Positions 1 to 64,000 of a stretch of 64,000 bases of DNA are shown one piece after another. The notes below the pieces were generated by a model. The model was not told the DNA's origin. It saw only the letters and a list, made by a program, of their open reading frames with translations, and made no database searches. Source of the stretch: Nostocoides sp. F2B08 (GTDB taxonomy: Bacteria > Actinomycetota > Actinomycetes > Actinomycetales > Dermatophilaceae); NCBI RefSeq assembly GCF_009184895.1, contig NZ_WESE01000002.1, positions 558,001-622,000 of the forward strand, written 5' to 3'. Made by a program: the position numbers and the translations under genes. The stretch's first letter is position 1; each line of letters starts with the position of its first letter.

Positions 1-1
1 G

Positions 2-337
2 GGGGTCGGCCTCGTCGGTCCCCACCGCGACGACATCGTGCTCACCCTCGGCGAGCTGCCCGCCAAGGGGTATGCGAGTCACGGCGAGTCCTGGTCCTTC
101 GCCCTGGGCCTGAAGCTGGCTGCGTACCGCCTGCTGCGTGCCGACCTCGACGACGATCCGGTGCTCATCCTCGACGACGTGTTCGCCGAGCTCGACTCCG
201 GTCGGCGAGAGCGGTTGGCGGCGATGATCGGCGACTGCGAGCAGGTGATCATCACGGCCGCCGTCGGCGAGGACGTCCCGAAATCGCTTGGGGGGCAGAC
301 GTTCTGGGTCAAGGACGGGGAGGTGGTCCCGGGGTGA
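2..337 (+). CDS. recF: DNA replication/repair protein RecF, C-terminal part
   Basis: RecF is an SMC-like ATPase that helps load RecA at single-strand gaps and stalled forks. Only the last 111 codons are in the window; the reading frame enters from outside. Visible marks are LVGPHRDD near the left edge, the KGYASHGE stretch (ABC-signature region) and the Walker B/D-loop DDVFAELD, all typical of the RecF C-terminus. The stop overlaps the GTG start of the next gene by four bases (GTGA), so the two are translationally coupled. The position fits the dnaA-dnaN-recF-DUF721 order of actinobacterial origins. Confidence 0.95.
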
Positions 338-897
338 GTGGACCGGACGAGCGCGATGTCGGCGCCGGTGCCAGGGCTCCCGGTGCCGGTGCCGAGGGCG
401 GCGAGGACGTCGACGCTGCTGCTGCTGCGCTGGCCAGGGCTCGTGCCAAGGCCGCGGACGCGGGGCTGCGGCCGGGGTCGGCTCCGCAGCGTCGTCGGCG
501 GGTCGGCAGTGGCGGTGCGGGCGAGGGGCGTCGCGACGGCCGGGACTTCGCGCTGATCGGCGACCAGGTCGAGGCGATCGTCGCGGACCGGGGCTGGGAC
601 GTCGACGTGGCGGCCGGCTCGGTCATGGGGCGGTGGCCGCAGATCGTCGGAGTCGAGCTCGCGGCCCACGCCGCTCCGGTGACCTTCGAGGACGGGGTGC
701 TGACGGTGCGCTGCGACTCGACGGCGTGGGCGACCCAGCTGCGGCTCATGCAGAGCCAGCTGCTCGCCCGGATCACCGAGGACGTCGGGGCCGGTGTCGT
801 CGTGGAGCTGCGGATCGTCGGCCCCACCGCGCCGTCGTGGTCGCGCGGCCCGCGCCGCACCGCCGGCGGCCGGGGGCCGCGCGACACCTACGGCTGA
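334..897 (+). CDS. dciA: DUF721 / DciA-family protein
   Basis: A 187-residue protein with a GTG start inside the recF stop. DUF721 proteins of the DciA type help load the replicative helicase DnaB and regularly follow recF in Actinobacteria. The first 60 or so residues are Ala/Gly/Arg-rich and low in complexity. The conserved DUF721 core occupies roughly residues 70-180, with [10 protein letters not shown], an L.V.C.S.AWATQLR stretch and a C-terminal RGPRDTYG. gyrB would be expected directly downstream but lies almost 36 kb away. The family call rests on sequence plus context; function is from the family. Confidence 0.85.
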
Positions 898-939
898 TGC
901 CCTCCCCCTCCCCGCGTTTGGTGCGAAGTCATCAGTTCG

Positions 940-957
940 GTGCGAGATCTCGCACCG
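940..957. repeat. intergenic palindrome (GGTGCGA family)
   Basis: GGTGCGAGATCTCGCACC is a perfect 18-base palindrome. It sits in a cluster of the same unit (TTTGGTGCGA at about 918, ATCGCACCGG at about 970) in the 271-base gap after dciA. The unit resembles the cores of the other intergenic palindromes at 6935, 14214, 26166 and 33401. The rest of the gap up to the carboxypeptidase is C-rich low-complexity sequence with no gene. Confidence 0.6.
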
Positions 958-1168
958 GTCGGTGGAACATCGCACCGGTCCCGGCCCGTCGACTCCCTCG
1001 CCACCTTTCGACCCCACCCGTGAACCACCGTCCTGCCCCCCGTCGACTCCCTTCGACCTCTCCTTCCCTCCCCTGCGACCCCCTCCATCCCCTGCCGTTC
1101 AGGACCTTGACCAGCCCATAACAGGGGGAGGAGCATGGGCCGGATCACGTCTGAACCCGGGAGGTTCG

Positions 1169-4100
1169 ATGTTCCGTCGACTCGCCATCGCGACCACTGC
1201 GGCAATCGTCATGACGGGGGTGAGCACACCGACGCTGCTTGCGGCCCCCTCACCGGGCGGCGTGGACGACCTCCTGGCGGTCTATACCGGCACTGTGGAC
1301 GCCGACGGTCTCGCGGCCATCGTCGGGCTCGGGGTCGACCGCCACGACATCGTCGCTGGTCCAGCCCCGGGCGGACCCGGCGAGATCGAGGTCGAGGTCA
1401 TCCTCAGCAGCGACCAGGCCGCCCAGCTCGACGCAGCCGGCGCCGCGCTCGAGCAGAAGTCCGCCCCGCAGTCGCGACTGCGGACCTTCGGGGTGCAGCA
1501 GACGGTCTACGACCAGTACCTCGGCGAGGGCGGCATCCAGGAGGAGCTGGTCCAGCGCGCTGCCGACAACCCGACGATCGCCCGCCACGTCGTCATCGGG
1601 CAGACGGTGAACGGGACGGACATCTCCGCCGTGCGCGTAACGCGCAACGTGGGGAGGGTCAAGGAGGGCCAGCGCCCGACCACTGTCTTCGTGGGTGCCC
1701 AGCACGCGCGTGAGTGGATCACTCCCGAGATGGTGCGCCGGCTGCTCGACGACATCCTCGGCGGCTACGGCACGGACCAGCGCATCACCGACCTCGTCAA
1801 CACCACCGAGATGTGGTTCGTCCCGGTCGCCAACCCCGACGGCTACGACTTCACCTTCGAGGAGGGCAACCGACTCTGGCGCAAGAACCTCGCCGACAAC
1901 AACGGCGACGGTGCCATCACGCCCGGCGACGGCGTCGACCTCAACCGCAATTTCGCGACCCGTTGGGGCTACGACAACGAGGGCTCCTCGCCGATCCCCG
2001 CGAGTGAGACGTATCGAGGTCCCGAGCCCAGCTCTGAGCCCGAGACGCAGGCTCTCGACGCGCTGTTCGCCCGCATCACCCCACAGTTCCTCGTCAACTA
2101 CCACTCCGCTGCCGAGCTGCTCCTGCACGGTGTCGGGTGGCAGGTGGCCACGCCGTCGCCCGACGACGTGATCTACGAGGCGATGGTCGGCGACGACGCC
2201 GACCCGGCGGTGCCGGGCTACGACCCGGACATCTCCGCGGAGCTCTACACGACGAACGGTGAGACCACCGGCCACATGCAGGATGCCTACGGCACGCTCG
2301 GCTTCACTCCCGAGATGTCGACGTGCTACACGGTGTCCGACGCGGTCCCGGACGACGAGTGGGACGCCGCGGACTGCCAGAGCGTGTTCAACTTCCCCGA
2401 CGACGAGGAGCTCATCCGGGCCGAGTACGAGAAGAACGTGCCGTTCGCACTGGCCGTCGCCGAGTCCGCCCTGGACCCCGACGACCCGGTCTCGGTCGTC
2501 GACCGTGACGCCGAGGACTTCCGGGTGGACAGCTTCGAGGTCTCCTACGGCGATCCCCAGCCGGTGTCGGTGACGGCGAAGCGGGCCATCCGGGCCAAGA
2601 TGCTGAACTACTCGGTCAACGGCGGCGCGACCGTACGACGACCACTCACCGAGTGGACCGGCGGGGAGCGCTACGGCGAGGACGCCGACGACTACTACGC
2701 CGAGTACCGCGGCCTGGTCCAGGGGGCCGCGCCCGGTGACTCGGTCGAGGTGTGGTTCACCGGGACGGCGACCGCGGCTGACGTCGGTCCGGGCCAGGCC
2801 GGGCCGGTGGAGAGCGAGCGATTCACGTATGCGCTGGTCGAGGACTCCGGCAGCCCCGTCCTCGTCGTCGCGAACGAGGACTACACGGGGGTCAACCCCG
2901 ACTACCCGGACACCACGACCGAACCGAAGTACCTCGCCGCACACGTCGCGGCCCTCGAGGCCAACGGGGTCACCCCGGCCACCTGGGACGTCGACGCCCA
3001 GGGCGTGCCGCACCACCTCGGAGTGCTCTCGCACTTCGACGCTGCCCTCTGGTACCTCGGCGACAACCGCCTCACCCAGGACCCGGAGGACGAGCTGATC
3101 CGCTACGGCGCGGCCGAGCTCCCCGACCTGGCGGTGGCCGAGCGTCAGCAGTACCTGACGGTCGCCATGCGCGACTACCTCAACGAGGGCGGCAAGCTGG
3201 CGTATGCGGGCGAGACGACGGCCTACTACGGCCTGGGCGGAGGTCTGTTCGGCGGGATCTACTACGGCCTGGACGGCGCCCCGGACCAGGAGTGTGTGGT
3301 CACCTCCGACCCGTTCTCCGACTGTCTCCTGCTCGCCGACGACTTCACGCAGTACTGGCTGGGCGCATACTCGCGCACGCCGCTCAGCGTGGAGAGCACG
3401 ACGGGTACCGCACCGCCGTTCGAGGGGTTCGAGGGGACGTTCGGCGGGCCGGCCACGGTCGACAACCCCGTCGAAGAAGCGGGCGCGTTCGTCGCGACGA
3501 GCGACGTGCTGCCGGTGGACGAGTTCCCGCAGTTCGACAGCATGGGTGTGACCGAGTTCCCCGACCCGTTCGCCGCCGTCGAGGGGGCCTGGGCGGCGGC
3601 GGCCGGCCATGTCGATGACGGGTACCAGCGCCTCGGTCGCACCTTCGACCTGACCGGTCTCACGGCGGCCGACGCACCGGCGTTCACGGCGCAGATCGCC
3701 TTCGACCTCGAGCCGGGATACGACAACGTCCTCGTCGAGGTCCGAACCCTCGGCGCCAACCCGCCGGACTGGACCACACTCGAGGAGTCGGGGGCTGCCA
3801 CGTCCTCGGCGCTGCCGACCGAGTGCGAGGCCGGGTTCTACATCGAGACGCACCCGCAGCTGCTGAACTACATCACGCTCGGCGACCCGTGCACGACGCC
3901 GGGATCCACCGGTGAGTGGAATGCGATGACCGGCTCCTCGGGTGGCTGGATCCCGGTCTCGTTCGACCTCACCGACTATGTGGGCGAGGAGATCGAGCTC
4001 GTCGTCAGCTATGTCACCGACCCGTTCACCGGAGGGCTCGGGGTCATCATCGATGACACCGCGCTGGTCACGACCGCGGGTCCGTCGCAGGAGGAGGGGT

Positions 4101-4315
4101 TCGAGACGGGCTTCGGTGCGTGGAGCGTTCTCGGCGCACCGGACTCGAGCCCCGACAATCTCAGCGACTGGGAGCGGGCGGACGGACTCTCGAACCTCTT
4201 CTCGGGGGTCGCCACGCCCGACACGCTGATGTTCGGCTTCGGGCTGGAGCAGCTCGCGAGCGACGAGGAGCGGGCCGACGCCGTCGGCCGCATCCTCGCG
4301 CACTTCGGCGGGTGA
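1169..4315 (+). CDS. secreted M14-family zinc carboxypeptidase
   Basis: A 1,048-residue exported metallocarboxypeptidase. The ATG at 1169 follows a GGGAGG site and opens a signal peptide (MFRRLAIATTAAIVMTG, cleavage near residue 26), so earlier in-frame starts are rejected. The peptidase M14 domain covers roughly residues 110-460. Zinc ligands are His179 and Glu182 in QHAREW and His312 in NYHSAAE, and the catalytic Glu is E382 in FTPEMS. The C-terminal half (about 500-1048) looks like the immune-inhibitor-A / MAM-like beta domains found in large secreted peptidases. Role: trimming C-terminal residues from external peptides. The gene stands alone and converges on the ABC transporter gene. Confidence 0.9.
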   Translation: MFRRLAIATTAAIVMTGVSTPTLLAAPSPGGVDDLLAVYTGTVDADGLAAIVGLGVDRHDIVAGPAPGGPGEIEVEVILSSDQAAQLDAAGAALEQKSAPQSRLRTFGVQQTVYDQYLGEGGIQEELVQRAADNPTIARHVVIGQTVNGTDISAVRVTRNVGRVKEGQRPTTVFVGAQHAREWITPEMVRRLLDDILGGYGTDQRITDLVNTTEMWFVPVANPDGYDFTFEEGNRLWRKNLADNNGDGAITPGDGVDLNRNFATRWGYDNEGSSPIPASETYRGPEPSSEPETQALDALFARITPQFLVNYHSAAELLLHGVGWQVATPSPDDVIYEAMVGDDADPAVPGYDPDISAELYTTNGETTGHMQDAYGTLGFTPEMSTCYTVSDAVPDDEWDAADCQSVFNFPDDEELIRAEYEKNVPFALAVAESALDPDDPVSVVDRDAEDFRVDSFEVSYGDPQPVSVTAKRAIRAKMLNYSVNGGATVRRPLTEWTGGERYGEDADDYYAEYRGLVQGAAPGDSVEVWFTGTATAADVGPGQAGPVESERFTYALVEDSGSPVLVVANEDYTGVNPDYPDTTTEPKYLAAHVAALEANGVTPATWDVDAQGVPHHLGVLSHFDAALWYLGDNRLTQDPEDELIRYGAAELPDLAVAERQQYLTVAMRDYLNEGGKLAYAGETTAYYGLGGGLFGGIYYGLDGAPDQECVVTSDPFSDCLLLADDFTQYWLGAYSRTPLSVESTTGTAPPFEGFEGTFGGPATVDNPVEEAGAFVATSDVLPVDEFPQFDSMGVTEFPDPFAAVEGAWAAAAGHVDDGYQRLGRTFDLTGLTAADAPAFTAQIAFDLEPGYDNVLVEVRTLGANPPDWTTLEESGAATSSALPTECEAGFYIETHPQLLNYITLGDPCTTPGSTGEWNAMTGSSGGWIPVSFDLTDYVGEEIELVVSYVTDPFTGGLGVIIDDTALVTTAGPSQEEGFETGFGAWSVLGAPDSSPDNLSDWERADGLSNLFSGVATPDTLMFGFGLEQLASDEERADAVGRILAHFGG

Positions 4316-4355
4316 CCTCCCCGTCCAGGCTCTTCGTGTGTGGGCGGGAACCACC

Positions 4356-4388
4356 GGCTTCGGGAGACAACCTTTGTCTCCCGAAGCC
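4356..4388. terminator. bidirectional hairpin between convergent genes
   Basis: Two perfect 15-base arms (4356-4370 and 4374-4388) separated by a 3-base loop lie between the convergent peptidase and ABC transporter genes. There is no long T-run, but the strength and position fit a shared terminator. Confidence 0.75.
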
Positions 4389-4429
4389 GAGGTTTCCGTC
4401 CCCCAGTGGTCGCCGCGGAGCGCGCCACC

Positions 4430-6316
4430 TCATGCCGCCCGGGCGAGAGACCCGGCCAGCGCCTCGGTGCGAGCGGCGGCGGAGGCGAGCGCCGCATACC
4501 GTCCGCCGAGGGCGAGCAGCTCCTCGTGGCGACCCAGCTCGACGACCCGGCCCGCCTCGAGGACGGCGATCTGGTCGGCGTGCTCGACCGTGGAGAGCCG
4601 GTGCGCGATGGTGATCGTCGTCCGGCCCCGCGAGACGGTGTCCAGGGCCTGCTGCAGGGCGCGCTCGGTCCGGTTGTCGAGCGAGCTCGTCGCCTCGTCG
4701 AGGACGAGGATCCGCGGGTCACGCAGGATGGTGCGGGCCACGGCGATCCGCTGCTTCTCACCGCCGGAGAACCGGTGCCCGCGCGCGCCGACGACCGTGT
4801 CGAGGCCGGTCGGCAGCGAGGCGACGAGGTCGGCGACCTGGGCCGCCGCGAGCGCGGACCACAGCTCGGCGTCCGTGGCGTCGGTCTTGGCGAGCAGGAG
4901 GTTGTCGCGGATCGAGGCGTGCACGAGGTAGGTCTCCTGCGTCACGACCCCGACCATCGAGGTGATCGTTGACTCGTCGAGGTCGCGTAGGTCGTATCCG
5001 TCGATGCGCACCGCGCCGGAGCTGGGGTCACGCAGGCGGGAGACGAGCGAGGCGAGGGTGCTCTTGCCGGAGCCGGTGTCGCCGACGAGCGCGAGGCTGG
5101 TGCCGGCGGGGACGACGAGGTCGATCCCGTCGAGCGCGGGCCGCCCCTCCCGCTCGTATGCGAAGGTCAGCTGCTCGAAGGCGACCTCACCGCGGACGGT
5201 GGTCGGGTCGAGGTGCACCGGCTCGCGCGGCTCCGGCACCTCGGCGACGAGGTCGAGGTATCCGAAGATCCGGCTGAAGAGCGCCATCGACGAGATCCAC
5301 TGCGCGCCGATGTTGAGGATGCCCATGAGCGGGCGGAAGATCGCACCCTGGAGCGCGGTGAACGCGACGAGGGTTCCGATCGTCATCCCGCCGCTCGTCG
5401 CGGGGAAGCCGGCGGCGAGGTAGATGATCGCCGGGATCGCGGCGAAGATGATCTGCATCGTGGCCATCCGCCAGCGGCCGGCGAGCTGGCTGCGCAGCTC
5501 GAGGCCGACGAGGCGCTCAGAGGTCAGGGCGAAGCGGTCGGTCGCGGCCGAGCCGGCGCCGAGGGTCTTGGTGAGCAGGACGCCGCTGACGGAGAGCCCC
5601 TCCTCGACCTGGGAGTGCAGGGTCGCGAGCTCGCGCTGCTTGCGCGCGGTGATCTCGCGGCGCAGCAGGGCCACGCGGCGGGTCAGGTAGACCGCCGGCG
5701 GGATGACGACGAGCGAGAGCAGCGAGAGCCGGGGGCTGAGCGCGACCATCGCGATCGCCGTGGCGATCGCGGTCGTGACGTTGCTCGCGATCGAGGTCGC
5801 GGTCGTCGTGACGACCGACTGCATGCCGGCGATGTCGTGGGTGAGCCGGCTCTGCACCTCCCCGCCGCGGGTGCGCGTGAAGAACGACATCGACTGCCGC
5901 TGCAGGTGCGCGAAGACCTGGGTGCGCAGTCCGTGCATGACCTTCTGGCCGACGTCGGAGGACATCCAGGTCTGGACGACGCCGAGCAGCGAGGTCGTGG
6001 CCGCGACGGCGAGCATGCCGCCGACGAGCCAGAGCAGGAGCGTGACGTCCTGGCTGGGCAGGGCGTCGTCGATGACGGCCCGGACGAGGAACGGCTGGGC
6101 CATCGAGATGGCCGAGGTCGCGACGATGATCGCGGTGACGATCCCGAGGGCGCGGCGGTGCGGTCCGAAGAGTGCGAGCACGCGCCGGATCTCGACGGGG
6201 CTCTCGGCGAGCTGGGCGCGGTCGGCCGGGTCGATCCGGGCGGCCCTGCCGCCGTTACCGCCCCCGCCGCGCTCTCCGTGACCGGAGCGGGTGTGGGTGT
6301 TCATGCCGTCGTCCAT
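4430..6316 (-). CDS. ABC transporter, fused membrane and ATPase domains (exporter type)
   Basis: A 628-residue half-transporter of the multidrug/lipid exporter type. The N-terminal 45 residues are Gly/Arg-rich, followed by a six-helix type-1 exporter membrane domain (about 50-350). The ATPase domain has Walker A GDTGSGKST, signature FSGGEKQRIA, Walker B ILVLDEAT and an H-loop AHRLST. The ATG at 6316 is chosen because GGAGG lies 6 bases before it; an ATG at 6304 is the alternative. A MarR-type gene is divergent, so drug- or solute-inducible export is likely. The substrate cannot be read from sequence. Confidence 0.9.
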   Translation of the reverse strand: MDDGMNTHTRSGHGERGGGGNGGRAARIDPADRAQLAESPVEIRRVLALFGPHRRALGIVTAIIVATSAISMAQPFLVRAVIDDALPSQDVTLLLWLVGGMLAVAATTSLLGVVQTWMSSDVGQKVMHGLRTQVFAHLQRQSMSFFTRTRGGEVQSRLTHDIAGMQSVVTTTATSIASNVTTAIATAIAMVALSPRLSLLSLVVIPPAVYLTRRVALLRREITARKQRELATLHSQVEEGLSVSGVLLTKTLGAGSAATDRFALTSERLVGLELRSQLAGRWRMATMQIIFAAIPAIIYLAAGFPATSGGMTIGTLVAFTALQGAIFRPLMGILNIGAQWISSMALFSRIFGYLDLVAEVPEPREPVHLDPTTVRGEVAFEQLTFAYEREGRPALDGIDLVVPAGTSLALVGDTGSGKSTLASLVSRLRDPSSGAVRIDGYDLRDLDESTITSMVGVVTQETYLVHASIRDNLLLAKTDATDAELWSALAAAQVADLVASLPTGLDTVVGARGHRFSGGEKQRIAVARTILRDPRILVLDEATSSLDNRTERALQQALDTVSRGRTTITIAHRLSTVEHADQIAVLEAGRVVELGRHEELLALGGRYAALASAAARTEALAGSLARAA

Positions 6317-6357
6317 GCGGCGCCTCCGTGTCTGAAGAGGAAGGGTCCTGAGGGTGC

Positions 6358-6407
6358 TATATAGAGAGGTTACCTCATTATCTGGTTAACTCCAAATCCG
6401 GTATGCT
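6358..6407. promoter_or_regulatory. divergent promoter region with MarR operator candidate
   Basis: An AT-rich island in GC-rich surroundings. Rightward, TATGCT (6402-6407) is a -10 that places the transcript start at the MarR ATG. Leftward, TATATA (6358-6363) is a candidate -10 for the ABC gene. Between them are the palindromes GAGGTTACCTC (6366-6376) and GTTAAC (6385-6390), the likely place for MarR to bind. The -35 boxes are weak. Confidence 0.5.
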
Positions 6408-6413
6408 CGGCGC

Positions 6414-6905
6414 ATGTCCAGCGAGCGCCTCCACTCCGATCGGGGCCAGGTTCCCGGGGTCGCCCACGAGCATCGGCCCGACTCCTCGGGTGCGGCGCTC
6501 GAGGGGTCGCTCATGGCGGTGGCGCGGGGGCTGCGTCGCGGGTGGGCGGACCAGATCGCGCACACCGGGCTGGCGCCGCACCAGGCGCGGGCGCTGCGGG
6601 TGATCGCGGCGGAGGGCTCGATCCGCCCAGGTGCCCTGGCGGAGCGGCTGCACGTGGCGCCGCGCTCGGTGACCGAGGTCGTCGACGCCCTCGTCGAACG
6701 GGAGCTCGTCAGCCGTGAGCCCGACCCGTCCGACCGTCGCGCGATGACGCTGACGCTCACCGAAGCCGGGCACGAGCTCGTCGGTGAGATCGGCGCGATC
6801 CGGCGCGCGCATACCGAGCAGGTCTTCGGCGCGGTCCTCTCCCGTGAGGAGCAGGACACCCTGGCCGCCCTCCTCGGCCGGCTGGCGGACCGCCTCTCCC
6901 CCTGA
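6414..6905 (+). CDS. MarR-family transcriptional regulator
   Basis: A 163-residue winged-helix regulator. The recognition region reads ALRVIAAEGSIRPGALAERLHVAPRSVTEVVDALVERELV, followed by the wing motif PSDRRAMTLTLTEAG that is diagnostic of MarR. It is divergent from the ABC exporter and probably represses both promoters until a ligand binds. No ribosome site precedes the ATG; a -10 (TATGCT) ends 6 bases before it, so the mRNA is probably leaderless. Confidence 0.9.
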   Translation: MSSERLHSDRGQVPGVAHEHRPDSSGAALEGSLMAVARGLRRGWADQIAHTGLAPHQARALRVIAAEGSIRPGALAERLHVAPRSVTEVVDALVERELVSREPDPSDRRAMTLTLTEAGHELVGEIGAIRRAHTEQVFGAVLSREEQDTLAALLGRLADRLSP

Positions 6906-6934
6906 CGCAGCCGGCGACAGGCTGCCGCCTCGCC

Positions 6935-7016
6935 ACCGGTGCGTTCCGCCGCGTTTGGCGTGCACCGCGACGTTTGGCGCGCTACAGCGCACCGAACACG
7001 CCGCAACGCGCCGGTC
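6935..7016. repeat. intergenic palindromic repeat, family copy
   Basis: Outer arms ACCGGTGCG and CGCGCCGGT enclose a core reading GTTTGGCGCGCTACAGCGCA followed by CCGAACAC. The core is shared with copies at 14231 and 26180. It fills most of the 330-base gap between the MarR gene and the ferredoxin gene; the remainder carries the operator at 7074. Confidence 0.6.
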
Positions 7017-7073
7017 CAGGAAGAACGCACCGGCTCCGGGCCACCCGCGCCCACGGCCCACACCCTCCCTCCC

Positions 7074-7092
7074 CGTTCCGCTGTCGGGAACG
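7074..7092. promoter_or_regulatory. inverted repeat CGTTCC-N7-GGAACG upstream of the phenol hydroxylase operon
   Basis: Perfect 6-base half-sites with a 7-base spacer. The same half-sites with the same spacing lie upstream of the lower-pathway operon (16196-16214), and a one-mismatch copy lies at the start of the 14323-15084 iclR-type gene. This makes it the best candidate operator for one or both IclR regulators. A weak -10-like CAGGCT begins 37 bases downstream of the centre. Confidence 0.65.
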
Positions 7093-7236
7093 TGCGTGGC
7101 CGGGGGAGGACACTGGCAGCAGGCTCTTCACCAACGGCTGAGGACGGCCGCAGCACAGCCACACCGGCTGAGCGCCGGCCAGCACCACCCACGGCCGCCG
7201 AGCAGAACCGCATGAGCCCGCGCGAAGGAGCGCCCC

Positions 7237-7626
7237 GTGCCGAACGTCACGATCCACCCCACCGGCGAGGTCATCTACCTCGAGCCGGAGGAGACCGTGC
7301 TGAGCGGGCTCTACAAAGCGGGCTACGCCTACACGATCGGCTGCCGCCGCGGCGGGTGCGCGATCTGCAAGGTCGACTGCCGCGCGGGCACGTTCACCTA
7401 CAACCGGCCCATCGCCGACACCGTCATCACCGCCGAGGAGCGCACCGACGGCACCTGCCTGAGCTGCCGCGCCGTCCCCGACGGTGACATCACGATCGAG
7501 ATGCGCGACGGCAACGTCCGCCTCGTCAACCCCTTCCTCCGTCAGATCAACGACAAGGCCCGGCAGCGCGCCGAGGCCCTGGCCCGAGCGCAGGCCGACA
7601 TGGCCGGCGCGACCACTAAGGAGTAA
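7237..7626 (+). CDS. 2Fe-2S ferredoxin of the phenol/catechol cluster (DmpQ/XylT-like)
   Basis: A 129-residue plant-type [2Fe-2S] ferredoxin. Cluster ligands are C36, C41 and C44 (CRRGGCAIC) with the fourth at C74 or C77 in GTCLSCR. XylT/DmpQ-type ferredoxins sit beside extradiol dioxygenases and re-reduce their oxidised active-site iron; the gene lies 6 bases before the catechol dioxygenase. The C-terminal 30 residues are a charged, Ala-rich helix. The GTG start at 7237 follows GAAGGAG. It is the first gene of the upper operon. Confidence 0.85.
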   Translation: MPNVTIHPTGEVIYLEPEETVLSGLYKAGYAYTIGCRRGGCAICKVDCRAGTFTYNRPIADTVITAEERTDGTCLSCRAVPDGDITIEMRDGNVRLVNPFLRQINDKARQRAEALARAQADMAGATTKE

Positions 7627-7632
7627 CAGCAC

Positions 7633-8562
7633 ATGGGAGTCATGAGGTTGGGCTACGCCCACGTCCGGGTCACGGACATGGCCGAGGCCAAGGACCACTA
7701 CGCCAACACGATGGGACTGTACGAGACCCTCTCGGACGTCAGCCCCGAGGGCGCGAACCGGACGTTCTACAAGGCCTGGGACGAATGGGACCACCACTCG
7801 GTCGTCCTCGAGGAGGGTGGCGTCGGCCTCGTCAAGTACGGCTGGAAGGTCCAGTACGAGAGCGACATCGACGACATCGAGCGCAAGGCCCAGACCTTCG
7901 GGGTCACCGTCGAGCGGATGAGCAAGGGGGAGAACCCGGAGATCGGCGACGGAATCCGTTTCACCACCCCCTCGGACCACGTCTTCGAGGTCTACCACGA
8001 CGCGACGCTCATCGGCACCGAGGTCGGCACCCACAACCCGGACGCCTTCCCCCGGCACCTCGTCGGTGTCGGCGTCCCCGCGCTCGACCACTCGCTCATC
8101 ACGGCCGAGGACCCGGGCATGATGGACCGCTTCCTCACCGAGGTCTTCGACTTCTACGCGACCGAGCGGGTGCAGACCAGCCTCGACGACGACGCGGACA
8201 TCATCGCGACGTGGATGACGAGCAACAACCAGATCCACCAGCTCGCCGTCCTCGCCGGCCCGCAGGGCAAGCTGCACCACTTCGCCTTCCGCCTCGGTGA
8301 CTGGACCGAGGTCGGCCGCGCGGCGGACCTGTTCTCGATGGACGACGTGCCGATCGACGTCGGCCCGACCCGCCACGGCATCACCCGCGGCCAGACGGTC
8401 TACTTCTTCGACCCGTCCGGCAACCGCAACGAGGTCTTCGCCGGCGGCTACCTCGCCTACCCGGACCGCCCGGTCAGCGTGTGGACCCCCGAGAAGCTCG
8501 GCAAGGGCGTCTTCTACCACGCCCGCGAGCTGAACGACGCGTTCACCTCCGTCCTGACCTGA
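7633..8562 (+). CDS. dmpB: catechol 2,3-dioxygenase (extradiol)
   Basis: A 309-residue Fe(II) extradiol dioxygenase that opens catechol next to the hydroxyls to give 2-hydroxymuconic semialdehyde. It has two vicinal-oxygen-chelate modules. The iron ligands can be placed at His153 (VPALDHS), His215 or His216 (KLHHFAF) and Glu267 (NRNEVFAGG), close to the numbering of XylE. The length matches the family (307-314). Cytoplasmic, probably tetrameric. A symbol such as xylE would serve equally. Confidence 0.93.
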   Translation: MGVMRLGYAHVRVTDMAEAKDHYANTMGLYETLSDVSPEGANRTFYKAWDEWDHHSVVLEEGGVGLVKYGWKVQYESDIDDIERKAQTFGVTVERMSKGENPEIGDGIRFTTPSDHVFEVYHDATLIGTEVGTHNPDAFPRHLVGVGVPALDHSLITAEDPGMMDRFLTEVFDFYATERVQTSLDDDADIIATWMTSNNQIHQLAVLAGPQGKLHHFAFRLGDWTEVGRAADLFSMDDVPIDVGPTRHGITRGQTVYFFDPSGNRNEVFAGGYLAYPDRPVSVWTPEKLGKGVFYHARELNDAFTSVLT

Positions 8563-8659
8563 CCTCCCGCCCACCGTCGGCGACGGTGGCGGCGCCTCGC
8601 CGCCGTCGCCGCGGTACCCCCTACCCTCCAGCACCCCACATCCCCTGGGAGGAGCCACG

Positions 8660-9154
8660 ATGCTGGTCCGCACCGAGACCGTCCTGACGTATGCCGGGGC
8701 CCGGCTCGCGCTCGACGCCTCCCTGCGCAGGGCGAAGGAGATCGGGGGCGCCTTCAACGTGGCCGTCACCGACAGCAGCGGTGGCCTGCTCGCTTTCGCG
8801 CGGATGGACGGAGCCTTCACAGTCTCCGGCTCGATCGCCCAGGACAAGGCGTGGACCGTGACGGGCTTCGGCGGGCTGTGCACCGACGACTTCTACGAGG
8901 CGATCGCCGGTGAGGACGCGGTGCGCGAGGGCATCGCGCAGCGCGGCCGGGTCGCGGCCTTCGGCGGCGGGGTCCCCGTACTTGTCGACGGAGTCCTCGT
9001 CGGTGCCGTCGGTGCCTCGGGCGGATCAGCCGCACAGGACAAGGACGTCGCGACCGCCGGCGCCGACGCCGTCGTCGCCGAACTGCAGAACCCCGCCGAA
9101 CCGAACACGGCGGTCGAGCTGAACACGACAGCCGGAAGCCACGACAGACCCTGA
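8660..9154 (+). CDS. GlcG/HbpS (DUF336) family protein
   Basis: A 164-residue protein with the GlcG/HbpS core: an N-terminal helix, then FNVAVTDSSGGLLAFARMDGA, KAWTVTGFG and a glycine-rich GGGVPVLVDGVLVGAVGASG strand. Members bind haem or act as small accessory proteins, and they are common in aromatic degradation operons without an agreed role. An RBS (GGAGGAG) precedes the ATG. The last 25 residues are an unconserved tail. The 97-base gap before it contains a short GC-rich inverted repeat around 8574-8585. Confidence 0.8.
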   Translation: MLVRTETVLTYAGARLALDASLRRAKEIGGAFNVAVTDSSGGLLAFARMDGAFTVSGSIAQDKAWTVTGFGGLCTDDFYEAIAGEDAVREGIAQRGRVAAFGGGVPVLVDGVLVGAVGASGGSAAQDKDVATAGADAVVAELQNPAEPNTAVELNTTAGSHDRP

Positions 9155-9168
9155 GAGATGGAGTGACC

Positions 9169-9618
9169 ATGACCCCGTTCATGCTGCGGGTCGCCGAGCT
9201 CGTCGACGTCGACGAGTCCGACGTCGCGGACGCCGACCTCGACGCCCTGGCGCCGATGCCGATGACGCGCATCAGCCAGAAGATCGCCACGAGCACGGGG
9301 GCCGACCGACACGTCGCGATCCGTGCCCTCGCCGAGCAGCTCGTCTGCGAGGCCAACGTCGTGCTCGCCCACGGTGACGAGCACCTGACCCTCGTCGACG
9401 AGATCCTCGCCAACGAGCTGGCCTTCACGGTCGGCTACCGCGGCCGCGGCGCTCGGGTGTCGACGACCTTCGAGGACGGGACCGCCTACGGGCGGCTCGT
9501 CGGCGACGGGTTCGAGAGCGAGCTCCCCCATGAGCTCGCCGACGCCGACGCCGTTCCCGATCTCGTCGTCCGACTCCTCGTGGAGTCCGGTCTCCCCCAC
9601 CACCACGTCAACGTCTGA
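9169..9618 (+). CDS. uncharacterised 149-residue protein of the phenol hydroxylase operon
   Basis: I do not recognise this family. It is acidic, begins MTPFMLRVAELVDVDESDV and has no membrane segment or signal. The first 90 residues look helical and the middle (AFTVGYRGRGARVSTTF) looks like beta strands. It occupies the place of DmpK, the small assembly factor upstream of dmpL in Pseudomonas, but is longer and shows no DmpK resemblance that I can see. The ATG at 9169 is preferred to the GTG at 9163 because GGAG lies 5 bases before it. Confidence 0.75.
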   Translation: MTPFMLRVAELVDVDESDVADADLDALAPMPMTRISQKIATSTGADRHVAIRALAEQLVCEANVVLAHGDEHLTLVDEILANELAFTVGYRGRGARVSTTFEDGTAYGRLVGDGFESELPHELADADAVPDLVVRLLVESGLPHHHVNV

Positions 9619-9668
9619 CCCCGCCACGTCCCAACCCGCCACCCAGCAGCACCCACCTAGGAGGACCC

Positions 9669-10691
9669 GTGCAGATCGAGCTGCGAACGCAGGTCATCGA
9701 GCCGCGCCGCAAGACATTCACCCACGTGAGCAACCGCTACGGCGACCGTCCGGCCTCGCGCTACGAGGAAGGGACGATCGACCTCCAGGGTTCGGAGCAC
9801 TTCCAGTACAAGCCGCTGTGGGCGCCGGACAAGGAGATCTACTCCCCCGACTTCAGCGAGCTCAAGCTGGCCGACCCGTACTCCTACATGGACCCGCGCC
9901 AGTACTACTACACGCCGTACGTGTCCGCGCGGGCCGACCTCCACGAGGCCTTCGGGGCGACGCTGTCCTACCTCGACAAGCGCGGCATGTTCGACCGCCT
10001 CCCGGAGGCCTGGCACGGCGTGCTGCAGAACATCGTCCTGCCGCTGCGGCACTACGAAGGTGCAGCCCAGATGATCAGCGCTGCCGCCGCGCGATACGGC
10101 TGGGGCACGTCGATCACACAGTGCTTCTCCTACGCCTCCTTCGACCGGATCGGGAACGCGCAGATGCTCTCGCGGGCCGGGATCTCCCTCGGTGGTGGCA
10201 CGGCCGACCCCCTGGCGGTCGCCAAGACTGCCTGGATCGAGGACCCGACCTGGCAGGGACTGCGCAAGCACGTCGAGCTCACGCTCGCCGAGCAGGACTG
10301 GGGCAAGGCGATCGTGGCCCTCGACGTCACGGACCGGGTCATCTACCAGCTGCTCTACACCCACCTCGACGATGTCGCGATCGGCTCCGGCGCCGGCTCG
10401 TACTCGCTCATCGCCCAGCACTTCTCGACCTGGTTCGTCGACCAGCGCAAGTGGTTCGACGCGCTCTACAAGGCGTGGGCCGCCGACCCCGAGCACGGTG
10501 CGGCGAACGTCGAGACCCTCTCCGCGGTCGTCTCACAGACCCTCGCGACCGTGGCCGAGGCGCTCGCACCGGTCATGACCGCGGTCGACGGTCTCGTCGA
10601 CGCCGGAGCGGTGGACGCCCTCGCCGCGACCGTCGACCAGACCCGTTCGGCCTACGCAGCCCTCGGTGTCGCGACGGAGGTGGCCTCATGA
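9669..10691 (+). CDS. dmpL: phenol hydroxylase, beta oxygenase subunit (P1)
   Basis: A 340-residue subunit of the soluble diiron monooxygenase that turns phenol into catechol. The beta subunit shares the ferritin-like fold of the alpha subunit but has no metal site; consistent with this, no E..H pairs are seen. Landmarks are YMDPRQYYYTPYV and LPLRHYEGAAQM, as in DmpL. A GGAGG site precedes the ATG. The stop overlaps the dmpM start by four bases (ATGA). Confidence 0.92.
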   Translation: MQIELRTQVIEPRRKTFTHVSNRYGDRPASRYEEGTIDLQGSEHFQYKPLWAPDKEIYSPDFSELKLADPYSYMDPRQYYYTPYVSARADLHEAFGATLSYLDKRGMFDRLPEAWHGVLQNIVLPLRHYEGAAQMISAAAARYGWGTSITQCFSYASFDRIGNAQMLSRAGISLGGGTADPLAVAKTAWIEDPTWQGLRKHVELTLAEQDWGKAIVALDVTDRVIYQLLYTHLDDVAIGSGAGSYSLIAQHFSTWFVDQRKWFDALYKAWAADPEHGAANVETLSAVVSQTLATVAEALAPVMTAVDGLVDAGAVDALAATVDQTRSAYAALGVATEVAS

Positions 10692-10975
10692 CCGCCACCG
10701 CCGAGCGCCCCGTCGGCGTCGACATCCAGGAGAACGAGCAGAACCGTGCCGTCATCGAGGCCATCGAGGCCGACAACGAGGACGCGACCGTGCGCCACAT
10801 GCCCGGTCTGGTCCGCGTCACGTCGCCCGGCCGACTGGTCATCAACCGCACGAGCGTCGAGGAGCGCCTCGGGCGGGAGTGGGAGACCCACGAGTTCCAG
10901 CTCGCGATCATCTCCTACTTCGGTCACATCAAGGAGTGGGACGACGACCAGATCCTCATCGCCTGGGACCACTGA
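10688..10975 (+). CDS. dmpM: phenol hydroxylase coupling/effector protein (P2, MmoB/DmpM family)
   Basis: A 95-residue cofactorless effector that binds the oxygenase and couples electron transfer to hydroxylation. Family marks are VGVDIQENEQNRAVIEAIEA near the N-terminus and VTSPGRLVINR in the middle. The start is fixed by the ATGA overlap with dmpL; longer in-frame openings upstream run through dmpL and are not real. Confidence 0.92.
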   Translation: MTATAERPVGVDIQENEQNRAVIEAIEADNEDATVRHMPGLVRVTSPGRLVINRTSVEERLGREWETHEFQLAIISYFGHIKEWDDDQILIAWDH

Positions 10976-11028
10976 GACAGCCCGACCACGGAACAGCGAG
11001 AGACAGCCATGAGACAAGGACTTCACAC

Positions 11029-12594
11029 ATGACCATCGCACCGAAGGCTCCGCGCAAGCTGAGCATGAAGGACCGCTACTCGGCCCTCACCCGTGACCTC
11101 GACTGGGAGCCGAGCTACGTCTCGAAGGAGCAGATCTACCCGCTCACCACCTTCGAGGGCATCACGATCCACGACTGGAGCAAGTGGGAGGACCCCTTCC
11201 GCCTGACCGTCGACGCCTACACCAAGTACCAGGCCGAGAAGGACAAGCGGCTGTATGCGGTGCTCGACGGCTTCGCGCAGAGCCAGGGCCATCTGAGCCT
11301 CACCGACGCGAGCTACCTCAACGCGATGAAGCTCTTCATCCAGGGCATCGCGCCGAACGAGTACAACGCGCACCGCAACTTCGCGATGCTGGCCCGGCAC
11401 CTCGAGGGCGGCGGCCCGCGGTTCGCGGCCCTGTGCCAGTGCCTCGACGAGATGCGCCACGCCCAGACCGAGATCCACACGCTGTCGAACTACAACAAGT
11501 ACTACGGCGGCTTCCACAACTTCTCGCAGCAGCACGACCGCGTCTGGTACCTCTCGGTGCCGAAGTCCTTCTTCGAGGACGCGCTCTCGGCCGGCCCGTT
11601 CGAGTGGCTCATCGCGATCGGCTTCTCCTTCGAGTACCTGCTGACGAACCTCCTCTTCGTGCCGTTCATGTCGGGGGCGTCGTTCAACGGCGACCTGCCG
11701 ACGATGACCTTCGGCTTCTCGGCGCAGTCCGACGAGAGCCGGCACATGACCCTGGGCCTCGAGGCGATCAAGTTCCTCCTCGAGCAGGACGAGAAGAACG
11801 TCCCGATCGTCCAGTATTGGCTCGACAAGTGGTTCTGGCGCGGATACCGCCTGCTGGCGCTCGTCGCCCAGATGCTCGACTACATGCTCCCTCGCGAGTT
11901 CATGAGCTGGAAGGAGGCCTTCGAGCTCTACTTCGAGGAGCAGATGATGAAGGGCCTCTTCGAGGACCTCGCCTACTACGGCATCCGGCCCCCGCTGCAC
12001 GTCGACAAGGCGATCCAGGAGAAGGAGCACGTCTCCCACCAGGCCTACTGGATCCTCTACCAGTTCAGCCACGCCGCGGCGTTCACCACGTCCGTCCCCA
12101 CGGCCCAGCACATGGACTGGCTCGAGGAGCAGTACCCCGAGACCTTCCCCACCTACCGCAAGCTGTGGGAGAAGGAGCAGCGCAACATCGACAACGGCGG
12201 CCGCCACTTCATCCGCGGGCTCCCGCAGCTGTGCCAGGTGTGCCAGATCCCGATGGGCTTCACCGAGGCGGACGACCCGTTCGTCCAGGCCCAGCGGGAG
12301 AGCATCTTCGAGGGCGAGCGCTACAACTTCTGCTCCGACGGGTGCCAGTACATCTTCGAGCACGAGCCGGTGAAGTTCCGCCGGGCCTGGCTGCCGGTGC
12401 ACCAGATCTACCAGGGCAACTGCGGCGGACCGACGCTGCCGGACGTCTTGAACTGGTACGGCCTGGAGCCGGGTGACGGCGGCGAGTACCTCGGGTCGAT
12501 CGACCACCAGAACTGGCTGAAGTGGCACGGCGACCCCGCCCACGTCGAGAACGACCACGCTCCGGCAGCCGCCGGCGCAGAGGGAGGACAGTGA
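11029..12594 (+). CDS. dmpN: phenol hydroxylase, alpha (diiron) oxygenase subunit (P3)
   Basis: A 521-residue catalytic subunit, close to the roughly 517 of DmpN. The diiron site is built by two E-x-x-H pairs that are plainly visible: E141-H144 in DEMRHAQTE and E236-H239 in DESRHMT, with further Glu ligands between. The C-terminus carries a CQVCQ and CSDGC pair typical of this subunit, probably a zinc site. The ATG at 11029 follows AAGGA by 8 bases. Partners are DmpL, DmpO, DmpM and reductase DmpP. Confidence 0.95.
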   Translation: MTIAPKAPRKLSMKDRYSALTRDLDWEPSYVSKEQIYPLTTFEGITIHDWSKWEDPFRLTVDAYTKYQAEKDKRLYAVLDGFAQSQGHLSLTDASYLNAMKLFIQGIAPNEYNAHRNFAMLARHLEGGGPRFAALCQCLDEMRHAQTEIHTLSNYNKYYGGFHNFSQQHDRVWYLSVPKSFFEDALSAGPFEWLIAIGFSFEYLLTNLLFVPFMSGASFNGDLPTMTFGFSAQSDESRHMTLGLEAIKFLLEQDEKNVPIVQYWLDKWFWRGYRLLALVAQMLDYMLPREFMSWKEAFELYFEEQMMKGLFEDLAYYGIRPPLHVDKAIQEKEHVSHQAYWILYQFSHAAAFTTSVPTAQHMDWLEEQYPETFPTYRKLWEKEQRNIDNGGRHFIRGLPQLCQVCQIPMGFTEADDPFVQAQRESIFEGERYNFCSDGCQYIFEHEPVKFRRAWLPVHQIYQGNCGGPTLPDVLNWYGLEPGDGGEYLGSIDHQNWLKWHGDPAHVENDHAPAAAGAEGGQ

Positions 12595-12595
12595 G

Positions 12596-12967
12596 ATGAC
12601 CCTTCAGGACACCATCGCCCGCCCCGAAATCAAGTCCATCGGCGAGTACAACCCCGCCTCCCGCTCCGCCCAGGAGCTCTACGGCGACGACATCCTCATG
12701 CACGTCTGGTGGAAGGGGAACCCGTGGTTCGTCGCGGCAGCCACCTTCCGGGTGTCGCCGCAGATGACCTTCGCCGACTTCTGGACCGGGGTGTTCGTGC
12801 CCTACCACGAGGAGGACCCGGACTTCGACGCCGGCAAGGGCTGGGAGCAGTTCGACTGGTTCCTCGCCGTGAACCGCGACGCCGTGCCCGTCGGCGTCTC
12901 GTCGGAGACGACCCTCGCCGACCTCGGCGTGACCCACAAGGCCGTGCTGGGGTTCACCGCCGCCTGA
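12596..12967 (+). CDS. dmpO: phenol hydroxylase, gamma subunit (P4)
   Basis: A 123-residue small oxygenase subunit, starting one base after the dmpN stop. Marks are the N-terminal IKSIGEYNPASRSAQELYGDD type and HVWWKGNPWFVAAATFR, as in DmpO. It completes the (alpha-beta-gamma)2 oxygenase. Confidence 0.9.
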   Translation: MTLQDTIARPEIKSIGEYNPASRSAQELYGDDILMHVWWKGNPWFVAAATFRVSPQMTFADFWTGVFVPYHEEDPDFDAGKGWEQFDWFLAVNRDAVPVGVSSETTLADLGVTHKAVLGFTAA

Positions 12968-13062
12968 CCCGCCTCCGAGGTGGGGTGTGCCGCGTCCGGC
13001 GCTCGGCATACCCCACCTCGATCTCCGCCTCCCTCTCCAGACCCACGAGGACGTGACATCAG

Positions 13063-14166
13063 ATGTCTGAGTCGTTTGTCGTGACCGTCGAGCCGATCGG
13101 CCGCCAGGTCGTCTGCCGCGACGACCAGCCCATCCTCGACGCCTGCCTGCGGGCCGGTGTGTGGCTCCCTCACTCGTGCACCCACGGGACCTGCGCGACG
13201 TGCAAGGTCGACGTCGTCGACGGCGACGTCGACCACGGCGAGGCGAGCACCTTCGCCCTCATGGAGTTCGAGCGGGACGAGGGCAAGCTGCTCACGTGCT
13301 GCGCCAGGCCGCGCAGCGATGTGACGATCGAGGCCGACATCGACGTCGACGACGACATCGAGATGCACCCGGTCGAGGACTACGTGGGCACCGTGGTCTC
13401 CATCGACGAGGTCGCCCGCGACACGGTGCGTCTCGTCGTCGACCTCGACCGGGACATGCCCTTCAACGCCGGCCAGTACCTCAAGTTCACCGTGCCCGCC
13501 GCCGCAGACGGTTCGGCCGAGAGCGTCGACCGGACGTGGTCCATCGCCTCACCGCCCACCCAGTCCCGGACCCTGGAGTTCCACATCCGGAAGGTCCCCG
13601 GCGGACGGGGCACGGACGGATGGGTCTTCAGCAGCCTCGCGGTCGGTGACCTGGTCCCCGTCTCGGGTCCGTACGGCCGGTTCGTCCTGCACACCGGCCA
13701 GGACAACCACACGATCATGGTCGCCGGCGGCACCGGTCTGGCGCCGATCAAGTCGATGCTGCGGCACGGGCTGGAGAACGGCACCTACGAGGGTGAGATG
13801 AGCCTCTACCAGGGCGGCCGCTCCCGGGAGTGGCTCTACGACGTCGACTTCTTCCGGGCGCTGGCCGCGGAGTACGACCAGTTCACCTACCGGCCCTGCC
13901 TGTCCGAGGAGACTCCCGAGCAGGTCGCAGCGTCGGGTGACGACCCCGACGCCTACGGCTACGGCATGGTCACCGACGTCCTCGCCGCCGACCACGCCTC
14001 GCTCTCGGGCTGCAAGGGCTACCTCTGCGGTCCGCCGCTCATGGTCGAGGCCGCGCTGAAGACGCTGATGAGCAAGCGGCTCTTCCCCCGCGACATCTAT
14101 CGCGAGGAGTTCTTCAACGAGGGTGACAAGGCCGCCGGAGTCAACTCCCCGCTCATCCGCCGCTGA
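13063..14166 (+). CDS. dmpP: phenol hydroxylase reductase (P5; 2Fe-2S, FAD, NADH)
   Basis: A 367-residue electron-transfer protein feeding DmpN from NADH. Residues 1-90 are a plant-type ferredoxin domain (C39, C44, C47, then C79 or C80). An FAD domain follows (about 105-215, with RTWSIASPP), then an NAD domain (MVAGGTGLAPIKSML, YLCGPPLMV). It is the last gene of the upper operon; the hairpin at 14214 follows. Confidence 0.93.
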   Translation: MSESFVVTVEPIGRQVVCRDDQPILDACLRAGVWLPHSCTHGTCATCKVDVVDGDVDHGEASTFALMEFERDEGKLLTCCARPRSDVTIEADIDVDDDIEMHPVEDYVGTVVSIDEVARDTVRLVVDLDRDMPFNAGQYLKFTVPAAADGSAESVDRTWSIASPPTQSRTLEFHIRKVPGGRGTDGWVFSSLAVGDLVPVSGPYGRFVLHTGQDNHTIMVAGGTGLAPIKSMLRHGLENGTYEGEMSLYQGGRSREWLYDVDFFRALAAEYDQFTYRPCLSEETPEQVAASGDDPDAYGYGMVTDVLAADHASLSGCKGYLCGPPLMVEAALKTLMSKRLFPRDIYREEFFNEGDKAAGVNSPLIRR

Positions 14167-14213
14167 CCGAGGCCGACCCGACCCGCCCGCCAGATCGGGG
14201 CGCTGCGCCGGAA

Positions 14214-14273
14214 CCGGTGCGGTGTTCGACGTTTGGGCCGCTACAGCGCACCAAACACGGAGCACCGCACCGG
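14214..14273. repeat. intergenic palindromic repeat / probable two-way terminator
   Basis: Perfect 11-base outer arms CCGGTGCGGTG (14214-14224) and CACCGCACCGG (14263-14273) enclose GTTTGGGCCGCTACAGCGCA and CCAAAC, the core shared with 6935 and 26166. It lies between the convergent dmpP and iclR-type genes. Confidence 0.7.
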
Positions 14274-14322
14274 CTGCACCACAATGCACCAAGTACGGGT
14301 GACATACGGAGGCGCGCGCCAG

Positions 14323-15084
14323 TCAGATCCCGTCGGTGCGCAGCGTCCGCGACAGCACGAAGGCCGCGGTGCGCACGGCGGGACCCATCGTGCGCGGGTC
14401 GAGTGAGGCGGTCGGGCCGGTGATCGACAGGCCCGCGACGATCTTGCGGTCCGCGCCGAACACCGGCGCGGCGACGCACGACACCCCCGCGTGCGACTCC
14501 TCGGCGTCGAAGGCCATGCCGATGCTGCGGATCGCCCGCATCTCGGCGACGAGGTTCTCGGCCGTCGTGATGGTCCGCGGGGTCAGCTGGGGCAGCCCGG
14601 CCTCGATGCGCGCCTGGAGCACGCTCCGCGAGGAGTATGCGAGCATCACCTTCCCCACGCCCGTTGAGTGAGCGGGGAGCCGGCCCCCGACGCGGGAGGA
14701 GAGCCCCATCGAGCTGCCTCCGAGGATGTTGACGTAGACCACCTCGACCCCATCGAGCACCGCGAGGTGGATCCGCTGGTGCGTCGCCTCGCGCAGGTCC
14801 TCCATGATCGGCTGGGCCGCCTCGGACAGGGTGCGGTGCGTCGGCACGAGCTCACCGAGCTCGAAGAGCCAGGGCCCGAGCTGGTATCCGTCGTCGGTCC
14901 TCTCGAGCAGACGCACCGAGCACAGCTCGCCGCAGAGCCGGTGCACAGTCGACTTCGGCAGCCCCGAGCGGCGGGCGAGCTCGCCGACGCCGATCACGGG
15001 TGAGCGCTCGTCGAACGCGGCGAGAAGAGCGGTGGCGCGTGCAAGCACCGACACGCCAGGGCCGTCCCGCTCAGTGGAACGCAT
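14323..15084 (-). CDS. IclR-family transcriptional regulator (A)
   Basis: A 253-residue regulator with an N-terminal winged helix (VGELARRSGLPKSTVHRLCGEL) and an IclR effector domain (VNILGGSSMGLSSRVGGRLPAHSTGVGK; ESHAGVSCVAAPVF). IclR proteins control many aromatic pathways, as activators or repressors, in response to the substrate or an intermediate. It is divergent from IclR gene B with about 70 bases between them. A one-mismatch copy of the CGTTCC-N7-GGAACG site covers its first codons, which suggests autoregulation. Confidence 0.92.
   Translation of the reverse strand: MRSTERDGPGVSVLARATALLAAFDERSPVIGVGELARRSGLPKSTVHRLCGELCSVRLLERTDDGYQLGPWLFELGELVPTHRTLSEAAQPIMEDLREATHQRIHLAVLDGVEVVYVNILGGSSMGLSSRVGGRLPAHSTGVGKVMLAYSSRSVLQARIEAGLPQLTPRTITTAENLVAEMRAIRSIGMAFDAEESHAGVSCVAAPVFGADRKIVAGLSITGPTASLDPRTMGPAVRTAAFVLSRTLRTDGI
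15063..15081. promoter_or_regulatory. third copy of the CGTTCC-N7-GGAACG site (one mismatch)
   Basis: CGTCCC, seven bases, GGAACG. It differs at one half-site position from the copies at 7074 and 16196. It overlaps the start of IclR gene A and lies by the divergent promoter region of the two regulators. Confidence 0.5.
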
Positions 15085-15153
15085 GTATTGATGGAATCAC
15101 AGGATTCGGGCACCGTTCGAGGAACAGCACGATCCCGCGTCAAGGAGGACCCG

Positions 15154-16029
15154 ATGTCGGTCGCCGCCCACGTTCCCGCCCCCGCGCAGCGCCAGCGCAC
15201 CGTCACCCCGCTGGAGCGCGCCGAGGCCGACACCGCCTGGTGCGCGACCACTCCGAAGCGGACGACGAGTGCGCCGTACGCCGCCACCTCGGGTCTGAAG
15301 TCGGTCGGCAGCGCCCTCGATGTCCTCGAGTGCTTCGCGACCGACGGCGAGCTCGGCGTCTCCGACATCGCCCGCAAGCTCGGGGTCGCCAAGTCCACCG
15401 CGCACCGGCTCCTGCAGACCCTCGTCAGCCGTGGCTTCGTCGAGCAGGACCGCGAGACCGGTCTGTACCGCCTCGGCATCCACATCTACGAGCTGGGCGC
15501 CCTTGCACTGGCCCGCAACCAGCTGCGCCACGCCGCGCTCCCGACGCTGCGCCAGGTCGCGGCGATGACCGGACTCACCGTCAACCTCGCCGTGCCGGAC
15601 GGCCCCGACGTCGTCTTCGTCGAGCGGATCGAGAACATCGACGGCCTGCGCATCCTCGGCCACGTCGGCCGCCGGCTTCCCGGCCACACGACGAGCTCGG
15701 GCAAGGTCATCGCCGCCTTCAACCCGGCCGTCGACCAAGCCCGCCGGGCCGCCGGCTTCCCGCCCCGGCTCGGTCGCACGGTGCGCACCGAGGCGGACTG
15801 GGACCGCGTCCTCGCCGACGTCCGCACGCAGGGATACGCGGTGTCCACGTCCGAGTCCTTCGACGGGACCACGTCGGTCGCCGTCGCCATCCTCGACAAC
15901 CGAGGCGTCGCGGTCGCGTCGATCTCGCTCTTCGGCCCGACGGAGAGCATCGCCCCCCACGTCGAGCGGCTCGTGCCGCTGCTGCGGGCCGCCAGCAACC
16001 GCATCTCGCACACCCGCATCAGCGCCTGA
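15154..16029 (+). CDS. IclR-family transcriptional regulator (B)
   Basis: A 291-residue regulator with a 50-residue N-terminal extension before the winged helix (VSDIARKLGVAKSTAHRLLQTLV). The effector domain includes LRILGHVGRRLPGHTTSSGKV and a C-terminal SISLFGP. The ATG at 15154 has a perfect AAGGAGG eight bases upstream, so the in-frame ATG at 15088 is rejected. Lying between the upper and lower meta-cleavage operons, it is the second candidate pathway regulator; whether A or B is the activator cannot be told. Confidence 0.92.
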   Translation: MSVAAHVPAPAQRQRTVTPLERAEADTAWCATTPKRTTSAPYAATSGLKSVGSALDVLECFATDGELGVSDIARKLGVAKSTAHRLLQTLVSRGFVEQDRETGLYRLGIHIYELGALALARNQLRHAALPTLRQVAAMTGLTVNLAVPDGPDVVFVERIENIDGLRILGHVGRRLPGHTTSSGKVIAAFNPAVDQARRAAGFPPRLGRTVRTEADWDRVLADVRTQGYAVSTSESFDGTTSVAVAILDNRGVAVASISLFGPTESIAPHVERLVPLLRAASNRISHTRISA

Positions 16030-16092
16030 CCACTTCCTGCCGATAGGACCGATATGGCGTCGGTCCGACGGTCCGACTCGCCACTTCTTGGC

Positions 16093-16150
16093 AATAGGAC
16101 CGAAACGGCGAACGGTCGGGAGCGGGACCGTTCGCCGTTTCGGTCCTATT
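16093..16150. repeat. 25-base perfect inverted repeat, 8-base loop
   Basis: Arms 16093-16117 and 16126-16150 are exact complements. A degenerate part of the same unit (ATAGGACCGATATGGCG) precedes it at about 16044. It follows IclR gene B and may end its transcript and shield the lower operon. Confidence 0.75.
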
Positions 16151-16188
16151 TGGCAGATATGGCGGGGCAGGGGCGGGGCAGGTGGAGC

Positions 16189-16220
16189 ACGGGTCCGTTC
16201 CCGCACGAGGAACGACCCGT
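16189..16220. promoter_or_regulatory. operator CGTTCC-N7-GGAACG upstream of the lower meta operon
   Basis: The core is 16196-16214, identical in half-sites and spacing to 7074-7092. Here the symmetry extends outward (ACGGGTC ... GACCCGT). A candidate -10, TAGCGT (16242-16247), starts 37 bases after the operator centre, so the site would lie near -49, a place suited to an activator. Confidence 0.65.
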
Positions 16221-16273
16221 CCCGGCCCCCGCCGCCCGCCCTAGCGTGGAGGGACAGCACAGAGAGGACTGCC

Positions 16274-17056
16274 GTGGACGACACGCTCCGGTCGGAGGCG
16301 ACCGACAGACTGCTCAGCGCGTATGCGTCGCGTGAGCCGATCGACCCGCTCACCTCGACCTACGAGGGCATGGACCTCGAGGATGCCTACGCGATCCAGC
16401 TCGCCCAGATCGCCCGGATGCTTTCCGAGGGCAGAACGATCAAGGGGCACAAGGTCGGCCTGACGAGCGCGGCGATGCAGAAGCTGCTCGGCGTGAACGA
16501 GCCGGACTACGGACACCTCCTGGACGACTTCTTCTACCTCGAGCACATGCCGATCCCGGCGGACCGCTTCCTCCAGGCCCGGGTCGAGCCGGAGATGGCA
16601 TTCGTCCTCAAGAAGACCCTGAGCGGCCCGGGCGCCACAGTCCACGAGGCGGTCGCTGCCGTCGACTTCGTCCTGCCGGCCCTCGAGATCGTCGACTCCC
16701 GCATCCGGGACTGGAAGATCGGCCTGTTCGACACGATCGCGGACAACGCCTCCTCCGGCGCCGTCGTGCTCGGCTCGACCCCGACGCCGCTGCGCGAGGT
16801 CGACCTGCGCCTCACCGGCGGGGTCATGCACAAGAACGCCGAGGTCGTCGGCACCGGGGCCGGCGGCGCCGTTCTCGGGTCCCCGATCAACGCCCTCGTC
16901 TGGCTCGCCAACACCCTCGGTGCCCGCGGCATCGCCCTGGAGGCCGGCCAGGTCGTCCTGCCCGGCGCCATCTGCGCGATGGTCCCGGTCGCCGCCGGCG
17001 ACAGCGTCACCGCAACCTTCGCCGGCCTCGGGTCGGTCACCGCCCGCTTCGTCTGA
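16274..17056 (+). CDS. dmpE: 2-hydroxypenta-2,4-dienoate hydratase
   Basis: A 260-residue hydratase (DmpE is 261) that adds water to 2-hydroxypentadienoate, giving 4-hydroxy-2-oxovalerate. Metal-binding acidic residues are seen in [12 protein letters not shown] and ALEIVDSR; the fold marker is KGHKVGLTS. The GTG at 16274 follows GAGAGGA; the in-frame extension upstream runs through the inverted repeat and is not coding. First gene of the lower operon; paralogous to dmpH downstream. Confidence 0.92.
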
Positions 17057-17097
17057 CCCGATCGCCAGCCGCAACTCACCGCCCACCAGGAGCATCC

Positions 17098-18111
17098 ATG
17101 ACCAGGACAACCGGAACGGCCGCCATCGTCGGCCCCGGCAACATCGGCACCGACCTGATGTTCAAGCTCATGCGCCGCAGCGACGTCATCGAGCCGCGCT
17201 ACATGATCGGCGTCGACCCCAAGAGCGACGGGCTGCGGCGCGCGGCGTCGGTCGGGCTCGAGGCGAGCCACGAGGGCGTCGACTGGCTGCTCGCCCAGGA
17301 CGAGCTGCCCGACATCGTCTTCGAGGCGACCTCCGCCAAGGCGCACGCCGCCAACGCGCCGCGGTATGCGGAGGCCGGCATCCTCGCCGTCGACCTCACT
17401 CCGGCCGCGGTCGGGCCGTACGTCTGCCCGCCGGTGAACCTCGACTTCAACCTCGACGCGATAAACGTCAACATGATCACGTGCGGCGGTCAGGCGACGA
17501 CGCCGATGGTCCGCGCGGTCGCCGACGTCGTCGATGTGCCGTATGCGGAGATCGTGGCCTCGATCTCGAGCAAGTCCGCCGGCCCCGGCACGCGGGCCAA
17601 CATCGACGAGTTCACCGAGACGACGGCGGAGGCGCTCAAGGTCGTCGGTGGCGCCGCCACGAGCAAGGCGATCATCATCCTCAACCCGGTCGAGCCGCCG
17701 CTGATGATGCGCAACACCGTGTTCTGCGCGATCCCGGCCGAGGCCGGTGAGGCGGGCGAGCTGCAGGACCGGATCCTCGCCTCGATCCACGACATGGTCG
17801 CCCGGGTGCAGGACTACGTCCCCGGCTACCATCTGCGCGCCGACCCGCAGTTCGACCACGCCCGCGACACGTGGGGCGGCCAGGCCCGCGTCTTCGTCCC
17901 GATCGAGGTCAAGGGACGCGGCGACTACCTGCCCGACTACGCGGGCAACCTCGACATCATCACCGCGGCGGCGGCCCGGGTCGGCGACATCATGGTCGCC
18001 CACCGGCTCGGCGTCGACACGACGTGGAAGTCGTCGGCGGACCTCGGCGACCTCGCCGCTGGAGCCGCTGCGAACACCGAGACGGCGGCTGCCGTGAAGA
18101 CAGGAGTCTGA
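17098..18111 (+). CDS. dmpF: acetaldehyde dehydrogenase (acylating)
   Basis: A 337-residue CoA-acylating aldehyde dehydrogenase that turns acetaldehyde into acetyl-CoA with NAD. Rossmann motif [13 protein letters not shown]; catalytic Cys129 in [10 protein letters not shown]. It forms a substrate-channelling complex with the aldolase DmpG, which is encoded three bases after its stop. Confidence 0.95.
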
Positions 18112-18114
18112 GCC

Positions 18115-19260
18115 ATGGGAGACATGACCATCCGCCCGGAGGACACCCCCGTGGTCAACGGGCAGGTGACCGAGGCCGAGGTGCTGCTCCGCACTCCGAG
18201 CGCCGCCGCGGACCCGAGCGAGACTGACCTGCGGATCACCGACAGCACCCTGCGCGACGGCTCGCACGCCATGGCGCACCAGTACACCGAGGAGCAGGTC
18301 CGCGGCGTCGTCCACGCCCTCGACAAGGCCGGCGTGCAGGTCATCGAGGTGAGCCACGGCGACGGCCTCGGCGGCTCGAGCTTCAACTACGGCTTCTCCA
18401 AGGTCGACGAGTTCGACCTCATCAAGGCCGCCGTCGAGGAGGCCGAGCGGGCCAAGATCGCGATCCTCATGCTCCCCGGACTCGGCACCGTGCACCACCT
18501 GCAGAAGGCGCACGAGGTCGGCGCGTCCGTCGCCCGGATCGCGACGCACTGCACCGAGGCCGACGTCTCGATCCAGCACTTCGGTGCGGCCCGTGAGCTC
18601 GGCATGGAGACGGTGGGGTTCCTCATGCTCAGCCACAAGGCGTCGCCGCAGGTCCTCGCCCAGCAGGCCCGCATCATGGTCGATGCCGGCGCCCAGTGCG
18701 TCTACGTCGTCGACTCCGCCGGGGCCCTGGTCCTCGACAGCGCACAGGAGCGGATCGCCGCCGTGTTGGCCGAGATCGGTCGCGAGGCGCAGGTGGGGTT
18801 CCACGGTCACCAGAACCTCTCGATGGGCGTCGCCAACTCCGTGCTCGCCTACCAGGCCGGCGCCAAGCAGATCGACGGCGCGCTCTGCGCCCTCGGCGCC
18901 GGGGCGGGCAACTCCCCCACCGAGGTCCTCGCCGCGACCTACGAGCGGCTCGGCATCCGCACCGGCATCGACCTCGGTGAGGTCCTCTCCGCCGCCGAGG
19001 AGGTCGTGCGCCCGTTCATCCCGCGCCTGCCCTGGATGGACCGCGCATCGATCACGCAGGGGTATGCGGGGGTCTACTCCTCCTTCCTGCTCCACGCCGA
19101 GCGGGCCGCGGATCGGTACCAGGTTCCCGCGCACGCGATCCTCCAGCGGGTGGGCGAGCTCGGGTACGTCGGTGGCCAGGAGGACATGATCATCGACATC
19201 GCCCTCCAGCTTCAGCAGGAGCAGGAGCTCGGCGATCTTGCGGGCGCGGGAGTCCGCTGA
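18115..19260 (+). CDS. dmpG: 4-hydroxy-2-oxovalerate aldolase
   Basis: A 381-residue class II pyruvate aldolase (Mn or Co) that splits 4-hydroxy-2-oxovalerate into pyruvate and acetaldehyde. Metal and substrate motifs: [26 protein letters not shown] (HxH), [13 protein letters not shown]. It is about 35 residues longer than DmpG because of an N-terminal extension before the barrel. A start closer to the barrel is possible, but the spacing after dmpF fits 18115. Confidence 0.94.
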
Positions 19261-19261
19261 C

Positions 19262-20143
19262 ATGGCTGACTCGACCACCGCATACGGCACTCGCGAACCC
19301 GGCCGGCAGCCCGAGGGTGGCTGGACGATCGAGACCGTCGCGGCCGAGCTGCTCCGCTGCGAGGACGAGCGGATCGAGCGGCCCCCGTTCACTGACGAGT
19401 GGGCTGACCTCGACCTCGACACCGGCTACGCGATCCAGGACCTCAACCTGACCAAGCGGCTCGAGCGCGGCGAGAAGCTCATCGGCGTCAAGCTCGGCCT
19501 GACGAGCCGGGCGAAGCAGCAGCGGATGGGCGTGCACTTCCCGTTCGTCGCGTGGCTGACCGACGCGATGATCCTGCCCGTCGGCGACCCGGTGCCGCAG
19601 GGCAGGCTCATCCACCCGCGGATCGAGCCGGAGATCGTCTTCGTCATGGGCGACCGGCTCGAGGGCCCGGGCGTCACAGCCGCCCAGGCGATGGCCGCGG
19701 TCGAGACCGTGTGGGGCGGTGCCGAGGTCATCGACAGCCGCTACAAGGACTTCCGGTTCAAGGCCGGTGACGTCAGTGCGGACAACGCCAGCTCGGGTGC
19801 CTTCGTCACCGGGCCGATCGGGCTGCCGCCCGCCGAGCTCGATCTCGCGACCGAGGCCGTCCTCGTCGAGGTCGACGGCGTCATCGTCGACTCGGCGACC
19901 GGTGCCGCCGTCCAGGGGCACCCCGGTGAGGCGCTCGCGCTCGCCGCGAACGACCTGGCCCGCCGCGGGCACGCCATCGAGGCCGGCTGGATCGTCCTGA
20001 CCGGCGGGATGACCGACGCGGTGTTCTCGCCTCCCGGCTCCTCTGTGGCGATGCACTTCACCTCGCTGGGATCGGTCTTCCTCGCGCGTGGCGCCGACCC
20101 GGACGACACGGCACCGAATTCGCCCGCCGGGCAGGGGTCCTGA
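19262..20143 (+). CDS. dmpH: 2-oxo-3-hexenedioate (4-oxalocrotonate) decarboxylase
   Basis: A 293-residue enzyme homologous to DmpE that decarboxylates 2-oxo-3-hexenedioate. Metal-site motif HPRIEPEIVFVMG; also KLGLTSRAKQQRMG and DNASSGAFVTG. It starts one base after the dmpG stop. The N-terminal 25 residues and the acidic C-terminal tail are unconserved. DmpH and DmpE normally act as a complex. Confidence 0.92.
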   Translation: MADSTTAYGTREPGRQPEGGWTIETVAAELLRCEDERIERPPFTDEWADLDLDTGYAIQDLNLTKRLERGEKLIGVKLGLTSRAKQQRMGVHFPFVAWLTDAMILPVGDPVPQGRLIHPRIEPEIVFVMGDRLEGPGVTAAQAMAAVETVWGGAEVIDSRYKDFRFKAGDVSADNASSGAFVTGPIGLPPAELDLATEAVLVEVDGVIVDSATGAAVQGHPGEALALAANDLARRGHAIEAGWIVLTGGMTDAVFSPPGSSVAMHFTSLGSVFLARGADPDDTAPNSPAGQGS

Positions 20144-20145
20144 CC

Positions 20146-20349
20146 ATGCCCGTCATCGAGGTCACCCTCGTCGAGGGCCGCGAGCCGGACCGGCTGCGCG
20201 ACCTCATCACCCGGCTCACCGACGCGGCCGTCGAGGCGATCGACGCCCCCCGGGAGTCGGTGCGCGTCATCCTCCGCGAGGTGCCGCCGACGCACTTCGC
20301 CGCCGGTGACGTGACCATCGCCGAGCGACGCGCCGGCCTGTCCGGCTGA
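20146..20349 (+). CDS. dmpI: 4-oxalocrotonate tautomerase
   Basis: A 67-residue tautomerase (4-OT, usually 62-63). It begins MPVIEVTLVEG, so Pro1 becomes the catalytic base after Met removal. VRVILREVPPTHFAAGD contains the active-site Arg. It isomerises 2-hydroxymuconate to 2-oxo-3-hexenedioate. It starts two bases after the dmpH stop. Confidence 0.9.
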   Translation: MPVIEVTLVEGREPDRLRDLITRLTDAAVEAIDAPRESVRVILREVPPTHFAAGDVTIAERRAGLSG

Positions 20350-20430
20350 CCGCACGAGCCGACCACCGCATACCCAATCGACATCTGGATCCCGAACGAC
20401 CAGCCAAGCCCGCACGGAAGGGGCATCGAC

Positions 20431-21888
20431 ATGAGCGTGACACAGCAGAGCGAGAAGCAGTTCTTCGGCCACATCATCGACGGCGAGGAGGTCGAGTCGA
20501 TCGACGGCAGGCGCTTCGAGGTCTGGAACCCGTGGACGCGTCAGGTGTGGGCCGAGGCGGCGGAGGCGTCGGAGAAGGATGCCGAGCGGGCCATCGAGAG
20601 CGCGCGGCGCGCCTTCGACGAGGGCCCGTGGCCGCGGATGGGGCGGGTCGAGCGGGCGAAGCTCATCCACCGGCTCGCGGACCTCATGGAGGAGCACACC
20701 GACGACCTCGCCCGGCTCGACTCGACCAACATGGCCAAGCCGTTCGAGCAGGCCAAGCACGACGTTGCGCGCTCGGTGTGGAACTTCCGGTTCTTCGCCG
20801 ACCACCAGCGCGACGCGGTCGGCGAGGTGTACCCGATGGACTCGGGACACCACACGTACAGCGAGTTCGGGCCCGCGGGTGTCGTCGCCGCGATCAGCCC
20901 GTGGAACTTCCCGCTCATGATGGCGACGTGGAAGATCGCGCCGGCGATCGCGTGGGGCAACACGTGCATCATCAAGCCGAGCGAGGACACCCCGGCCTCG
21001 GTGACGATGCTCGGGCGGCTCGCGGTCGAGGCGGGCTTCCCGCCCGGGGTGCTCAACGTCGTCAACGGCTACGGCGCGCCTGCGGGCTCGACGCTCACCG
21101 GTGACGACCGGGTCGACCGGGTGACGTTCACCGGGTCGTCGACGACCGGGAAGATGGTCATGGCCTCGGCCGCCACCCACCTGGCGCCGGTCTCGCTCGA
21201 GCTCGGGGGCAAGGGCGCCAACATCGTCTTCGAGGACGCCGACCTCGACAACGCGGTGTACTGGGCCGTCGAGGCGATCTTCCGCAACGCCGGACAGATC
21301 TGCCTCGCGGGGTCGCGCCTGTTCGTGCACTCGTCGCTCTACGACGAGTTCATGGAGCGCTTCGTCGCGGCCGCCGAGGCGTTGACGATCGGCGACCCGT
21401 TCGACCCGGCGACGAGGTTCTCGGCGCTCGCGAGCAAGCGGCACTTCGACAAGGTCGTCTCCTACGTCGAATCGGCGCGCGAGCTCGGTGGACGGATCCT
21501 CACCGGCGGGGTCGCGGACGACGGCTCGTGGGTCGTCCGGCCGACGATCATCGACGGGCTGCCGCTCGACGCGGCGCCGTACTGCGAGGAGATCTTCGGG
21601 CCGGTGTGCGTCGTCAACTCCTTCGACACCGAGGAGGAGGCCGTGCACCTGGCCAACGACACCCGCTATGGCCTGAACGCGATGCTCTTCACCGAGAACC
21701 TCTCCCGGGCGCACCGGGTGGCGTCGAATCTCAAGGCCGGCACGGTGTGGGTGAACTGCTTCTTCATCCGCGACCTGCGCACCCCGTTCGGCGGTGTCGG
21801 CGACTCCGGCGTCGGGCGCGAGGGCGGCAACTTCAGCCGCGAGTTCTTCACCGAGCCCAAGGCCGTCGTCATGCAGATCGCCCGCTGA
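20431..21888 (+). CDS. dmpC: 2-hydroxymuconic semialdehyde dehydrogenase
   Basis: A 485-residue NAD aldehyde dehydrogenase. Catalytic Glu lies in LELGGKGANIVF and the nucleophile Cys in NAGQICLAGSR. It oxidises the ring-cleavage aldehyde to 2-hydroxymuconate, the 4-oxalocrotonate branch. It is last in the lower operon. No dmpD hydrolase is present, so this branch is the only visible route. Confidence 0.92.
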   Translation: MSVTQQSEKQFFGHIIDGEEVESIDGRRFEVWNPWTRQVWAEAAEASEKDAERAIESARRAFDEGPWPRMGRVERAKLIHRLADLMEEHTDDLARLDSTNMAKPFEQAKHDVARSVWNFRFFADHQRDAVGEVYPMDSGHHTYSEFGPAGVVAAISPWNFPLMMATWKIAPAIAWGNTCIIKPSEDTPASVTMLGRLAVEAGFPPGVLNVVNGYGAPAGSTLTGDDRVDRVTFTGSSTTGKMVMASAATHLAPVSLELGGKGANIVFEDADLDNAVYWAVEAIFRNAGQICLAGSRLFVHSSLYDEFMERFVAAAEALTIGDPFDPATRFSALASKRHFDKVVSYVESARELGGRILTGGVADDGSWVVRPTIIDGLPLDAAPYCEEIFGPVCVVNSFDTEEEAVHLANDTRYGLNAMLFTENLSRAHRVASNLKAGTVWVNCFFIRDLRTPFGGVGDSGVGREGGNFSREFFTEPKAVVMQIAR

Positions 21889-21942
21889 ACGCGGCGCCGC
21901 CCCGCCCTCCGCACGGCCGGATGCGTGCGGCGCGTCTCAGCG

Positions 21943-22025
21943 GCCGGAGTCATCCCCGCCTGCCGGAGTTGTCGCCGCCTGCCGGAGTTGTCCCCACCGG
22001 CCGCAGCAATTGCTGCGGCCGGTGG
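21943..22025. repeat. 19-base tandem repeat (3 copies) and 32-base perfect palindrome
   Basis: Three copies of GCCGGAGTTGTCGCCGCCT-like units start at 21943, 21962 and 21981. They run into a perfect 32-base palindrome (21994-22025, centre GCAATTGC). The position after dmpC fits a terminator, but the form is unusual. Confidence 0.7.
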
Positions 22026-22095
22026 ACGGATTTGCGGCGGCTGCTCACAACCGCGGCCGCTGGGCAGGATCCGTCCACCCGTGTCCCCCTCCCTC

Positions 22096-22126
22096 TTGAC
22101 AACCTACAACCATTTAGTTGTACGTT
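22096..22126 (+). promoter_or_regulatory. promoter and operator of the ArsR gene
   Basis: -35 TTGACA (22096-22101), -10 TACGTT (22121-22126). An inverted repeat TACAAC-CATTTA-GTTGTA (22105-22122) fills the spacer and overlaps the -10. The expected start of transcription coincides with the GTG at 22133. Autorepression by the ArsR protein is likely. Confidence 0.7.
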
Positions 22127-22132
22127 AGTTGC

Positions 22133-22495
22133 GTGAGTGACAGCGAGGACCGCGCGGACGCGATGTTCCACGCGCTCTCCGACCGGACCCGGCGTGACAT
22201 CCTGCGCCGCGTCCTGGCCGGCGAGCAGTCGATCTCACGACTCGCGGCGAGCTATCCGATGAGCTTCGCCGCGGTGCAGAAGCACGTCGCCGTGCTCGAA
22301 CGGGCCGGCCTGGTCACCAAGCGCCGCAGTGGGCGCGAGCAGCTGGCCAGCGGCGACGTCGAGGCGGTGCGCTCGGTGACCTCGATGCTCGATGAGCTCG
22401 AGGCGATCTGGCGCGGCCGGATCGACCGGATCGACGTGCTGCTCACCGAGACACCGGGCGACCCGTCGCCCACTCCACAACCTCAGGAGGACTGA
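22133..22495 (+). CDS. ArsR-family transcriptional regulator
   Basis: A 120-residue winged-helix repressor of the group paired with SRPBCC proteins: FHALSDRTRRDILRRVL, SISRLAASYPMSFAAVQKHVAVLERAGLV. No metal-binding Cys set is seen. The GTG at 22133 is chosen because it fits a leaderless transcript; a TTG at 22118 lies inside the operator. It is coupled to the SRPBCC gene three bases downstream. Confidence 0.88.
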   Translation: MSDSEDRADAMFHALSDRTRRDILRRVLAGEQSISRLAASYPMSFAAVQKHVAVLERAGLVTKRRSGREQLASGDVEAVRSVTSMLDELEAIWRGRIDRIDVLLTETPGDPSPTPQPQED

Positions 22496-22498
22496 CCC

Positions 22499-22984
22499 AT
22501 GCCCGTCACCGACATCTCCAAGGACCTCGACCAGCGCACCATCGTCATCACCGCGGAGTTCGCCGCGCCGGTCGAGCGCGTCTGGCAGATCTATGCCGAC
22601 GCTCGCCAGCTCGAGCGCATCTGGGGCCCGCCGACCTACCCGGCGACCTTCGTCGACCACGAGCTCGCGCCCGGCGCGACGAGCCGCTACTACATGACCG
22701 GTCCGGACGGCTCGAAGAGCGGCGGCTGGTGGCGGATCGTCTCGGTCGACGCGCCCCGCAGCTTCACCTTCGACGACGGGTTCGCCGACGCGGACCTCAA
22801 CCCCGTCGACGGGATGCCCGTCAGCCACAGCGTGTACGCCTTCGCTCCCAGCGAGGGCGGCACGCGGGCGACCTTCACGTCGGTCTACGACTCGGTCGAG
22901 AGCCTGCAGCAGGTGCTCGACATGGGCGTCGAGGAGGGCGCGACTCTCGCGATCAACCAGATCGACGACCTGCTCGCCGCCTGA
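22499..22984 (+). CDS. SRPBCC / AHSA1-domain protein
   Basis: A 161-residue START-like ligand-binding protein (AHSA1 group): FAAPVERVWQIYADARQLERIWGPPTYPATF, GGWWRIVSVDAPRSFTF. Pairs of ArsR and AHSA1-like genes are very common in Actinobacteria, but the ligand is unknown. Co-transcribed with the ArsR gene. Confidence 0.85.
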   Translation: MPVTDISKDLDQRTIVITAEFAAPVERVWQIYADARQLERIWGPPTYPATFVDHELAPGATSRYYMTGPDGSKSGGWWRIVSVDAPRSFTFDDGFADADLNPVDGMPVSHSVYAFAPSEGGTRATFTSVYDSVESLQQVLDMGVEEGATLAINQIDDLLAA

Positions 22985-23084
22985 TTCGACGTCCCCATCC
23001 CCGCGAGGGACGGCTCAGCGGTGGCCACCAGGCAGTTCGGCCACCGCTGTTCCGTCCGTCGCGCGTCCGGAGGACACTCGACCC

Positions 23085-23471
23085 ATGGCGAACAAGCAGG
23101 TGAGTGGGATCGCGGAGGAGACCACCGCATACCTCCAGCAGGCGCCGACCCCCGGCCGCGAGAGGTATGCGCTGGTCCGGGCCGCGGTCCTGCGGCAGGT
23201 GAGTGCGGAGCGGGTCGGCGAACGGCTGTCCTACAAGATGCCGTCGTTCTTCGTCGACGGGCGCGTGCTCCTGCACGTCGGGCTGTGGGCCGACCACCTC
23301 GCGATCTACCCGGTGCCCGAGAGCGCGACCGACGCGACGCTCGCCGACGACCTCGAGCCGTACCGGAAGAGCAAGGGGACGCTGCACATCCGCTACGCGG
23401 ACGACTGGCCCGCGGACCTCGTCGACCGGGTCATCGCCGCCCACCTCAGCCGGCTCGGCGGCCGATCGTGA
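23085..23471 (+). CDS. DUF1801 (YdhG-like) protein
   Basis: A 128-residue protein with the DUF1801 pattern: LVRAAVLRQV, GERLSYKMPSFFVDGRVLLHVGLWADHLAIYP and a C-terminal GTLHIRYADDWPADLVDRVI. Function uncertain; some relatives are described as iron-chaperone-like. It ends where the LacI gene region begins. Confidence 0.8.
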   Translation: MANKQVSGIAEETTAYLQQAPTPGRERYALVRAAVLRQVSAERVGERLSYKMPSFFVDGRVLLHVGLWADHLAIYPVPESATDATLADDLEPYRKSKGTLHIRYADDWPADLVDRVIAAHLSRLGGRS

Positions 23472-23512
23472 AGCGCAAGCCCGAGCAAGCGGGTATGCCT
23501 AGGATGACCACC

Positions 23513-24553
23513 ATGCCCAGCCCCCGTCGCAAGCCGACGCTCGAACAGGTCGCTCGGTATGCCGGGGTCTCGCGGGCGACGGTCTCCCGGGTCGTCAACG
23601 GACAGACGACCGTCGACCCAGCCATCCGCAAGGTCGTCGAGGAGGCGGTCGCCGACCTCAACTACGTGCCGAACCAGGCGGCGCGCGCGCTCATGACGCG
23701 GCGCACCGACACAGTCACCCTCATCGCCGCCGAGACCGACACCCGGGTCTTCGGTGACCCGTTCTTCGCGCAGATCGTGCGCGGGATCAGCAAGGAGCTG
23801 CGGGGCTCGCCGATCCGGCTCACCCTCTCGATGACCGAGACCGACGAGGAGGCCGCGGCTCTCGGCACGTACCTCAGCGCGGGCCACACCGACGGGGTCC
23901 TGCTCATCTCCGAGCACGGCCGCCACCGGATCGCCGAACAGCTCACCGAGGCCGGCATCCCCGTCGTCATCGGTGGTCGGCCGATCGACCCGAGGGTCGA
24001 GGTCAGCTACATCGACCACGACAACGTGGGCGGGTCCCGCCTGGCGGCTCAGCATCTGAAGTCGTTGGGACGCAAGCGGATCGGGACGATCACGGGACCG
24101 CTGGACATGTCGGCCGGCGTCGACCGGCTCGAGGGTTTCTCCTCCGGGTTGGGACGGATGTTCCGCAAGGGGCTCGTCGAACACGGCAGCTTCACGACCG
24201 CGTCCGGCGAGGTGGCCACCGAGCGGCTGCTCAAGAAGCACCCCGAGATCGACGGCCTGTTCGTCGCCTCCGACCTCATGGCTCTCGGGGCGTTGCGGGC
24301 GATCCGGCGGTCCGGCCGCAGTGTTCCGGACGACATCGCCGTCGTGGGCTACGACGATATCGACCTCGCCAGCATGGCGGAACCGAGCCTGACGACCATC
24401 CGTCAGCGCACCCAGAAGCAGGGCCGGCTCATGGCCCGCCGGCTCCTGCAGCTGCTCGAGCAGCCCCTCGAGGACGTGCTGCCGGAGGTCAACACCCCAG
24501 ACGGCCGGGGCATCGTCCTCGACGTCGACCTCGTCCAGCGCGAATCGGCCTGA
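23513..24553 (+). CDS. LacI-family transcriptional regulator
   Basis: A 346-residue repressor. The LacI helix-turn-helix TLEQVARYAGVSRATVSRVVNG with hinge YVPNQAARAL is followed by a periplasmic-binding-protein-like sugar domain (GVLLISEHG, VGYDDIDLASMAEPSLTTI). Start choice: TAGGAT (23500-23505) sits 7 bases before the ATG at 23513, suggesting a leaderless mRNA. ATGs at 23495 and 23504 and a GTG at 23468 overlapping the previous stop are alternatives. It probably controls the sugar locus at 26276-33348 through the GAGAGCGCTCTC sites. Confidence 0.9.
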   Translation: MPSPRRKPTLEQVARYAGVSRATVSRVVNGQTTVDPAIRKVVEEAVADLNYVPNQAARALMTRRTDTVTLIAAETDTRVFGDPFFAQIVRGISKELRGSPIRLTLSMTETDEEAAALGTYLSAGHTDGVLLISEHGRHRIAEQLTEAGIPVVIGGRPIDPRVEVSYIDHDNVGGSRLAAQHLKSLGRKRIGTITGPLDMSAGVDRLEGFSSGLGRMFRKGLVEHGSFTTASGEVATERLLKKHPEIDGLFVASDLMALGALRAIRRSGRSVPDDIAVVGYDDIDLASMAEPSLTTIRQRTQKQGRLMARRLLQLLEQPLEDVLPEVNTPDGRGIVLDVDLVQRESA

Positions 24554-24566
24554 CCACCGCACCACC

Positions 24567-24584
24567 CGAGAGAGCGCTCTCTCG
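24567..24584. promoter_or_regulatory. LacI-type operator, 18-base palindrome
   Basis: CGAGAGAGCGCTCTCTCG, a perfect palindrome 13 bases after the lacI-type stop. Shorter versions of the same palindrome are at 29752 and 29874. It may act on the flavocytochrome gene or as an auxiliary site. Confidence 0.7.
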
Positions 24585-24620
24585 CACCTCGCCCTTCGCG
24601 CGCCCAGCCGCAGTGAGGCG

Positions 24621-24676
24621 GACGTCATAGCGAATCTCCCACCGCGACATCGTCTCTCGCACCATACTGACGTCAT
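24621..24676. repeat. direct repeat GACGTCAT x2 before the flavocytochrome gene
   Basis: GACGTCAT occurs at 24621-24628 and 24669-24676; the second is part of the palindrome TGACGTCA. A -10-like CATACT (24663-24668) lies between them. A regulatory role is only a guess. Confidence 0.3.
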
Positions 24677-24701
24677 CGACGAGACCACGCAGACCCGGCC
24701 C

Positions 24702-26126
24702 TTGGTCAGCCGCGGCACACGCCTAGCCCGAACCCTCGCGGGACGTCCCCAGGACTGGGCCGTCACGCTGCCCCGCCCGTGGCGGCACGGACTCTCGCCC
24801 GCGAGCCTCGGACCCCTCCTCGTGCTCGTCAGCGCCGTGGTCTGGTGGGTCCCCTACACCGCGACCGACCGGACCGTGGCCCTCGGCCTGTTCACCGGCT
24901 CGGTGGCGGTCGTGCTGATGGCCTGGAGCTTCGTGCTCGCGATCCGGTTGCGCTGGCTCGAGCCCCTCTTCGGCGGACTGGACCGGATGTATGCGGTGCA
25001 CCGGTGGTCCGGCGTCCTCGCCATCGTCGCGATGTTCCTCCATGTGCGTCTCGAGCCAGAGATCCAGGGGGGATTCGACGGACTGCTGTCGGGCTACATG
25101 GAGTCGGGCACCGACCTCGCCGGAACCGCCGAGACGATCTTCTACATCCTCGTGGCGGTGAGTCTGGTGCGGTGGGTGCCGTACCGGTGGTGGCGGCTCA
25201 GTCACAAGGTCATGGGCATCCCGTTCGCGCTCGCCGCGTTCCACACGGTGACCGTCGACAAACCCTTTCCCGCCGACAGCGGCTGGAGCCTGGCACTCGT
25301 GGCGGTCAGCGTCATCGGGCTCGCCGCCTGGATCTGGCGCGTGGTGGGGCGGGACGTCGCCCGCCCGGGTGCGGCCTACCGCATCGTCGGCGCAGTCCGG
25401 CACGAGCGCACGATGGAGCTCGAGCTCGCACCCGTCGGACCGCCGCTGGAGCACCGCGCGGGTCGCTTCGCGTTCGTCAAGATCCGGCTCCCCGGGCTGC
25501 GCGAACCCCACGCCTTCACCATCGCCTCGGCACCGGGTGAGAAGCATCTGCGCTTCTTCGTGCGCAACCTCGGCGACTGGACCGCGAAGATCCGGCAGCA
25601 CGACCTCGTCGGCGCCCGCGTCTACGTCGAGGGTCCGTACGGGCGCTTCGAACCTCTCCCGGAGGATCCGGCCGGACGACGCGTCGTGTGGGTCGCCGGC
25701 GGGGTGGGCATCACGCCGTTCCTCAGCGCGACGGCGGCCCTCCCGGCCGACGTGCCGTCCGAGCAGCGCCCGGTGCTCGTCTACTCGGTCCAGCGCGAGG
25801 ACGACGCGACGGCGATCGAGGTGCTCCGGCGGGCCGGGGACGAGGCCCGGATCGACCTCCACGTGGTGGCGTCGGCGGACGGGCGGCGGCTCGACGAGGA
25901 GCTGTTCGCGAGCATCGTCGGCGGCGACCTGACCGGCGCGCACGTGGCGGCGTGTGGACCCAAGGGCCTGGTCGCGATGGTCGAGCACACCGCCAGGCGA
26001 CTCGGCGCCCGGTCCATCGAATCCGAGGACTTCGACATCAGGTCGGGTCTCGGCCCGGACCTGTCCCGCCAGGTCGCCGATCTCGAGCGTCACGTCCGCG
26101 AGCGCGCCGCCCGCGAGCCGGCCTGA
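24702..26126 (+). CDS. ferric-reductase-like flavocytochrome (membrane oxidoreductase)
   Basis: A 474-residue protein. The N-terminal half has about six membrane helices with haem-type His in YAVHRWSGVLAIVAMFLHV and LSHKVMGIPFALAAFHTV (ferric reductase-like domain). The C-terminal half is a ferredoxin-NADP-reductase module: FAD part HAFTIASAPGEKHLRFFVRN and GPYGRFE, then NAD part VVWVAGGVGITPFLSA and CGPKG. It would carry electrons from NAD(P)H through FAD and haem across the membrane. The start is uncertain: the first good codon is a TTG at 24702 without a clear ribosome site. Confidence 0.82.
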   Translation: MVSRGTRLARTLAGRPQDWAVTLPRPWRHGLSPASLGPLLVLVSAVVWWVPYTATDRTVALGLFTGSVAVVLMAWSFVLAIRLRWLEPLFGGLDRMYAVHRWSGVLAIVAMFLHVRLEPEIQGGFDGLLSGYMESGTDLAGTAETIFYILVAVSLVRWVPYRWWRLSHKVMGIPFALAAFHTVTVDKPFPADSGWSLALVAVSVIGLAAWIWRVVGRDVARPGAAYRIVGAVRHERTMELELAPVGPPLEHRAGRFAFVKIRLPGLREPHAFTIASAPGEKHLRFFVRNLGDWTAKIRQHDLVGARVYVEGPYGRFEPLPEDPAGRRVVWVAGGVGITPFLSATAALPADVPSEQRPVLVYSVQREDDATAIEVLRRAGDEARIDLHVVASADGRRLDEELFASIVGGDLTGAHVAACGPKGLVAMVEHTARRLGARSIESEDFDIRSGLGPDLSRQVADLERHVRERAAREPA

Positions 26127-26165
26127 CCGGAGCCGCGCCCCGAGAGCACCGGTCCGTTTCTCCAG

Positions 26166-26229
26166 GACCGGTGCGTTTCGACGGGTTCGGCGTGCTGTAG
26201 CGCACCAAACACGCCGCAGCGCCCCGGTC
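26166..26229. repeat. intergenic palindromic repeat, family copy
   Basis: Outer arms GACCGGTGCG and CGCCCCGGTC enclose GGTTCGGCGTGCTGTAGCGC and ACCAAACACGCCGC, the same core as at 6935 and 14214. It lies between the convergent flavocytochrome and phosphorylase-like genes. Confidence 0.6.
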
Positions 26230-26275
26230 GTGGAAGAACGAGCCGTTTGCGGTGGTCCGACTCCTCGCCGGATCC

Positions 26276-29200
26276 CTAAGCCGGCACGGTCACGACGATG
26301 CGCCGCACCCGACCGTCCCGCGCGAACACCGAGGCCGACAGCTCACGGCTGAGCAGGCCGTCCCGGCTCGCCTCGACAGCACCGTCCGCGTCGACCACCT
26401 CGATGAGGGACTCACCACCGGGCACCCGGCGCATGATCACCGGCACCTGGCACACGGTGAACCCCAGCGCACCGACGGGGATCGGCTCGTGCTGCTCGCG
26501 ACCGTCGACGTCGACATAGCTGAGCCAGCCCGTCGCCGTCGACCAGTCGCGTTCGCTCACCGCGCCGGCGTCGAGCCGCAGCCGCCCGTCGACGAACGCC
26601 ACGCCGAGCTCGGCCCGCCGGATGAGCACATCCTCCTTGACCTGACCCGTCATCCCGGGCTGCCGTGCCCCACGTCCGGCCGGCGTGTGTGAGTACGGGT
26701 CGTGCGGGAACGCGCCGTACTCCTCGGCGGTCTTCGCCATCCCGAGCCCTCCGCGCGCCTGCTCGTAGGCAGCCGACAACCGGGCCACCCGCGCCTCGTC
26801 GACGGCCTCGGACCGTCGCGCCTCGTCGAACTGCTCCCGGATCGCGAGCACGAGCTTGGACACCATGTGCCAGTACACGCTGCCGACCCCCTCATAGGCG
26901 AAGAAGCTGCTCGACCGGCCGGTGAACGAGGCGTGGTCGAACATCTCCTCGAAGATCGCGAGCACGTCCTCCTCGCACTGCTCGACGAGCTCCCCGAACT
27001 TCGCATCCGCGCCCACGTCGGCGAGCCGCGCCCGCAGGTCCTCCGCGTGCCGGATGCCGGCGGCGACGTGCACCCCACCGCGCCGGTCCCCGACGACGAC
27101 CCGCCGGTCGCCCGCCGCGACGAGCGCGACGAGCAGCTCGTTCGCGCGGAAACGGTTGTCCGGCAGGGTGTTCCGCTCGAGGAAGCCGCGGATGTCCGGC
27201 TCCGGATACAGCTGGTAGGTGTTCGCGTCCTCGCGGTACAGCCGGCTCCCCGGCAGCGCCGCGACGAGCGCGTCGACCTCGTCCGGTCCGAGGATCCCGG
27301 AGCCGAGGACGGCGACCTGCCCCTCGAGCATCTGGTCGAGACCGATCACCGAGGCGGTCCCCTCGCCGAGCCGCAGGAGGTTGTATGCGTCGTACAGCCC
27401 GTCGGACCGGTGCGCCGTCCGCACGGTGTGGCTGAGCCAGGACCGCACGGCCGCGAGGTGCTCCCGCACCTCCGCGACCCGCACGGTGGTGCGGGCGGAG
27501 GGCTGCTGGGCCACCGCATACCGGTAGTCGCTTCCGGCCCGGCCGAGGCGGTCCAGCAGGCTCCGACGCACGTGGTCGTCCACCCGCCCGTCCGCCGGCG
27601 GCGACACCGACAGGGCGTCGGTGACGGCCCGCACCGCGACCGCGAGCGGCTCGCTGATCTCGAGCTCGTCGACCGAGGCGTCGCCCTCAGCCGCTTCCTC
27701 GAGAACACGCTCGAGGAACGCGACGAACCGGTGCAGCTGCGCGACCGTGACGATCGAGAGGCCGCGACCGACGAGAGCGTTGTTCGCGTCGTTCCATTCG
27801 GGGCGTTGGGTCGTCATCCAGATCCCGCCCTCGGGAACGAAGTTCGCCATCTTGGCGGTGAGCAGGATGAGCAGCTTCTCGACCAGGCCGGCGCGCACGG
27901 GCGTGCCGTCGACCTCGACGAGCAGCCGCCCGTCGCCGCCGATCTCGGCCACCCGCTGCATCGTCGCCGCGTGCCGCTCCTCGTCGAAGAACACCGAGTT
28001 CTGGGCGTCGACGAGCAGCTCGTCATAGGTCGCCAGCCGGTAGGGCACGTCGACGTGGACCATCTCGACCCGGCCGAGCAGCCCGGCGAGCCGCTGCGGG
28101 TCCTGGTCGTGCAGCACCTCGAGCAGCTTGAGCAGGTAGATGATCTGGTGGTCGCTCCAGTAGCCGATGTTCGACCAGGGGTCGTCCGGCTCCGGCACCT
28201 CCCATTCGACGCCCTGGCGGAACACGCGGTAGGGGTTGTAACCGTCGATGGTCGTGGCGTTGAGGAACGCGCGCACCATCGACTCGGTGAGCTCGGGGAA
28301 GGACCAGGCGAGCGCCTCCCAGTTCTGGAAGATGTCGCGCCAGTTGCCCTGGTACGCCAGCCGCGGCCGGCCGTGCTCGTCGCGGAGGTCGATCTCGAAG
28401 CTGTTCCACGGTCGCGACGGGTCGCCGTGGCGCCGGCCGAAGGTCAGCGGGAGGTACTCGAGGACGAGGCGGCTGAGGTCGAGGTCCCCGGTCTCCCCTG
28501 CGGCCGTGCGCAGCTCGTCGAGCGACAGTCGCTCGGGGAGGACGTCGAGGAACGCCGCCGAGCGCTCGGCGACCGGCGCGTTGCGCTCGCGCAGGAAGCG
28601 GCGCACGTCCTCGCGCTCGACCGTGTAGCCGTCGAGCGGCACGCCGCCGCGCATGAGGTTGAACATCGTCGAGGCGGCCAGGTGCGCGTCGGCCATCGCG
28701 TCGCCAGACCGGCTCCAGCCGTCGGACGATCCGACGAGTGCCTTCAGCGAGGAGCGGCCCGCGGCGATGTCGTCCTCGAGCGCGATCTCCAGGTGGGCCG
28801 GGTCGCTGAGCAGCTCCTCGAGGTCGACGAGCGCGGCGGCGTCCTGGTCGATGTCGACGACGATGCTCCAGCGGGCGGGGGTCGCCGGAGTGAGGTGGTG
28901 GGACAGCTCGATGAGGTATGCGGCCCGCTGCCCCCTCGCCTGGGTGCCGGCCTCGCCGGTCCCCCACCCGTGCAGGACGTCGGTGCTCAGGTGGTGGCGC
29001 TCCGGCTCGGCGCCGACCTGCCACATCGCCGTCGCGGCGAGCGCCTCGGACGCCTCGGCCCGGTCGGTGAGCATGGAGTTGAGCCGGACCCAGGCCAGAC
29101 CGGTGGCCGGGTCGAGCTCGGAGATCTTGTATGCGTCGAGCAGGGGCGACATCTCCCGCTGGGTGCGCGCGGTGACGCCTGGGGGAAGGACGTTGCGGAT

Positions 29201-29698
29201 CCCGTCGATGATCCGGACGTCGAGTCCGCGGGGGTCGGCGCACGTGAGGGTGACGCTGCGGACGAGACCGAAGCGGGGGCTGACCCGCCACGAGACGCGG
29301 ATGGTCGCGTCGAGGTCGGGGCGGCGCTCCTCGAAGTGGACGACGTCGCCGAGGTCGGTCTTGGCGACCGACCGCTCGACCCGGGGAAGGTCGGGGTGGA
29401 CGGGACCGAAGGGGCGCCACTCGCTCGTCCGCCCGGTCGAGTCGGTGACGCGCAGCCGCGTGACACCACCGGTGACGTCGGCGTCGTCGGCCACCAGGTC
29501 CTCGGTGCGATATGGGAAGATCGCGTGGTCGACATTGCGCCGTCCGGCGGTGATGCCGCCGTTGCTCGTGAGGTAGGCCCACACGTCGCTGGCGCTGGTC
29601 AGGGTCATGAGGAACGGAGGCATGCGCTCCACCCCGGTGATCACGTGATGACGTTCGCCCGCGATGTCGATGACCGGGCTGCTGGCGGTGTCCTGCAT
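26276..29698 (-). CDS. large (1,140 aa) glycoside-phosphorylase-like cytoplasmic protein
   Basis: There is no signal peptide or membrane segment. The N-terminal 350 residues read as a beta-sandwich (SNGGITAGRRNVDHAIFPYRTEDL). A helical barrel-like region follows with YQGNWRDIFQNWEALAW, NATTIDGYNPYRV and SDHQIIYLLKLLE. This order recalls glycoside phosphorylases of the GH94/GH149/GH161 type, but I cannot assign a family or a catalytic Asp with confidence. It is divergent from a sugar ABC importer, and both sides carry the same LacI operator, so degradation of the imported oligosaccharide is the likely job. No other glycosidase is nearby. Confidence 0.55.
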   Translation of the reverse strand: MQDTASSPVIDIAGERHHVITGVERMPPFLMTLTSASDVWAYLTSNGGITAGRRNVDHAIFPYRTEDLVADDADVTGGVTRLRVTDSTGRTSEWRPFGPVHPDLPRVERSVAKTDLGDVVHFEERRPDLDATIRVSWRVSPRFGLVRSVTLTCADPRGLDVRIIDGIRNVLPPGVTARTQREMSPLLDAYKISELDPATGLAWVRLNSMLTDRAEASEALAATAMWQVGAEPERHHLSTDVLHGWGTGEAGTQARGQRAAYLIELSHHLTPATPARWSIVVDIDQDAAALVDLEELLSDPAHLEIALEDDIAAGRSSLKALVGSSDGWSRSGDAMADAHLAASTMFNLMRGGVPLDGYTVEREDVRRFLRERNAPVAERSAAFLDVLPERLSLDELRTAAGETGDLDLSRLVLEYLPLTFGRRHGDPSRPWNSFEIDLRDEHGRPRLAYQGNWRDIFQNWEALAWSFPELTESMVRAFLNATTIDGYNPYRVFRQGVEWEVPEPDDPWSNIGYWSDHQIIYLLKLLEVLHDQDPQRLAGLLGRVEMVHVDVPYRLATYDELLVDAQNSVFFDEERHAATMQRVAEIGGDGRLLVEVDGTPVRAGLVEKLLILLTAKMANFVPEGGIWMTTQRPEWNDANNALVGRGLSIVTVAQLHRFVAFLERVLEEAAEGDASVDELEISEPLAVAVRAVTDALSVSPPADGRVDDHVRRSLLDRLGRAGSDYRYAVAQQPSARTTVRVAEVREHLAAVRSWLSHTVRTAHRSDGLYDAYNLLRLGEGTASVIGLDQMLEGQVAVLGSGILGPDEVDALVAALPGSRLYREDANTYQLYPEPDIRGFLERNTLPDNRFRANELLVALVAAGDRRVVVGDRRGGVHVAAGIRHAEDLRARLADVGADAKFGELVEQCEEDVLAIFEEMFDHASFTGRSSSFFAYEGVGSVYWHMVSKLVLAIREQFDEARRSEAVDEARVARLSAAYEQARGGLGMAKTAEEYGAFPHDPYSHTPAGRGARQPGMTGQVKEDVLIRRAELGVAFVDGRLRLDAGAVSERDWSTATGWLSYVDVDGREQHEPIPVGALGFTVCQVPVIMRRVPGGESLIEVVDADGAVEASRDGLLSRELSASVFARDGRVRRIVVTVPA

Positions 29699-29751
29699 AT
29701 GACGTCGTCCGTTCCGTGAGATGGGGCCCCCCGCCGGAGGAGAGCAGCAGG

Positions 29752-29794
29752 GAGAGCGCTCTCACATTCTGGCCTGCCCGATGCATGTCGGCAA
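29752..29794 (-). promoter_or_regulatory. leftward promoter with LacI-type operator
   Basis: On the minus strand, -35 TTGCCG (29794-29789), 17 bases, -10 CAGAAT (29771-29766). The 12-base palindrome GAGAGCGCTCTC (29752-29763) lies right at the expected start. It drives the phosphorylase-like gene. Confidence 0.7.
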
Positions 29795-29837
29795 CCCCAC
29801 ATCGACCGTTTTCCGCATGAATGTTGGAAGAACTGTC

Positions 29838-29887
29838 TTGACAGCGGGAATGCGGACCGCCACTATGGGCGTCAGAGAGCGCTCTCT
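29838..29887 (+). promoter_or_regulatory. rightward promoter with LacI-type operator
   Basis: -35 TTGACA (29838-29843), 17 bases, -10-like CACTAT (29861-29866). The 14-base palindrome AGAGAGCGCTCTCT (29874-29887) covers the expected start, a classic repressor position. It drives the sugar ABC operon. Confidence 0.7.
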
Positions 29888-29942
29888 CTGACCGGGTCCG
29901 GCATGGGGCCTGGGCCATTCAATGACGAACGTGGAGGTAACC

Positions 29943-31247
29943 ATGCGCCCCGGATCCCGACGAGGAACCACCTACGGCCGTATCGCGGCCCTGACCATGA
30001 CCGCAGCACTGCTCGCCGCCTGTGGTGGCGAGAGTGCAGACACCGACGCCGGCAGCGGCGGTGAGGGCGGTTCCGACGGCCCGGTGACCCTGACCGTCGC
30101 GACGTTCAACGAGTTCGGCTACGAGGAGCTCTTCACGGAGTACATGGAGCTCAACCCGGACGTCACCATCGAGCACAAGAAGGCCGCGACGGCCAACGAG
30201 GCCCGCGACAACCTCAACACCCGACTCGCCGCCGGCTCCGGCCTGAGCGACATCGAGGCCGTCGAGGTCGACTGGCTGCCCGAGCTGCTGCAGTACCCGG
30301 ACCAGTTCATGGACCTCAGCTCCGACTCGGTCGAGGGCCGCTGGGTGGACTGGAAGGTCCAGCAGGCGACGACGACCGACGGCAAGCTCATCGGCTACGG
30401 CACCGACATCGGCCCCGAGGCGATCTGCTACCGCGCCGACCTCTTCGAGGCCGCCGGTCTGCCCTCCGACCGCGAGGAGGTCGCGGCCGCGCTCGGGTCG
30501 ACGTGGGACGACTACTTCGCCCTCGGCGAGGAGTTCATGGCCAACTCCGACGTCCCGTGGATGGAGTCCGCGGGCGCGACCTACAACGCCATGGTCAACC
30601 AGCTCGAGTTCCCCTACGAGCAGGAGGACGGCACCGTCATCGCGACGGAGAACCCCGAGGTCCGCGCGCTGTACGACCAGGTGCTCGCGGCCTCTGCGAA
30701 CGGCCTGTCGGCCGGCCTCTCCCAGTGGAGCGACGACTGGACCAGCTCCTTCCAGCGTGACGGCTTCGCCACGATGGTCTGCCCGAGCTGGATGCTCGGC
30801 GTCATCGAGGGCAACGCCGCCGGCGTCGAGGGCTGGGACATCGCTAACACCTTCCCCGGCGGCGGCGGCAACTGGGGCGGCTCGTTCCTGACGGTCCCGA
30901 CCCAGGGTGAGAACCAGGAGGCGGCCAAGGAGCTCGCCGACTGGCTGACCGCTCCCGAGCAGCAGATCAAGGCGTTCCAGTCCAAGGGCACCTTCCCGAG
31001 CCAGGTCGAGGCGCTCGAGAGCGAGGAGCTGCTCGGCGACACCCGTGAGTTCTTCAACAACGCGCCGACCGGTGAGATCTTCAGCGAGCGCGCCCAGGCC
31101 GTGGAGGTCGTGACCTTCAAGGGCCCGAAGTACTCCGGCATCAACGACGCGATGCAGCAGGCCATCAGCCGTGTCGACGTCGACGGAACGGACACCCCCG
31201 AGTCCTCGTGGGAGAAGTTCGTGTCCGCGGTCGAGGCGCTCGGCTGA
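29943..31247 (+). CDS. sugar ABC transporter, substrate-binding lipoprotein
   Basis: A 434-residue extracellular binding protein (carbohydrate-uptake type 1). The lipobox LLAAC puts the lipid on Cys27, and an acidic Gly/Ser linker follows. The mature part begins VTLTVATFNEFGYEELFTEY and has the typical ATYNAMVNQLEFPYEQ and WDIANTFPGGGGNWGGSFL stretches. The ATG at 29943 is chosen for the GGAGG six bases before it. First gene of the operon; the sugar is not known. Confidence 0.9.
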   Translation: MRPGSRRGTTYGRIAALTMTAALLAACGGESADTDAGSGGEGGSDGPVTLTVATFNEFGYEELFTEYMELNPDVTIEHKKAATANEARDNLNTRLAAGSGLSDIEAVEVDWLPELLQYPDQFMDLSSDSVEGRWVDWKVQQATTTDGKLIGYGTDIGPEAICYRADLFEAAGLPSDREEVAAALGSTWDDYFALGEEFMANSDVPWMESAGATYNAMVNQLEFPYEQEDGTVIATENPEVRALYDQVLAASANGLSAGLSQWSDDWTSSFQRDGFATMVCPSWMLGVIEGNAAGVEGWDIANTFPGGGGNWGGSFLTVPTQGENQEAAKELADWLTAPEQQIKAFQSKGTFPSQVEALESEELLGDTREFFNNAPTGEIFSERAQAVEVVTFKGPKYSGINDAMQQAISRVDVDGTDTPESSWEKFVSAVEALG

Positions 31248-31318
31248 CACCTATCGGCCGGGCCGCCCCTGCTGCACCAGGGGTGGCCCGGCCCCGGTAG
31301 TGCAAAGGAGCACACGCC

Positions 31319-32422
31319 ATGGCCACCGTCACCGAACCGGCACCGAGCACGACGCCGACACCACCGCCGGGCAAGTCACTTCCGCTCACCCGACGGCAGC
31401 GGATGTCCGCACTCGACGTCAAGCTCTCTCCCTACCTCTACATCTCCCCCTTCTTCATCCTCTTCGCGGTCCTCGGACTCTTCCCCCTCGTCTACACGCT
31501 CTGGGTGTCCCTGCATGACTGGAACCTCATCGGCGGCAAGGGTGAGTTCGTCGGGATGGCGAACTACGCGCAGGTCGTCCAGCAGGAGTTCTTCTGGCGG
31601 GGCATGCGCAACACCTTCTCGATCTTCCTGATCTCCGGTGTGACCCAGACCCTGGCGGCCCTCGCCCTCGCGGCGGTGCTCAACCAGAACATCCGGGCCA
31701 AGACCTTCTGGCGCATGGGCGTCCTGCTCCCGTTCGTCATCGCCCCCGTCGCCGTCGGCGTCATCTTCAACAAGATGTTCGCGGACCAGAACGGCTTCTT
31801 CAACGAGCTGCTCGGCTATGTCGGTCTCGGGCCGGTCGCCTGGCACGCCGGCGTCCTGGAGAGCCACGTCGCCATCGCGACCATGGTCAACTTCCGGTGG
31901 ACCGGCTACGTCACGCTGATCTTCCTGGCCGCCATGCAGGCGATCCCGACCGAGCTCTATGAGGCGGCGCTCCTCGATGGTGCGTCCCGCATACGGCAGT
32001 TCATCTCGATCACCGTGCCGATGCTGCGGCCGACGATCATCTTCGTCGTCATCACCGCCACCATCGGTGGCCTGCAGATCTTCGACGAGCCGCGCGTGTT
32101 CGACCAGACCGGTCTCGGCGGTTCGGACCGGCAGTGGATGACGGTGACGATGTACATCTATGAGCTGGGCTGGGGCCCGACGAAGAGCTTCGGCCGCGCG
32201 GCCGCAGTCTCGTGGATCCTCTTCCTGATCATCATCCTCGTCGGTGCGATCAACTTCTGGCTCACCCGCCGGATCGCCTCCGGCGACTCGAAGAAGGTCG
32301 CCGCCCCCGCGGCACCCGCGCCGACCCAGGCGGCGGCCCCCGGCGCCGGCGCCGTCGCGTCCGCTGAGCCGACCCGCAAGGCGGCAGCCGCGAACAACGA
32401 TGCGAAGGAGACGACGTCATGA
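31319..32422 (+). CDS. sugar ABC transporter permease (MalF/UgpA type)
   Basis: A 367-residue inner-membrane protein with six helices between residues about 35 and 315. The EAA loop YEAALLDGASRIRQFISIT docks the ATPase. The C-terminal 50 residues are an Ala/Pro-rich tail. The stop overlaps the next start by four bases. No ATPase gene is in the operon, so a shared MsiK-type ATPase encoded elsewhere is expected. Confidence 0.92.
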   Translation: MATVTEPAPSTTPTPPPGKSLPLTRRQRMSALDVKLSPYLYISPFFILFAVLGLFPLVYTLWVSLHDWNLIGGKGEFVGMANYAQVVQQEFFWRGMRNTFSIFLISGVTQTLAALALAAVLNQNIRAKTFWRMGVLLPFVIAPVAVGVIFNKMFADQNGFFNELLGYVGLGPVAWHAGVLESHVAIATMVNFRWTGYVTLIFLAAMQAIPTELYEAALLDGASRIRQFISITVPMLRPTIIFVVITATIGGLQIFDEPRVFDQTGLGGSDRQWMTVTMYIYELGWGPTKSFGRAAAVSWILFLIIILVGAINFWLTRRIASGDSKKVAAPAAPAPTQAAAPGAGAVASAEPTRKAAAANNDAKETTS

Positions 32423-33348
32423 GCGCACCTCCGTCCAGCCACCTCGCCGGTGGCATCGCCGGCGCCGGCGCGGCCCGGGCCGCCAAGCGTCGCGACGAGC
32501 GCATCCGCCGCCGGAAGTCGCAGGTCGGCAACCGGCCCGGATGGGTGACGTATGCGATTCTCGGCGTCGTCCTCGCCCTCTCCGCGTACCCGCTGTACTA
32601 CTCGTTCCTGCTCGGCAGCTCCGACCCGGTGACGATCGCGCAGAACCCGATCCCGTCGCTGATCCCGGAGGGCAACTTCATCGACAACGCCGTGCGGGTC
32701 ATCAGCTCGGACATCAAGTTCTGGCAGGCGGTCCTCAACAGCGTCATCGCCGCGACGATCATGGCGGTCTCCGTCGTGTTCTTCTCGACCCTGGCCGGGT
32801 TCGCGTTCGCCAAGCTCCGCTTCAGGGGCCGGGCGCCGCTGCTGGTCTTCGTCGTCGCGACGATGGCCGTGCCGACCCAGCTCAGCGTCGTCCCCCTGTT
32901 CATCCTCATGGCGGAGCTCGGCTGGACCGGGCGGCTCGAGGCCATCATCGTCCCCGGGCTCGTCACCGCGTTCGGCGTGTTCTGGATGACTCAGTACCTC
33001 GAGCAGGCGCTGCCGTACGAGCTGATCGAGGCGGCCCGGGTGGACGGATGCAGCATGATCCGCACGTTCTGGCACGTGGTCCTGCCGGCGGCCCGGCCGG
33101 CGGCGACGATGCTCGGCCTGTTCACCTTCATCGGGTCGTGGACGGCGTTCTTCTGGCCGTTCATCATCCTCGGGTCCACGAACCCGACGCTGCCGGTGGC
33201 GATCCAGCTGCTCCAGGCGTCGTACTTCAAGGACTACTCGCTCATCCTCGCCGGTGTGACCCTCGCGGCGCTCCCGCTCGTCGTGGTGTTCATGTTCGCC
33301 GGGCGTCAGCTCGTCGCCGGTGTCATGCAGGGTGCCGTCAAGGGCTGA
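32419..33348 (+). CDS. sugar ABC transporter permease (MalG/UgpE type)
   Basis: A 309-residue second permease. It has a basic cytoplasmic N-terminus (AKRRDERIRRRKSQ), six helices and the EAA loop IEAARVDGCSMIRTFWHVVLP. Coupled to the first permease by ATGA. It ends the operon; the inverted repeats at 33401 and 33518 follow. Confidence 0.92.
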   Translation: MSAPPSSHLAGGIAGAGAARAAKRRDERIRRRKSQVGNRPGWVTYAILGVVLALSAYPLYYSFLLGSSDPVTIAQNPIPSLIPEGNFIDNAVRVISSDIKFWQAVLNSVIAATIMAVSVVFFSTLAGFAFAKLRFRGRAPLLVFVVATMAVPTQLSVVPLFILMAELGWTGRLEAIIVPGLVTAFGVFWMTQYLEQALPYELIEAARVDGCSMIRTFWHVVLPAARPAATMLGLFTFIGSWTAFFWPFIILGSTNPTLPVAIQLLQASYFKDYSLILAGVTLAALPLVVVFMFAGRQLVAGVMQGAVKG

Positions 33349-33400
33349 GGTTCCGCTCTCACCCCGGAGCACCCTGCATCACCCCACCCGACCCGTGGTT

Positions 33401-33456
33401 GGTGCGTTGCACTGAGTTCGGTCCGCTATAGCGGCCCGGACGCAGTGCAACGCACC
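33401..33456. repeat. nested palindrome after the sugar operon
   Basis: Perfect 14-base arms GGTGCGTTGCACTG (33401-33414) and its complement (33443-33456) enclose the 12-base palindrome CCGCTATAGCGG (33423-33434). It is a relative of the family at 6935, 14214 and 26166, and a likely terminator. Confidence 0.7.
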
Positions 33457-33517
33457 GCCCACGGCGAAACGCGCCACTCCACCGCGCCCCACCACCGGCA
33501 CCACCCCACCCCAAGCC

Positions 33518-33579
33518 GTCGAGAGTGCACGGCACGCCGTTCCTGAGAGAGCGCACCCGGCGTGTCGTGCACTCTCGAC
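33518..33579. repeat. 21-base inverted repeat, 20-base loop
   Basis: Arms 33518-33538 and 33559-33579 match at 20 of 21 positions. They lie in the 420-base gap between convergent genes. The rest of this gap (33580-33768) is a tract of GACCCGC-like repeats without a gene. Confidence 0.7.
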
Positions 33580-33768
33580 TCATGTCCGGGCTCGACCCGC
33601 GAGACGTCGTCGACCCGCGGCCATCCCCTCGACCCGCGGCGCTCGACCCCAGCAGCGGCGCAATATCCCCGCGTCTCGCCGGAGCCGCCGCGGCTCGGCG
33701 CAGGACCCGCCTCAGCATCACGACCCGCCCTCGCCGGAACCACTGCGGCTGGCCGTCACCGGCACCCC

Positions 33769-35313
33769 TCAGCCCGGCTGACTCAGCTCCTCCGCGGCCT
33801 GGCCGTCGCGGTCGCGCACCGTGAGCCGCAGGGCAGCCTCCGCGCCGAACAGCCGCCGCGCCCCCTCCGGGAGCGGGAACCGCTTGACCCACTTGCGCGG
33901 CGTCGCGTCGTCGTCGACGAGCGGCGGCCCCGACGGGATGTAGTCCCGCAGCGTGACGTCGAGCTCGGAGACCCAGCTCGCCCACGCCGCGAGCTCGCCG
34001 TTCACCGCGCCGATGTCGACCACCAGCCAGTCGTCGAAGTCGGCCGTCTGCTCGAGGTGGTCGCGGAAGTCGAAGATCCCGCGCTTCTGCCGCACCGCGA
34101 ACAGCTTCAGGTGCAACGTGTACCGCGCGGTCTCGGCGTTGTCCGGACGCACCGTCGGGTCGGCGATGAGGAACGTCGTCACGAGCGGCTGCGGCCGGTC
34201 GGAGGCGTCGGCCGGCAGGTCGAGGATGACCGGGCAGTGGTGGGCGGCGACCTGCTGGTGCATGAGGATCGGCAGCCCGCGCACGGCGAGCTCGACCTCG
34301 GCCTGCCAGACCAGGTCCCGCGGGTCCGCGACCTGCTCGGGCGGGATCCGCAGCCCGACGAGGTCCGCCGTCACCTCGAGGTCGCCGAGCAGGAACCGCC
34401 GCAGGTTCTGGTAGCCCTCCTCGGAGTTGACGATCCCGTAGCGCCCCGAGTGCGAGCGGTGCACGTACGCGAACTTGGCACCTGGCACATACGCGTTCTC
34501 GATCTGGACCAGCCCGTCGCTCTTGACCCCGACCGCTTTCGACGACAGTCCCATCGCGACGTCGTAGTCCTCCGGGTTCGTCCCGACCAACGTGAAGACA
34601 CGTTCGGTGGGGAACGCCGTGGCCGGGATGGCGCGCGCGTCCCAGTTCTTCGGCCGCCGCTTCCGCGGCGTGCTCGGGTTGAGGTACTCCCACATCCGTT
34701 CCGGGCCAAAGATGTCGGCGCCGTTGATCCCGAACCGGTCCCGCAGCTTCTCGAACAGCCCGAAGCCGACGTCGAACTCGATCCCGCCGTGCGGCGTCGC
34801 ATACGTGAAAAGCCGGTCGACGTAGTCGGTGGCCTTGCCGCCCTTGTCGGGGATGACCCTCTGGATCATGCTCCGGCAGACGAGCCCGCCCATCGAGTGC
34901 GCGACGAGATAGACACGCGGCGCCCCGGTCTTGCGGCGGACGAGCTCGACGAGCGTGAGGAGGTCCTCGGCCGCCCGCTCGAGCCGGTACTCCTGCGCCG
35001 CCTTGCCGAAGGTCGACGCCGACTCGTCGTAGAAGCGGTGGATCCAGATGGTCGCCTCGTCGACCTTGCCGTCCTTCTGCGCGCGCAGCCACGCGAGCTG
35101 ACCGCCGTTGACCTCGAGATGGTAGTCGTGGTCGAGCATGAGCCGCAGCAGCGGACTCTCGAACTGGTAGAAGCTCGGCTCCCCTCGCGCGCCGACGCGC
35201 ACGTGGGTCGAGCCGGCGTTGAAACCGTAGAACGGGTCCTCGACGAGCGCGTCGATGCCGGACTGCCCCCCGCCATATCCCCGGACGTAGATGATCGGCA
35301 GCTTTCGACCCAT
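33769..35313 (-). CDS. alpha/beta-hydrolase, lipase-like (PGAP1/LipA type)
   Basis: A 514-residue protein starting MGRKLPIIYVRGYGGGQSGI. The nucleophile elbow is AHSMGGL (catalytic Ser) and YATPHGG follows, as in triacylglycerol lipases and PGAP1-like hydrolases. The C-terminal half (about 270-514) has beta-rich sequence without a recognised domain. The ATG at 35313 has a GGAGGAGGA site; the long in-frame extension upstream runs antisense to the enoyl-CoA hydratase and is rejected. There is no signal peptide, so it acts in the cytoplasm or at the membrane face. Confidence 0.8.
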   Translation of the reverse strand: MGRKLPIIYVRGYGGGQSGIDALVEDPFYGFNAGSTHVRVGARGEPSFYQFESPLLRLMLDHDYHLEVNGGQLAWLRAQKDGKVDEATIWIHRFYDESASTFGKAAQEYRLERAAEDLLTLVELVRRKTGAPRVYLVAHSMGGLVCRSMIQRVIPDKGGKATDYVDRLFTYATPHGGIEFDVGFGLFEKLRDRFGINGADIFGPERMWEYLNPSTPRKRRPKNWDARAIPATAFPTERVFTLVGTNPEDYDVAMGLSSKAVGVKSDGLVQIENAYVPGAKFAYVHRSHSGRYGIVNSEEGYQNLRRFLLGDLEVTADLVGLRIPPEQVADPRDLVWQAEVELAVRGLPILMHQQVAAHHCPVILDLPADASDRPQPLVTTFLIADPTVRPDNAETARYTLHLKLFAVRQKRGIFDFRDHLEQTADFDDWLVVDIGAVNGELAAWASWVSELDVTLRDYIPSGPPLVDDDATPRKWVKRFPLPEGARRLFGAEAALRLTVRDRDGQAAEELSQPG

Positions 35314-35451
35314 CGGAGTCCTCCTCCTCGAGGCGGCGTTCGTGGTCTCGACGGTACTGCCGACAGGCCCGTATGCGCTACGCACCTCGCCCAGCCCACG
35401 CACCCCGATCTGTGGCCGGCGCCCTGCGGTCGCCTCGGTCGGTAGGCGAGA

Positions 35452-36243
35452 ATGGCGCCCATGGCATCGGATGACGCGTCGACAACTCGGACCGAGCAGC
35501 CGGACGAGCCCGTCGTCCTGCGCGAGACGGCCGACCGGATCGCCGTCCTCACCCTCAACTCGCCGGCCAACCGCAACGCGCTGTCCCGCGCGATGGTGTC
35601 GACGCTGTCGGCGGAGCTCGAGGCGGCGAGCGCCGACGAGTCGCTGCACGGGGTGCTCATCCGTTCCTCGCACCCGGTGTTCTGCTCGGGCGCCGACCTC
35701 AAGGAGGCGCAGACCGTCGACATGGTCGAGGGGGCCCGCAGCATCATCGCGCTGCAGCGCACGATGGCCGCCTGCCCGGTCCCGGTCGTGGTGCAGCTCG
35801 ACGGCCCGGTGCGCGCCGGCGGCATCGGTCTGGTCGCGAGCGCCGACATCGTCGTCTGCTCGCGGGAGGTGTCGTTCGCCTTGACCGAGGTCCGGCTCGG
35901 CCTGGCCGCCGCGATCATCTCGATCCCGCTCAAGGCCCGCGTCGCCCCGCGCACGCTGGCGGACTGGTCGCTCACCGCTCGCACCTTCACCGCCGAGGAG
36001 GCCCGCGACGCCGGACTCGTCACCCACATCACCTCCGGGGAGCAGGTCGCACACCGCGTCGAGGAGGTGCTCGACGACCTTCGGACGGCCGTGCGGCAGG
36101 GCCTCGTCGAGTCCAAGGCGATCCTCGCGCGGGACCTCGTCGCCGCCCTCGACGCCGACGGCGACGCGATGGCGCGGTTGTCGGGGCGGCTGTTCCACTC
36201 CAAGGCCGCGCAGGCTGCCTTCGCCGCCAGGGCGTCGCGCTAG
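35452..36243 (+). CDS. enoyl-CoA hydratase/isomerase family protein
   Basis: A 263-residue crotonase-fold protein: ILTLNSPANRNALSRAM, oxyanion-hole region VFCSGADLKEAQ, and QLDGPVRAGGIGLVASADIVV. One of the two usual catalytic Glu positions appears to be replaced in the second motif (GPVRAGG), so the exact reaction is open. An ATG at 35461 is an alternative start. Divergent from the lipase-like gene. Confidence 0.85.
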   Translation: MAPMASDDASTTRTEQPDEPVVLRETADRIAVLTLNSPANRNALSRAMVSTLSAELEAASADESLHGVLIRSSHPVFCSGADLKEAQTVDMVEGARSIIALQRTMAACPVPVVVQLDGPVRAGGIGLVASADIVVCSREVSFALTEVRLGLAAAIISIPLKARVAPRTLADWSLTARTFTAEEARDAGLVTHITSGEQVAHRVEEVLDDLRTAVRQGLVESKAILARDLVAALDADGDAMARLSGRLFHSKAAQAAFAARASR

Positions 36244-36279
36244 CCGTCGCGGCGGGCGTCGCGGGGGTGCGGGCGGCGG

Positions 36280-36331
36280 TTCTTCACCACGCCAACGGAT
36301 CGTTCACCACGTCAACTTGCCGTGGTGAACG
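36280..36331. repeat. direct and inverted repeats before gyrB
   Basis: TTCACCACGCCAAC and TTCACCACGTCAAC form a direct repeat. CGTTCACCACG (36301-36311) and CGTGGTGAACG (36321-36331) form an 11-base perfect inverted repeat, a likely terminator of the hydratase gene. Confidence 0.6.
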
Positions 36332-36435
36332 AGCCCTTTCCCGGTTGGGGAGAGAAAAGGCAGTGCCCCCGCCGAGAACCGCGCACAGAGCCGCTGAACC
36401 CCCGATCCGCGTGATCCCCCATACGTCCGACCCGG

Positions 36436-36444
36436 TTATCCACG
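36436..36444 (+). promoter_or_regulatory. DnaA-box-like sequence
   Basis: TTATCCACG matches the DnaA-box consensus TTATCCACA at 8 of 9 bases. A single copy about 230 bases before gyrB, close to the expected origin region. A chance match is possible. Confidence 0.35.
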
Positions 36445-36495
36445 GAAAACCGCCCTCAGGCGCGTCTGCGTGCATGTCATGTCCCCGCAGCCCGG

Positions 36496-36501
36496 TAGGA
36501 T
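36496..36501 (+). promoter_or_regulatory. candidate gyrB -10 box
   Basis: TAGGAT, with only a weak -35 (CATGTC region, 36473). It would give a leader of about 165 bases containing the hairpin at 36562. Confidence 0.4.
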
Positions 36502-36561
36502 AGAGGGAGTATCCGCGCCCAGCGCTGCGACGGGTCGCCACCCCCGGTGACCCCCTGGCCT

Positions 36562-38844
<2,283 letters not shown>

Positions 38845-38870
38845 CCCCGTGGTCGCCCGACAGACGCAGA

Positions 38871-38912
38871 GGTATGCGGTGCGCGCCACCGCGCAGGTGC
38901 GCACCGCATACC
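38871..38912 (+). repeat. gyrB-gyrA intercistronic hairpin
   Basis: Perfect 14-base arms GGTATGCGGTGCGC (38871-38884) and its complement (38899-38912) with a 14-base loop, between the gyrB stop and the gyrA ribosome site. Possible transcript processing or partial termination site. Confidence 0.65.
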
Positions 38913-38942
38913 GAACAGGCTTTTCGATAAAGGACATTCGCA

Positions 38943-41705
38943 ATGGCTGACGACAACGATATCCCCGGCGGACTGGACGACATCCTCGGTGACGGCGGCG
39001 ACGGGGAGGGCGTCGACGTCGAGGAGGCGACCGACGACCTCGGCGCGGTCGTGCCGGTGCGCGAGGGCGACCGGATCGAGCCGATCGACCTCAACACCGA
39101 GATGCAGCAGTCCTACATCGAGTACGCGATGTCGGTCATCGTCTCGCGTGCTCTGCCGGACGTGCGCGACGGCCTGAAGCCCGTGCACCGGCGGATCGTC
39201 TACGCGATGTACGACGGCGGCTACCGCCCGGACCGCGGCTACAACAAGTGCTCGCGCGTCGTCGGCGACGTCATGGGCAAGTACCACCCGCACGGCGACA
39301 GCGCGATCTACGACGCGATGGTGCGCCTCGTGCAGCCGTGGTCGCTGCGCTACCCGCTCATCGACGGCCAGGGCAACTTCGGCAGCCCGGGCAACGACGG
39401 GGCCGCGGCGCCGCGGTACACCGAATGCCGGATGGCTCAGCTCGCGACCGAGCTCGTGCGCGACATCCACGAGAACACCGTCGATTTCATCCCCAACTAC
39501 GACGGCAAGACGCTCCAGCCGACCGTGCTGCCGGCGCGCTTCCCGAACCTGCTCGTCAACGGCAGCTCCGGCATCGCCGTCGGCATGGCCACCCAGATCC
39601 CGCCGCACAACCTGCGCGAGGTCTCCGCGGCGGCGCAGTGGGTGCTCGAGAACCCTGAGGCCTCCCGCGAGGAGACGCTGACCGCGGTCATGGAGCGCAT
39701 CTCCGGGCCGGACTTCCCGACCGGCGCGCTGATCATGGGCCGACGCGGCATCGAGGACGCCTATCGGACCGGTCGCGGGTCGATCATCATGCGCGCGGTC
39801 GTCGAGATCGAGGAGATCAAGGGGCGGACCTGCCTCGTCGTCACCGAGCTGCCCTACCAGGTCAACCCGGACTCGTTGGCGGAGAAGATCGCCCAGCTCG
39901 TCCGCGAGGGTCGCGTGAGTGGCATCGCCGACATCACCGACGAGACTTCCGGGCGCACCGGGCAGCGTCTCGTCATCGTGCTGCGGCGTGACGCGGTGGC
40001 CAAGGTGGTGCTCAACAACCTCTACAAGCACACCCAGCTGCAGACGACGTTCGGTGCCAACATGCTGGCGCTCGTCGACGACGTGCCGCGCACCTTGCCG
40101 ATCGACGCGTTCGTGCGGTACTGGGTGGACCACCAGATCGAGGTCATCGTCCGGCGCACGCAGTACCGCCTGGACGAGGCCGAGAAGGCGATCCACCTGT
40201 TGCGCGGCCTGATCAAGGCCCTCGACATGCTCGACGAGGTCATCGCGCTGATCCGGCGCTCGCCCACGGTGGACGAGGCGCGCACCGGTCTGATGGAGCT
40301 GCTCGACGTCGACGAGGACCAGGCGACGCACATCCTCAACATGCAGCTGCGACGTCTGGCGGCCCTGGAGCGGCAGAAGATCGTCGACGAGCACGACCGC
40401 ATCGAGGCGATGATCCTCGACTACCAGGACATCCTGGCCACCCCGGCCCGGCAGCGGAGAATCGTCGCCGCGGAGCTCGGCGAGATCGTCGACCGCTACG
40501 GCGACGAGCGGCGCACCCGGATCGACCTGTTCGACGGCGACATGTCCGTCGAGGACCTCATCCCGGAGGAGGACGTCGTCGTCACCATCACCCGAGGTGG
40601 GTATGCCAAGCGGACCCGGCTCGACGCATACCGCTCCCAGAAGCGGGGGGGCAAGGGTGTGCGGGGCGCGGCGCTGCGCGGTGAGGACGTCGTCGAGCAC
40701 CTGTTCACCACGACCTCGCACCACTGGTTGCTGTTCTTCACCAACCTCGGCCGGGTGTACCGCGCCAAGGCCTATGAGCTGCCGGACAGCGGACGGGACG
40801 CCAAGGGCCACCACGTCGCGAACGTCCTGGCGTTCCAGCCGGGTGAGCGGATCGCGCAGGTGTTCCCGCTGAGGTCCTACGACCAGGCGCCCTATCTCGT
40901 GCTCGCGACGAAGAAGGGTCTGGTCAAGAAGACCCGACTCACGGAGTACGACTCGCCCCGCTCCGGTGGGCTGATCGCGGTGAACCTGCGGGATGGCGAC
41001 GAGCTGGTGAGCGCCGGGCTGGCGTCCAACGAGGACGACCTCATGCTCGTGTCGCGCCGGGCGCAGTCGGTGCGCTTCCATGCCAACGACTCGATCCTGC
41101 GGCCGATGGGCCGGGCGACGAGCGGCGTGACGGGCATGAAGTTCCGCCCCGGCGACTCGCTGCTGTCGATGTCGGTCATCGAGGCCGGCACCGACCCGGA
41201 CCTGTTCGTGGTGTTCGAGAACGGCGTCGCCAAGCGGACCGCCGCCTCGCAGTGGACGCCCAAGGGCCGCGGTATCTATGGCGTGACCGCCGCGAACTCC
41301 GGCAAGGGCGGCCAGCTCGTCGGAGCGCTGACGGTCGAGCCTGGCGATGAGGTCATGGTCGTCATGGAGCGTGGCAACATCGTGCGCTCGCGGGTCGACG
41401 AGGTCAGCCGAACCGGGCGGAACACGATGGGCGTCTCGTTCGCGCTGCCGAACAAGGGCGACGCGATCGTCGCCGTGGCGCGCAACCCCGAGCGTGCGGT
41501 CGAGGCGGAAGCCGAGGCCGCTGCCGAGGACGGCGCTGGTGACGGCGCCGAGGTTGCCGGCGACGGTCCGGCTCGTGGCGGCGAGATGGCCGACGCTCAG
41601 GACAATGGCGTAACGTCGCCTCAGGCGAGCGTCGACCACACCGGCGGCGACGCCGGTGAGACCGAGCCCGACGGGGCGGAGACCGAGCAAGGAGACCACG
41701 CGTGA
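38943..41705 (+). CDS. gyrA: DNA gyrase subunit A
   Basis: A 920-residue breakage-reunion subunit. The catalytic Tyr is Y159 in [10 protein letters not shown]; the quinolone-resistance region reads [10 protein letters not shown], with Ser120 and Asp124 unchanged, so no common resistance change is present. The C-terminal beta-pinwheel carries a GyrA-box-like [10 protein letters not shown]. The last 70 residues are an Ala/Glu/Asp-rich tail. RBS AAAGGA precedes the ATG. Confidence 0.98.
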
Positions 41706-42367
41706 GCACCACTGACGGCACTTCAGGCCGCCCGGGGTCAGGCTCCCCCTCCTCCGGCGGGTCCGGCTCGGGGCCCGGCGGCTCCGGCTCGAGCACCCGC
41801 CCGCTGACCGCGGTGCGCACCGAGGAGGGCCAGCAGACGGCCCGTGCGGTGCCGGCACCGGGTCAGGGGCAGCAGGGTCCCAGCCAGGGTCAGGCGCAGG
41901 GCGGCGGCGGTCAGGTGCAGAAGACCGCATCGCAGCCTCCGCAGAAGACGGCGCAGAAGTCGGCGGCTCCTCGTCCGGCTGGACGGCCGGCCCCTCCCAC
42001 GGGCCGCCGGGTGCGCCTCACGGTGTCGCGGATCGACCCGTGGAGCGCGATGAAGATGTCGTTCCTGCTCTCGGTCGCGCTCGGCATCGCCGGGGTGGTC
42101 ATGGTGTTCGTGCTGTGGAGCGTGCTCGCCGGCATGGGCATCTTCGACGCGGTCAACGACATCGCGGCCCAGGTGTTCGGCGCCGACGGCTCGGATCCGT
42201 TCGACATCATGGACTACATCGGACTCGGCCGGGTGGTGTCCCTGTCGATCGTCATCGGAGTCATCGACGTCATCCTCATCACCGCGATCGCCACCCTCGG
42301 CGCGTTCCTCTACAACGTGTCCGCGGCGCTCGTCGGCGGCCTCCAGTTGACGCTGACCGACGACTGA
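41702..42367 (+). CDS. DUF3566 membrane protein
   Basis: A 221-residue protein regularly found after gyrA in Actinobacteria. The N-terminal 105 residues are Gly/Ser/Gln/Pro-rich and disordered. The DUF3566 part follows ([38 protein letters not shown]) with two membrane helices. The GTG start overlaps the gyrA stop (GTGA). Function unknown. Confidence 0.9.
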
Positions 42368-42477
42368 TCCGAGGTCTTCCCGACGTCGGGAGGCGCTCTC
42401 GCCGGGAGCAGGCGTTATAGCACCTCACCCTGCGGGAACACCTCCCCTCAGGAGCAGCGTCTCCCCCTGACGCCGGT

Positions 42478-42507
42478 TTGGTCGGGTGCGAGACCATGGG
42501 GTAATCT
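42478..42507 (+). promoter_or_regulatory. tRNA operon promoter
   Basis: -35 TTGGTC (42478-42483), 18 bases, -10 TAATCT (42502-42507), about 36 bases before tRNA-Ile. The 110-base stretch before it holds a CCCGACGTCGGG palindrome (about 42380) and no gene. Confidence 0.5.
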
Positions 42508-42543
42508 CGCGTGTCGCGTCAGTTGCCTGGCGCGTGCACGAGC

Positions 42544-42617
42544 GGGCCTATAGCTCAGACGGTTAGAGCGCTTCCCTGATAAGGAAGAGGTCACAGGTTC
42601 AAGTCCTGTTAGGCCCA
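42544..42617 (+). tRNA. tRNA-Ile (anticodon GAT)
   Basis: Acceptor GGGCCTA pairs with TAGGCCC. D loop AGCTCAGACGGTTAGAGC; anticodon loop CTGATAA; T loop GGTTCAAGTCC. The 3' CCA is not encoded. Confidence 0.95.
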
Positions 42618-42640
42618 CCCTCCCCCACGGGACGAACCCC

Positions 42641-42716
42641 GGGGCCTTGGCGCAATTGGTAGCGCACCTGCTTTGCAAGCAGGGGGTTACGGGTTCGAGT
42701 CCCGTAGGCTCCACCA
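42641..42716 (+). tRNA. tRNA-Ala (anticodon TGC), CCA encoded
   Basis: Acceptor GGGGCCT pairs with AGGCTCC (one G-T). Anticodon loop TTTGCAA; T loop GGTTCGAGTCC; discriminator A and CCA at 42713-42716. It lies at the boundary of the foreign-looking island, a usual integration target. Confidence 0.95.
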
Positions 42717-42719
42717 CAC

Positions 42720-42744
42720 AAAACCCCAGGTCAGACCGGGTTTT
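42720..42744 (+). terminator. tRNA operon terminator
   Basis: AAAACCC (42720-42726) and GGGTTTT (42738-42744) form a perfect stem, with GGTC/GACC inside, ending in four T. Confidence 0.7.
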
Positions 42745-42921
42745 CGACGTTCGATCAGCTCCTCCCGAGAGCATCTCCACAGAAGCTGTGGGGGAAGTGT
42801 GGGGGAATCTTGCCGAGGAGTTCCGAGTTTCGGAATGCCCCCGGCTGCCGGACAAACTGGAGACTAGCTACTGTGACGTCAAGAGTTGGCTGCCAGGCGT
42901 GAGGAGGGGGTGGACGGGACG

Positions 42922-44727
42922 ATGTGCATCGAGGGGTCGACGCCAAGCTCACCTTCGGCTGACAGCTTCGTCCCCGTCGCACCCGATGCCGTCAGAGTCT
43001 GCTCCGGCGACTGCCAAGAGGCGAAGCCAAGCACGGCGTTCCCAATTGGAAATGGGCTGACGGGTGCCAGGTCGAGCGAGTGTAGGTCCTGCCGCGACAA
43101 GCGGATCAGAACTGGGGTCGGAGGGAGTGACGGCGACGACGCGATAGGTCACTATCGGTCTGGTGGCCGGAGAGAGACGCTTCGCGTCCAGCGCCAGACG
43201 GTCAGGGAGGCGGTCACGCAAGTAGTCAAGACGCACGCCGGGGTAGCCATGACCATCAGGCAGATATACAAAGAGGTCTTGGACTTGCTCGATATTGTCC
43301 CCCATGAGATCGATGTAAAGAAGATTCTCCGGGACCTCGAAAAGGAAGAGCCTTATCTCCTGAAGGTGGGTCGAGACGCCTACGCCTGGGATCCGGAGGC
43401 GGCCAGCGAAAGTGCGGTGGAACAGTACCGGATCAAAGAGACGCGACGAGTCCAGCGCCAAGCGGTCATTGACACGGTCTCCCATGTGCTGAGCACGCAC
43501 GTCGGCGTAGCGATGACCATCAGGCGAGTCTACGAAGAGGCAGTGCGTCTGCTTGATTTTGTTCCCCCTGAGGGTGATGTGCGGAAGGTCCTAAGCGATC
43601 TCGCCAAATCAGATCGCCGTCTCGTGAGGGCGGGCCGAGACGCCTACCTGTGGGCTCCCGACGGCAAGATTGGCCAGCTTCAGCCGGTTGGACCAAGACA
43701 GACTCTTCGAGTCCAGCGCCAGGCGATCAGTAACGCGGTCTCCGAGGTGCTGAGAACGCGCCCCGGGATAGCTTTGACGATTAGCGAGATATATGAAGAG
43801 GCTGTGAATCTGCTCGAATTTACCCCCGCTGAGAGCGATGTGCGGAGGATGCTAAAGGACCTCGCCAAGTCAGAGCGATACTTGGTGAAGGTCGGTCGAG
43901 ACGCTTACGCGTGGGCTCCCGACGGAGTCATTCCTCCCCGGCCGGCGCCGCCACATGTGGTCGGCATGATCGAGCGACGGTGGCGGGGAGACACCCTCGA
44001 CGAGATCGGCCAAGCGTTCGGGGTGACCCGTGAACGGGTTCGGCAGCTGCTCAAAAAGTACGGCGGCCCGAGTTGGGCCGAGGTGCGTCGTCTCCAAATT
44101 GAACAGGCCGAAGGGGAAGAGCGGGCTCGGCAAGAGGCGGTCGCGACGAAGATCCGCACCCTTCTCGCCGGCGCGGGTGCGACGACACCAGAGGATGTGG
44201 CAGCCAAGACGGGGCTCGATGCCGCGGACGTGTCCAAGTTCTGGCCAACCGATCTAGTCCACTTGCGGTTGTGGGGCCATGGGTCCCACGAGAGTCGATG
44301 GTCTGATGAGGAGATCCTTGAGGTCATCCGTGAAGCGGCGATCTACGAGTTCCCACTGACGGCAAACGGTTATGCAGAACTGCTAACAGTGGGTCAGGTG
44401 ACTGGCCCATCGCTGCCAAGAGTCAGCCAAAGATTCGGATCCTGGAGCGCAGCCTGTGATGCGGCGGGCGTGGTATCGGGACAGACTTACCGTCCCCACT
44501 ACGAATCTCAATGGGGAGACGAAGACATCCTGAGCATAGTCCGGGCCTACCTTGAAGATCCGACAGCGCCGAACTCGATCCAGGGCTATGACGTGTGGAA
44601 ACGGGCCAATGCACCGGACGGACCATCTGGTCAGACCATCAGAAACAGATTCCGATCATGGACGGCGGTCAAACGACTTGCGCTGACCACCTCTTCGATC
44701 GCCCGGGAGGAACCTACCCATGAATGA
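42922..44727 (+). CDS. DNA-binding protein with three winged-helix-like repeats and HNH-type repeats
   Basis: A 601-residue protein, first of the restriction-type cluster. The N-terminus has a zinc-type C-x3-C...C-x2-C (CSGDC, CRSC) as in HNH-associated proteins. Three near-identical 87-residue modules start at nucleotides 43174, 43438 and 43699, each reading TLRVQRQ, a helical part, then LVKVGRDAYAWAPDG. Next comes a sigma-region-4-like helix-turn-helix (LDEIGQAFGVTRERVRQLLKK). The end carries two homing-endonuclease-associated (HNH_repeat) modules (WSDEEILEVIREA; RFGSWSAACDAAGV). No HNH catalytic core is seen, so target recognition or regulation is more likely than cutting. The start is uncertain (TTG 42886, GTG 42910 or ATG 42922). 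Its stop overlaps the Z1 gene start. Confidence 0.7.
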   Translation: MCIEGSTPSSPSADSFVPVAPDAVRVCSGDCQEAKPSTAFPIGNGLTGARSSECRSCRDKRIRTGVGGSDGDDAIGHYRSGGRRETLRVQRQTVREAVTQVVKTHAGVAMTIRQIYKEVLDLLDIVPHEIDVKKILRDLEKEEPYLLKVGRDAYAWDPEAASESAVEQYRIKETRRVQRQAVIDTVSHVLSTHVGVAMTIRRVYEEAVRLLDFVPPEGDVRKVLSDLAKSDRRLVRAGRDAYLWAPDGKIGQLQPVGPRQTLRVQRQAISNAVSEVLRTRPGIALTISEIYEEAVNLLEFTPAESDVRRMLKDLAKSERYLVKVGRDAYAWAPDGVIPPRPAPPHVVGMIERRWRGDTLDEIGQAFGVTRERVRQLLKKYGGPSWAEVRRLQIEQAEGEERARQEAVATKIRTLLAGAGATTPEDVAAKTGLDAADVSKFWPTDLVHLRLWGHGSHESRWSDEEILEVIREAAIYEFPLTANGYAELLTVGQVTGPSLPRVSQRFGSWSAACDAAGVVSGQTYRPHYESQWGDEDILSIVRAYLEDPTAPNSIQGYDVWKRANAPDGPSGQTIRNRFRSWTAVKRLALTTSSIAREEPTHE

Positions 44728-46768
44728 AGTCGAGCGGCTAGATGCGGTCCTAGCGTCGGGGATCGACGATGAGACACGCAATGGGATATGGGCGTCTGTC
44801 CAGGCGATTCTTCAGCGAGGGCCGAAGGAAGGGATGAAGACTGGGGAGACAGTGCTCGCGCTGGGCTATGTTCAGTCGGGAAAGACAACGTCGATCACAG
44901 CACTTGCAGCCGCTGCGGCTGATGACGGCTACCAGGTCATTGTCGCTTTGCTTGGATCGACGAACCTTCTACTCGACCAGAACAGCGAGCGCTTGGAGGC
45001 CTCCCTAGGCATCACTACGAGGTCCGACTATGTCTGGATCAGCGAGACGAACCCGTCGAGCGAAACGGCCGGCAAGAAGCTCCGTAAGTTCGTCGACATG
45101 GGACGCGTCTGCTTGGTACCGGTGCTCAAGCACGCAGGACGGATCCGGGCGGTGGCCAAGCAGTTGGAGAAGATCCCTGATGACGTCCGCGTTCTGATCA
45201 TTGACGACGAGGCGGACCAGGCATCCCTCAATACGAGCAAAGCCGCCGAGAGCAGCACCTACGCCGCCATCCGAGAACTGCGGAAGTCAGTGCCTAGCCA
45301 TCTTTACGTACAGTACACAGCGACCCCCTATGCGCCCCTGCTGCTGGACGCCGCCGACATCCTTAGTCCGCAGCATGTAGAGTTCCTGGCGCCCGGGCTG
45401 GGGTATACGGGAGGAAAACAGTTCTTCATCGACAACGCAGATCGTGTTGTGCGGAACGTGCCGCTGTTGGACGAACAGGCATCGAAGACGCCCCCCCTTC
45501 AGCTTCAGAAAAGCCTGTACCAGGCCTTGTCCGCCTTTCTCGCAGGTTCCGCCTTGCTCCTGCTGCATGATGCCGCAAGCCCTCCGATAAGTATGCTGGT
45601 GCATTCTACTGCGCGGAATGACGTCCAAGCACGGTATGAATTTCTGATTCGCCGACAATTGGAGCAGTGGCGGAAGTCGATCGCGGCTGACGACATCTCC
45701 AGTGTCCCTGATGTAATACTCGAGGAACGCAAGCGCCTTGTCGTCAGCGGGGCTGCAGACATAGATGACTACACTTTTCTTCACAAGTTGAAGTTCGTTC
45801 TCTCCCAATCGATGACGTGGCTCGTTAATAGTGCGGCCGACGTCAATAAGGTGGACTGGCACGTCTCGCCAATTCACATCCTGGTGGGTGGCAATAAGCT
45901 AGACCGTGGCTTCACTGTTGAGGGCCTGACTGTCACGTACATGAATCGCCCAGCTAGCCCTCAAGTCGACACGCTGGAACAGCGTGCCCGAGCGTTTGGG
46001 TACCGTGGCGACCTGCTGCCTTATTGTCAGTTTTTTGCAAGCAAGAAGACTGTGCGTTCTCTGACGGAGGTCGTTCATACAGAGGAGGACCTGCGTGCGC
46101 GACTTCGCGATCACGTCGAGAGTGGTGGTTCTGTTCACACGTGGGCGCGTGAGATCGGCCTGCTTCTGCCGGACGGAATGAAGCCAACACGTGCGAGCGT
46201 CGTGAGCGCGCTGTCGGTGATGGGATTGGGCTGGCATCAGATGCGAACCCCCTCTCGCTTGGCGGGGGACACCACCCACAACTACGAGTTGCTCGCGGAC
46301 ATCGGCTTGACCGACGCGCCTCGCGTCCCACAGGGCCGGCTGGCGTTCCGCACTCTTTACGTTGACTCCCTGTCCTCCATTAGGTCCTTGCTCGACGGTT
46401 GGGCCCGTCCGACTTATAGCCCAGGCTGGCTCCACGAGGAGTTCACCGACGCGGTGGTACGAGGCTTCGAGCATCACAAGAAGGCCACTGTCATGCTCAT
46501 GGAGGACGGCGGAAGTCCACGAACCCGCAAATGGTCCGGCGAGCTCGGTTTCGTGAATCTCTTCCAGGGCCGTGACCTCAAGCCACAGCCAAATGGTGAC
46601 TTCTATCCTGGCGACCGGCTTGTCGAGAACCTAGAGAACGAGCCCAACCAAATCCTCATTCAGGTTCATCGCACCAACGTACGGCAACATGAAGATGCTG
46701 GCGAGGTACTGGCCCTGGCGATTTACCTCGGCTCCGGCCTTGTAGTTCGAAAGGAATCTAATGTCTGA
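44720..46768 (+). CDS. Z1-domain ATPase
   Basis: A 682-residue protein of the Z1 family, a superfamily-2-like ATPase found in restriction-modification-type operons. Walker A GYVQSGKTT (residues 49-57), Walker B IDDEAD (161-166), motif YTATP (199-203), then VGGNKLDRGFTVEG and a QRARAFGYR arginine-finger motif. Probably the DNA-translocating or remodelling motor of the system. It overlaps both neighbours by 8 bases, so the genes form one tight operon. Confidence 0.85.
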   Translation: MNEVERLDAVLASGIDDETRNGIWASVQAILQRGPKEGMKTGETVLALGYVQSGKTTSITALAAAAADDGYQVIVALLGSTNLLLDQNSERLEASLGITTRSDYVWISETNPSSETAGKKLRKFVDMGRVCLVPVLKHAGRIRAVAKQLEKIPDDVRVLIIDDEADQASLNTSKAAESSTYAAIRELRKSVPSHLYVQYTATPYAPLLLDAADILSPQHVEFLAPGLGYTGGKQFFIDNADRVVRNVPLLDEQASKTPPLQLQKSLYQALSAFLAGSALLLLHDAASPPISMLVHSTARNDVQARYEFLIRRQLEQWRKSIAADDISSVPDVILEERKRLVVSGAADIDDYTFLHKLKFVLSQSMTWLVNSAADVNKVDWHVSPIHILVGGNKLDRGFTVEGLTVTYMNRPASPQVDTLEQRARAFGYRGDLLPYCQFFASKKTVRSLTEVVHTEEDLRARLRDHVESGGSVHTWAREIGLLLPDGMKPTRASVVSALSVMGLGWHQMRTPSRLAGDTTHNYELLADIGLTDAPRVPQGRLAFRTLYVDSLSSIRSLLDGWARPTYSPGWLHEEFTDAVVRGFEHHKKATVMLMEDGGSPRTRKWSGELGFVNLFQGRDLKPQPNGDFYPGDRLVENLENEPNQILIQVHRTNVRQHEDAGEVLALAIYLGSGLVVRKESNV

Positions 46769-47879
46769 GTCGGTACCGATCAGTGCTGGGCGTGTGGGGA
46801 AGGCTCCCCTTTCGGCGCTTCGGCTTGATCCCGAGAACCCCCGGATTCCCGAAACCCACCGCACCAAGGACACCGCTGAACTAGCGACTCTACTCGAAAT
46901 GGGGTTTGAGGCGTACACTGTGGCCCAATCCATCGTCGAATTGGGCTTCTTCAATGCTGAACCCCTCATTGTCATTCCGTCACCCGATGAGGCTGGCGCT
47001 TGGATTGTGGTGGAAGGCAACCGACGGCTGACTGCATTGATCGGCCTGGCGTACCCAGAGATTCGAGCTGGGTTCGCGACACCCGATCGATGGGAGGTTC
47101 TCGCCACGAAGCGGTCTATAAGCGCCGACATGGTGGTTCCCATTGTCATCCACGAGTCAAGGGCGACTACGCACGCCGAAATTGCTCGAGTCCACGTAGT
47201 CGGCAAACTTGGGTGGCGCCCCTTCATGCAGGCTCGCTACATCGCCGCTCGTGTGGCTGAGGGCCGCACCCTCCAAGAGGTTGCCGATCTAATCGGCATC
47301 CCGAGAAGCAAGGCGGCAGACCTCTATCGTGATCAGGCGGTCCTGACCCAGGCCGCGAAGCTCGGGCTCGAGACCTCGCAGGTTGAGAGTGCGTTCTCGC
47401 TGCTGACGGTGGCGATGGGTAGCACGAAGATTCGGAATCACGTCGGTGCCCCCTTGGGGTCACAGACGGTACTCGGCAAGGATCCGGTGCCCGCCGACAA
47501 GGCAGAGGAGCTCAGGGAAGTCATCCAGTGGGTGTTCGGAGACGAGGAGCACGAGTCTCGGATCTCGGACTCACGCCAGATCTCGCAACTCGGAAATGTG
47601 ATCGCATCCGAGGTTGGACTGGCGGCGCTGCGTGAAGGGAAGACCCTGGAGGAGGCAAAGCAGCGCATTCAGGAGAAGGGTCTGGACCCCTTGAAGGCCC
47701 TCACGTTGAAACTCAACGCGGCGAAGAACTCGCTTTACGCGGCCAGCAGCGATGTCGCCGAGTTCGCCATGGACCTTGATGTTCAGAATCTCGTCGATGA
47801 CATCGAGTCGCTCGTGGGGAGCATTCGCTCGACGCTAGACGATGTCGAGGCGGAGTCAGGCCAGTCGATCGATGACTGA
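46761..47879 (+). CDS. ParB/Srx-like nuclease-fold protein
   Basis: A 372-residue protein with an N-terminal ParB-like domain: LDPENPRIPE, then the phosphate/nucleotide motif VVEGNRRLTALI (residues 83-94) in the place of ParB GERR. A helix-turn-helix follows (TLQEVADLIGIPRSKAADL) and the C-terminus is helical. Stand-alone ParB-like proteins in defence islands may bind CTP or act as nucleases. It overlaps the Z1 gene and the next gene by 8 bases each. Confidence 0.75.
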   Translation: MSESVPISAGRVGKAPLSALRLDPENPRIPETHRTKDTAELATLLEMGFEAYTVAQSIVELGFFNAEPLIVIPSPDEAGAWIVVEGNRRLTALIGLAYPEIRAGFATPDRWEVLATKRSISADMVVPIVIHESRATTHAEIARVHVVGKLGWRPFMQARYIAARVAEGRTLQEVADLIGIPRSKAADLYRDQAVLTQAAKLGLETSQVESAFSLLTVAMGSTKIRNHVGAPLGSQTVLGKDPVPADKAEELREVIQWVFGDEEHESRISDSRQISQLGNVIASEVGLAALREGKTLEEAKQRIQEKGLDPLKALTLKLNAAKNSLYAASSDVAEFAMDLDVQNLVDDIESLVGSIRSTLDDVEAESGQSIDD

Positions 47880-48747
47880 TCTCGAGGTCTCGAGCACGGA
47901 GGCCATCGCGGACTGGATCGAGACGAGCGTGTTTGTCAGTAGCTCGGGTCACTTCGGGCGCGACAAGGTGGATGACCTTGCGACAGCGGAGATCAGTGCG
48001 CCAGCGATGAAGGTGTCGATGGCGCTCGAAGTGATGGCGAAGCGGGCGAGCATTTTGGGCGACGCCTATCCTTTCGTCGTCCGCGACATCGCGGTTCTTC
48101 GCAGGAAGAGCCCTCTGGCTAACCAGTACGCTGCTTTGCTCTACCTAACGCCCGGATCAGTAGCGCGCCAGACGGTCCGGGTGTCGGAGACTGCGGAGAT
48201 GGGGGAGCTCCTGGAGGAGGTAGCCGAGGCGGCGCTGGCCAACTTCTGGGGCGCGGGTGGGTGTGCGCTGTCTTTCGGATACCCATCGAGGCACGGGCGC
48301 CCTGAGTCGTTCGATCAGGCGGTCCGTTGGTTGGCTGGCAGGATGGGCCTGGAGCCTGGCCGGGGCTATCGCCCGCCTCGACGCAAAGACGGTGGCGTTG
48401 ATGTCGTCGCCTGGCGCCAGTTCGCAGATCGCCGGCCCGGTTTTCCCGTGGCCCTCGCGCAGTGCACGATCCAGGCGGAGACCTTCACTAAAACCACCGA
48501 CATCGACCTTCGACTGTGGTCTAGCTGGCTCGCAATGGACAGCGATCCACTCAGCCTGCTGGTGATTCCAGGAACGATCCGATCAGCGGGCCCTAACTGG
48601 AAGCAACTCACCACGGTCGTCATGGTTATCGACCGGGTGCGACTCATGGATCTCCTCAGTCGAGAGCCCGGGAGTTCAGGTGACCTGGCCTGGGTGGACG
48701 CGACCACATCATCGCTGAGGACGGCTCTTAGGGCGGCGGAACTGTGA
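47872..48747 (+). CDS. PD-(D/E)xK-like restriction endonuclease candidate
   Basis: A 291-residue protein. The stretch KDGGVDVVAW ... FPVALAQCTIQ (residues 172-201) has the Asp, spacing and Q-C ending of a PD-(D/E)xK core. The N-terminal 130 residues are helical. In an operon with Z1 and ParB-like genes and beside a cytosine methyltransferase it is the best candidate for the cutting subunit. The ATG at 47872 overlaps the previous stop. The next gene starts in its stop (GTGA). Confidence 0.65.
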   Translation: MTDLEVSSTEAIADWIETSVFVSSSGHFGRDKVDDLATAEISAPAMKVSMALEVMAKRASILGDAYPFVVRDIAVLRRKSPLANQYAALLYLTPGSVARQTVRVSETAEMGELLEEVAEAALANFWGAGGCALSFGYPSRHGRPESFDQAVRWLAGRMGLEPGRGYRPPRRKDGGVDVVAWRQFADRRPGFPVALAQCTIQAETFTKTTDIDLRLWSSWLAMDSDPLSLLVIPGTIRSAGPNWKQLTTVVMVIDRVRLMDLLSREPGSSGDLAWVDATTSSLRTALRAAEL

Positions 48748-49025
48748 CCACCAAGGCCGACCTCGTCTGGACTATCGCCATCAGAGTAGGCGTCGAGCCC
48801 CCAAGAATGTCGACTGGATCAACTGAGCCTCGAGAGATCTTCGAACTTGTCAACGAGAGTCTTGGCCTCGGCATCGACGACAGTCTCACTAAACCCGACG
48901 TGGCTCGCCAGATCGTCGAGGCCGCGGGCATCCCCTGGAATGCACACTACGAGTCGAGCGGAGGCACCGTAACGAAGGTTGGCCTCGAGGCAGTGCTCAG
49001 GGCGGTCGAGCACTTCGTTGCCTGA
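48744..49025 (+). CDS. small protein of the restriction cluster
   Basis: A 93-residue protein of unknown family, GTG start in the previous stop. Helical pattern, with LTKPDVARQIVEAAG and SSGGTVTKVGLEAVLRAVEHF suggesting a small winged-helix-like DNA-binding domain. Last gene of the rightward operon; converges on the methyltransferase with 13 bases between stops. Confidence 0.65.
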   Translation: MTTKADLVWTIAIRVGVEPPRMSTGSTEPREIFELVNESLGLGIDDSLTKPDVARQIVEAAGIPWNAHYESSGGTVTKVGLEAVLRAVEHFVA

Positions 49026-49038
49026 CTGTCCGATCTCC

Positions 49039-50439
49039 CTACCCCGCGGCCCTACGACTGTTGTTCCTCCCGCTTCGACGACGCACGATGACTTCTCGAC
49101 TCGAATCCCAATGGCGCTCAACTGCAGTATCCGGGCTGAGGTGAGATCGCTCGACGGCCGCCGCTAGGCCGGGAGCGCGACGCCGGACCGCAGCCAGCGT
49201 ATGCAGGACGTGTTCACGAAAGACGTGATAGGCGGCCCCAACGTTCACCCCATTGCCCATTTGCTTATAGGTCGCTGCGTCTGGTTGATCGCCGAAGTCG
49301 AACCACTCGGGCAGGCCTTGGAGCCGGGCAGCCTCGCGAGGTGAGATTCGACGCATCCGATCACCAAGGATGCTTGTCTGCGTGATGGCTACGAGAGCCG
49401 GAACATATGTCGCCTGCTTTACCCTCAGCCCAGATGGACGCAGGTGCATTACCGTCTCGCTAAGCGAATCGGCCTCCTGAGCCTGCCACTCGAACTTCCG
49501 CCTGGATGGCGGAAAGTCACGGAGGTAGTCCCATCGGGCTAGCCATGCCTCGAGTAGTTCTCGATGCTCGGTGTAGAAGGCCGAGTTCTTGCGGAGGAAC
49601 GTGGCCTTCCATGCCGCAGTCCCCGGAGGAACTACGAGATCGTCCTGGTGGATGAACGCGTCAACCCATACCGGGAAGCCAGGGAGCTTTTTGACGCCCG
49701 CGGACCGGAGTGTCGTCACGAAGTCGTTCCAGGCCTCGACCCACGTAGTCTCTGCGGGAGCAAGGTTGAGGCGAAGCCTGTCTCTGAGGTCGGACTCCGA
49801 CTGAATCGGCAGGTCTGCGTCCAGATTCCAGCCGGATGGAGACCAGTCGTCGACCGGCTGATGCGGAACCGAGGGGGCGACGTCCTCATGGGAGCGGCTC
49901 ACTCCGAAGTACGTTGCCATGATGAACACCCGCTCGCGGATCTGGGGTCGTCCGCCCCGCTCCGGCGGCAATAGATGGGGAGAGAACACGATGGGGCGGG
50001 ACGATACTTGATAGCCGAGTTCGCGGAGCGAGCGGATGATCACTGCCCACTCGTGCTTGTGCCTCGGACCGTAGATGTTGCGCACGTTCTCGAGCATGAC
50101 GATCGTGGGACGTCGGACTTCCAGGATTCGAAGAATGTTCCAGAACAGAGTGCCGCGGGCCTCATCCATTCCGTGCTGCAGACCAGACTTCGAGAATGGC
50201 TGGCACGGGAACCCGGCGGCGAGCACGTCGTGCGCCGGAACCAACATGGTGGGGTCAGTGTCATTCACGATGTCCCCGAGCGCAGGCCTCCTCCAGTTGC
50301 GTTCATAGACAGCCGCAGCCTCAGGGTCCTTCTCAACTGCATAGACGCACTTGCCGCCCACGGCACCTAGGGCGGCGTGGAACCCGCCGACACCCGCGAA
50401 CAGATCGACGAAGGTGAAGGGGGGGGAGTCCGGACTCAT
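49039..50439 (-). CDS. DNA (cytosine-5) methyltransferase 1
   Basis: A 466-residue 5mC methyltransferase. Motif I FVDLFAGVGGF (residues 10-20), motif IV GFPCQPFSKSG (Cys79), motif VI ENVRN, motif VIII QIRERVFIMA, motif X YKQMGNGVNVG. A long variable region (about 180-370) would recognise the target. The ATG at 50439 is chosen; the in-frame upstream 32 codons are low in complexity. Faces the Z1/endonuclease operon and is divergent from vsr. Confidence 0.93.
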   Translation of the reverse strand: MSPDSPPFTFVDLFAGVGGFHAALGAVGGKCVYAVEKDPEAAAVYERNWRRPALGDIVNDTDPTMLVPAHDVLAAGFPCQPFSKSGLQHGMDEARGTLFWNILRILEVRRPTIVMLENVRNIYGPRHKHEWAVIIRSLRELGYQVSSRPIVFSPHLLPPERGGRPQIRERVFIMATYFGVSRSHEDVAPSVPHQPVDDWSPSGWNLDADLPIQSESDLRDRLRLNLAPAETTWVEAWNDFVTTLRSAGVKKLPGFPVWVDAFIHQDDLVVPPGTAAWKATFLRKNSAFYTEHRELLEAWLARWDYLRDFPPSRRKFEWQAQEADSLSETVMHLRPSGLRVKQATYVPALVAITQTSILGDRMRRISPREAARLQGLPEWFDFGDQPDAATYKQMGNGVNVGAAYHVFREHVLHTLAAVRRRAPGLAAAVERSHLSPDTAVERHWDSSREVIVRRRSGRNNSRRAAG

Positions 50440-50732
50440 GTTCGCCAGCTTAGCTGATGCTTGAGCTATCCCGCCGGAACCGCCGTGTTGGCGCCCACCC
50501 CCGGTTCGGGGGGCCCTCCTAGGAGTTGTCATCATGGCGCATCCTTATCAGTTCGTTGCTCAGGATCTGGATCGTAGGTGTGACGTCCGACAGCAGGTAC
50601 GCAACCCAGGTCCCCGGTCACGGTGACGGCGGATCAATCACGAGCGGCGAACTGGCAAGCACAAGGATCCACGAGAAAGGTAGAGCAGATTGCCGGTTGG
50701 CGGTCTTTACCTAGTCTCTGCGTAGCCTCAAC

Positions 50733-51200
50733 ATGCATGATGTACCGGTGACCGCCGAGTACAAGCCTTGGGCGTCATCTCCGCGCGTCCGCGCCGCGAT
50801 GCGGGGAAATCGTCGGCGCGACACACGACCTGAACTCGCAGTTCGTCGGGCGGTGCACGCCCTTGGGTTACGGTACCGGGTCGATGCTCGGCCCCTTGCC
50901 GACCTCAATCGCCGCGCGGACTTGGTCTTCCCTCGCGCCAAGGTCGCTGTCTTCGTGGATGGTTGCTATTGGCACGGATGCCCGGTGCACGGCACTGTGG
51001 CCCAGACGAACGCTGCCTACTGGGATCAGAAGATCCGCCGTAACCGTGAGCGAGATCTTGAAACCGATACGGTGCTGGCTGAACGGGGGTGGACTTCGCT
51101 ACGCGTGTGGGAGCACGAGCTGCCCGCGGAGGCAGCGACGCGGGTCTTCTCTGCCGTGATTCTCGCCCGCTCCGCTTCCGTCCGAGCAAAGTCCGACTAA
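50733..51200 (+). CDS. vsr: very short patch repair endonuclease (Vsr)
   Basis: A 155-residue mismatch endonuclease that nicks T:G mismatches made by deamination of 5mC. Motifs RRDTRPELAVRRAVHALGLRYR, DLVFPRAKVAVFVDGCYWHGCP and RNRERDLETDTVL. It regularly accompanies a cytosine methyltransferase. The 293-base gap between it and the methyltransferase holds no gene; divergent promoters should be there but none is clear. Confidence 0.93.
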   Translation: MHDVPVTAEYKPWASSPRVRAAMRGNRRRDTRPELAVRRAVHALGLRYRVDARPLADLNRRADLVFPRAKVAVFVDGCYWHGCPVHGTVAQTNAAYWDQKIRRNRERDLETDTVLAERGWTSLRVWEHELPAEAATRVFSAVILARSASVRAKSD

Positions 51201-51267
51201 GGCGCCAGGACACGAGCCGAGCCCCGTGAGAGAGTTATGCCAGGCCCTCGGAGGGACGGAACCACAC

Positions 51268-51732
51268 GTGGAAGACACACTCGTTGTACTCAAGCCGGAC
51301 GCCCTGAGCCGCGGTTTGGTTGGGCGGATCCTTCAAAGATTTGAAGACGCGGATCTTGCATTGATTCAGGCCGAAACGCGATCGCTCGATCCTGGATTCG
51401 TCCGTCAGCACTACCACGATCTTGAAGAGCGGCGCGGCCGGCTAGCTATGGAACTGACGGAGCGGTATATGATCTCCGGTCCCGTCATGGCCTGCCGCCT
51501 CCGGGGGGCGGAGGCTGTCCGCAATTGCCGGCGACTCATTGGCCCGACCATGCCGATAGAAGCGCCGCCGGGGACAATCCGGGGAGACTTCGGGCACGTT
51601 TCGGAGGAAGCCTCGATGACCGCTGGCGTGGCTGTGATGAACTTGGTGCATGCGTCCGGTAGCCCCAACGAGGCGAGGTACGAGCTAAGTCTGTGGTTCC
51701 CCACGCATATCGACCGCTCTCCCCGGGACTAG
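51268..51732 (+). CDS. nucleoside-diphosphate-kinase-like protein
   Basis: A 154-residue NDK-fold protein. TLVVLKPDALSRGLVGRILQRFE, the PGTIRGDFG loop and the catalytic-His motif NLVHAS are present. The canonical NVVHGSDS becomes NLVHASGS, with Asp replaced by Gly, and spacing in the Kpn-loop region differs from housekeeping NDK. The GTG at 51268 is chosen because the family begins just before TLV.LKPD; a GTG at 51226 is the alternative. It converges on the ITPase-kinase gene, overlapping its stop by 4 bases. Either a divergent kinase or a nucleotide sensor. Confidence 0.75.
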   Translation: MEDTLVVLKPDALSRGLVGRILQRFEDADLALIQAETRSLDPGFVRQHYHDLEERRGRLAMELTERYMISGPVMACRLRGAEAVRNCRRLIGPTMPIEAPPGTIRGDFGHVSEEASMTAGVAVMNLVHASGSPNEARYELSLWFPTHIDRSPRD

Positions 51733-53354
51733 GGGCGTTCCATCAATTCAAGGTAAGCCATGCCGGCATCGGTGATAGACCAACGCACGCGACCCGTGGG
51801 CGGGTCGTCCCGAATGGTGGTGTTTCTTGCGAAGTCGAGGATACGCGAGGCGTTGTGATCTCCTAGGCCCTCCGCCTCCTCCAGCTCGGGGAGGGTCAAG
51901 GGACCGCGGTCTCTGAGCAACGCGAGACATCGAGATAAGCGAGTCCTGCGCTCCCTAAGGGAGCGATCCCTCTCCGGTTGCCGCAGATTGCCTCTAGTCT
52001 GTCGGCGATCCGCCGGCCGTAAAACGTTTCCACTGAGCACGTACTCGTTCCAAATGTCGGAGACCATTGCCATGTACTCCTCGAGAGAACCATTGTTCTC
52101 GATGGTCAAGTCGCAGATATCCCGGGCGACGGGTAGCAATCCGAAGTTGTGTTGCGATCGGTCGCGCTGGGCGAAATCGTGCTTGGATCGCACCTCCTCG
52201 CCCCGCTTCCGCACCAGGTAGCGTTCATATCGCATATTGAATGGAGAAGAGATATAAATGACTTTTGACTCGGGGAAGGACCTTAGCATGGTTCGCAGTT
52301 CTTCAAGAGTCCGGAGTCCAGTGATGATGTGTGGATCTCGCTCCATCTCGTCTTTACGATGTTCGACGATGTACTGAGCGATCGCGTCCATACCGAGTTC
52401 TTCAAGAACAGAAAGTGCGTGAGCCGCAGGGTCTGTCGCCCGATCAGGAAAGATTGACGAGCTCTGCTCCGCCAGAGGAGCGAGGAGGCTGCTGGCCTCA
52501 ACATGTTGGGCGTCGCCGTGCACCGTCGCGATGCGAGCAAAGGTGGTCTTCCCCGCACAACTCTCACCGATAACGATGAGTGGAGCTCTTGGCAACTCTC
52601 CGACGGGGGGCAGCAGCGGCAATTGTACGGCGTCCTTCAACGCTGCTACGCGGGGGCTAGCGCGCCGGTAGGCTTGTGAGGGAAGGTTGAGCACCGCTGC
52701 GTACTCCCGGACGCGGGCGAAGAGCGAATTAAGGGACTTCGCTCGGAAGTCGTACAACAGGCTTTCCTCATAATCCATCTGACCTAGCGCAATATCAACC
52801 CCATCCGGCGCGAACCAACCGTTGAACGTGCTGGTGGTGAGCCATGTGTACAGCGGATGGGATCGAGGCGGAGGCTCTCGCATGACCACTGATCCGCGGG
52901 TCTCCCCATGAAAGAACACCGGCTCTCTATGGCCTGGGATGCTCAGTGCAATATCTGAACGCACGGTGACCGCACGGGAACTACCAGCTGCTTCCAGTTC
53001 GCTCGCCAATTTGGCAAAGGTCGTCGAACTGAACCATTCCTTGGTAGACAAGCCAGGATAATCCCCCTCAGGCGAACTTAGCGCATCAATGCGAACCGTG
53101 GTGTCTTCGACAAACACAAGAGCACTACGGCCAGCCGCTCGCACGGCGTGCCCAAGCGCTTTTGCGAGCATCTCGCGGGGCTTCAACTCGTAGTCCTCGT
53201 CATAAGGCTCGGATCCAGCCAAGAACTGTGTCAGCCGCACGTTGGCGTCTTGCGCAAGGATTCGCGCCTGTAGGAACTTCTCGGTGTTCGATGTGTGGAA
53301 GTACAGCACTGGTTCACGGCGACCAGAAGCCGGAAGAGACCGTGTATTGGCCAA
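51729..53354 (-). CDS. fusion: ITPase (HAM1/RdgB)-like domain, P-loop kinase-like domain, winged helix
   Basis: A 541-residue protein. Residues 16-225 resemble HAM1/RdgB NTP pyrophosphatases: FHTSNTEKFLQA near the start, VFVEDTTVRIDAL (catalytic acidic pair) and GDYPGLSTKEWF. A P-loop domain begins at GESCAGKTT (263-271), as in NMP and dephospho-CoA kinases, with KVIYISSPFNMRYERYL later. The last 80 residues look like a winged helix (LPELEEAEGLGDHNASRIL). I know of no described protein with this order. TTG start after GAGGG; 13 bases after the GHMP-like gene stop. Likely converts or senses an unusual nucleotide. Confidence 0.65.
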   Translation of the reverse strand: MANTRSLPASGRREPVLYFHTSNTEKFLQARILAQDANVRLTQFLAGSEPYDEDYELKPREMLAKALGHAVRAAGRSALVFVEDTTVRIDALSSPEGDYPGLSTKEWFSSTTFAKLASELEAAGSSRAVTVRSDIALSIPGHREPVFFHGETRGSVVMREPPPRSHPLYTWLTTSTFNGWFAPDGVDIALGQMDYEESLLYDFRAKSLNSLFARVREYAAVLNLPSQAYRRASPRVAALKDAVQLPLLPPVGELPRAPLIVIGESCAGKTTFARIATVHGDAQHVEASSLLAPLAEQSSSIFPDRATDPAAHALSVLEELGMDAIAQYIVEHRKDEMERDPHIITGLRTLEELRTMLRSFPESKVIYISSPFNMRYERYLVRKRGEEVRSKHDFAQRDRSQHNFGLLPVARDICDLTIENNGSLEEYMAMVSDIWNEYVLSGNVLRPADRRQTRGNLRQPERDRSLRERRTRLSRCLALLRDRGPLTLPELEEAEGLGDHNASRILDFARNTTIRDDPPTGRVRWSITDAGMAYLELMERP

Positions 53355-53367
53355 TTTCAGTCACCCT

Positions 53368-54351
53368 CTACGAAGTTAGGCCACAGTTTCTGGCAAAGGT
53401 CCAGTGCACTCGGCTCGAGTGTTCGGTCGCCGTCTCCATGATGTGATGTATGGCCGATTCATCCGATTCCCGGCATATAGCAAAGACCAGCGGCCCCACG
53501 GAGCTCATACTGCAAGCCACCCCGTCGTGCGCCTCGAGCTTTGTCAGGCTCTGCCTGACGACTTCATGCTGTGACGCTACCTCAATGCGCTTGAAGGCAT
53601 TACGTCGCAACGAGTGGAGCCCATCCCGGAACAACTCGAACTCGGAAGAAGCGACTCCCGCAAACACTTGGTGGTACGCAGCCGCGATTGAGGTGCCTGC
53701 CTCCCGGCTGTCGATCGACCGCGCGGCCGCCGAGAACAGTTGGACCTCTTCCCGCTGCGCGAGCACGTACCCCATCGGGAGGTCTAGCAGCGCGATACGC
53801 CAAGAAGCTGGATAGGCGTGGTGAGCAGCGAGTAGAGGGATGTCGCTTTGACGTCCGAGCGAGGAGGGTCCTAGCCGAGTCCTGGCAGGGTGACCGGCGT
53901 CGAGAACGAGTCCACCAGTCCGGTAGCCGTGGACACCAACACCACTTGCGCCTCCGCGGCCGGAAAGACGAGCCAACTCGTCGTGGTACGGCTCACGGCC
54001 GTTTGACCTGTACACCGCCTCGGCAATGGCAAGTAGAAGCGCGGACTTACTCCCATAACCTCGGTGACTTGGCGGGCGGTGAACGACTTCGATCCTCCCG
54101 TTGAGTCGATCCCCAATGTGACTCTCGAGTCGGTCAAGTAGGGCTCCAACCTGGCAGTGAGCAGAGTCGTCAAGAGGAGTGGCCGACACTATGGCGAGTT
54201 CTTCAGCGGAGGTATGCCACCTCACGAGCGTGCTGGGGCTGTCAAGCATCACCCCGACGCCACCGTAACGTCGTCCAAAATGAGCGGGCAGATCGAGAAG
54301 GCCAAAATGCAAGCGCGAAGCGGCATTGACAACGCCCTCAGCGGAATACAT
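53368..54351 (-). CDS. GHMP-superfamily protein, beta-RFAP-synthase-like
   Basis: A 327-residue protein like beta-ribofuranosylaminobenzene 5'-phosphate synthase, a GHMP-fold enzyme of methanopterin synthesis that joins phosphoribosyl pyrophosphate to an aromatic acid. Seen: ASRLHFGLLDL and RRYGGVGVMLDSP at the N-terminus, the P-loop-like PPSHRGYGSKSALLLAIAE (91-109) and GRGGASGVGVHGYRTGG. No other pterin genes are present, so a different ribosyl or nucleotide reaction is likely. ATG at 54351, two bases after the previous stop; a GTG at 54387 would overlap it. Confidence 0.65.
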   Translation of the reverse strand: MYSAEGVVNAASRLHFGLLDLPAHFGRRYGGVGVMLDSPSTLVRWHTSAEELAIVSATPLDDSAHCQVGALLDRLESHIGDRLNGRIEVVHRPPSHRGYGSKSALLLAIAEAVYRSNGREPYHDELARLSGRGGASGVGVHGYRTGGLVLDAGHPARTRLGPSSLGRQSDIPLLAAHHAYPASWRIALLDLPMGYVLAQREEVQLFSAAARSIDSREAGTSIAAAYHQVFAGVASSEFELFRDGLHSLRRNAFKRIEVASQHEVVRQSLTKLEAHDGVACSMSSVGPLVFAICRESDESAIHHIMETATEHSSRVHWTFARNCGLTS

Positions 54352-54353
54352 GG

Positions 54354-55142
54354 TCACGGCGCTGGCCGCGAGTTCTCGTCGGACCACAGCTGCTCGAAAT
54401 GGTCCATGAGCCGATCGAACAGAAAACCGTCGCCGACCAGAAGCGTGGGAGTCCTCCTTGATGGCTGATGCAAAAGATAGGGGCCAAAGAACATCGAGCT
54501 ATCGACTCTGAAAATATTCACGCTGGGCATGGTCCGATAAAGCCGCACAGTGAAGTTGGTGTTGCTGTTCCGCAGTGCTTGAGTCTCGTCCAGGAATTGC
54601 CTAACCTCGGCACGTATCGTTCCAAGATTGGCGCCCTCCTCCCGGTCCCTGGCATCTGCATAGGACGACTTCTCATCGGGCGCGTCGGGATCGAGCAGCA
54701 GAACGCGAACGTTACAGCGTTTTGCCCACTCATCGAATGATCCGGAGAAGTCTTGACGCAAACTGTTCAGTCCGAATCCCAAGATGTCGATCTGACGGCT
54801 GGCGTAACGCAGGCGGTCTTCATACTCCGACCGAATAGAGACGCTACGAGTCGCAAAGATTGAGTGCAGACCGGACCGCTCAAGCGACCTTTGGCGCTGA
54901 GCTCGCCCTTCCTCAAGCAATACATGGAAGAAGGCAACGAGGCCCGCGATACCGGTAGCAATCAGCCCAGTGCCGACGGCCGTCCACGCGGCACCTTCGA
55001 TTGACAGCATTATGCCGCCAGCCATTGCGATGACAATCTGGACCAAGAAATAGACCGGGTTTGAGGAACGAGTCGCATTGCGCCAGGCTGCTCGCATTGT
55101 CCGCCCCAAGGTGGACGTGACCTTCATCATCCCACCAGCCAT
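54354..55142 (-). CDS. two-helix membrane protein with PLD-like C-terminal domain
   Basis: A 262-residue protein. Two membrane helices (about 29-48 and 52-75) are followed by a cytoplasmic domain: YASRQIDILGFGLNSLRQDF, VRVLLLDPDAPDE, MPSVNIFRVDSSMFFGPYLL and a C-terminal HFEQLW. The pattern recalls phospholipase-D-fold proteins without a clear HKD motif. Small two-helix proteins with a cytoplasmic sensor or enzyme domain are common effectors in defence systems. The ATG at 55142 has AAAGG seven bases upstream. Confidence 0.6.
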   Translation of the reverse strand: MAGGMMKVTSTLGRTMRAAWRNATRSSNPVYFLVQIVIAMAGGIMLSIEGAAWTAVGTGLIATGIAGLVAFFHVLLEEGRAQRQRSLERSGLHSIFATRSVSIRSEYEDRLRYASRQIDILGFGLNSLRQDFSGSFDEWAKRCNVRVLLLDPDAPDEKSSYADARDREEGANLGTIRAEVRQFLDETQALRNSNTNFTVRLYRTMPSVNIFRVDSSMFFGPYLLHQPSRRTPTLLVGDGFLFDRLMDHFEQLWSDENSRPAP

Positions 55143-55236
55143 GACCAGACCTTTCGTTTTCGAAGGGCTCGACCCGCAAAACGGAGTGCGGAGGTGGCTA
55201 GCTTGCCCGATCCTGGCGCACCCCCCTGCCCTGGCT

Positions 55237-56307
55237 TCACGCCGACATCCACTTCTCGAAGGGAGATGCACGAGTTAACATTGTCTGAACGACCAGTCCT
55301 AAAGCGGTTGCCAAGCGGACAGGCACAGCGTTGCCGATTTGCCGCTCGATCGAGTCGTAGCCGCCGTGGAAGTGATAGTTCGGCGGGAAGGTCTGAAAGG
55401 TCGCGGCCTCCCGAAGCGTGAGGCCGCGGTTCTCTGTGGGATGGACGAAGGACCCGCATGCGGGGGTCGTGCAACGTGTCGTCATTGTTGGCGCCGCTTC
55501 GCCAGTTCGCACGCGCCCGTACGAGGCAGTCGCCCCAACCCGTTGTGATTGGCCTGACTCCGTCAGTCGTGTGTGACACTTAAGTTGATGCTGAGGTGGA
55601 AGGTCAAATCGGTCGCCCCCTATCGGAATTGCCGAGATCCGCGCAGTTACTGAGGGATTGCTTTTGCGGAATCTGTTACACGGATCGCCAGGCGAAAGGT
55701 GTTTGGCGAGTTCGTCTAGGGCTTCTCCAGCAGTACGGTGAGAGAGGTCGAATTGAGGAGGAACGAGGTCTTGAAGATCCCTGGGCAACTCACTTGTGAT
55801 GCTGCGGCGAACCGCCAACACTATCAGTCGGCGGCGTCGCTGCGGGACGCCAAAGTTTCTTGCGTCGACTGTGTAAGTTGAGTGCTCATAACCGGCTCCT
55901 TCCATCGCATGGAGGAGAATAGGGAGCCGTTCATCACGCGCAAGGCCGGGTACATTCTCGACAATCACTGCCTTGGGGCGGAAGTCGAGCACGAATCGAA
56001 GGACGTCCAACACAAGGTCGTTGCGCAGGGGGTCGCTACTCGTGCGCGTGAGGCTGCTGAATCCTTGGCAGGGCGGACAAGCCTTGAGGATGTCGAGTTC
56101 GCCGCGCTGCAATCCGAGAAACCGCCGCAGGCGATAGGGGACGATGCCGCGCACGTCTCCAGCCATGATGACATCGGGATGGTTGGCCGCGAAGGACTCG
56201 GCAGCGTTGTTGTCGTTCTCCGCGGCTGCGAGGACGACGAACCCAGCGTCCCTCAACCCCTGCGTGGCTCCGCCTGCACCAGCGAAGAGATCAATCGCTG
56301 TCCTCAC
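55237..56307 (-). CDS. DNA (cytosine-5) methyltransferase 2
   Basis: A 356-residue 5mC methyltransferase with a complete motif set: DLFAGAGGATQG (I), ACPPCQGFSS (IV, Cys80), VIVENVPG (VI), QRRRRLIVLA (VIII) and QIGNAVPVRLA (X). It is shorter than methyltransferase 1 and clearly not its duplicate. First gene of the leftward operon with the membrane, GHMP-like and ITPase-kinase genes, or a solitary neighbour 94 bases away. Confidence 0.92.
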   Translation of the reverse strand: MRTAIDLFAGAGGATQGLRDAGFVVLAAAENDNNAAESFAANHPDVIMAGDVRGIVPYRLRRFLGLQRGELDILKACPPCQGFSSLTRTSSDPLRNDLVLDVLRFVLDFRPKAVIVENVPGLARDERLPILLHAMEGAGYEHSTYTVDARNFGVPQRRRRLIVLAVRRSITSELPRDLQDLVPPQFDLSHRTAGEALDELAKHLSPGDPCNRFRKSNPSVTARISAIPIGGDRFDLPPQHQLKCHTRLTESGQSQRVGATASYGRVRTGEAAPTMTTRCTTPACGSFVHPTENRGLTLREAATFQTFPPNYHFHGGYDSIERQIGNAVPVRLATALGLVVQTMLTRASPFEKWMSA

Positions 56308-57084
56308 GACGCTGGCGGATAGTGGCGAAGAGGAGCAGCACGAAGGTGGTGTTGGCTATTAACCGCAGGGCGGCTCCCGACGGAACGCCACGAGACCGCT
56401 TGCCGGCGTTGCCGCTTTTGAACTACCACGGCGTCGGCCGAACGCACTGCAGATCGGAGCCGTGGGTCACTGAATTGGACGCGACGGCAACACTGATCGA
56501 ATAGCGGGGGTGTATTGACCAATCCATGCCGTGTCGTACCTTCAGGGCCCTGCGTCCCGAGTCGTGTCACGAGGCCATTATCGCTGTCTCCGCGACTCTC
56601 GTGTCGACCAGTCTCGTCCCCTTCTCGGCGTGTCGATCATTGCAACATGATGAGACCGCCTGGTTAGGGACCGCGATTTGGGTTCGACCCAAGACCTCCC
56701 CACGCTTGAGGTTGGGCCGCAGCGGTCTCTGCGCCGCCGAGGCGTGAACGGTGCGGACCAACCGAAGGAGAGGGCGGTGGACCCGGGCGCCGCCTGAGAA
56801 GAGTGAGCCGACTAGCCTTTAGAAGTTGGTTTCGCGGCACCGGCGAGGAGTCACGACATCCACCAACTGCCGAGGGAGGGCGGTGCGTGGATACTCTGGG
56901 CGAACGGACCCCGGAATCGGTGAGATTCGAGGGGCGAGCAGGCGACGATCTGGTCGCATCCGTGGGCAGGCGTCAGATCGGAGCCCTGAGCCCATCCTTC
57001 AGCTCTGCGTAGGCCAGGCTCACCCGTTGCCATGTCGATGCTCACCTCCCGGATGGTTTCCAGCACCAAGAACTGAAAGCGCAC
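56308..57084. other. 777-base stretch without a recognised gene
   Basis: Several short open frames occur on both strands, but none has a ribosome site, a recognisable motif or consistent codon use. Probably decayed island DNA between the methyltransferase and the insertion sequence. Confidence 0.6.
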
Positions 57085-57116
57085 CGTTAAGTGGCTCTTC
57101 GCCGATGAGTGTGGGG
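57085..57116 (+). repeat. ISL3-type element: left target duplication and left inverted repeat
   Basis: Target duplication CGTTAAGT (57085-57092), then a 24-base terminal repeat (57093-57116) starting GGCTCTTCGCCGATGAGTG. It matches the right end at 22 of 24 positions. Confidence 0.92.
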
Positions 57117-57215
57117 TGAGCACGGCGCGCCGGGCGGCTGGTTGAGGGGTGACGAGGTCGAGGCCCCCGAGGATCGGAGGACTTCTACCTCTCACCGATC
57201 TCAAGGACCTCGACG

Positions 57216-58473
57216 ATGCCCGAGCCTACGTTGTGCTGCCGTGTGCCCGGCGCCTACTGCGACCGTTGTGACCTGCTTGTCGGGCTGCCTGGGCTGCGCG
57301 TGATCGGGGTCGAACGTGACGGCCGTGACTGCCTGGTGGTCACGGTGGAGTCGGCCGCGGAGCCGATGGGGTGCCGCTCCTGCGGGGTCATCGCGCGAGG
57401 GCATGGCCGGGTCGACGTGCACCTGGTCGACGCGCCCGCGTTCGGGCGTCCGGTGCGGATCGTGTGGCGCAAGCGCCGCTGGTTGTGCCCGGACCCTGGC
57501 TGCGAGGTCGCCTCGTTCGTGGAGCAGGACGAGCGGGTCGCGTCCGCGCGGGCGGTGATGACGAGGCGGGCGTGCTGGTGGGTGATCGAGCAGATCCGCC
57601 GAGAGCACGCCTCGGTCAACGGGATCCGGCGTCACCTCGGGACGGGTTGGCGCACGGTGTGGGAGTCGATCAAGCCGCTGCTGCAGGCCGCCGCCGACGA
57701 CGAGTCCCGCTTCGAAGGGGTCACCATCCTCGGGGTCGATGAGCACGTGTGGCACCACGCGTCCACCAAGGCGATCGAGGACGGCGGCCGGGGCCCGAAG
57801 GAGCTGACCGGGATGGTCGACCTCACCCGAGATCCCAACGGACACATCAAGGCTCGACTGCTCGACCTGGTGCCGGGCCGGTCCGGGGCGACGTACCGGC
57901 AATGGCTCGACCAGCGAGGTGAGGCGTTCCGCTCGAGCGTGCAGATCGCGACGTTGGACCCGTTCCACGGGTACAAGAACGCCATCGATGACCAGTTGCA
58001 GGACGCCCGCTCGGTCCTTGACGCGTTCCATGTCGTCAAGCTCGCCACGCAGGTGGCGAGGACGTCCGCCGGCGGGTGCAGCAGGACACCACCGGTCACC
58101 GCGGCCGCAAGAACGACCCGCTGTACCGAATCCGCAACATCCTGCGCGCCGGGCAGGACCGGCTCACCGACCGGCAGCTCGCCCGGCTCCACGCCGCGTT
58201 CACCGCCCGGGACGAACACGTCGAAGTCGAACTCGCCTGGCAGTGTGCCCAACAGGTCCGCTCCGCTTACCACCAGCACACCCACGCCGCCGGCCGTGCC
58301 ATCGCCGAGAAGATCGTTAACACCTTCGCCTCCTGCCCGATCCCGGAGATCGCTCGTCTCGGGCGAACACTGAAGCAGTGGCGATCAGAGTTCCTCGGCT
58401 ACTTCGACACCGACGGCGCGACCAACGGCGGAACCGAAGCCATGAACGGACTGATCGAGCTCCACCGCCGCAT
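57216..58473 (+). pseudogene. ISL3-family transposase, 5' part (frameshifted and split)
   Basis: N-terminal zinc-finger-like CRSCG and CPDPGC, a helix-turn-helix region and the DDE residues ILGVDEHVW and ATLDPFHGYKNA are in frame to about 58053. Near 58054 one base is missing (GTGGCGAGGAC where GTGGTCGAGGAC is expected), and the rest (QQDTTGHRGRKNDPLYRIRN ... GTEAMNGLIELHRRI, with the third catalytic Glu) continues in another frame. The gene is cut at 58473 by the inner transposon. Adding the 3' part and the missing base gives exactly 450 codons. Not functional as it stands. Confidence 0.9.
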
Positions 58474-58478
58474 ATCGG

Positions 58479-58490
58479 TTAACCGGCCCT
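58479..58490 (+). repeat. left terminal repeat of the inner transposon
   Basis: TTAACCGGCCCT, exact inverted match to 61700-61711. Confidence 0.8.
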
Positions 58491-58584
58491 GCCTGGGGCG
58501 GCACGCCATGGGTGTGCGGGTCCCCGATTGTGGTGCCTGGCAGGTGAATGCTCGAGGTGGGCCTTCTGTGTGGAGGTGTCGAAG

Positions 58585-59649
58585 ATGGGTCTGCAGGTGC
58601 ACGACGGACCGGGCGGGCATGTGCTGCTCGGTCCCGGCGAGGATGTCGAGCTGGCGAACCGGTTCCTGGCGCACCTGTCCACGCGGTGTTTCGCGCCGGC
58701 CACCCGGCGGGCGTACGCGTACGACCTGCTCAGCTTCTTCAGGTTCTGCGACGAGCGGGATCTGACGCTGGCAGCGGTGCAGCCGATGGACGTCTTCGAC
58801 TTCCTTGCCTGGCTCCAACGGTCTTCGCCCGCGAGCCCGGATCGGGTCGTGGTGCCGCTGCGGGCCGTCCGCGGGGCGGCTCCTGCGACGATGAACCGGC
58901 GGATCGCTGCACTGCGCGGGTTGTTCGAGTTCGCGGTGGTCACCGGCGCCCGCTCCTCGAGCCCGGTCCCGACGGCAAGGACGAGCAGCAGCGTGCGGGC
59001 CCGTCGAGGCCTGCTCGGGCACCTCCGCTCTCCGGGCCGGTCAGTCGGTCAGGGGCGTCTGGTGCGACAGCCTCGCCGGCTGCCGGAGTCGTTACCAGCG
59101 CACGAGGTCGCCGCCTTCATCGCCGACCTGGGCACCGCCAGGGATCGTGCGATGGCGCTGCTGATGCTGCTGGGCGGGCTGCGCTCAGGCGAGGTGCGAG
59201 GTCTGCTGCTGCGCGACGTGGACATGGGTCTTCGCCGGGTCCTGGTCCTCGGCAAGGGCGGCAAGGAGCGGGTCGTGCCGGTGGACCGGGCGTTCTTCAC
59301 CGAGCTGGCCTGCTACCTGCGCACCGAACGCCCTCCCGGATGCTCCACCGCGGAGTGCTTCGTCGTCTTGCGTGGCCCCACCCGTGGGGCGCCGGTGACC
59401 GAGGCCGGGCTGCGACACATCTTCCGGATCCACCGCGACCGGGCTGGCGTGCCCAGGGTCCGACCGCATCGACTCCGGCACACCTACGGCACCGAGCTCG
59501 CCTCAGCCGGGATCGATCTGGTCGTCCTGCGCGATCTGATGGGACACGCCAGCCCGGAGACCACCGCCGGGTATGTCCACCTCTCCGTGGAGACCGTCGC
59601 GAATGAGTACGCCAAGGCCCGCCAGGCCCTGAGCGCGGCTGGGTCATGA
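58585..59649 (+). CDS. tyrosine recombinase (Tn554 TnpA-like)
   Basis: A 354-residue integrase. An N-terminal SAM-like core-binding domain (FAPATRRAYAYDLLSFFRFC) precedes a catalytic domain with Arg in LLGGLRSGEVRGL, Lys in GKGGKERVVP, HRLRHTYGTE, and His/Tyr in LMGHASPETTAGYVHLS, so all catalytic residues are present. The ATG at 58585 follows GGAGG by 8 bases. The stop overlaps the next start (ATGA). Confidence 0.9.
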   Translation: MGLQVHDGPGGHVLLGPGEDVELANRFLAHLSTRCFAPATRRAYAYDLLSFFRFCDERDLTLAAVQPMDVFDFLAWLQRSSPASPDRVVVPLRAVRGAAPATMNRRIAALRGLFEFAVVTGARSSSPVPTARTSSSVRARRGLLGHLRSPGRSVGQGRLVRQPRRLPESLPAHEVAAFIADLGTARDRAMALLMLLGGLRSGEVRGLLLRDVDMGLRRVLVLGKGGKERVVPVDRAFFTELACYLRTERPPGCSTAECFVVLRGPTRGAPVTEAGLRHIFRIHRDRAGVPRVRPHRLRHTYGTELASAGIDLVVLRDLMGHASPETTAGYVHLSVETVANEYAKARQALSAAGS

Positions 59650-61688
59650 CGCCCACCACGCCGCTGTTGTCCCTGGTCACGGCCACACCACAGGTCAGCG
59701 AGCCGGTATCGCCGCGCCCGGCGCCACGACTGTCGGCGGGTGAGGCACGGGATTGCCTGCAGCCGGCGCGGCTGTTGGCCGAGCACAGCGCGTACGTCGC
59801 GACGCTGGGCTGCAACCAGCAGTCCAAACGGTCACGTCGGCGCGCGGCTGAGCAGCACCTGGCAGCCTTCGTCGACCTGACGGTGTGGATGCAGCGGCCC
59901 ACCGCGACCCGGGTGGCCGAGGCGCGCCGGTTCGGGTCCTGGCCGTTCCTGTCGTGGTGTTTCGCCACCGGGCGGCTGCGCCCGGACGTCGAGCTGCTCG
60001 TCATCAAGGCCAAGGGCGCCCACTTCACGACCTGGGCGAGCCTGCACCAACGCGACGTCGACCGGGCGATGGCCGCGTCCCTGGCGCTGGGCTGGTGCGA
60101 AGAGTGGTGCCAGCAGGTCTCGGTCGCCGGGCTGGCGCTGGTGTGCATGACCCGCGGGATCGTCCTGGAGCAGCTCACCGAGGAAGACCTGCGGGCCGTG
60201 TGGGCCACGATCGAGGACTCGCCGATCCTGGCCGAGGTGACCCGCAAGCCACTGCGCGGCAGGCTTTATGGGCTGTCCATGCTCGGCTACCACCTCGGGC
60301 TCCTCCCGCACCCGCCGAGGCACCCGAACCGGCGCGCCACGACCCTGGCCGACCGTCTCGCGCCGGTGCCGCAGCCGCTGATCCGTGCCGCGATGCTGCG
60401 CTACCTGAACGTCCTGTCCACCACCCGCCGGCCCAAGACCGTCATCGAGCGGGCCGCGTGCTTCGTGGTCTTCGCCCAGTGGCTGGCCGAGCATGACCCG
60501 CAGGTGAACAGCCTGCGAGCCCTCACCCGCGTCCACCTCGAGGACTTCTTGGCCTGGCACGCCACCCGGGGCTGGCTCGGGCGAGTCGCCCGGGACCAGC
60601 ACATCTCCAAGGCCAGGCACCTGTCCGCGGTGGTCAACCTGCGCGTCTTCTTCGACGACATCACCTTGTGGGGCTGGTCCGAACGGCCACCCACCCCGGT
60701 GCTGCTGCGCTCGGACCTGCCCCGCCTGCCCGCAGCCCTGCCTCGAGCACTCACCGCCGACCAGGACCGGGCCCTGATGGCCGCGGTGCACGAGCTGGAG
60801 GACATCCCGGCCCGGGTCGGGGTCATCCTGCTGCGCGGCAGCGGGATCCGCATCGGCGAGCTGCTCGACCTTGAACTCGACTGCCTGTGGGAACTTCCCG
60901 GGCACGGCACCTGGCTCAAGGTGCCCCTCGGCAAGCTCGACACCGAACGCGTCGTTCCGCTCGACGAACCCACCCTGGCCGCCCTCCACGAATGGCTCGC
61001 CGTACGCGGAGCCCACCGCAGCCTTCCCCACCCGCGCCAGCCGCGAGACGCCGACTTCCTCTTCGTCACCGGCGGCCACCGGATGGCCGCCGCCCGGATC
61101 CGCCGCGGCCTACTCGACGCCGTCACCGCCTCAGGACTGACCGGCATCGACGACACCCCCTTGACCGTGACCCCGCACCAGCTGCGGCACACCTACGCCA
61201 CCGAGCTCATCAACGCTGGCATGAGCCTGCAATCGCTGATGATGCTTCTCGGACACGTCACCCCGGAGATGACGCTGCGCTACGCCCGCCTGGCCAACTC
61301 GACCCTGCGCACGGCCTACGACGACGCCCTGGCACGCATCCACACCAGCACGCCGCTGCCGCTGGTCATCGACTCCCGACCACCGCTGCCGGAGCCCGGT
61401 CAGTGGCTCCAAGCCGAGGCCATCAAGACCCGGCTGTCCGGCGGCTACTGCACCCGGCCCACCGCAGCCGGCGCGTGCCCCTACGCCAACATCTGTGAGC
61501 AGTGCGACAACTTCACCACCAGCGCCGCCCTGCTGCCCGTCCTCTCGGAACAGCTCCGCGACGAGCACGCCCTCCGCGACGACGCCCACCAGCGAGGCTG
61601 GACCAGCGAGGCCAAGCGACACGAGCTCGTCATCCAAGCCCTCAACGGACACCTCGACCGGGCACCCCACCTCCACCCGAACCCTTGA
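59646..61688 (+). CDS. tyrosine recombinase (Tn554 TnpB-like)
   Basis: A 680-residue integrase. Catalytic residues: GSGIRIGELLDLE, GKLDTERVVPL, HQLRHTYATELI and LLGHVTPEMTLRYARL. A C-terminal Cys cluster (YCTRPTAAGACPYANICEQC) resembles the zinc-type tail of TnpB recombinases. Translationally coupled to the first recombinase. Apparently intact, so the inner element may still be able to move. Confidence 0.9.
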   Translation: MTPTTPLLSLVTATPQVSEPVSPRPAPRLSAGEARDCLQPARLLAEHSAYVATLGCNQQSKRSRRRAAEQHLAAFVDLTVWMQRPTATRVAEARRFGSWPFLSWCFATGRLRPDVELLVIKAKGAHFTTWASLHQRDVDRAMAASLALGWCEEWCQQVSVAGLALVCMTRGIVLEQLTEEDLRAVWATIEDSPILAEVTRKPLRGRLYGLSMLGYHLGLLPHPPRHPNRRATTLADRLAPVPQPLIRAAMLRYLNVLSTTRRPKTVIERAACFVVFAQWLAEHDPQVNSLRALTRVHLEDFLAWHATRGWLGRVARDQHISKARHLSAVVNLRVFFDDITLWGWSERPPTPVLLRSDLPRLPAALPRALTADQDRALMAAVHELEDIPARVGVILLRGSGIRIGELLDLELDCLWELPGHGTWLKVPLGKLDTERVVPLDEPTLAALHEWLAVRGAHRSLPHPRQPRDADFLFVTGGHRMAAARIRRGLLDAVTASGLTGIDDTPLTVTPHQLRHTYATELINAGMSLQSLMMLLGHVTPEMTLRYARLANSTLRTAYDDALARIHTSTPLPLVIDSRPPLPEPGQWLQAEAIKTRLSGGYCTRPTAAGACPYANICEQCDNFTTSAALLPVLSEQLRDEHALRDDAHQRGWTSEAKRHELVIQALNGHLDRAPHLHPNP

Positions 61689-61699
61689 CCCCGACGACG

Positions 61700-61711
61700 A
61701 GGGCCGGTTAA
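61700..61711 (-). repeat. right terminal repeat of the inner transposon
   Basis: AGGGCCGGTTAA, the inverted complement of 58479-58490. Confidence 0.8.
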
Positions 61712-61712
61712 T

Positions 61713-61803
61713 CGCCCGCGGCTTCCGCAACCGAGACAACTACCGACTCCGCATGCTCCTCATCGGCGGCGGACTCACCCTAAAGCCCCACACTCAACGG
61801 TGA
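61713..61803 (+). pseudogene. ISL3-family transposase, 3' end
   Basis: Encodes ARGFRNRDNYRLRMLLIGGG and the last residues of the ISL3 transposase cut at 58473. The stop lies inside the right inverted repeat of the IS. Confidence 0.92.
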
Positions 61804-61817
61804 AGAGCCCGTTAAGT
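61786..61817 (+). repeat. ISL3-type element: right inverted repeat and right target duplication
   Basis: The terminal repeat 61786-61809 is the complement of 57093-57116 with two mismatches; the target duplication CGTTAAGT follows at 61810-61817. Confidence 0.92.
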
Positions 61818-62020
61818 TCTACGTGCGAAGCATCCAATGCGCCCCAAGTAGTCCGGGGCGCGGATCAGAGCAGTCCAGTGCCGACCGTTGACGAGTCCGC
61901 GAACGCATCCCCCGACATCGCCGAAAGCCCTTCAAACCCTGCGGCACGCATGCTACGAATTTCCGTAGGGATGTCCCCCTGTGGATGAAAAACACTGATC
62001 CACAGTGTAATTGACGAGTA

Positions 62021-64000
62021 GTGACGGGCGGTGACGAGGTGCACGGCGGGGTCAAGTTCTACCGTGGCAACGCCGCCGCAGCGCGCAACTACGTCGAAGC
62101 AGATCGCTCCCGGGTCGACGACTACTACCTCGCCGAGGGGACCGGCCTCGCCACCCACATAGTCGCCCTCAACAACGGCGACGGCGTCACGATTACGGAC
62201 GCCGGCCAGCTCGACGGACCGGCCTACGAGCGATGGGTCGCCGGCTACGACGTCGCCACCGGCCTGAGGAAGGGCCGGCTCCGCCAGGACGACAACGCCC
62301 TGCGCTTCGTCGAGGTCGTCGTCAACGGACCCAAGAGCTGGTCCCTCGCCGCGGCGATGCACCCAGCAGTGGCCACCGCATACGACGCCGCTCAGGACCG
62401 CGCGGCTGGCGAGATCATCGCCTGGCTCGCCGGGCACGCCACCACCCGGATCGGCCCGCGCGGCCGCCAGGTCCAGATCCCAGTCGAGCGGCTCGAGGCC
62501 GCGATCGTGCGGCACCACACCTCCCGCGCCGGTGACCCGCATCGGCACCTGCACCTGCAGATCAACGCCCGCGTCTTCGCCGCCGGCACCTGGCGAGGAC
62601 TGCACTCGGTCGGCGTCGTCGACTCCATCAACGCACTCAACGGGATGGGGCGGGCCGCGATGCAGTGCGACCCGCAGTTCCGACAGGTCCTCGCCGACCA
62701 CGGCTACACCCTCGACCCGAGCACCGGCGAGGTGAAGCAGCTCGCCGACTACATCGGCCGGTTCAGCGCCCGCGCCGAACAGATCACCCGCAACGTCGAC
62801 CGCTACGAGGCTGAGTGGCGAGCCGAGAACCCGGGCCGCGAGCCCGGACCGAAGCTGCGCGCTGCCTGGGACCGCCGCGCCTGGGCGCAGGCGCGCCCCG
62901 ACAAAGTCGCCCCCCTCGACGGTGCCGACCTCACCCGCCGCTGGAACCAGGAGCTGGCCGACCTCGGCTACGCCCCCCCGAATGCCCCCACCCCCCTGAA
63001 GAGCGTGCCGATCGCGGCGCTCAACCGCGACGCCGTCGTCGAGGTCGCCATCTCCCGCCTGGGCGCGAAGCGCTCGAGCTGGAACGCCGCTGACATCCGC
63101 GGCGAGGTCGAACGCCTCATCGCCGACGTCAACGTCATCGCGTCCGGTCCGGTGCGTCGTGAGCTCGCCGAGGACCTCACCTCCCGTGCCCTCTCTGTAT
63201 GCGTCCGCCTGCTCGAGCGGGACGACGTGCCTGAGCACGTGCGCGCATTGACCTCGAAGCGGGTCGTCGACGTCGAAGAGGCCATCACCGCCAAACTCAT
63301 CGAACGGGGAGGTTGGATAGTCGCCCAGGCGGCCTACGGTGCGACCAACTTCCCTGAACTCGACCCGACCCAGCTCGACGTGGCCCGGGTGCTCGCCGGC
63401 TACGCGCAGTTGCTGGTGGTCGAGGGCGCAGCCGGGTCGGGCAAGACCACCACGTTGGCCGCGGCGCAACAGATGCTCACCTCTCACGGCACGCGGATGG
63501 TCGTAGTGACGCCGACCCTGCAGGCGGCCAGCGTCGCCGCCGCCCAGGTCGGCGCCGAGGCCCACTCGGCAGGATGGCTGATCCATCAACACGGCTTCCG
63601 TTGGGACGACGACGGGTTCGGGTGGCGGGTAGCCAGCGATCCCCAGCCGGAAGCGCAGCTCAGGAACGGCGACCTCCTTCTGATCGACGAGGCCGGCATG
63701 CTCGATCAGGACACCGCACTCGCCCTGCTGATGATTGCCGACGAGAACCACGCTCGGGTCGCGTTCGTCGGGGACCGCCACCAGCTCCCGGCGGTCGGAC
63801 GCGGAGGTGTGCTCGACCTCGCCGCAACATGCGCGGGACCACGAGGTCGTTGGTCCCTGGAGACCGTGCACCGCTTCCGCGACCCTGAGTACGCGGACCT
63901 GTCTCTGCTGATGCGGTCAGGCGATCGTGCCGGCTACGTCTTCGACACGCTCCTGGACCGCGGTGAGGTCGTCATCCACTCCTCGATGGCTGAGGCGCTG
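62021..64000 (+). CDS. MobF/TraA-type conjugative relaxase-helicase, N-terminal part
   Basis: An open frame of 660 codons that runs off the window. The relaxase domain begins with KFYRGNAAAARNYVEADRSR and DDYYLAEGTG (nicking Tyr pair), then the metal-binding His motif PHRHLHLQINAR. A RecD-like helicase follows: VVEGAAGSGKTTTL (Walker A), LLLIDEAGMLD (Walker B), FVGDRHQLPAVGRGG. Such proteins nick and unwind DNA during conjugative transfer of plasmids or integrated elements. The GTG at 62021 is the first start after an in-frame stop at 62012; a GTG at 62039 is possible. The 203 bases between the IS and this start hold no gene. Confidence 0.88.
   Translation, partial: MTGGDEVHGGVKFYRGNAAAARNYVEADRSRVDDYYLAEGTGLATHIVALNNGDGVTITDAGQLDGPAYERWVAGYDVATGLRKGRLRQDDNALRFVEVVVNGPKSWSLAAAMHPAVATAYDAAQDRAAGEIIAWLAGHATTRIGPRGRQVQIPVERLEAAIVRHHTSRAGDPHRHLHLQINARVFAAGTWRGLHSVGVVDSINALNGMGRAAMQCDPQFRQVLADHGYTLDPSTGEVKQLADYIGRFSARAEQITRNVDRYEAEWRAENPGREPGPKLRAAWDRRAWAQARPDKVAPLDGADLTRRWNQELADLGYAPPNAPTPLKSVPIAALNRDAVVEVAISRLGAKRSSWNAADIRGEVERLIADVNVIASGPVRRELAEDLTSRALSVCVRLLERDDVPEHVRALTSKRVVDVEEAITAKLIERGGWIVAQAAYGATNFPELDPTQLDVARVLAGYAQLLVVEGAAGSGKTTTLAAAQQMLTSHGTRMVVVTPTLQAASVAAAQVGAEAHSAGWLIHQHGFRWDDDGFGWRVASDPQPEAQLRNGDLLLIDEAGMLDQDTALALLMIADENHARVAFVGDRHQLPAVGRGGVLDLAATCAGPRGRWSLETVHRFRDPEYADLSLLMRSGDRAGYVFDTLLDRGEVVIHSSMAEAL

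Follow-up and report, generated by a model that had tools for sequence, protein, structure and literature searches.

The Z1 proteins of the CglI and NgoAVII restriction-modification (R-M) systems provide the biochemical precedent for a Z1 protein as the ATPase partner of a separate nuclease, and these Z1-type systems have no GHKL ATPase (PMC4267653). A core consisting of Z1, a PD-(D/E)xK protein and a 5mC methyltransferase (MTase) was described by Miller et al., 2022 (PMC9523054). The window, which is the whole stretch of 64,000 nucleotides of Nostocoides sp. F2B08 DNA analysed here, carries an operon encoding A613, a Z1 protein, a ParB-like protein, N301 and S93, next to genes for a 5mC MTase and Vsr. 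It shares with CglI/NgoAVII a 5mC MTase, a separate nuclease and a Z1 helicase in the absence of a GHKL ATPase, but the nuclease of those systems is a PLD-B3 protein, whereas the window has a predicted winged-helix PD-(D/E)xK protein together with ParB, A613 and S93, and no PLD or B3 domain was matched in its operon by Pfam. The putative Z1-DUF4420-5mC MTase system of Miller et al. (PMC9523054) and the MZA system (MzaABCDE) are likewise encoded by operons of the defence type that contain Z1 and a cytosine MTase; however, the window has no DUF4420/MzaD, GHKL/MzaB or AIPR/MzaE, neither GHKL nor AIPR being matched among its proteins by Pfam or PADLOC, and its Z1 scores 104 bits against an MzaC cut-off of 1500. 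The MORC/paraMORC-Z1-RE-fold operons (Iyer et al., 2008, PMC2292703), the type to which the closest Z1 sister clade belongs, resemble the window in an SF2 helicase with a Z1-type C-terminal domain, a 5mC MTase and Vsr, and differ from it in the GHKL ATPase and its RE-fold partner, which the window lacks.

Two further systems resemble the ParB side of the locus. PD-lambda-5 (Vassallo et al., 2022, PMC9519451) pairs a ParB-like protein with a DNA MTase, and the N-terminal domains of the two ParB-like proteins are homologous (E 2e-19), with the match limited to residues 17-189 of the window protein; in contrast, PD-lambda-5_A is ~470 aa long with another C-terminal part, its MTase is Dam-like (m6A) and N301 is missing, while no PD-lambda-5_B was found at the window locus. 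The gp98-gp96-mth genes of phage WPhi encode a ParB-like protein, an N301 homologue and a 5mC MTase, but form a phage cassette without Z1, A613 and S93.

Locus layout and island setting

An earlier note on this DNA, made from the sequence alone, had described five overlapping rightward genes facing a 5mC MTase with a divergent vsr. The coordinates of the five genes (Table 1) bear this out, with overlaps of 8, 8, 8 and 4 bases in gene order, and both further genes were recovered by gene calls, Pfam and TIGR00632, the MTase being convergent with the S93 gene across a gap of 13 bases and vsr divergent from the MTase. The MTase motifs PCQ, ENV and RxQxRxR are intact, as are the catalytic motifs of Vsr. 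The A613 gene starts with an ATG at 42922, with GAGGAGGGGG ~12 bases upstream. The mechanical ORF of N301 begins at 47842 (301 aa), but its nearest homologues are 291 aa long, so that the ATG at 47872 is probably the true start; residue numbers given below for N301 follow the 301-aa ORF.

Table 1. Features of the operon, its neighbours and the island borders in window coordinates.
Feature	Position	Strand	Basis
tRNA-Ala, left edge of low-GC island	42641..42716	+	ARAGORN
A613, DNA-binding accessory protein	42922..44727	+	Pfam, repeats visible in sequence
Z1-family SF2 helicase/translocase, 682 aa	44720..46768	+	Pfam Z1 3.6e-35
ParB-like protein	46761..47879	+	AF2 model, PDB matches, conservation
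N301, winged-helix and predicted PD-(D/E)xK nuclease	47872..48747	+	AF2 model, fold matches, conserved residues
S93, 93-aa R-M-associated domain, proposed target-recognition element	48744..49025	+	MTase-family linkage
C5-cytosine DNA methyltransferase (M)	49039..50535	-	Pfam DNA_methylase 5.6e-68
Vsr very-short-patch endonuclease	50733..51200	+	TIGR00632 121.6 bits, cut-off 97.85
ISL3 transposase and two tyrosine integrases, right edge of island	57216..61688	+	Pfam

A613 consists of an N-terminal zinc-finger-like CxxxC...CxxC segment and three winged-helix-like repeats, with a sigma-70-r4-like HTH (Pfam Sigma70_r4, 3e-8) and an HNH_repeat match (1e-5). HNH_repeat is a homing-endonuclease-associated repeat; A613, called an HNH-repeat protein in the earlier note, is not an HNH nuclease, no HNH nuclease domain being found by the Pfam scan. 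Conservation of A613 is confined to the last ~250 aa and the number of upstream repeats varies among relatives, while in four loci (L078, L080, L081 and L083) its core and Z1 form a single fusion protein, with the core at the N-terminal end. The Z1 motifs GYVQSGKT, DDEAD and QRARAFGY are intact, and a search by sequence found no PDB homologue of Z1.

The GC content falls from ~0.69 to 0.60 right after the tRNA-Ala gene, downstream of a gyrA-like gene, and rises again at ~56.5 kb, where the transposase and integrases sit. Because of this GC shift at the tRNA and these mobility genes at the far border, the operon is assigned to a horizontally acquired gene island; no exact copy of a tRNA-derived att repeat of at least 20 bases was found at its right end. 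A second 5mC MTase lies in the same island (55237-56307, minus strand), with no evident partner system; it belongs to a type that also accompanies many other Z1 operons (phmmer down to 3e-45). Between the two MTases (51226-54387) are an NDK-like kinase, a Ham1-like/AAA-ATPase fusion and a GHMP kinase, an unusual nucleotide-metabolism-like set for an acquired island.

Recurrence of the operon and partners of Z1

The same gene order was recovered in ~16 relatives. Scanning the genome collection with the ParB alignment yielded 307 relatives and 80 loci, and the window gene order recurs in actinobacterial loci L072-L087, a few of them contig fragments, from Nocardioidaceae, Aeromicrobium, Ornithinimicrobium, Microbacterium, Microlunatus, Curtobacterium, Sanguibacter, Actinotalea, Cellulosimicrobium, Promicromonosporaceae, Cellulomonas, Acidimicrobiaceae and others. 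Most of these window-type operons have a 5mC MTase beside them and a Z1 gene that overlaps the ParB gene by a few bases. Once missed small genes are counted, S93 comes after N301 in almost every one. A613 was not detectable by six-frame HMM in L086, and the MTase is absent within the flanks of L083, whose genome encodes a 53% identical MTase elsewhere. Ka/Ks is 0.04-0.14 for Z1, ParB, N301, S93 and A613 wherever unsaturated, with MTase and Vsr diverging faster than the operon genes in some pairs. Since the same operon occurs in ~16 genomes with low Ka/Ks, the arrangement is not due to chance. A second, divergent ParB-N301 pair was observed beside a window-type operon at L083:12591-14829 and L162:10437-12630.

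The earlier note had started from the premise that Z1 operons usually include a GHKL ATPase. This is not borne out in the order, where 30 of 396 genomes have a Z1 relative and 29 loci were examined besides the window's own: an HATPase_c_3 (GHKL) gene lies within 10 kb of Z1 in 14 of the 29, a count that omits one weak, opposite-strand match, and GHKL is likewise missing from CglI/NgoAVII (PMC4267653) and from the Miller core (PMC9523054). Judged by gene content, GHKL is a frequent yet dispensable partner of Z1. A DUF4420 PD-(D/E)xK gene, on the other hand, lies within ~3 kb of Z1 in 28/29 loci; the three closest non-window-type Z1s first found (31-36% identical) belong to dcm-GHKL-Z1-DUF4420 loci. 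At the window locus the absence of a GHKL ATPase recorded in the earlier note was upheld by Pfam and a sensitive six-frame HMM, and by six-frame HMM GHKL occurs in none of the 18 closest loci. DUF4420 was found neither in the window (Pfam) nor in L072-L087 (HMM), its only occurrence among the 18 closest loci being L088, where a separate Z1 operon adjoins, and the host genome gave 0 matches in a search that was positive in 28/29 relatives. One GHKL protein over the cut-off is encoded in the host genome, on another contig and apparently in an operon of its own. L068 (G000 contig 40, ~460 kb), where a separate GHKL ATPase of at least 628 aa lies downstream of a 366-aa uncharacterised protein, is probably a further defence locus of this genome.

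In a Z1 tree, whose midpoint rooting leaves the direction of change inferred, the window-type Z1s form a separate clade beside the small Z1s of GHKL and DUF4420 loci. Together with the 0/18 count for GHKL and the lack of any PADLOC (PADLOC-DB of 2023) or NCBIfam system match to the window operon, this supports the distinct Z1 subtype proposed in the earlier note. The rare feature of window-type Z1, on present gene counts, is the loss of the near-universal DUF4420, whose place is taken by ParB-N301, and the unusual point about this family is corrected from a missing GHKL ATPase to a nuclease swap. The candidate explanation that N301 is a divergent DUF4420 was rejected, as hhalign gave a probability of 0.1% and both occur in the same locus several times. 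The locus would rank, by its predicted proteins, as a variant of Z1-associated R-M that lacks DUF4420 and GHKL and has ParB-N301, A613 and S93.

The ParB-N301 pair within and outside Z1 operons

The ParB-like protein is modelled as a ParB-CTPase fold with an HTH domain and long C-terminal helices (AF2 pLDDT 93), and its model matches KorB, Caulobacter ParB and Noc in the PDB over ~200 residues (VIA Z 11.2, 10.1 and 9.6, respectively). In the family (54 sequences), EGNRRL is invariant, as is His145 (54/54). An ungapped comparison with the Caulobacter sequence tentatively aligns His145 with the catalytic Glu of canonical P-motif 2 (ENxxR), which appears to be replaced here; nucleotide hydrolysis is uncertain. 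N301 is modelled with an N-terminal winged helix and a C-terminal REase-like domain (AF2 pLDDT 93), and was matched above threshold by neither Pfam nor NCBIfam, while its homologues had no match in PADLOC (PADLOC-DB of 2023). Most of the top matches to residues ~95-280 are REase-fold nucleases with Z values of 6-8.3, including BsaWI (7.4), FokI (7.2), SdaI (7.0) and MspJI (6.6), the last also being the top match in Foldseek. These values are middling, but because the matches are consistent and D187 (59/59), Q207 (58/59) and K217 (54/59) are conserved, N301 is predicted to be a PD-(D/E)xK-fold nuclease. K217 sits 10 residues past Q207, as opposed to 2 in Q-x-K, and owing to this displaced lysine catalysis is not certain.

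N301 directly adjoins the ParB-like gene in 77/79 loci, and the pair is found, according to record titles, in Actinomycetota, Pseudomonadota, Bacteroidota, Planctomycetota, Chloroflexota, Acidobacteriota and more phyla, in most loci without Z1. Full flanks were available for 51 loci: in 33 of them a 5mC MTase lies no more than a few genes from the pair, and 7 more have PD-lambda-5_A, with PD-lambda-5_B (a Dam-like m6A MTase) confirmed in L095. A whole MTase-GHKL-Z1-DUF4420 operon accompanies ParB-N301 in five loci (L091, L134, L136, L138 and L146), and ParB-N301 therefore joins Z1 operons repeatedly. The place given to a ParB-like protein in the operon by the earlier note stands, whereas the notion that it merely replaces GHKL fails on the co-occurrence of both in these five loci.

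A three-gene cassette of ParB, N301 and a cytosine MTase occurs in P2-like phages, as in WPhi of the laboratory strain E. coli W, in phage 12474III, where it directly adjoins the portal gene, and in Pseudomonas phage D14A. It was found in 139 of 5,426 E. coli genomes, each with all three genes as a near-complete copy of one of two versions. Both cassette proteins, the ParB-like protein and the N301 homologue, are of unknown function in PHROGs. The P2 locus has been treated as a defence hotspot (PMC9519451), and a search of open-access papers turned up none that deals with the WPhi cassette or with restriction linked to ParB at P2 hotspots. PD-lambda-5 and ParB-N301 lie side by side in L095-L106. 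In these loci and in L133, which come from several actinobacteria among others, a four-gene operon starts with PD-lambda-5_A and a Dam-like PD-lambda-5_B and continues directly with ParB-N301, so that it encodes an m6A methylase and two ParB proteins related to each other; the B protein was confirmed in L095 only.

Within the overall explanation preferred here, ParB-N301 is likely to be a separate restriction module that in the window stands in place of the DUF4420 nuclease, with GHKL absent. A more general and less probable reading is that the pair is a widespread restriction module in which a nucleotide-gated clamp would load at an unmethylated target, slide and license the nuclease; it is conceivable that this clamp module is used with a 5mC MTase as its only partner (P2-like phages), alongside an m6A MTase pair, or together with a Z1 motor as in the window. 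If true, clamp-licensed cutting would be a mechanism not described for R-M. The pair, a candidate for a widespread way of cutting foreign DNA, is a more general and more interesting find than the operon variant: an uncatalogued ParB-nuclease pair accompanies DNA MTases across many phyla and sits in a P2-phage hotspot, and the role of ParB folds outside chromosome segregation becomes directly testable.

S93, the methyltransferase and competing readings

S93 is present in 16 of the 19 loci with the window's MTase family (3 are without it) and in 0/100 loci with another or no MTase, L083 excepted, where such an MTase lies elsewhere in the genome; these counts and those that follow come from related, non-independent sequences and overstate the strength of the linkage. 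In L075 and L077 S93 is missing and a different MTase is carried. An independent S93-anchored test, in which the S93 alignment was run against 396 genomes of the order and 31 of the match regions were examined, placed the MTase family within ~10 kb in 27/31 loci, while this family is found in 39/337 genomes. With Z1 controlled, the identity of S93 still covaries with that of the MTase (partial r 0.48, permutation p ~0.004, n=13). A613 had also been considered as specificity subunit and was rejected, its divergence not tracking the MTase with Z1 controlled (partial r 0.09). The effectors associated with S93 differ, comprising DUF262-Z1-DUF4420 operons, MTaX1 enzymes, an AspBHI_N fusion and ParB-N301 alone; Pfam gave no match on the S93-fused partner proteins. 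Because it tracks the MTase family across unrelated effectors, S93 is probably a specificity element that reads the MTase target, and it offers a testable specificity-subunit candidate common to several otherwise unrelated restriction systems with the same MTase family.

Gene content, conservation, folds, fusions, module swapping and the S93-MTase linkage together point to a multi-subunit, NTP-driven R-M system, which we regard as the probable nature of the whole. Restriction, the order of its steps, nucleotide use and target site would then be as follows. The C5-MTase would mark self DNA, and Vsr would repair the T:G mismatches left by 5mC deamination. S93, with A613, would read the MTase target in its unmethylated form, and A613 may contribute DNA binding and act together with Z1. 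The ParB-like protein would load on unmethylated-target DNA and serve there as a nucleotide-gated clamp; translocation of the complex would fall to the Z1 motor and the cut to N301.

It is unlikely that the operon instead holds two independent systems, a ParB-nuclease-5mC MTase cassette and a Z1/A613 pair with a role such as helicase-based processing or regulation, which would be co-transcribed without forming one machine. The occurrence of ParB-N301 without Z1 in most loci, phages included, and its position simply following a complete GHKL-Z1-DUF4420 operon in L091, L134, L136 and L138 would suit such a division, but the window-clade Z1 is without GHKL and DUF4420 in every locus, keeps its motifs intact under strong purifying selection and, in most loci, shares a few bases with the ParB gene. 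We know of no function for a lone Z1, which also counts against two systems. An abortive or modification-dependent (Type IV-like) effector, in which the ParB-nuclease would sense foreign DNA modification or MTase inhibition and attack indiscriminately while the MTase served as guard or antitoxin-like partner, is rather improbable. The D...Q motif and fold of N301 resemble those of MspJI among others (weak sequence match, E 0.5), and PD-lambda-5, with its related ParB domain and MTase, was called a compacted RM+Abi system by its discoverers (PMC9519451); however, a 5mC MTase in cis at most loci would make a 5mC-dependent nuclease self-destructive, and both Vsr and the S93-MTase linkage are in keeping with site-specific methylation and recognition of the ordinary kind. 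A decayed remnant or chance cluster in a mobile island, as a low-GC island beside a tRNA gene with an IS transposase and integrases might suggest, is very improbable given that all frames and catalytic motifs are intact, that Ka/Ks stays low (0.04-0.14 where unsaturated) and that the same gene order is found in many genera.

Another Z1 subtype was observed in L176, L178, L180, L181, L183, L184, L186, L187, L189, L191 and L060. Here S93 forms the N-terminal part of a fusion with a DUF262 (GmrSD_N) protein, Z1 and DUF4420 come next, and GHKL is missing, its position being taken by the DUF262 protein.

Follow-up and report, generated by a model that had tools for sequence, protein, structure and literature searches.

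Do five adjacent genes of Nostocoides sp. F2B08, encoding an NDK-like protein, a HAM1/kinase/winged-helix fusion, a beta-RFAP-synthase-like GHMP protein, a membrane protein and a cytosine methyltransferase, form a nucleotide-based defence module, as a preliminary description of this DNA proposed? The locus raises the question of which of these genes belong together, what their products are likely to do and whether any described system resembles them.

Gene content and setting of the locus

All five ORFs were present at 51268-56307 of the window, the whole stretch of 64,000 nucleotides that was analysed (Table 1). The gap range of 2-94 bases that had been given for the leftward run holds with ATG 55142 as the start of the membrane gene, 94 bases past the stop of the methylase, and with ATG 54351 as that of the GHMP gene, 2 bases past the membrane gene stop; the fusion gene begins 13 bases past the GHMP gene. 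The membrane-protein ORF is open upstream to 55271, with ATG 55142 preferred as the start, and the GHMP-gene ORF extends to GTG 54387. The tail-to-tail overlap of the NDK and fusion genes was confirmed as 4 bases, at 51729-51732.

Table 1. Features of the module and its neighbour in the window
Feature	Position	Strand	Basis
C5-cytosine DNA methyltransferase; opens the run and fills the variable methylase slot	55237..56307	-	PF00145 (Pfam, E 1.7e-53); TIGR00675; PADLOC DruM and type II methylase models
Membrane protein: N-terminal hydrophobic helices, long helix, PLD-like domain without HKD	54354..55142	-	Homologs in 24 loci; structure model
Beta-RFAP-synthase/ForT-like GHMP-fold protein, predicted PRPP-dependent C-glycoside synthase	53368..54351	-	TIGR00144; ForT 6yqq match; residue counts
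HAM1/NMP-kinase/winged-helix fusion, TTG start, 541 aa	51729..53354	-	PF01725 (Pfam Ham1, E 9.6e-11); kinase profile; model; fold matches
HAM1-like domain of fusion, aa 15-222, altered base-pocket motifs TFNxWF and DFR	52689..53312	-	Profile, fold, residue counts
UPF0200/AdkA-like P-loop kinase domain of fusion, aa 258-440	52035..52583	-	Profile and fold matches, residue counts
Winged-helix domain of fusion, aa 460-539, putative sensor of DNA or its methylation	51738..51977	-	Element order in model; divergence pattern
Divergent second NDK copy, convergent with fusion, outside conserved module	51268..51732	+	PF00334 (Pfam, E 1.9e-32); second of two genomic NDKs

The window module lies in an island of 59-63% GC, against 67-71% around it, and two phage-type integrases are found near it. 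A repeat of the downstream tRNA-Ile/tRNA-Ala stretch was sought and gave only 10-11-base matches, and because just 1/11 relatives had the flanking gene at 61865-63871, no empty site could be demonstrated. Beyond the window itself there was no match in its class (1/394), phylum (1/396) or genus (1/4), the fusion being absent from the three other genomes of the genus examined. The window fusion had no tblastn match in 50,697 phage records; on viral contigs, a single-protein scan gave no match and an alignment-based scan gave one locus, L034. The same four plasmid records carry the full fusion and match the type-2 membrane protein; typing places three of them as non-mobilizable, and two measure 2.5-2.8 Mb. 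The type-1 membrane protein (of L007) had no plasmid match. Recognised defence genes adjoin only some loci: PADLOC at 1e-10 matched 3/20 further neighbour proteins, which were hand-picked and have no background rate, and L011, L012, L013, L018, L020, L022 and L024 had no PADLOC hit among the neighbours scanned, one to four per locus.

A conserved three-gene core with an exchangeable methylase

Co-occurrence across genomes was the check that the preliminary description had proposed for itself. The fusion, ForT-like and membrane genes stand in identical order in 24/24 other loci, all found through the fusion and drawn from at least five phyla, and because of this shared order the core gene association is far beyond chance. 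A DNA methylase gene or its remains adjoins the core in 23/24 of these loci, the exception being cut by a contig end. The methylase class is D12 in most loci, N6_N4 once and C5 in the window, so that one conserved core is accompanied by methylases from three families, arranged in five ways. Complete four-gene sets with a D12 methylase are present, for example, in Aromatoleum toluclasticum (L022), Methylobacter (L012) and Gallionella (L024). The methylase is a constant but exchangeable partner of the core, a relationship absent from the earlier model. Two loci have decayed: the fusion frame is broken in L013 and a stop lies inside the membrane gene of L021, and these are the two loci in which only a remnant of the methylase is left.

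The five-gene module first proposed thus survives as fusion, ForT-like and membrane genes, with the methylase as an exchangeable partner, and loses its NDK. No BLAST match to the NDK at 1e-3 was found among the ORFs of L002-L024 or L034; the gene is confined to the window (0 of 24 other loci), which rules it out as a core part. The genome has two NDKs, of which the local copy scores lower (112.1 vs 165.7 bits). A Pfam scan of the four module genes in the window revealed no nuclease domain, and a Vsr nuclease next door probably belongs to the neighbouring cluster.

In what follows, residue counts exclude L001 (the window locus) and the frameshifted L005 throughout, and counts of membrane proteins also exclude the contig-cut L008 and L021, with its internal stop. 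The L013 fusion was counted by its first piece. The tree excludes L001, L005 and L013.

Predicted activities of the core proteins

In the window, the ForT-like protein carries both GHMP domains, N and C (Pfam), passes TIGR00144 (130.8 bits; cut-off 113.5) and misses the beta-RFAP synthase equivalog NF040726 (150.2 bits; cut-off 328). It matches ForT (6yqq) over its whole length, with E 1.1e-20 as a single sequence and E 6.1e-51 with the family profile. Equivalents of ForT R19, L24, R135, S139, E211 and K263, all of which have named roles in PRPP binding, substrate placement or catalysis, were found in 24/24 proteins; three other ForT contacts, S142 to the 5′-phosphate and S21 and Q266 to the carboxylate, are replaced by G, H and E, respectively, in 24/24, and E211 is the catalytic base of ForT (PMC8183095, PMC9832568). 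The H99 equivalent is present in 22/24, and the T106 position holds T in 22 and S in 2. Two relatives of the enzyme sit in methanopterin gene clusters and share the G at the S142 position. Methanopterin synthesis was rejected as a role for the module enzyme: these relatives have different neighbours and do not have the lysine. The module itself encodes no source of the proposed aromatic acid substrate.

The fusion is predicted with a mean pLDDT of 79.4, and a Foldseek search with its model matched 3lw7 and, in the HAM1 part, ITPA and KomBC, the last by chains 8zsg_E, 9xvc_A and 9v0g_A with E 3.7e-10 to 4.8e-9. Searched against the PDB as a single sequence, the HAM1 part alone gave no match, whereas its family profile did. 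Canonical HAM1/ITPase proteins carry the phosphate and metal motifs TSNxxK and ED, and the base-pocket motifs FGYDPxF and SHR (RdgB). Equivalents of K26, E83 and D84 are kept in 24/24 of the HAM1 domains of the module, and the N23 position holds N in 15 and S in 9. The base pocket has changed: SHR reads DFR in 24/24, G[YFW]DP was found in 0/24, and the altered motifs hardly vary across loci. Both canonical base-pocket motifs are carried by the host genome's own RdgB. HAM1 enzymes are house-cleaning hydrolases, and an ordinary role of this kind was rejected for the fusion, as another HAM1 gene of the genome scores better (191.7 vs 45.3 bits).

Pfam gave only weak P-loop matches under its cut-off for the fusion, for example AAA_33 at E 0.0024; a profile of the kinase domain matched 3lw7/3h0k, with E 2.5e-22 to an AMP-bound adenylate-kinase relative. 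The kinase may act on something besides the product of the GHMP enzyme. A winged-helix-like order of elements appears at about residues 460-539 of the predicted model; the structure-match lists for the fusion offer little on this domain. The argument from divergence of this domain compares 5 type-1 with 16 type-2 loci out of 24 aligned rows (L013, L015 and L017 left out), depends on five loci and falls short of significance.

The membrane protein has two N-terminal hydrophobic helices, counted by eye, a DUF5919 match under the Pfam cut-off (E 2.9e-4), a model of mean pLDDT 85.8 and homologs in 24 other loci, some of them partial. The closest fold match of its PLD-like part is TrmBL2 (Z 13.8). 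Pfam or the models upheld the earlier domain calls for the NDK, the Ham1/P-loop/winged-helix fusion, the GHMP protein and the C5 methylase; the PLD-like call needs qualifying, in that the HKD motif (HxKx4D) occurs in 0/22 membrane proteins. Given the missing motif we hold a nuclease role for this domain unlikely, though its fold neighbours include nucleases such as NucT.

The preliminary description knew of no named system with this content, and we found no convincing PADLOC match for any window core protein: in PADLOC-DB 2.0.0 the membrane and GHMP proteins of the window matched no model, the fusion reached only E 0.024 (CARF-AAA model), and 0/16 HAM1 domains matched at 1e-3. Among the matches listed in the open-access literature there was no description of this gene set; the subscription literature is mostly outside that scope, and a description elsewhere is possible.

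Proposed function and comparison with known systems

We estimate a probability of about one half that the three core genes and their exchangeable methylase are an undescribed defence module, in which a C-nucleotide signal or toxin takes the place of DNA cutting. A defence role is suggested by the swapping of methylases, by the mobile or defence surroundings in which some loci lie and by decay. The kept residues point to the making and handling of an unusual nucleotide, and that part of the earlier interpretation stands, without an NDK step inside the set. As the swapping of partners suggests, the methyltransferase would mark host DNA as self. The ForT-like enzyme, judging from its kept active-site residues, would join an aromatic acid to PRPP to give a C-nucleotide 5′-monophosphate, which the kinase domain of the fusion would phosphorylate and an NDK, housekeeping or local, would convert to the triphosphate. 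The remodelled HAM1 domain may bind or hydrolyse this triphosphate, much as the HAM1-fold KomB senses dITP in Kongming. In the weakest step, unmethylated foreign DNA would probably be sensed by the winged helix, which would switch synthesis on or hydrolysis off; the membrane protein is the likely effector, in which nucleotide binding would lead to membrane damage or shutdown. More tentatively, and at rather less than even odds, unmethylated DNA read by the winged helix would trigger a C-nucleotide second messenger, made from PRPP and a common aromatic acid, that opens the membrane effector. To our knowledge, such a system would be without precedent both in using an immune signal whose base is carbon-linked and in pairing restriction-modification-like logic with a small-molecule response.

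The C-nucleotide might instead be the weapon itself, poisoning phage replication while HAM1 destroys the triphosphate to protect the host and the membrane protein exports or confines the compound. The product of ForT is a precursor of a C-nucleotide antibiotic, and the house-cleaning nature of HAM1 enzymes and the three phosphate- and metal-motif residues kept 24/24 fit such a scheme. However, the DNA methylase that adjoins the core in 23/24 loci would have no place in a toxic-nucleotide pathway, and the membrane protein resembles a soluble domain on hydrophobic helices rather than a transporter; we consider this explanation unlikely. Quite improbable, in our judgement, is a selfish addiction module that resembles restriction-modification and travels on mobile DNA, with the methylase as antidote, the core as toxin and defence as a side effect. 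Several loci do lie in mobile settings, and methylase and core decayed jointly in L013 and L021, but the scanned neighbours of seven loci had no PADLOC match, three of the four plasmids are typed as non-mobilizable, and addiction does not predict the use of a nucleotide pathway.

The GHMP relatives in methanopterin clusters could be taken to indicate small-molecule biosynthesis or a cofactor pathway that has no phage link and carries the methylase as a hitchhiker; the missed NF040726 cut-off, and the variety of methylase families and arrangements beside a single core, make this very unlikely. We give least credence to the idea that the GHMP and HAM1 proteins are former enzymes that sense phage-altered PRPP or nucleotide pools and so gate the membrane protein. 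KomB is a HAM1-fold sensor, and the ForT S21, S142 and Q266 positions are changed throughout; against this, the retention in every protein counted of the catalytic base E211, with R19, R135, S139 and K263, would be unusual for a pure sensor.

If the defence module that we favour is real, it would unite in one operon two immune logics that are otherwise separate, the marking of self by DNA methylation and the raising of an alarm through a nucleotide messenger, and would add C-nucleotides to the known immune signals or weapons. It could also explain part of the bacterial beta-RFAP-synthase relatives that lie outside methanopterin clusters. The four-gene set is compact, comes from soil and water bacteria and includes an enzyme whose predicted product can be sought by mass spectrometry.

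The kinase domain matches the UPF0200/AdkA-like archaeal kinases across the full domain, and differs in being fused between HAM1 and winged-helix domains. The GHMP protein resembles ForT and beta-RFAP synthase (MptG) over its whole length and keeps most of the residues tested for PRPP, substrate or catalytic roles, whereas its gene neighbours are others and its pocket is a hybrid, with R-x-H as in the two methanopterin-cluster enzymes and K-xx-E against K-xx-Q in ForT. A transmembrane helix pair on a ligand-binding domain, here predicted, recalls Cap1 of type III CRISPR, whose domain is CARF-like, whereas the module has a PLD-like domain.

As a whole, the module resembles type II restriction-modification in setting differing methylase classes beside a conserved partner and in the joint decay of two loci, and differs from it in having no nuclease domain and, as partner, a nucleotide-metabolism and membrane set. 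In Kongming, KomA is an adenosine deaminase and KomC a SIR2-like NADase; a Pfam scan of ten window genes (44720-56307) found neither a KomA-type deaminase nor a SIR2 domain. In Kongming a HAM1-fold protein, KomB, handles a non-canonical nucleoside triphosphate, dITP, reached through NMP kinase and NDK steps (PMC12948488, PMC12774641). The likeness to the module lies in a HAM1-fold protein, by fold match, and in the handling of a non-canonical nucleoside triphosphate in phage defence, which is Kongming's and for the module is proposed only. The HAM1 base-pocket motifs of the module are not those of ITPases, and the module has a fused-in kinase, a ForT-like enzyme, a DNA methylase and a candidate membrane effector. 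On our best reading, its logic is close to that of both Kongming and restriction-modification.

A conserved three-gene core and its changeable methylase

The fusion gene of the window belongs to a conserved module with a core of three genes: in the 24 other loci found through the fusion, a membrane protein and a GHMP-fold enzyme are encoded directly upstream of it, in unchanged order and on the same strand. These loci are spread over Actinomycetota, Acidobacteriota, Pseudomonadota, Bacteroidota and Chlorobiota. When 84,980 species genomes were scanned by pattern, 44 stretches came up, 19 of them encoding a relative (a lower bound, as the patterns had to match), and a scan of viral contigs yielded 98 stretches and one further locus, L034. 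The fusion matched four plasmid records by tblastn, and the reverse search with the type-2 membrane protein returned the identical four; the type-1 membrane protein had no match among the plasmid records. Some copies are damaged or incomplete, with frameshifts in several genes of L005 and in the fusion of L013, a stop inside the membrane gene of L021, and L008 cut by its contig. Ten rhizobial plasmid records (H43-H52) match only C-terminal pieces of the fusion (residues 420-536), some annotated as hypothetical proteins, which we take as a sign of turnover.

For the window itself, the gene set and order proposed in the preliminary description were borne out by the open reading frames and their domains. 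That description had counted the NDK as a member; it is plausibly a helper in this genome only. This NDK is a second, divergent one with NLVHASGS around its histidine, and it sits between the Vsr and fusion genes.

Genes of the module and of the neighbouring cluster in the window
Feature	Position	Strand	Remarks
C5-cytosine DNA methyltransferase	55237-56307	minus	first of the run in reading order
Membrane protein	54354-55142	minus	second in reading order; ORF opens at 55271
GHMP-fold enzyme	53368-54351	minus	third in reading order; ORF opens at 54387
HAM1, P-loop kinase and winged-helix fusion	51729-53354	minus	541 residues; TTG start
NDK, divergent	51268-51732	plus	3' end meets fusion, 4-base overlap
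Neighbouring cluster	42886-50535 and 50733-51200		613-aa sigma-70 region 4 match, Z1-domain helicase, PD-Lambda-5_A-like protein, 301-aa weak Mrr match, DruM-type C5 methylase, Vsr nuclease

The methylase is the fourth part of the module, and its class can change. The window locus has a C5-class enzyme, and an intact D12-class methylase lies upstream in 15 of the 24 other loci, as detected with a profile made from five of those 15 and confirmed as PF02086 for L009. The D12 gene is frameshifted in L005 and the methylase is cut by the contig end in L017; no methylase was seen in L015, where only 518 bases of contig precede the membrane gene. A Dam-like D12 methylase (PF02086) lies downstream of the fusion in L006 and L008 and is convergent with it in L007; in L034, an N6_N4 methylase is encoded upstream on the opposite strand, and one of Eco57I type lies farther downstream. 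Small genes lacking a Pfam match stand between the methylase and membrane genes in L011 (6791-7285, 164 aa) and L014 (6760-7284, 174 aa).

In the fusion tree, the window, L006, L007, L008 and L034 split from the rest with a support of 100/100, the window row being long and of unusual make-up. This one group combines three methylase families with the same core, as would be expected of a methylase that tells the core which DNA is self. Only methylase remnants are left in L013 (a 78-residue match) and L021 (50 residues), and each of these loci also has a broken core gene; with two cases, both from draft assemblies, this agrees with a core that is harmful without its methylase, but proves nothing.

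Predicted activities of the core proteins

The best solved relative of the GHMP enzyme is ForT (E 1.1e-20 with a single sequence, 6.1e-51 with the family profile), which uses PRPP to form a C-C bond in formycin synthesis and whose residue roles we take from PMC8183095 and PMC9832568. All 24 sequences retain the equivalents of R19, L24, R135, S139, catalytic E211 and K263, 22 retain that of H99, and the T106 position holds T in 22 and S in two; the enzyme is probably still functional. Both carboxylate contacts differ in all 24 sequences (S21 is H, Q266 is E), as does the 5'-phosphate contact S142 (G, 24/24), and the T138 position is variable. R-x-H and a G at the S142 position also occur in two enzymes from methanopterin clusters, which lack the lysine; a rhizobial ForT-like enzyme combines the lysine with R-x-S. 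From these kept and altered residues and comparisons, the GHMP enzyme looks like a third subfamily, whose predicted product is most likely a C-nucleotide made from PRPP and an aromatic acid. The enzyme of a methanogen takes p-aminobenzoate as the acid, whose binding is influenced by residues R26 and D19 (PMC6787355). The R26 equivalent is kept in 24/24 sequences, and the D19 equivalent, by our own placement, is D in just seven of 24. The ForT paper places this arginine far from PRPP (PMC8183095), so that its conservation says little about the substrate. In L031 (5980-7444 and 9173-11859), a Mesorhizobium plasmid carries a ForT-like gene near purH and genes for an 8-oxo-dGTP diphosphatase and a SAICAR synthase; this may be a C-nucleoside cluster of the formycin kind.

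The HAM1 part of the fusion matches PH1917, ITPA and MJ0226, and its K26, E83 and D84 are invariant. FGYDPxF and SHR are the base-pocket motifs of HAM1 proteins. The pattern G[YFW]DP occurs in none of the 24 fusion HAM1 parts, the SHR position reads DFR in all 24, and a TFNxWF motif, invariant except for one T to S change, lies near the first base-pocket site, where the alignment is loose. The middle part matches 3lw7, an AMP-bound adenylate-kinase relative (E 2.5e-22), with its P-loop intact. To judge from sequence, the nucleotide that the fusion handles is probably not one of the usual two, ITP or XTP.

In pairwise comparison of the five type-1 loci, winged-helix identity is 41-45% at 43-55% HAM1 identity for the three pairs that carry Dam-like methylases and 32-37% at 43-64% for the seven remaining pairs (most tellingly L007 and L034, with 37% at 64%), giving winged-helix/HAM1 ratios of 0.80-0.96 and 0.57-0.77, respectively. 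The Dam-like trio is the sole one of ten possible trios with full separation, hence a chance level of about 0.1. A putative sensor role for the winged helix, tracking methylase specificity, fits these values, but not significantly.

In the predicted model of the membrane protein, where the mean pLDDT is 85.8 overall and about 55 for the initial 30 residues, hydrophobic helices at 29-47 and within 51-89, called membrane helices by eye, precede a PLD-like domain. Structurally this domain comes closest to TrmBL2 (Z 13.8, 137 residues, rmsd 2.4), FAM83B and NucT, with TrmB ranked lower; its DUF5919 match is under the Pfam cut-off, and none of 22 proteins has an HKD motif there. The simplest reading is a putative ligand-binding domain on a membrane anchor. 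Near the module on the viral contig (L034, 13315-14658) is a protein with a C-terminal NUDIX part, the N-terminal part of which appears, by eye, membrane-like with a PLD-like middle.

Genomic setting

The 42-57 kb stretch of the window has a GC content of 59-63%, against 67-71% on either side. It starts just past tRNA-Ile and tRNA-Ala genes, two phage-type integrases come after, and the DruM-type enzyme of the neighbouring cluster is its second C5 methylase. The fusion is absent from the three other genomes of the genus examined. Elsewhere, a type I HsdR gene is directly upstream of the module in L014; type I M, S and R genes, PDC-S11 and DarG lie downstream in L016; PADLOC candidates adjoin L019 and L023; integrases lie beside L003 and L008; and L010 includes a conjugation coupling protein. 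PADLOC matched 8/10 of a first neighbour set at 1e-5, with five matches from L016 and some of the others to generic proteins, namely a helicase and a MotB-like protein next to a type VI gene, and 3/20 of a second set at 1e-10. These hand-picked neighbours suggest defence-island enrichment. In L004 (Rhizobium leguminosarum), a gene with a sub-cut-off DUF5677 match (13593-14414) overlaps the terminal part of the fusion gene.

Relation to known systems

We interpret these genes as a nucleotide-based defence module gated by methylation, a whole mechanism to which we give a probability of roughly 0.5; our confidence in the conserved four-part module itself is much higher. Among the matches listed from the open-access literature, a scope mostly outside subscription papers, there was no description of this gene set, and one may exist elsewhere.

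The module corresponds in full to no known family. It differs from restriction-modification in having no nuclease domain in the four module genes of the window, and its GHMP enzyme stays below the equivalog cut-off for the beta-RFAP synthase of methanopterin synthesis. With Kongming, whose KomBC is also among the Foldseek matches listed for the fusion, it shares a HAM1-fold protein, but the Kongming partners did not turn up among the ten genes scanned between 44720 and 56307 of the window. According to PMC12948488 and PMC12774641, KomA, a phage kinase and the host NDK make dITP, the activator of KomB-KomC, and this response provides a precedent in phage defence for gauging a nucleotide with a HAM1-fold protein.
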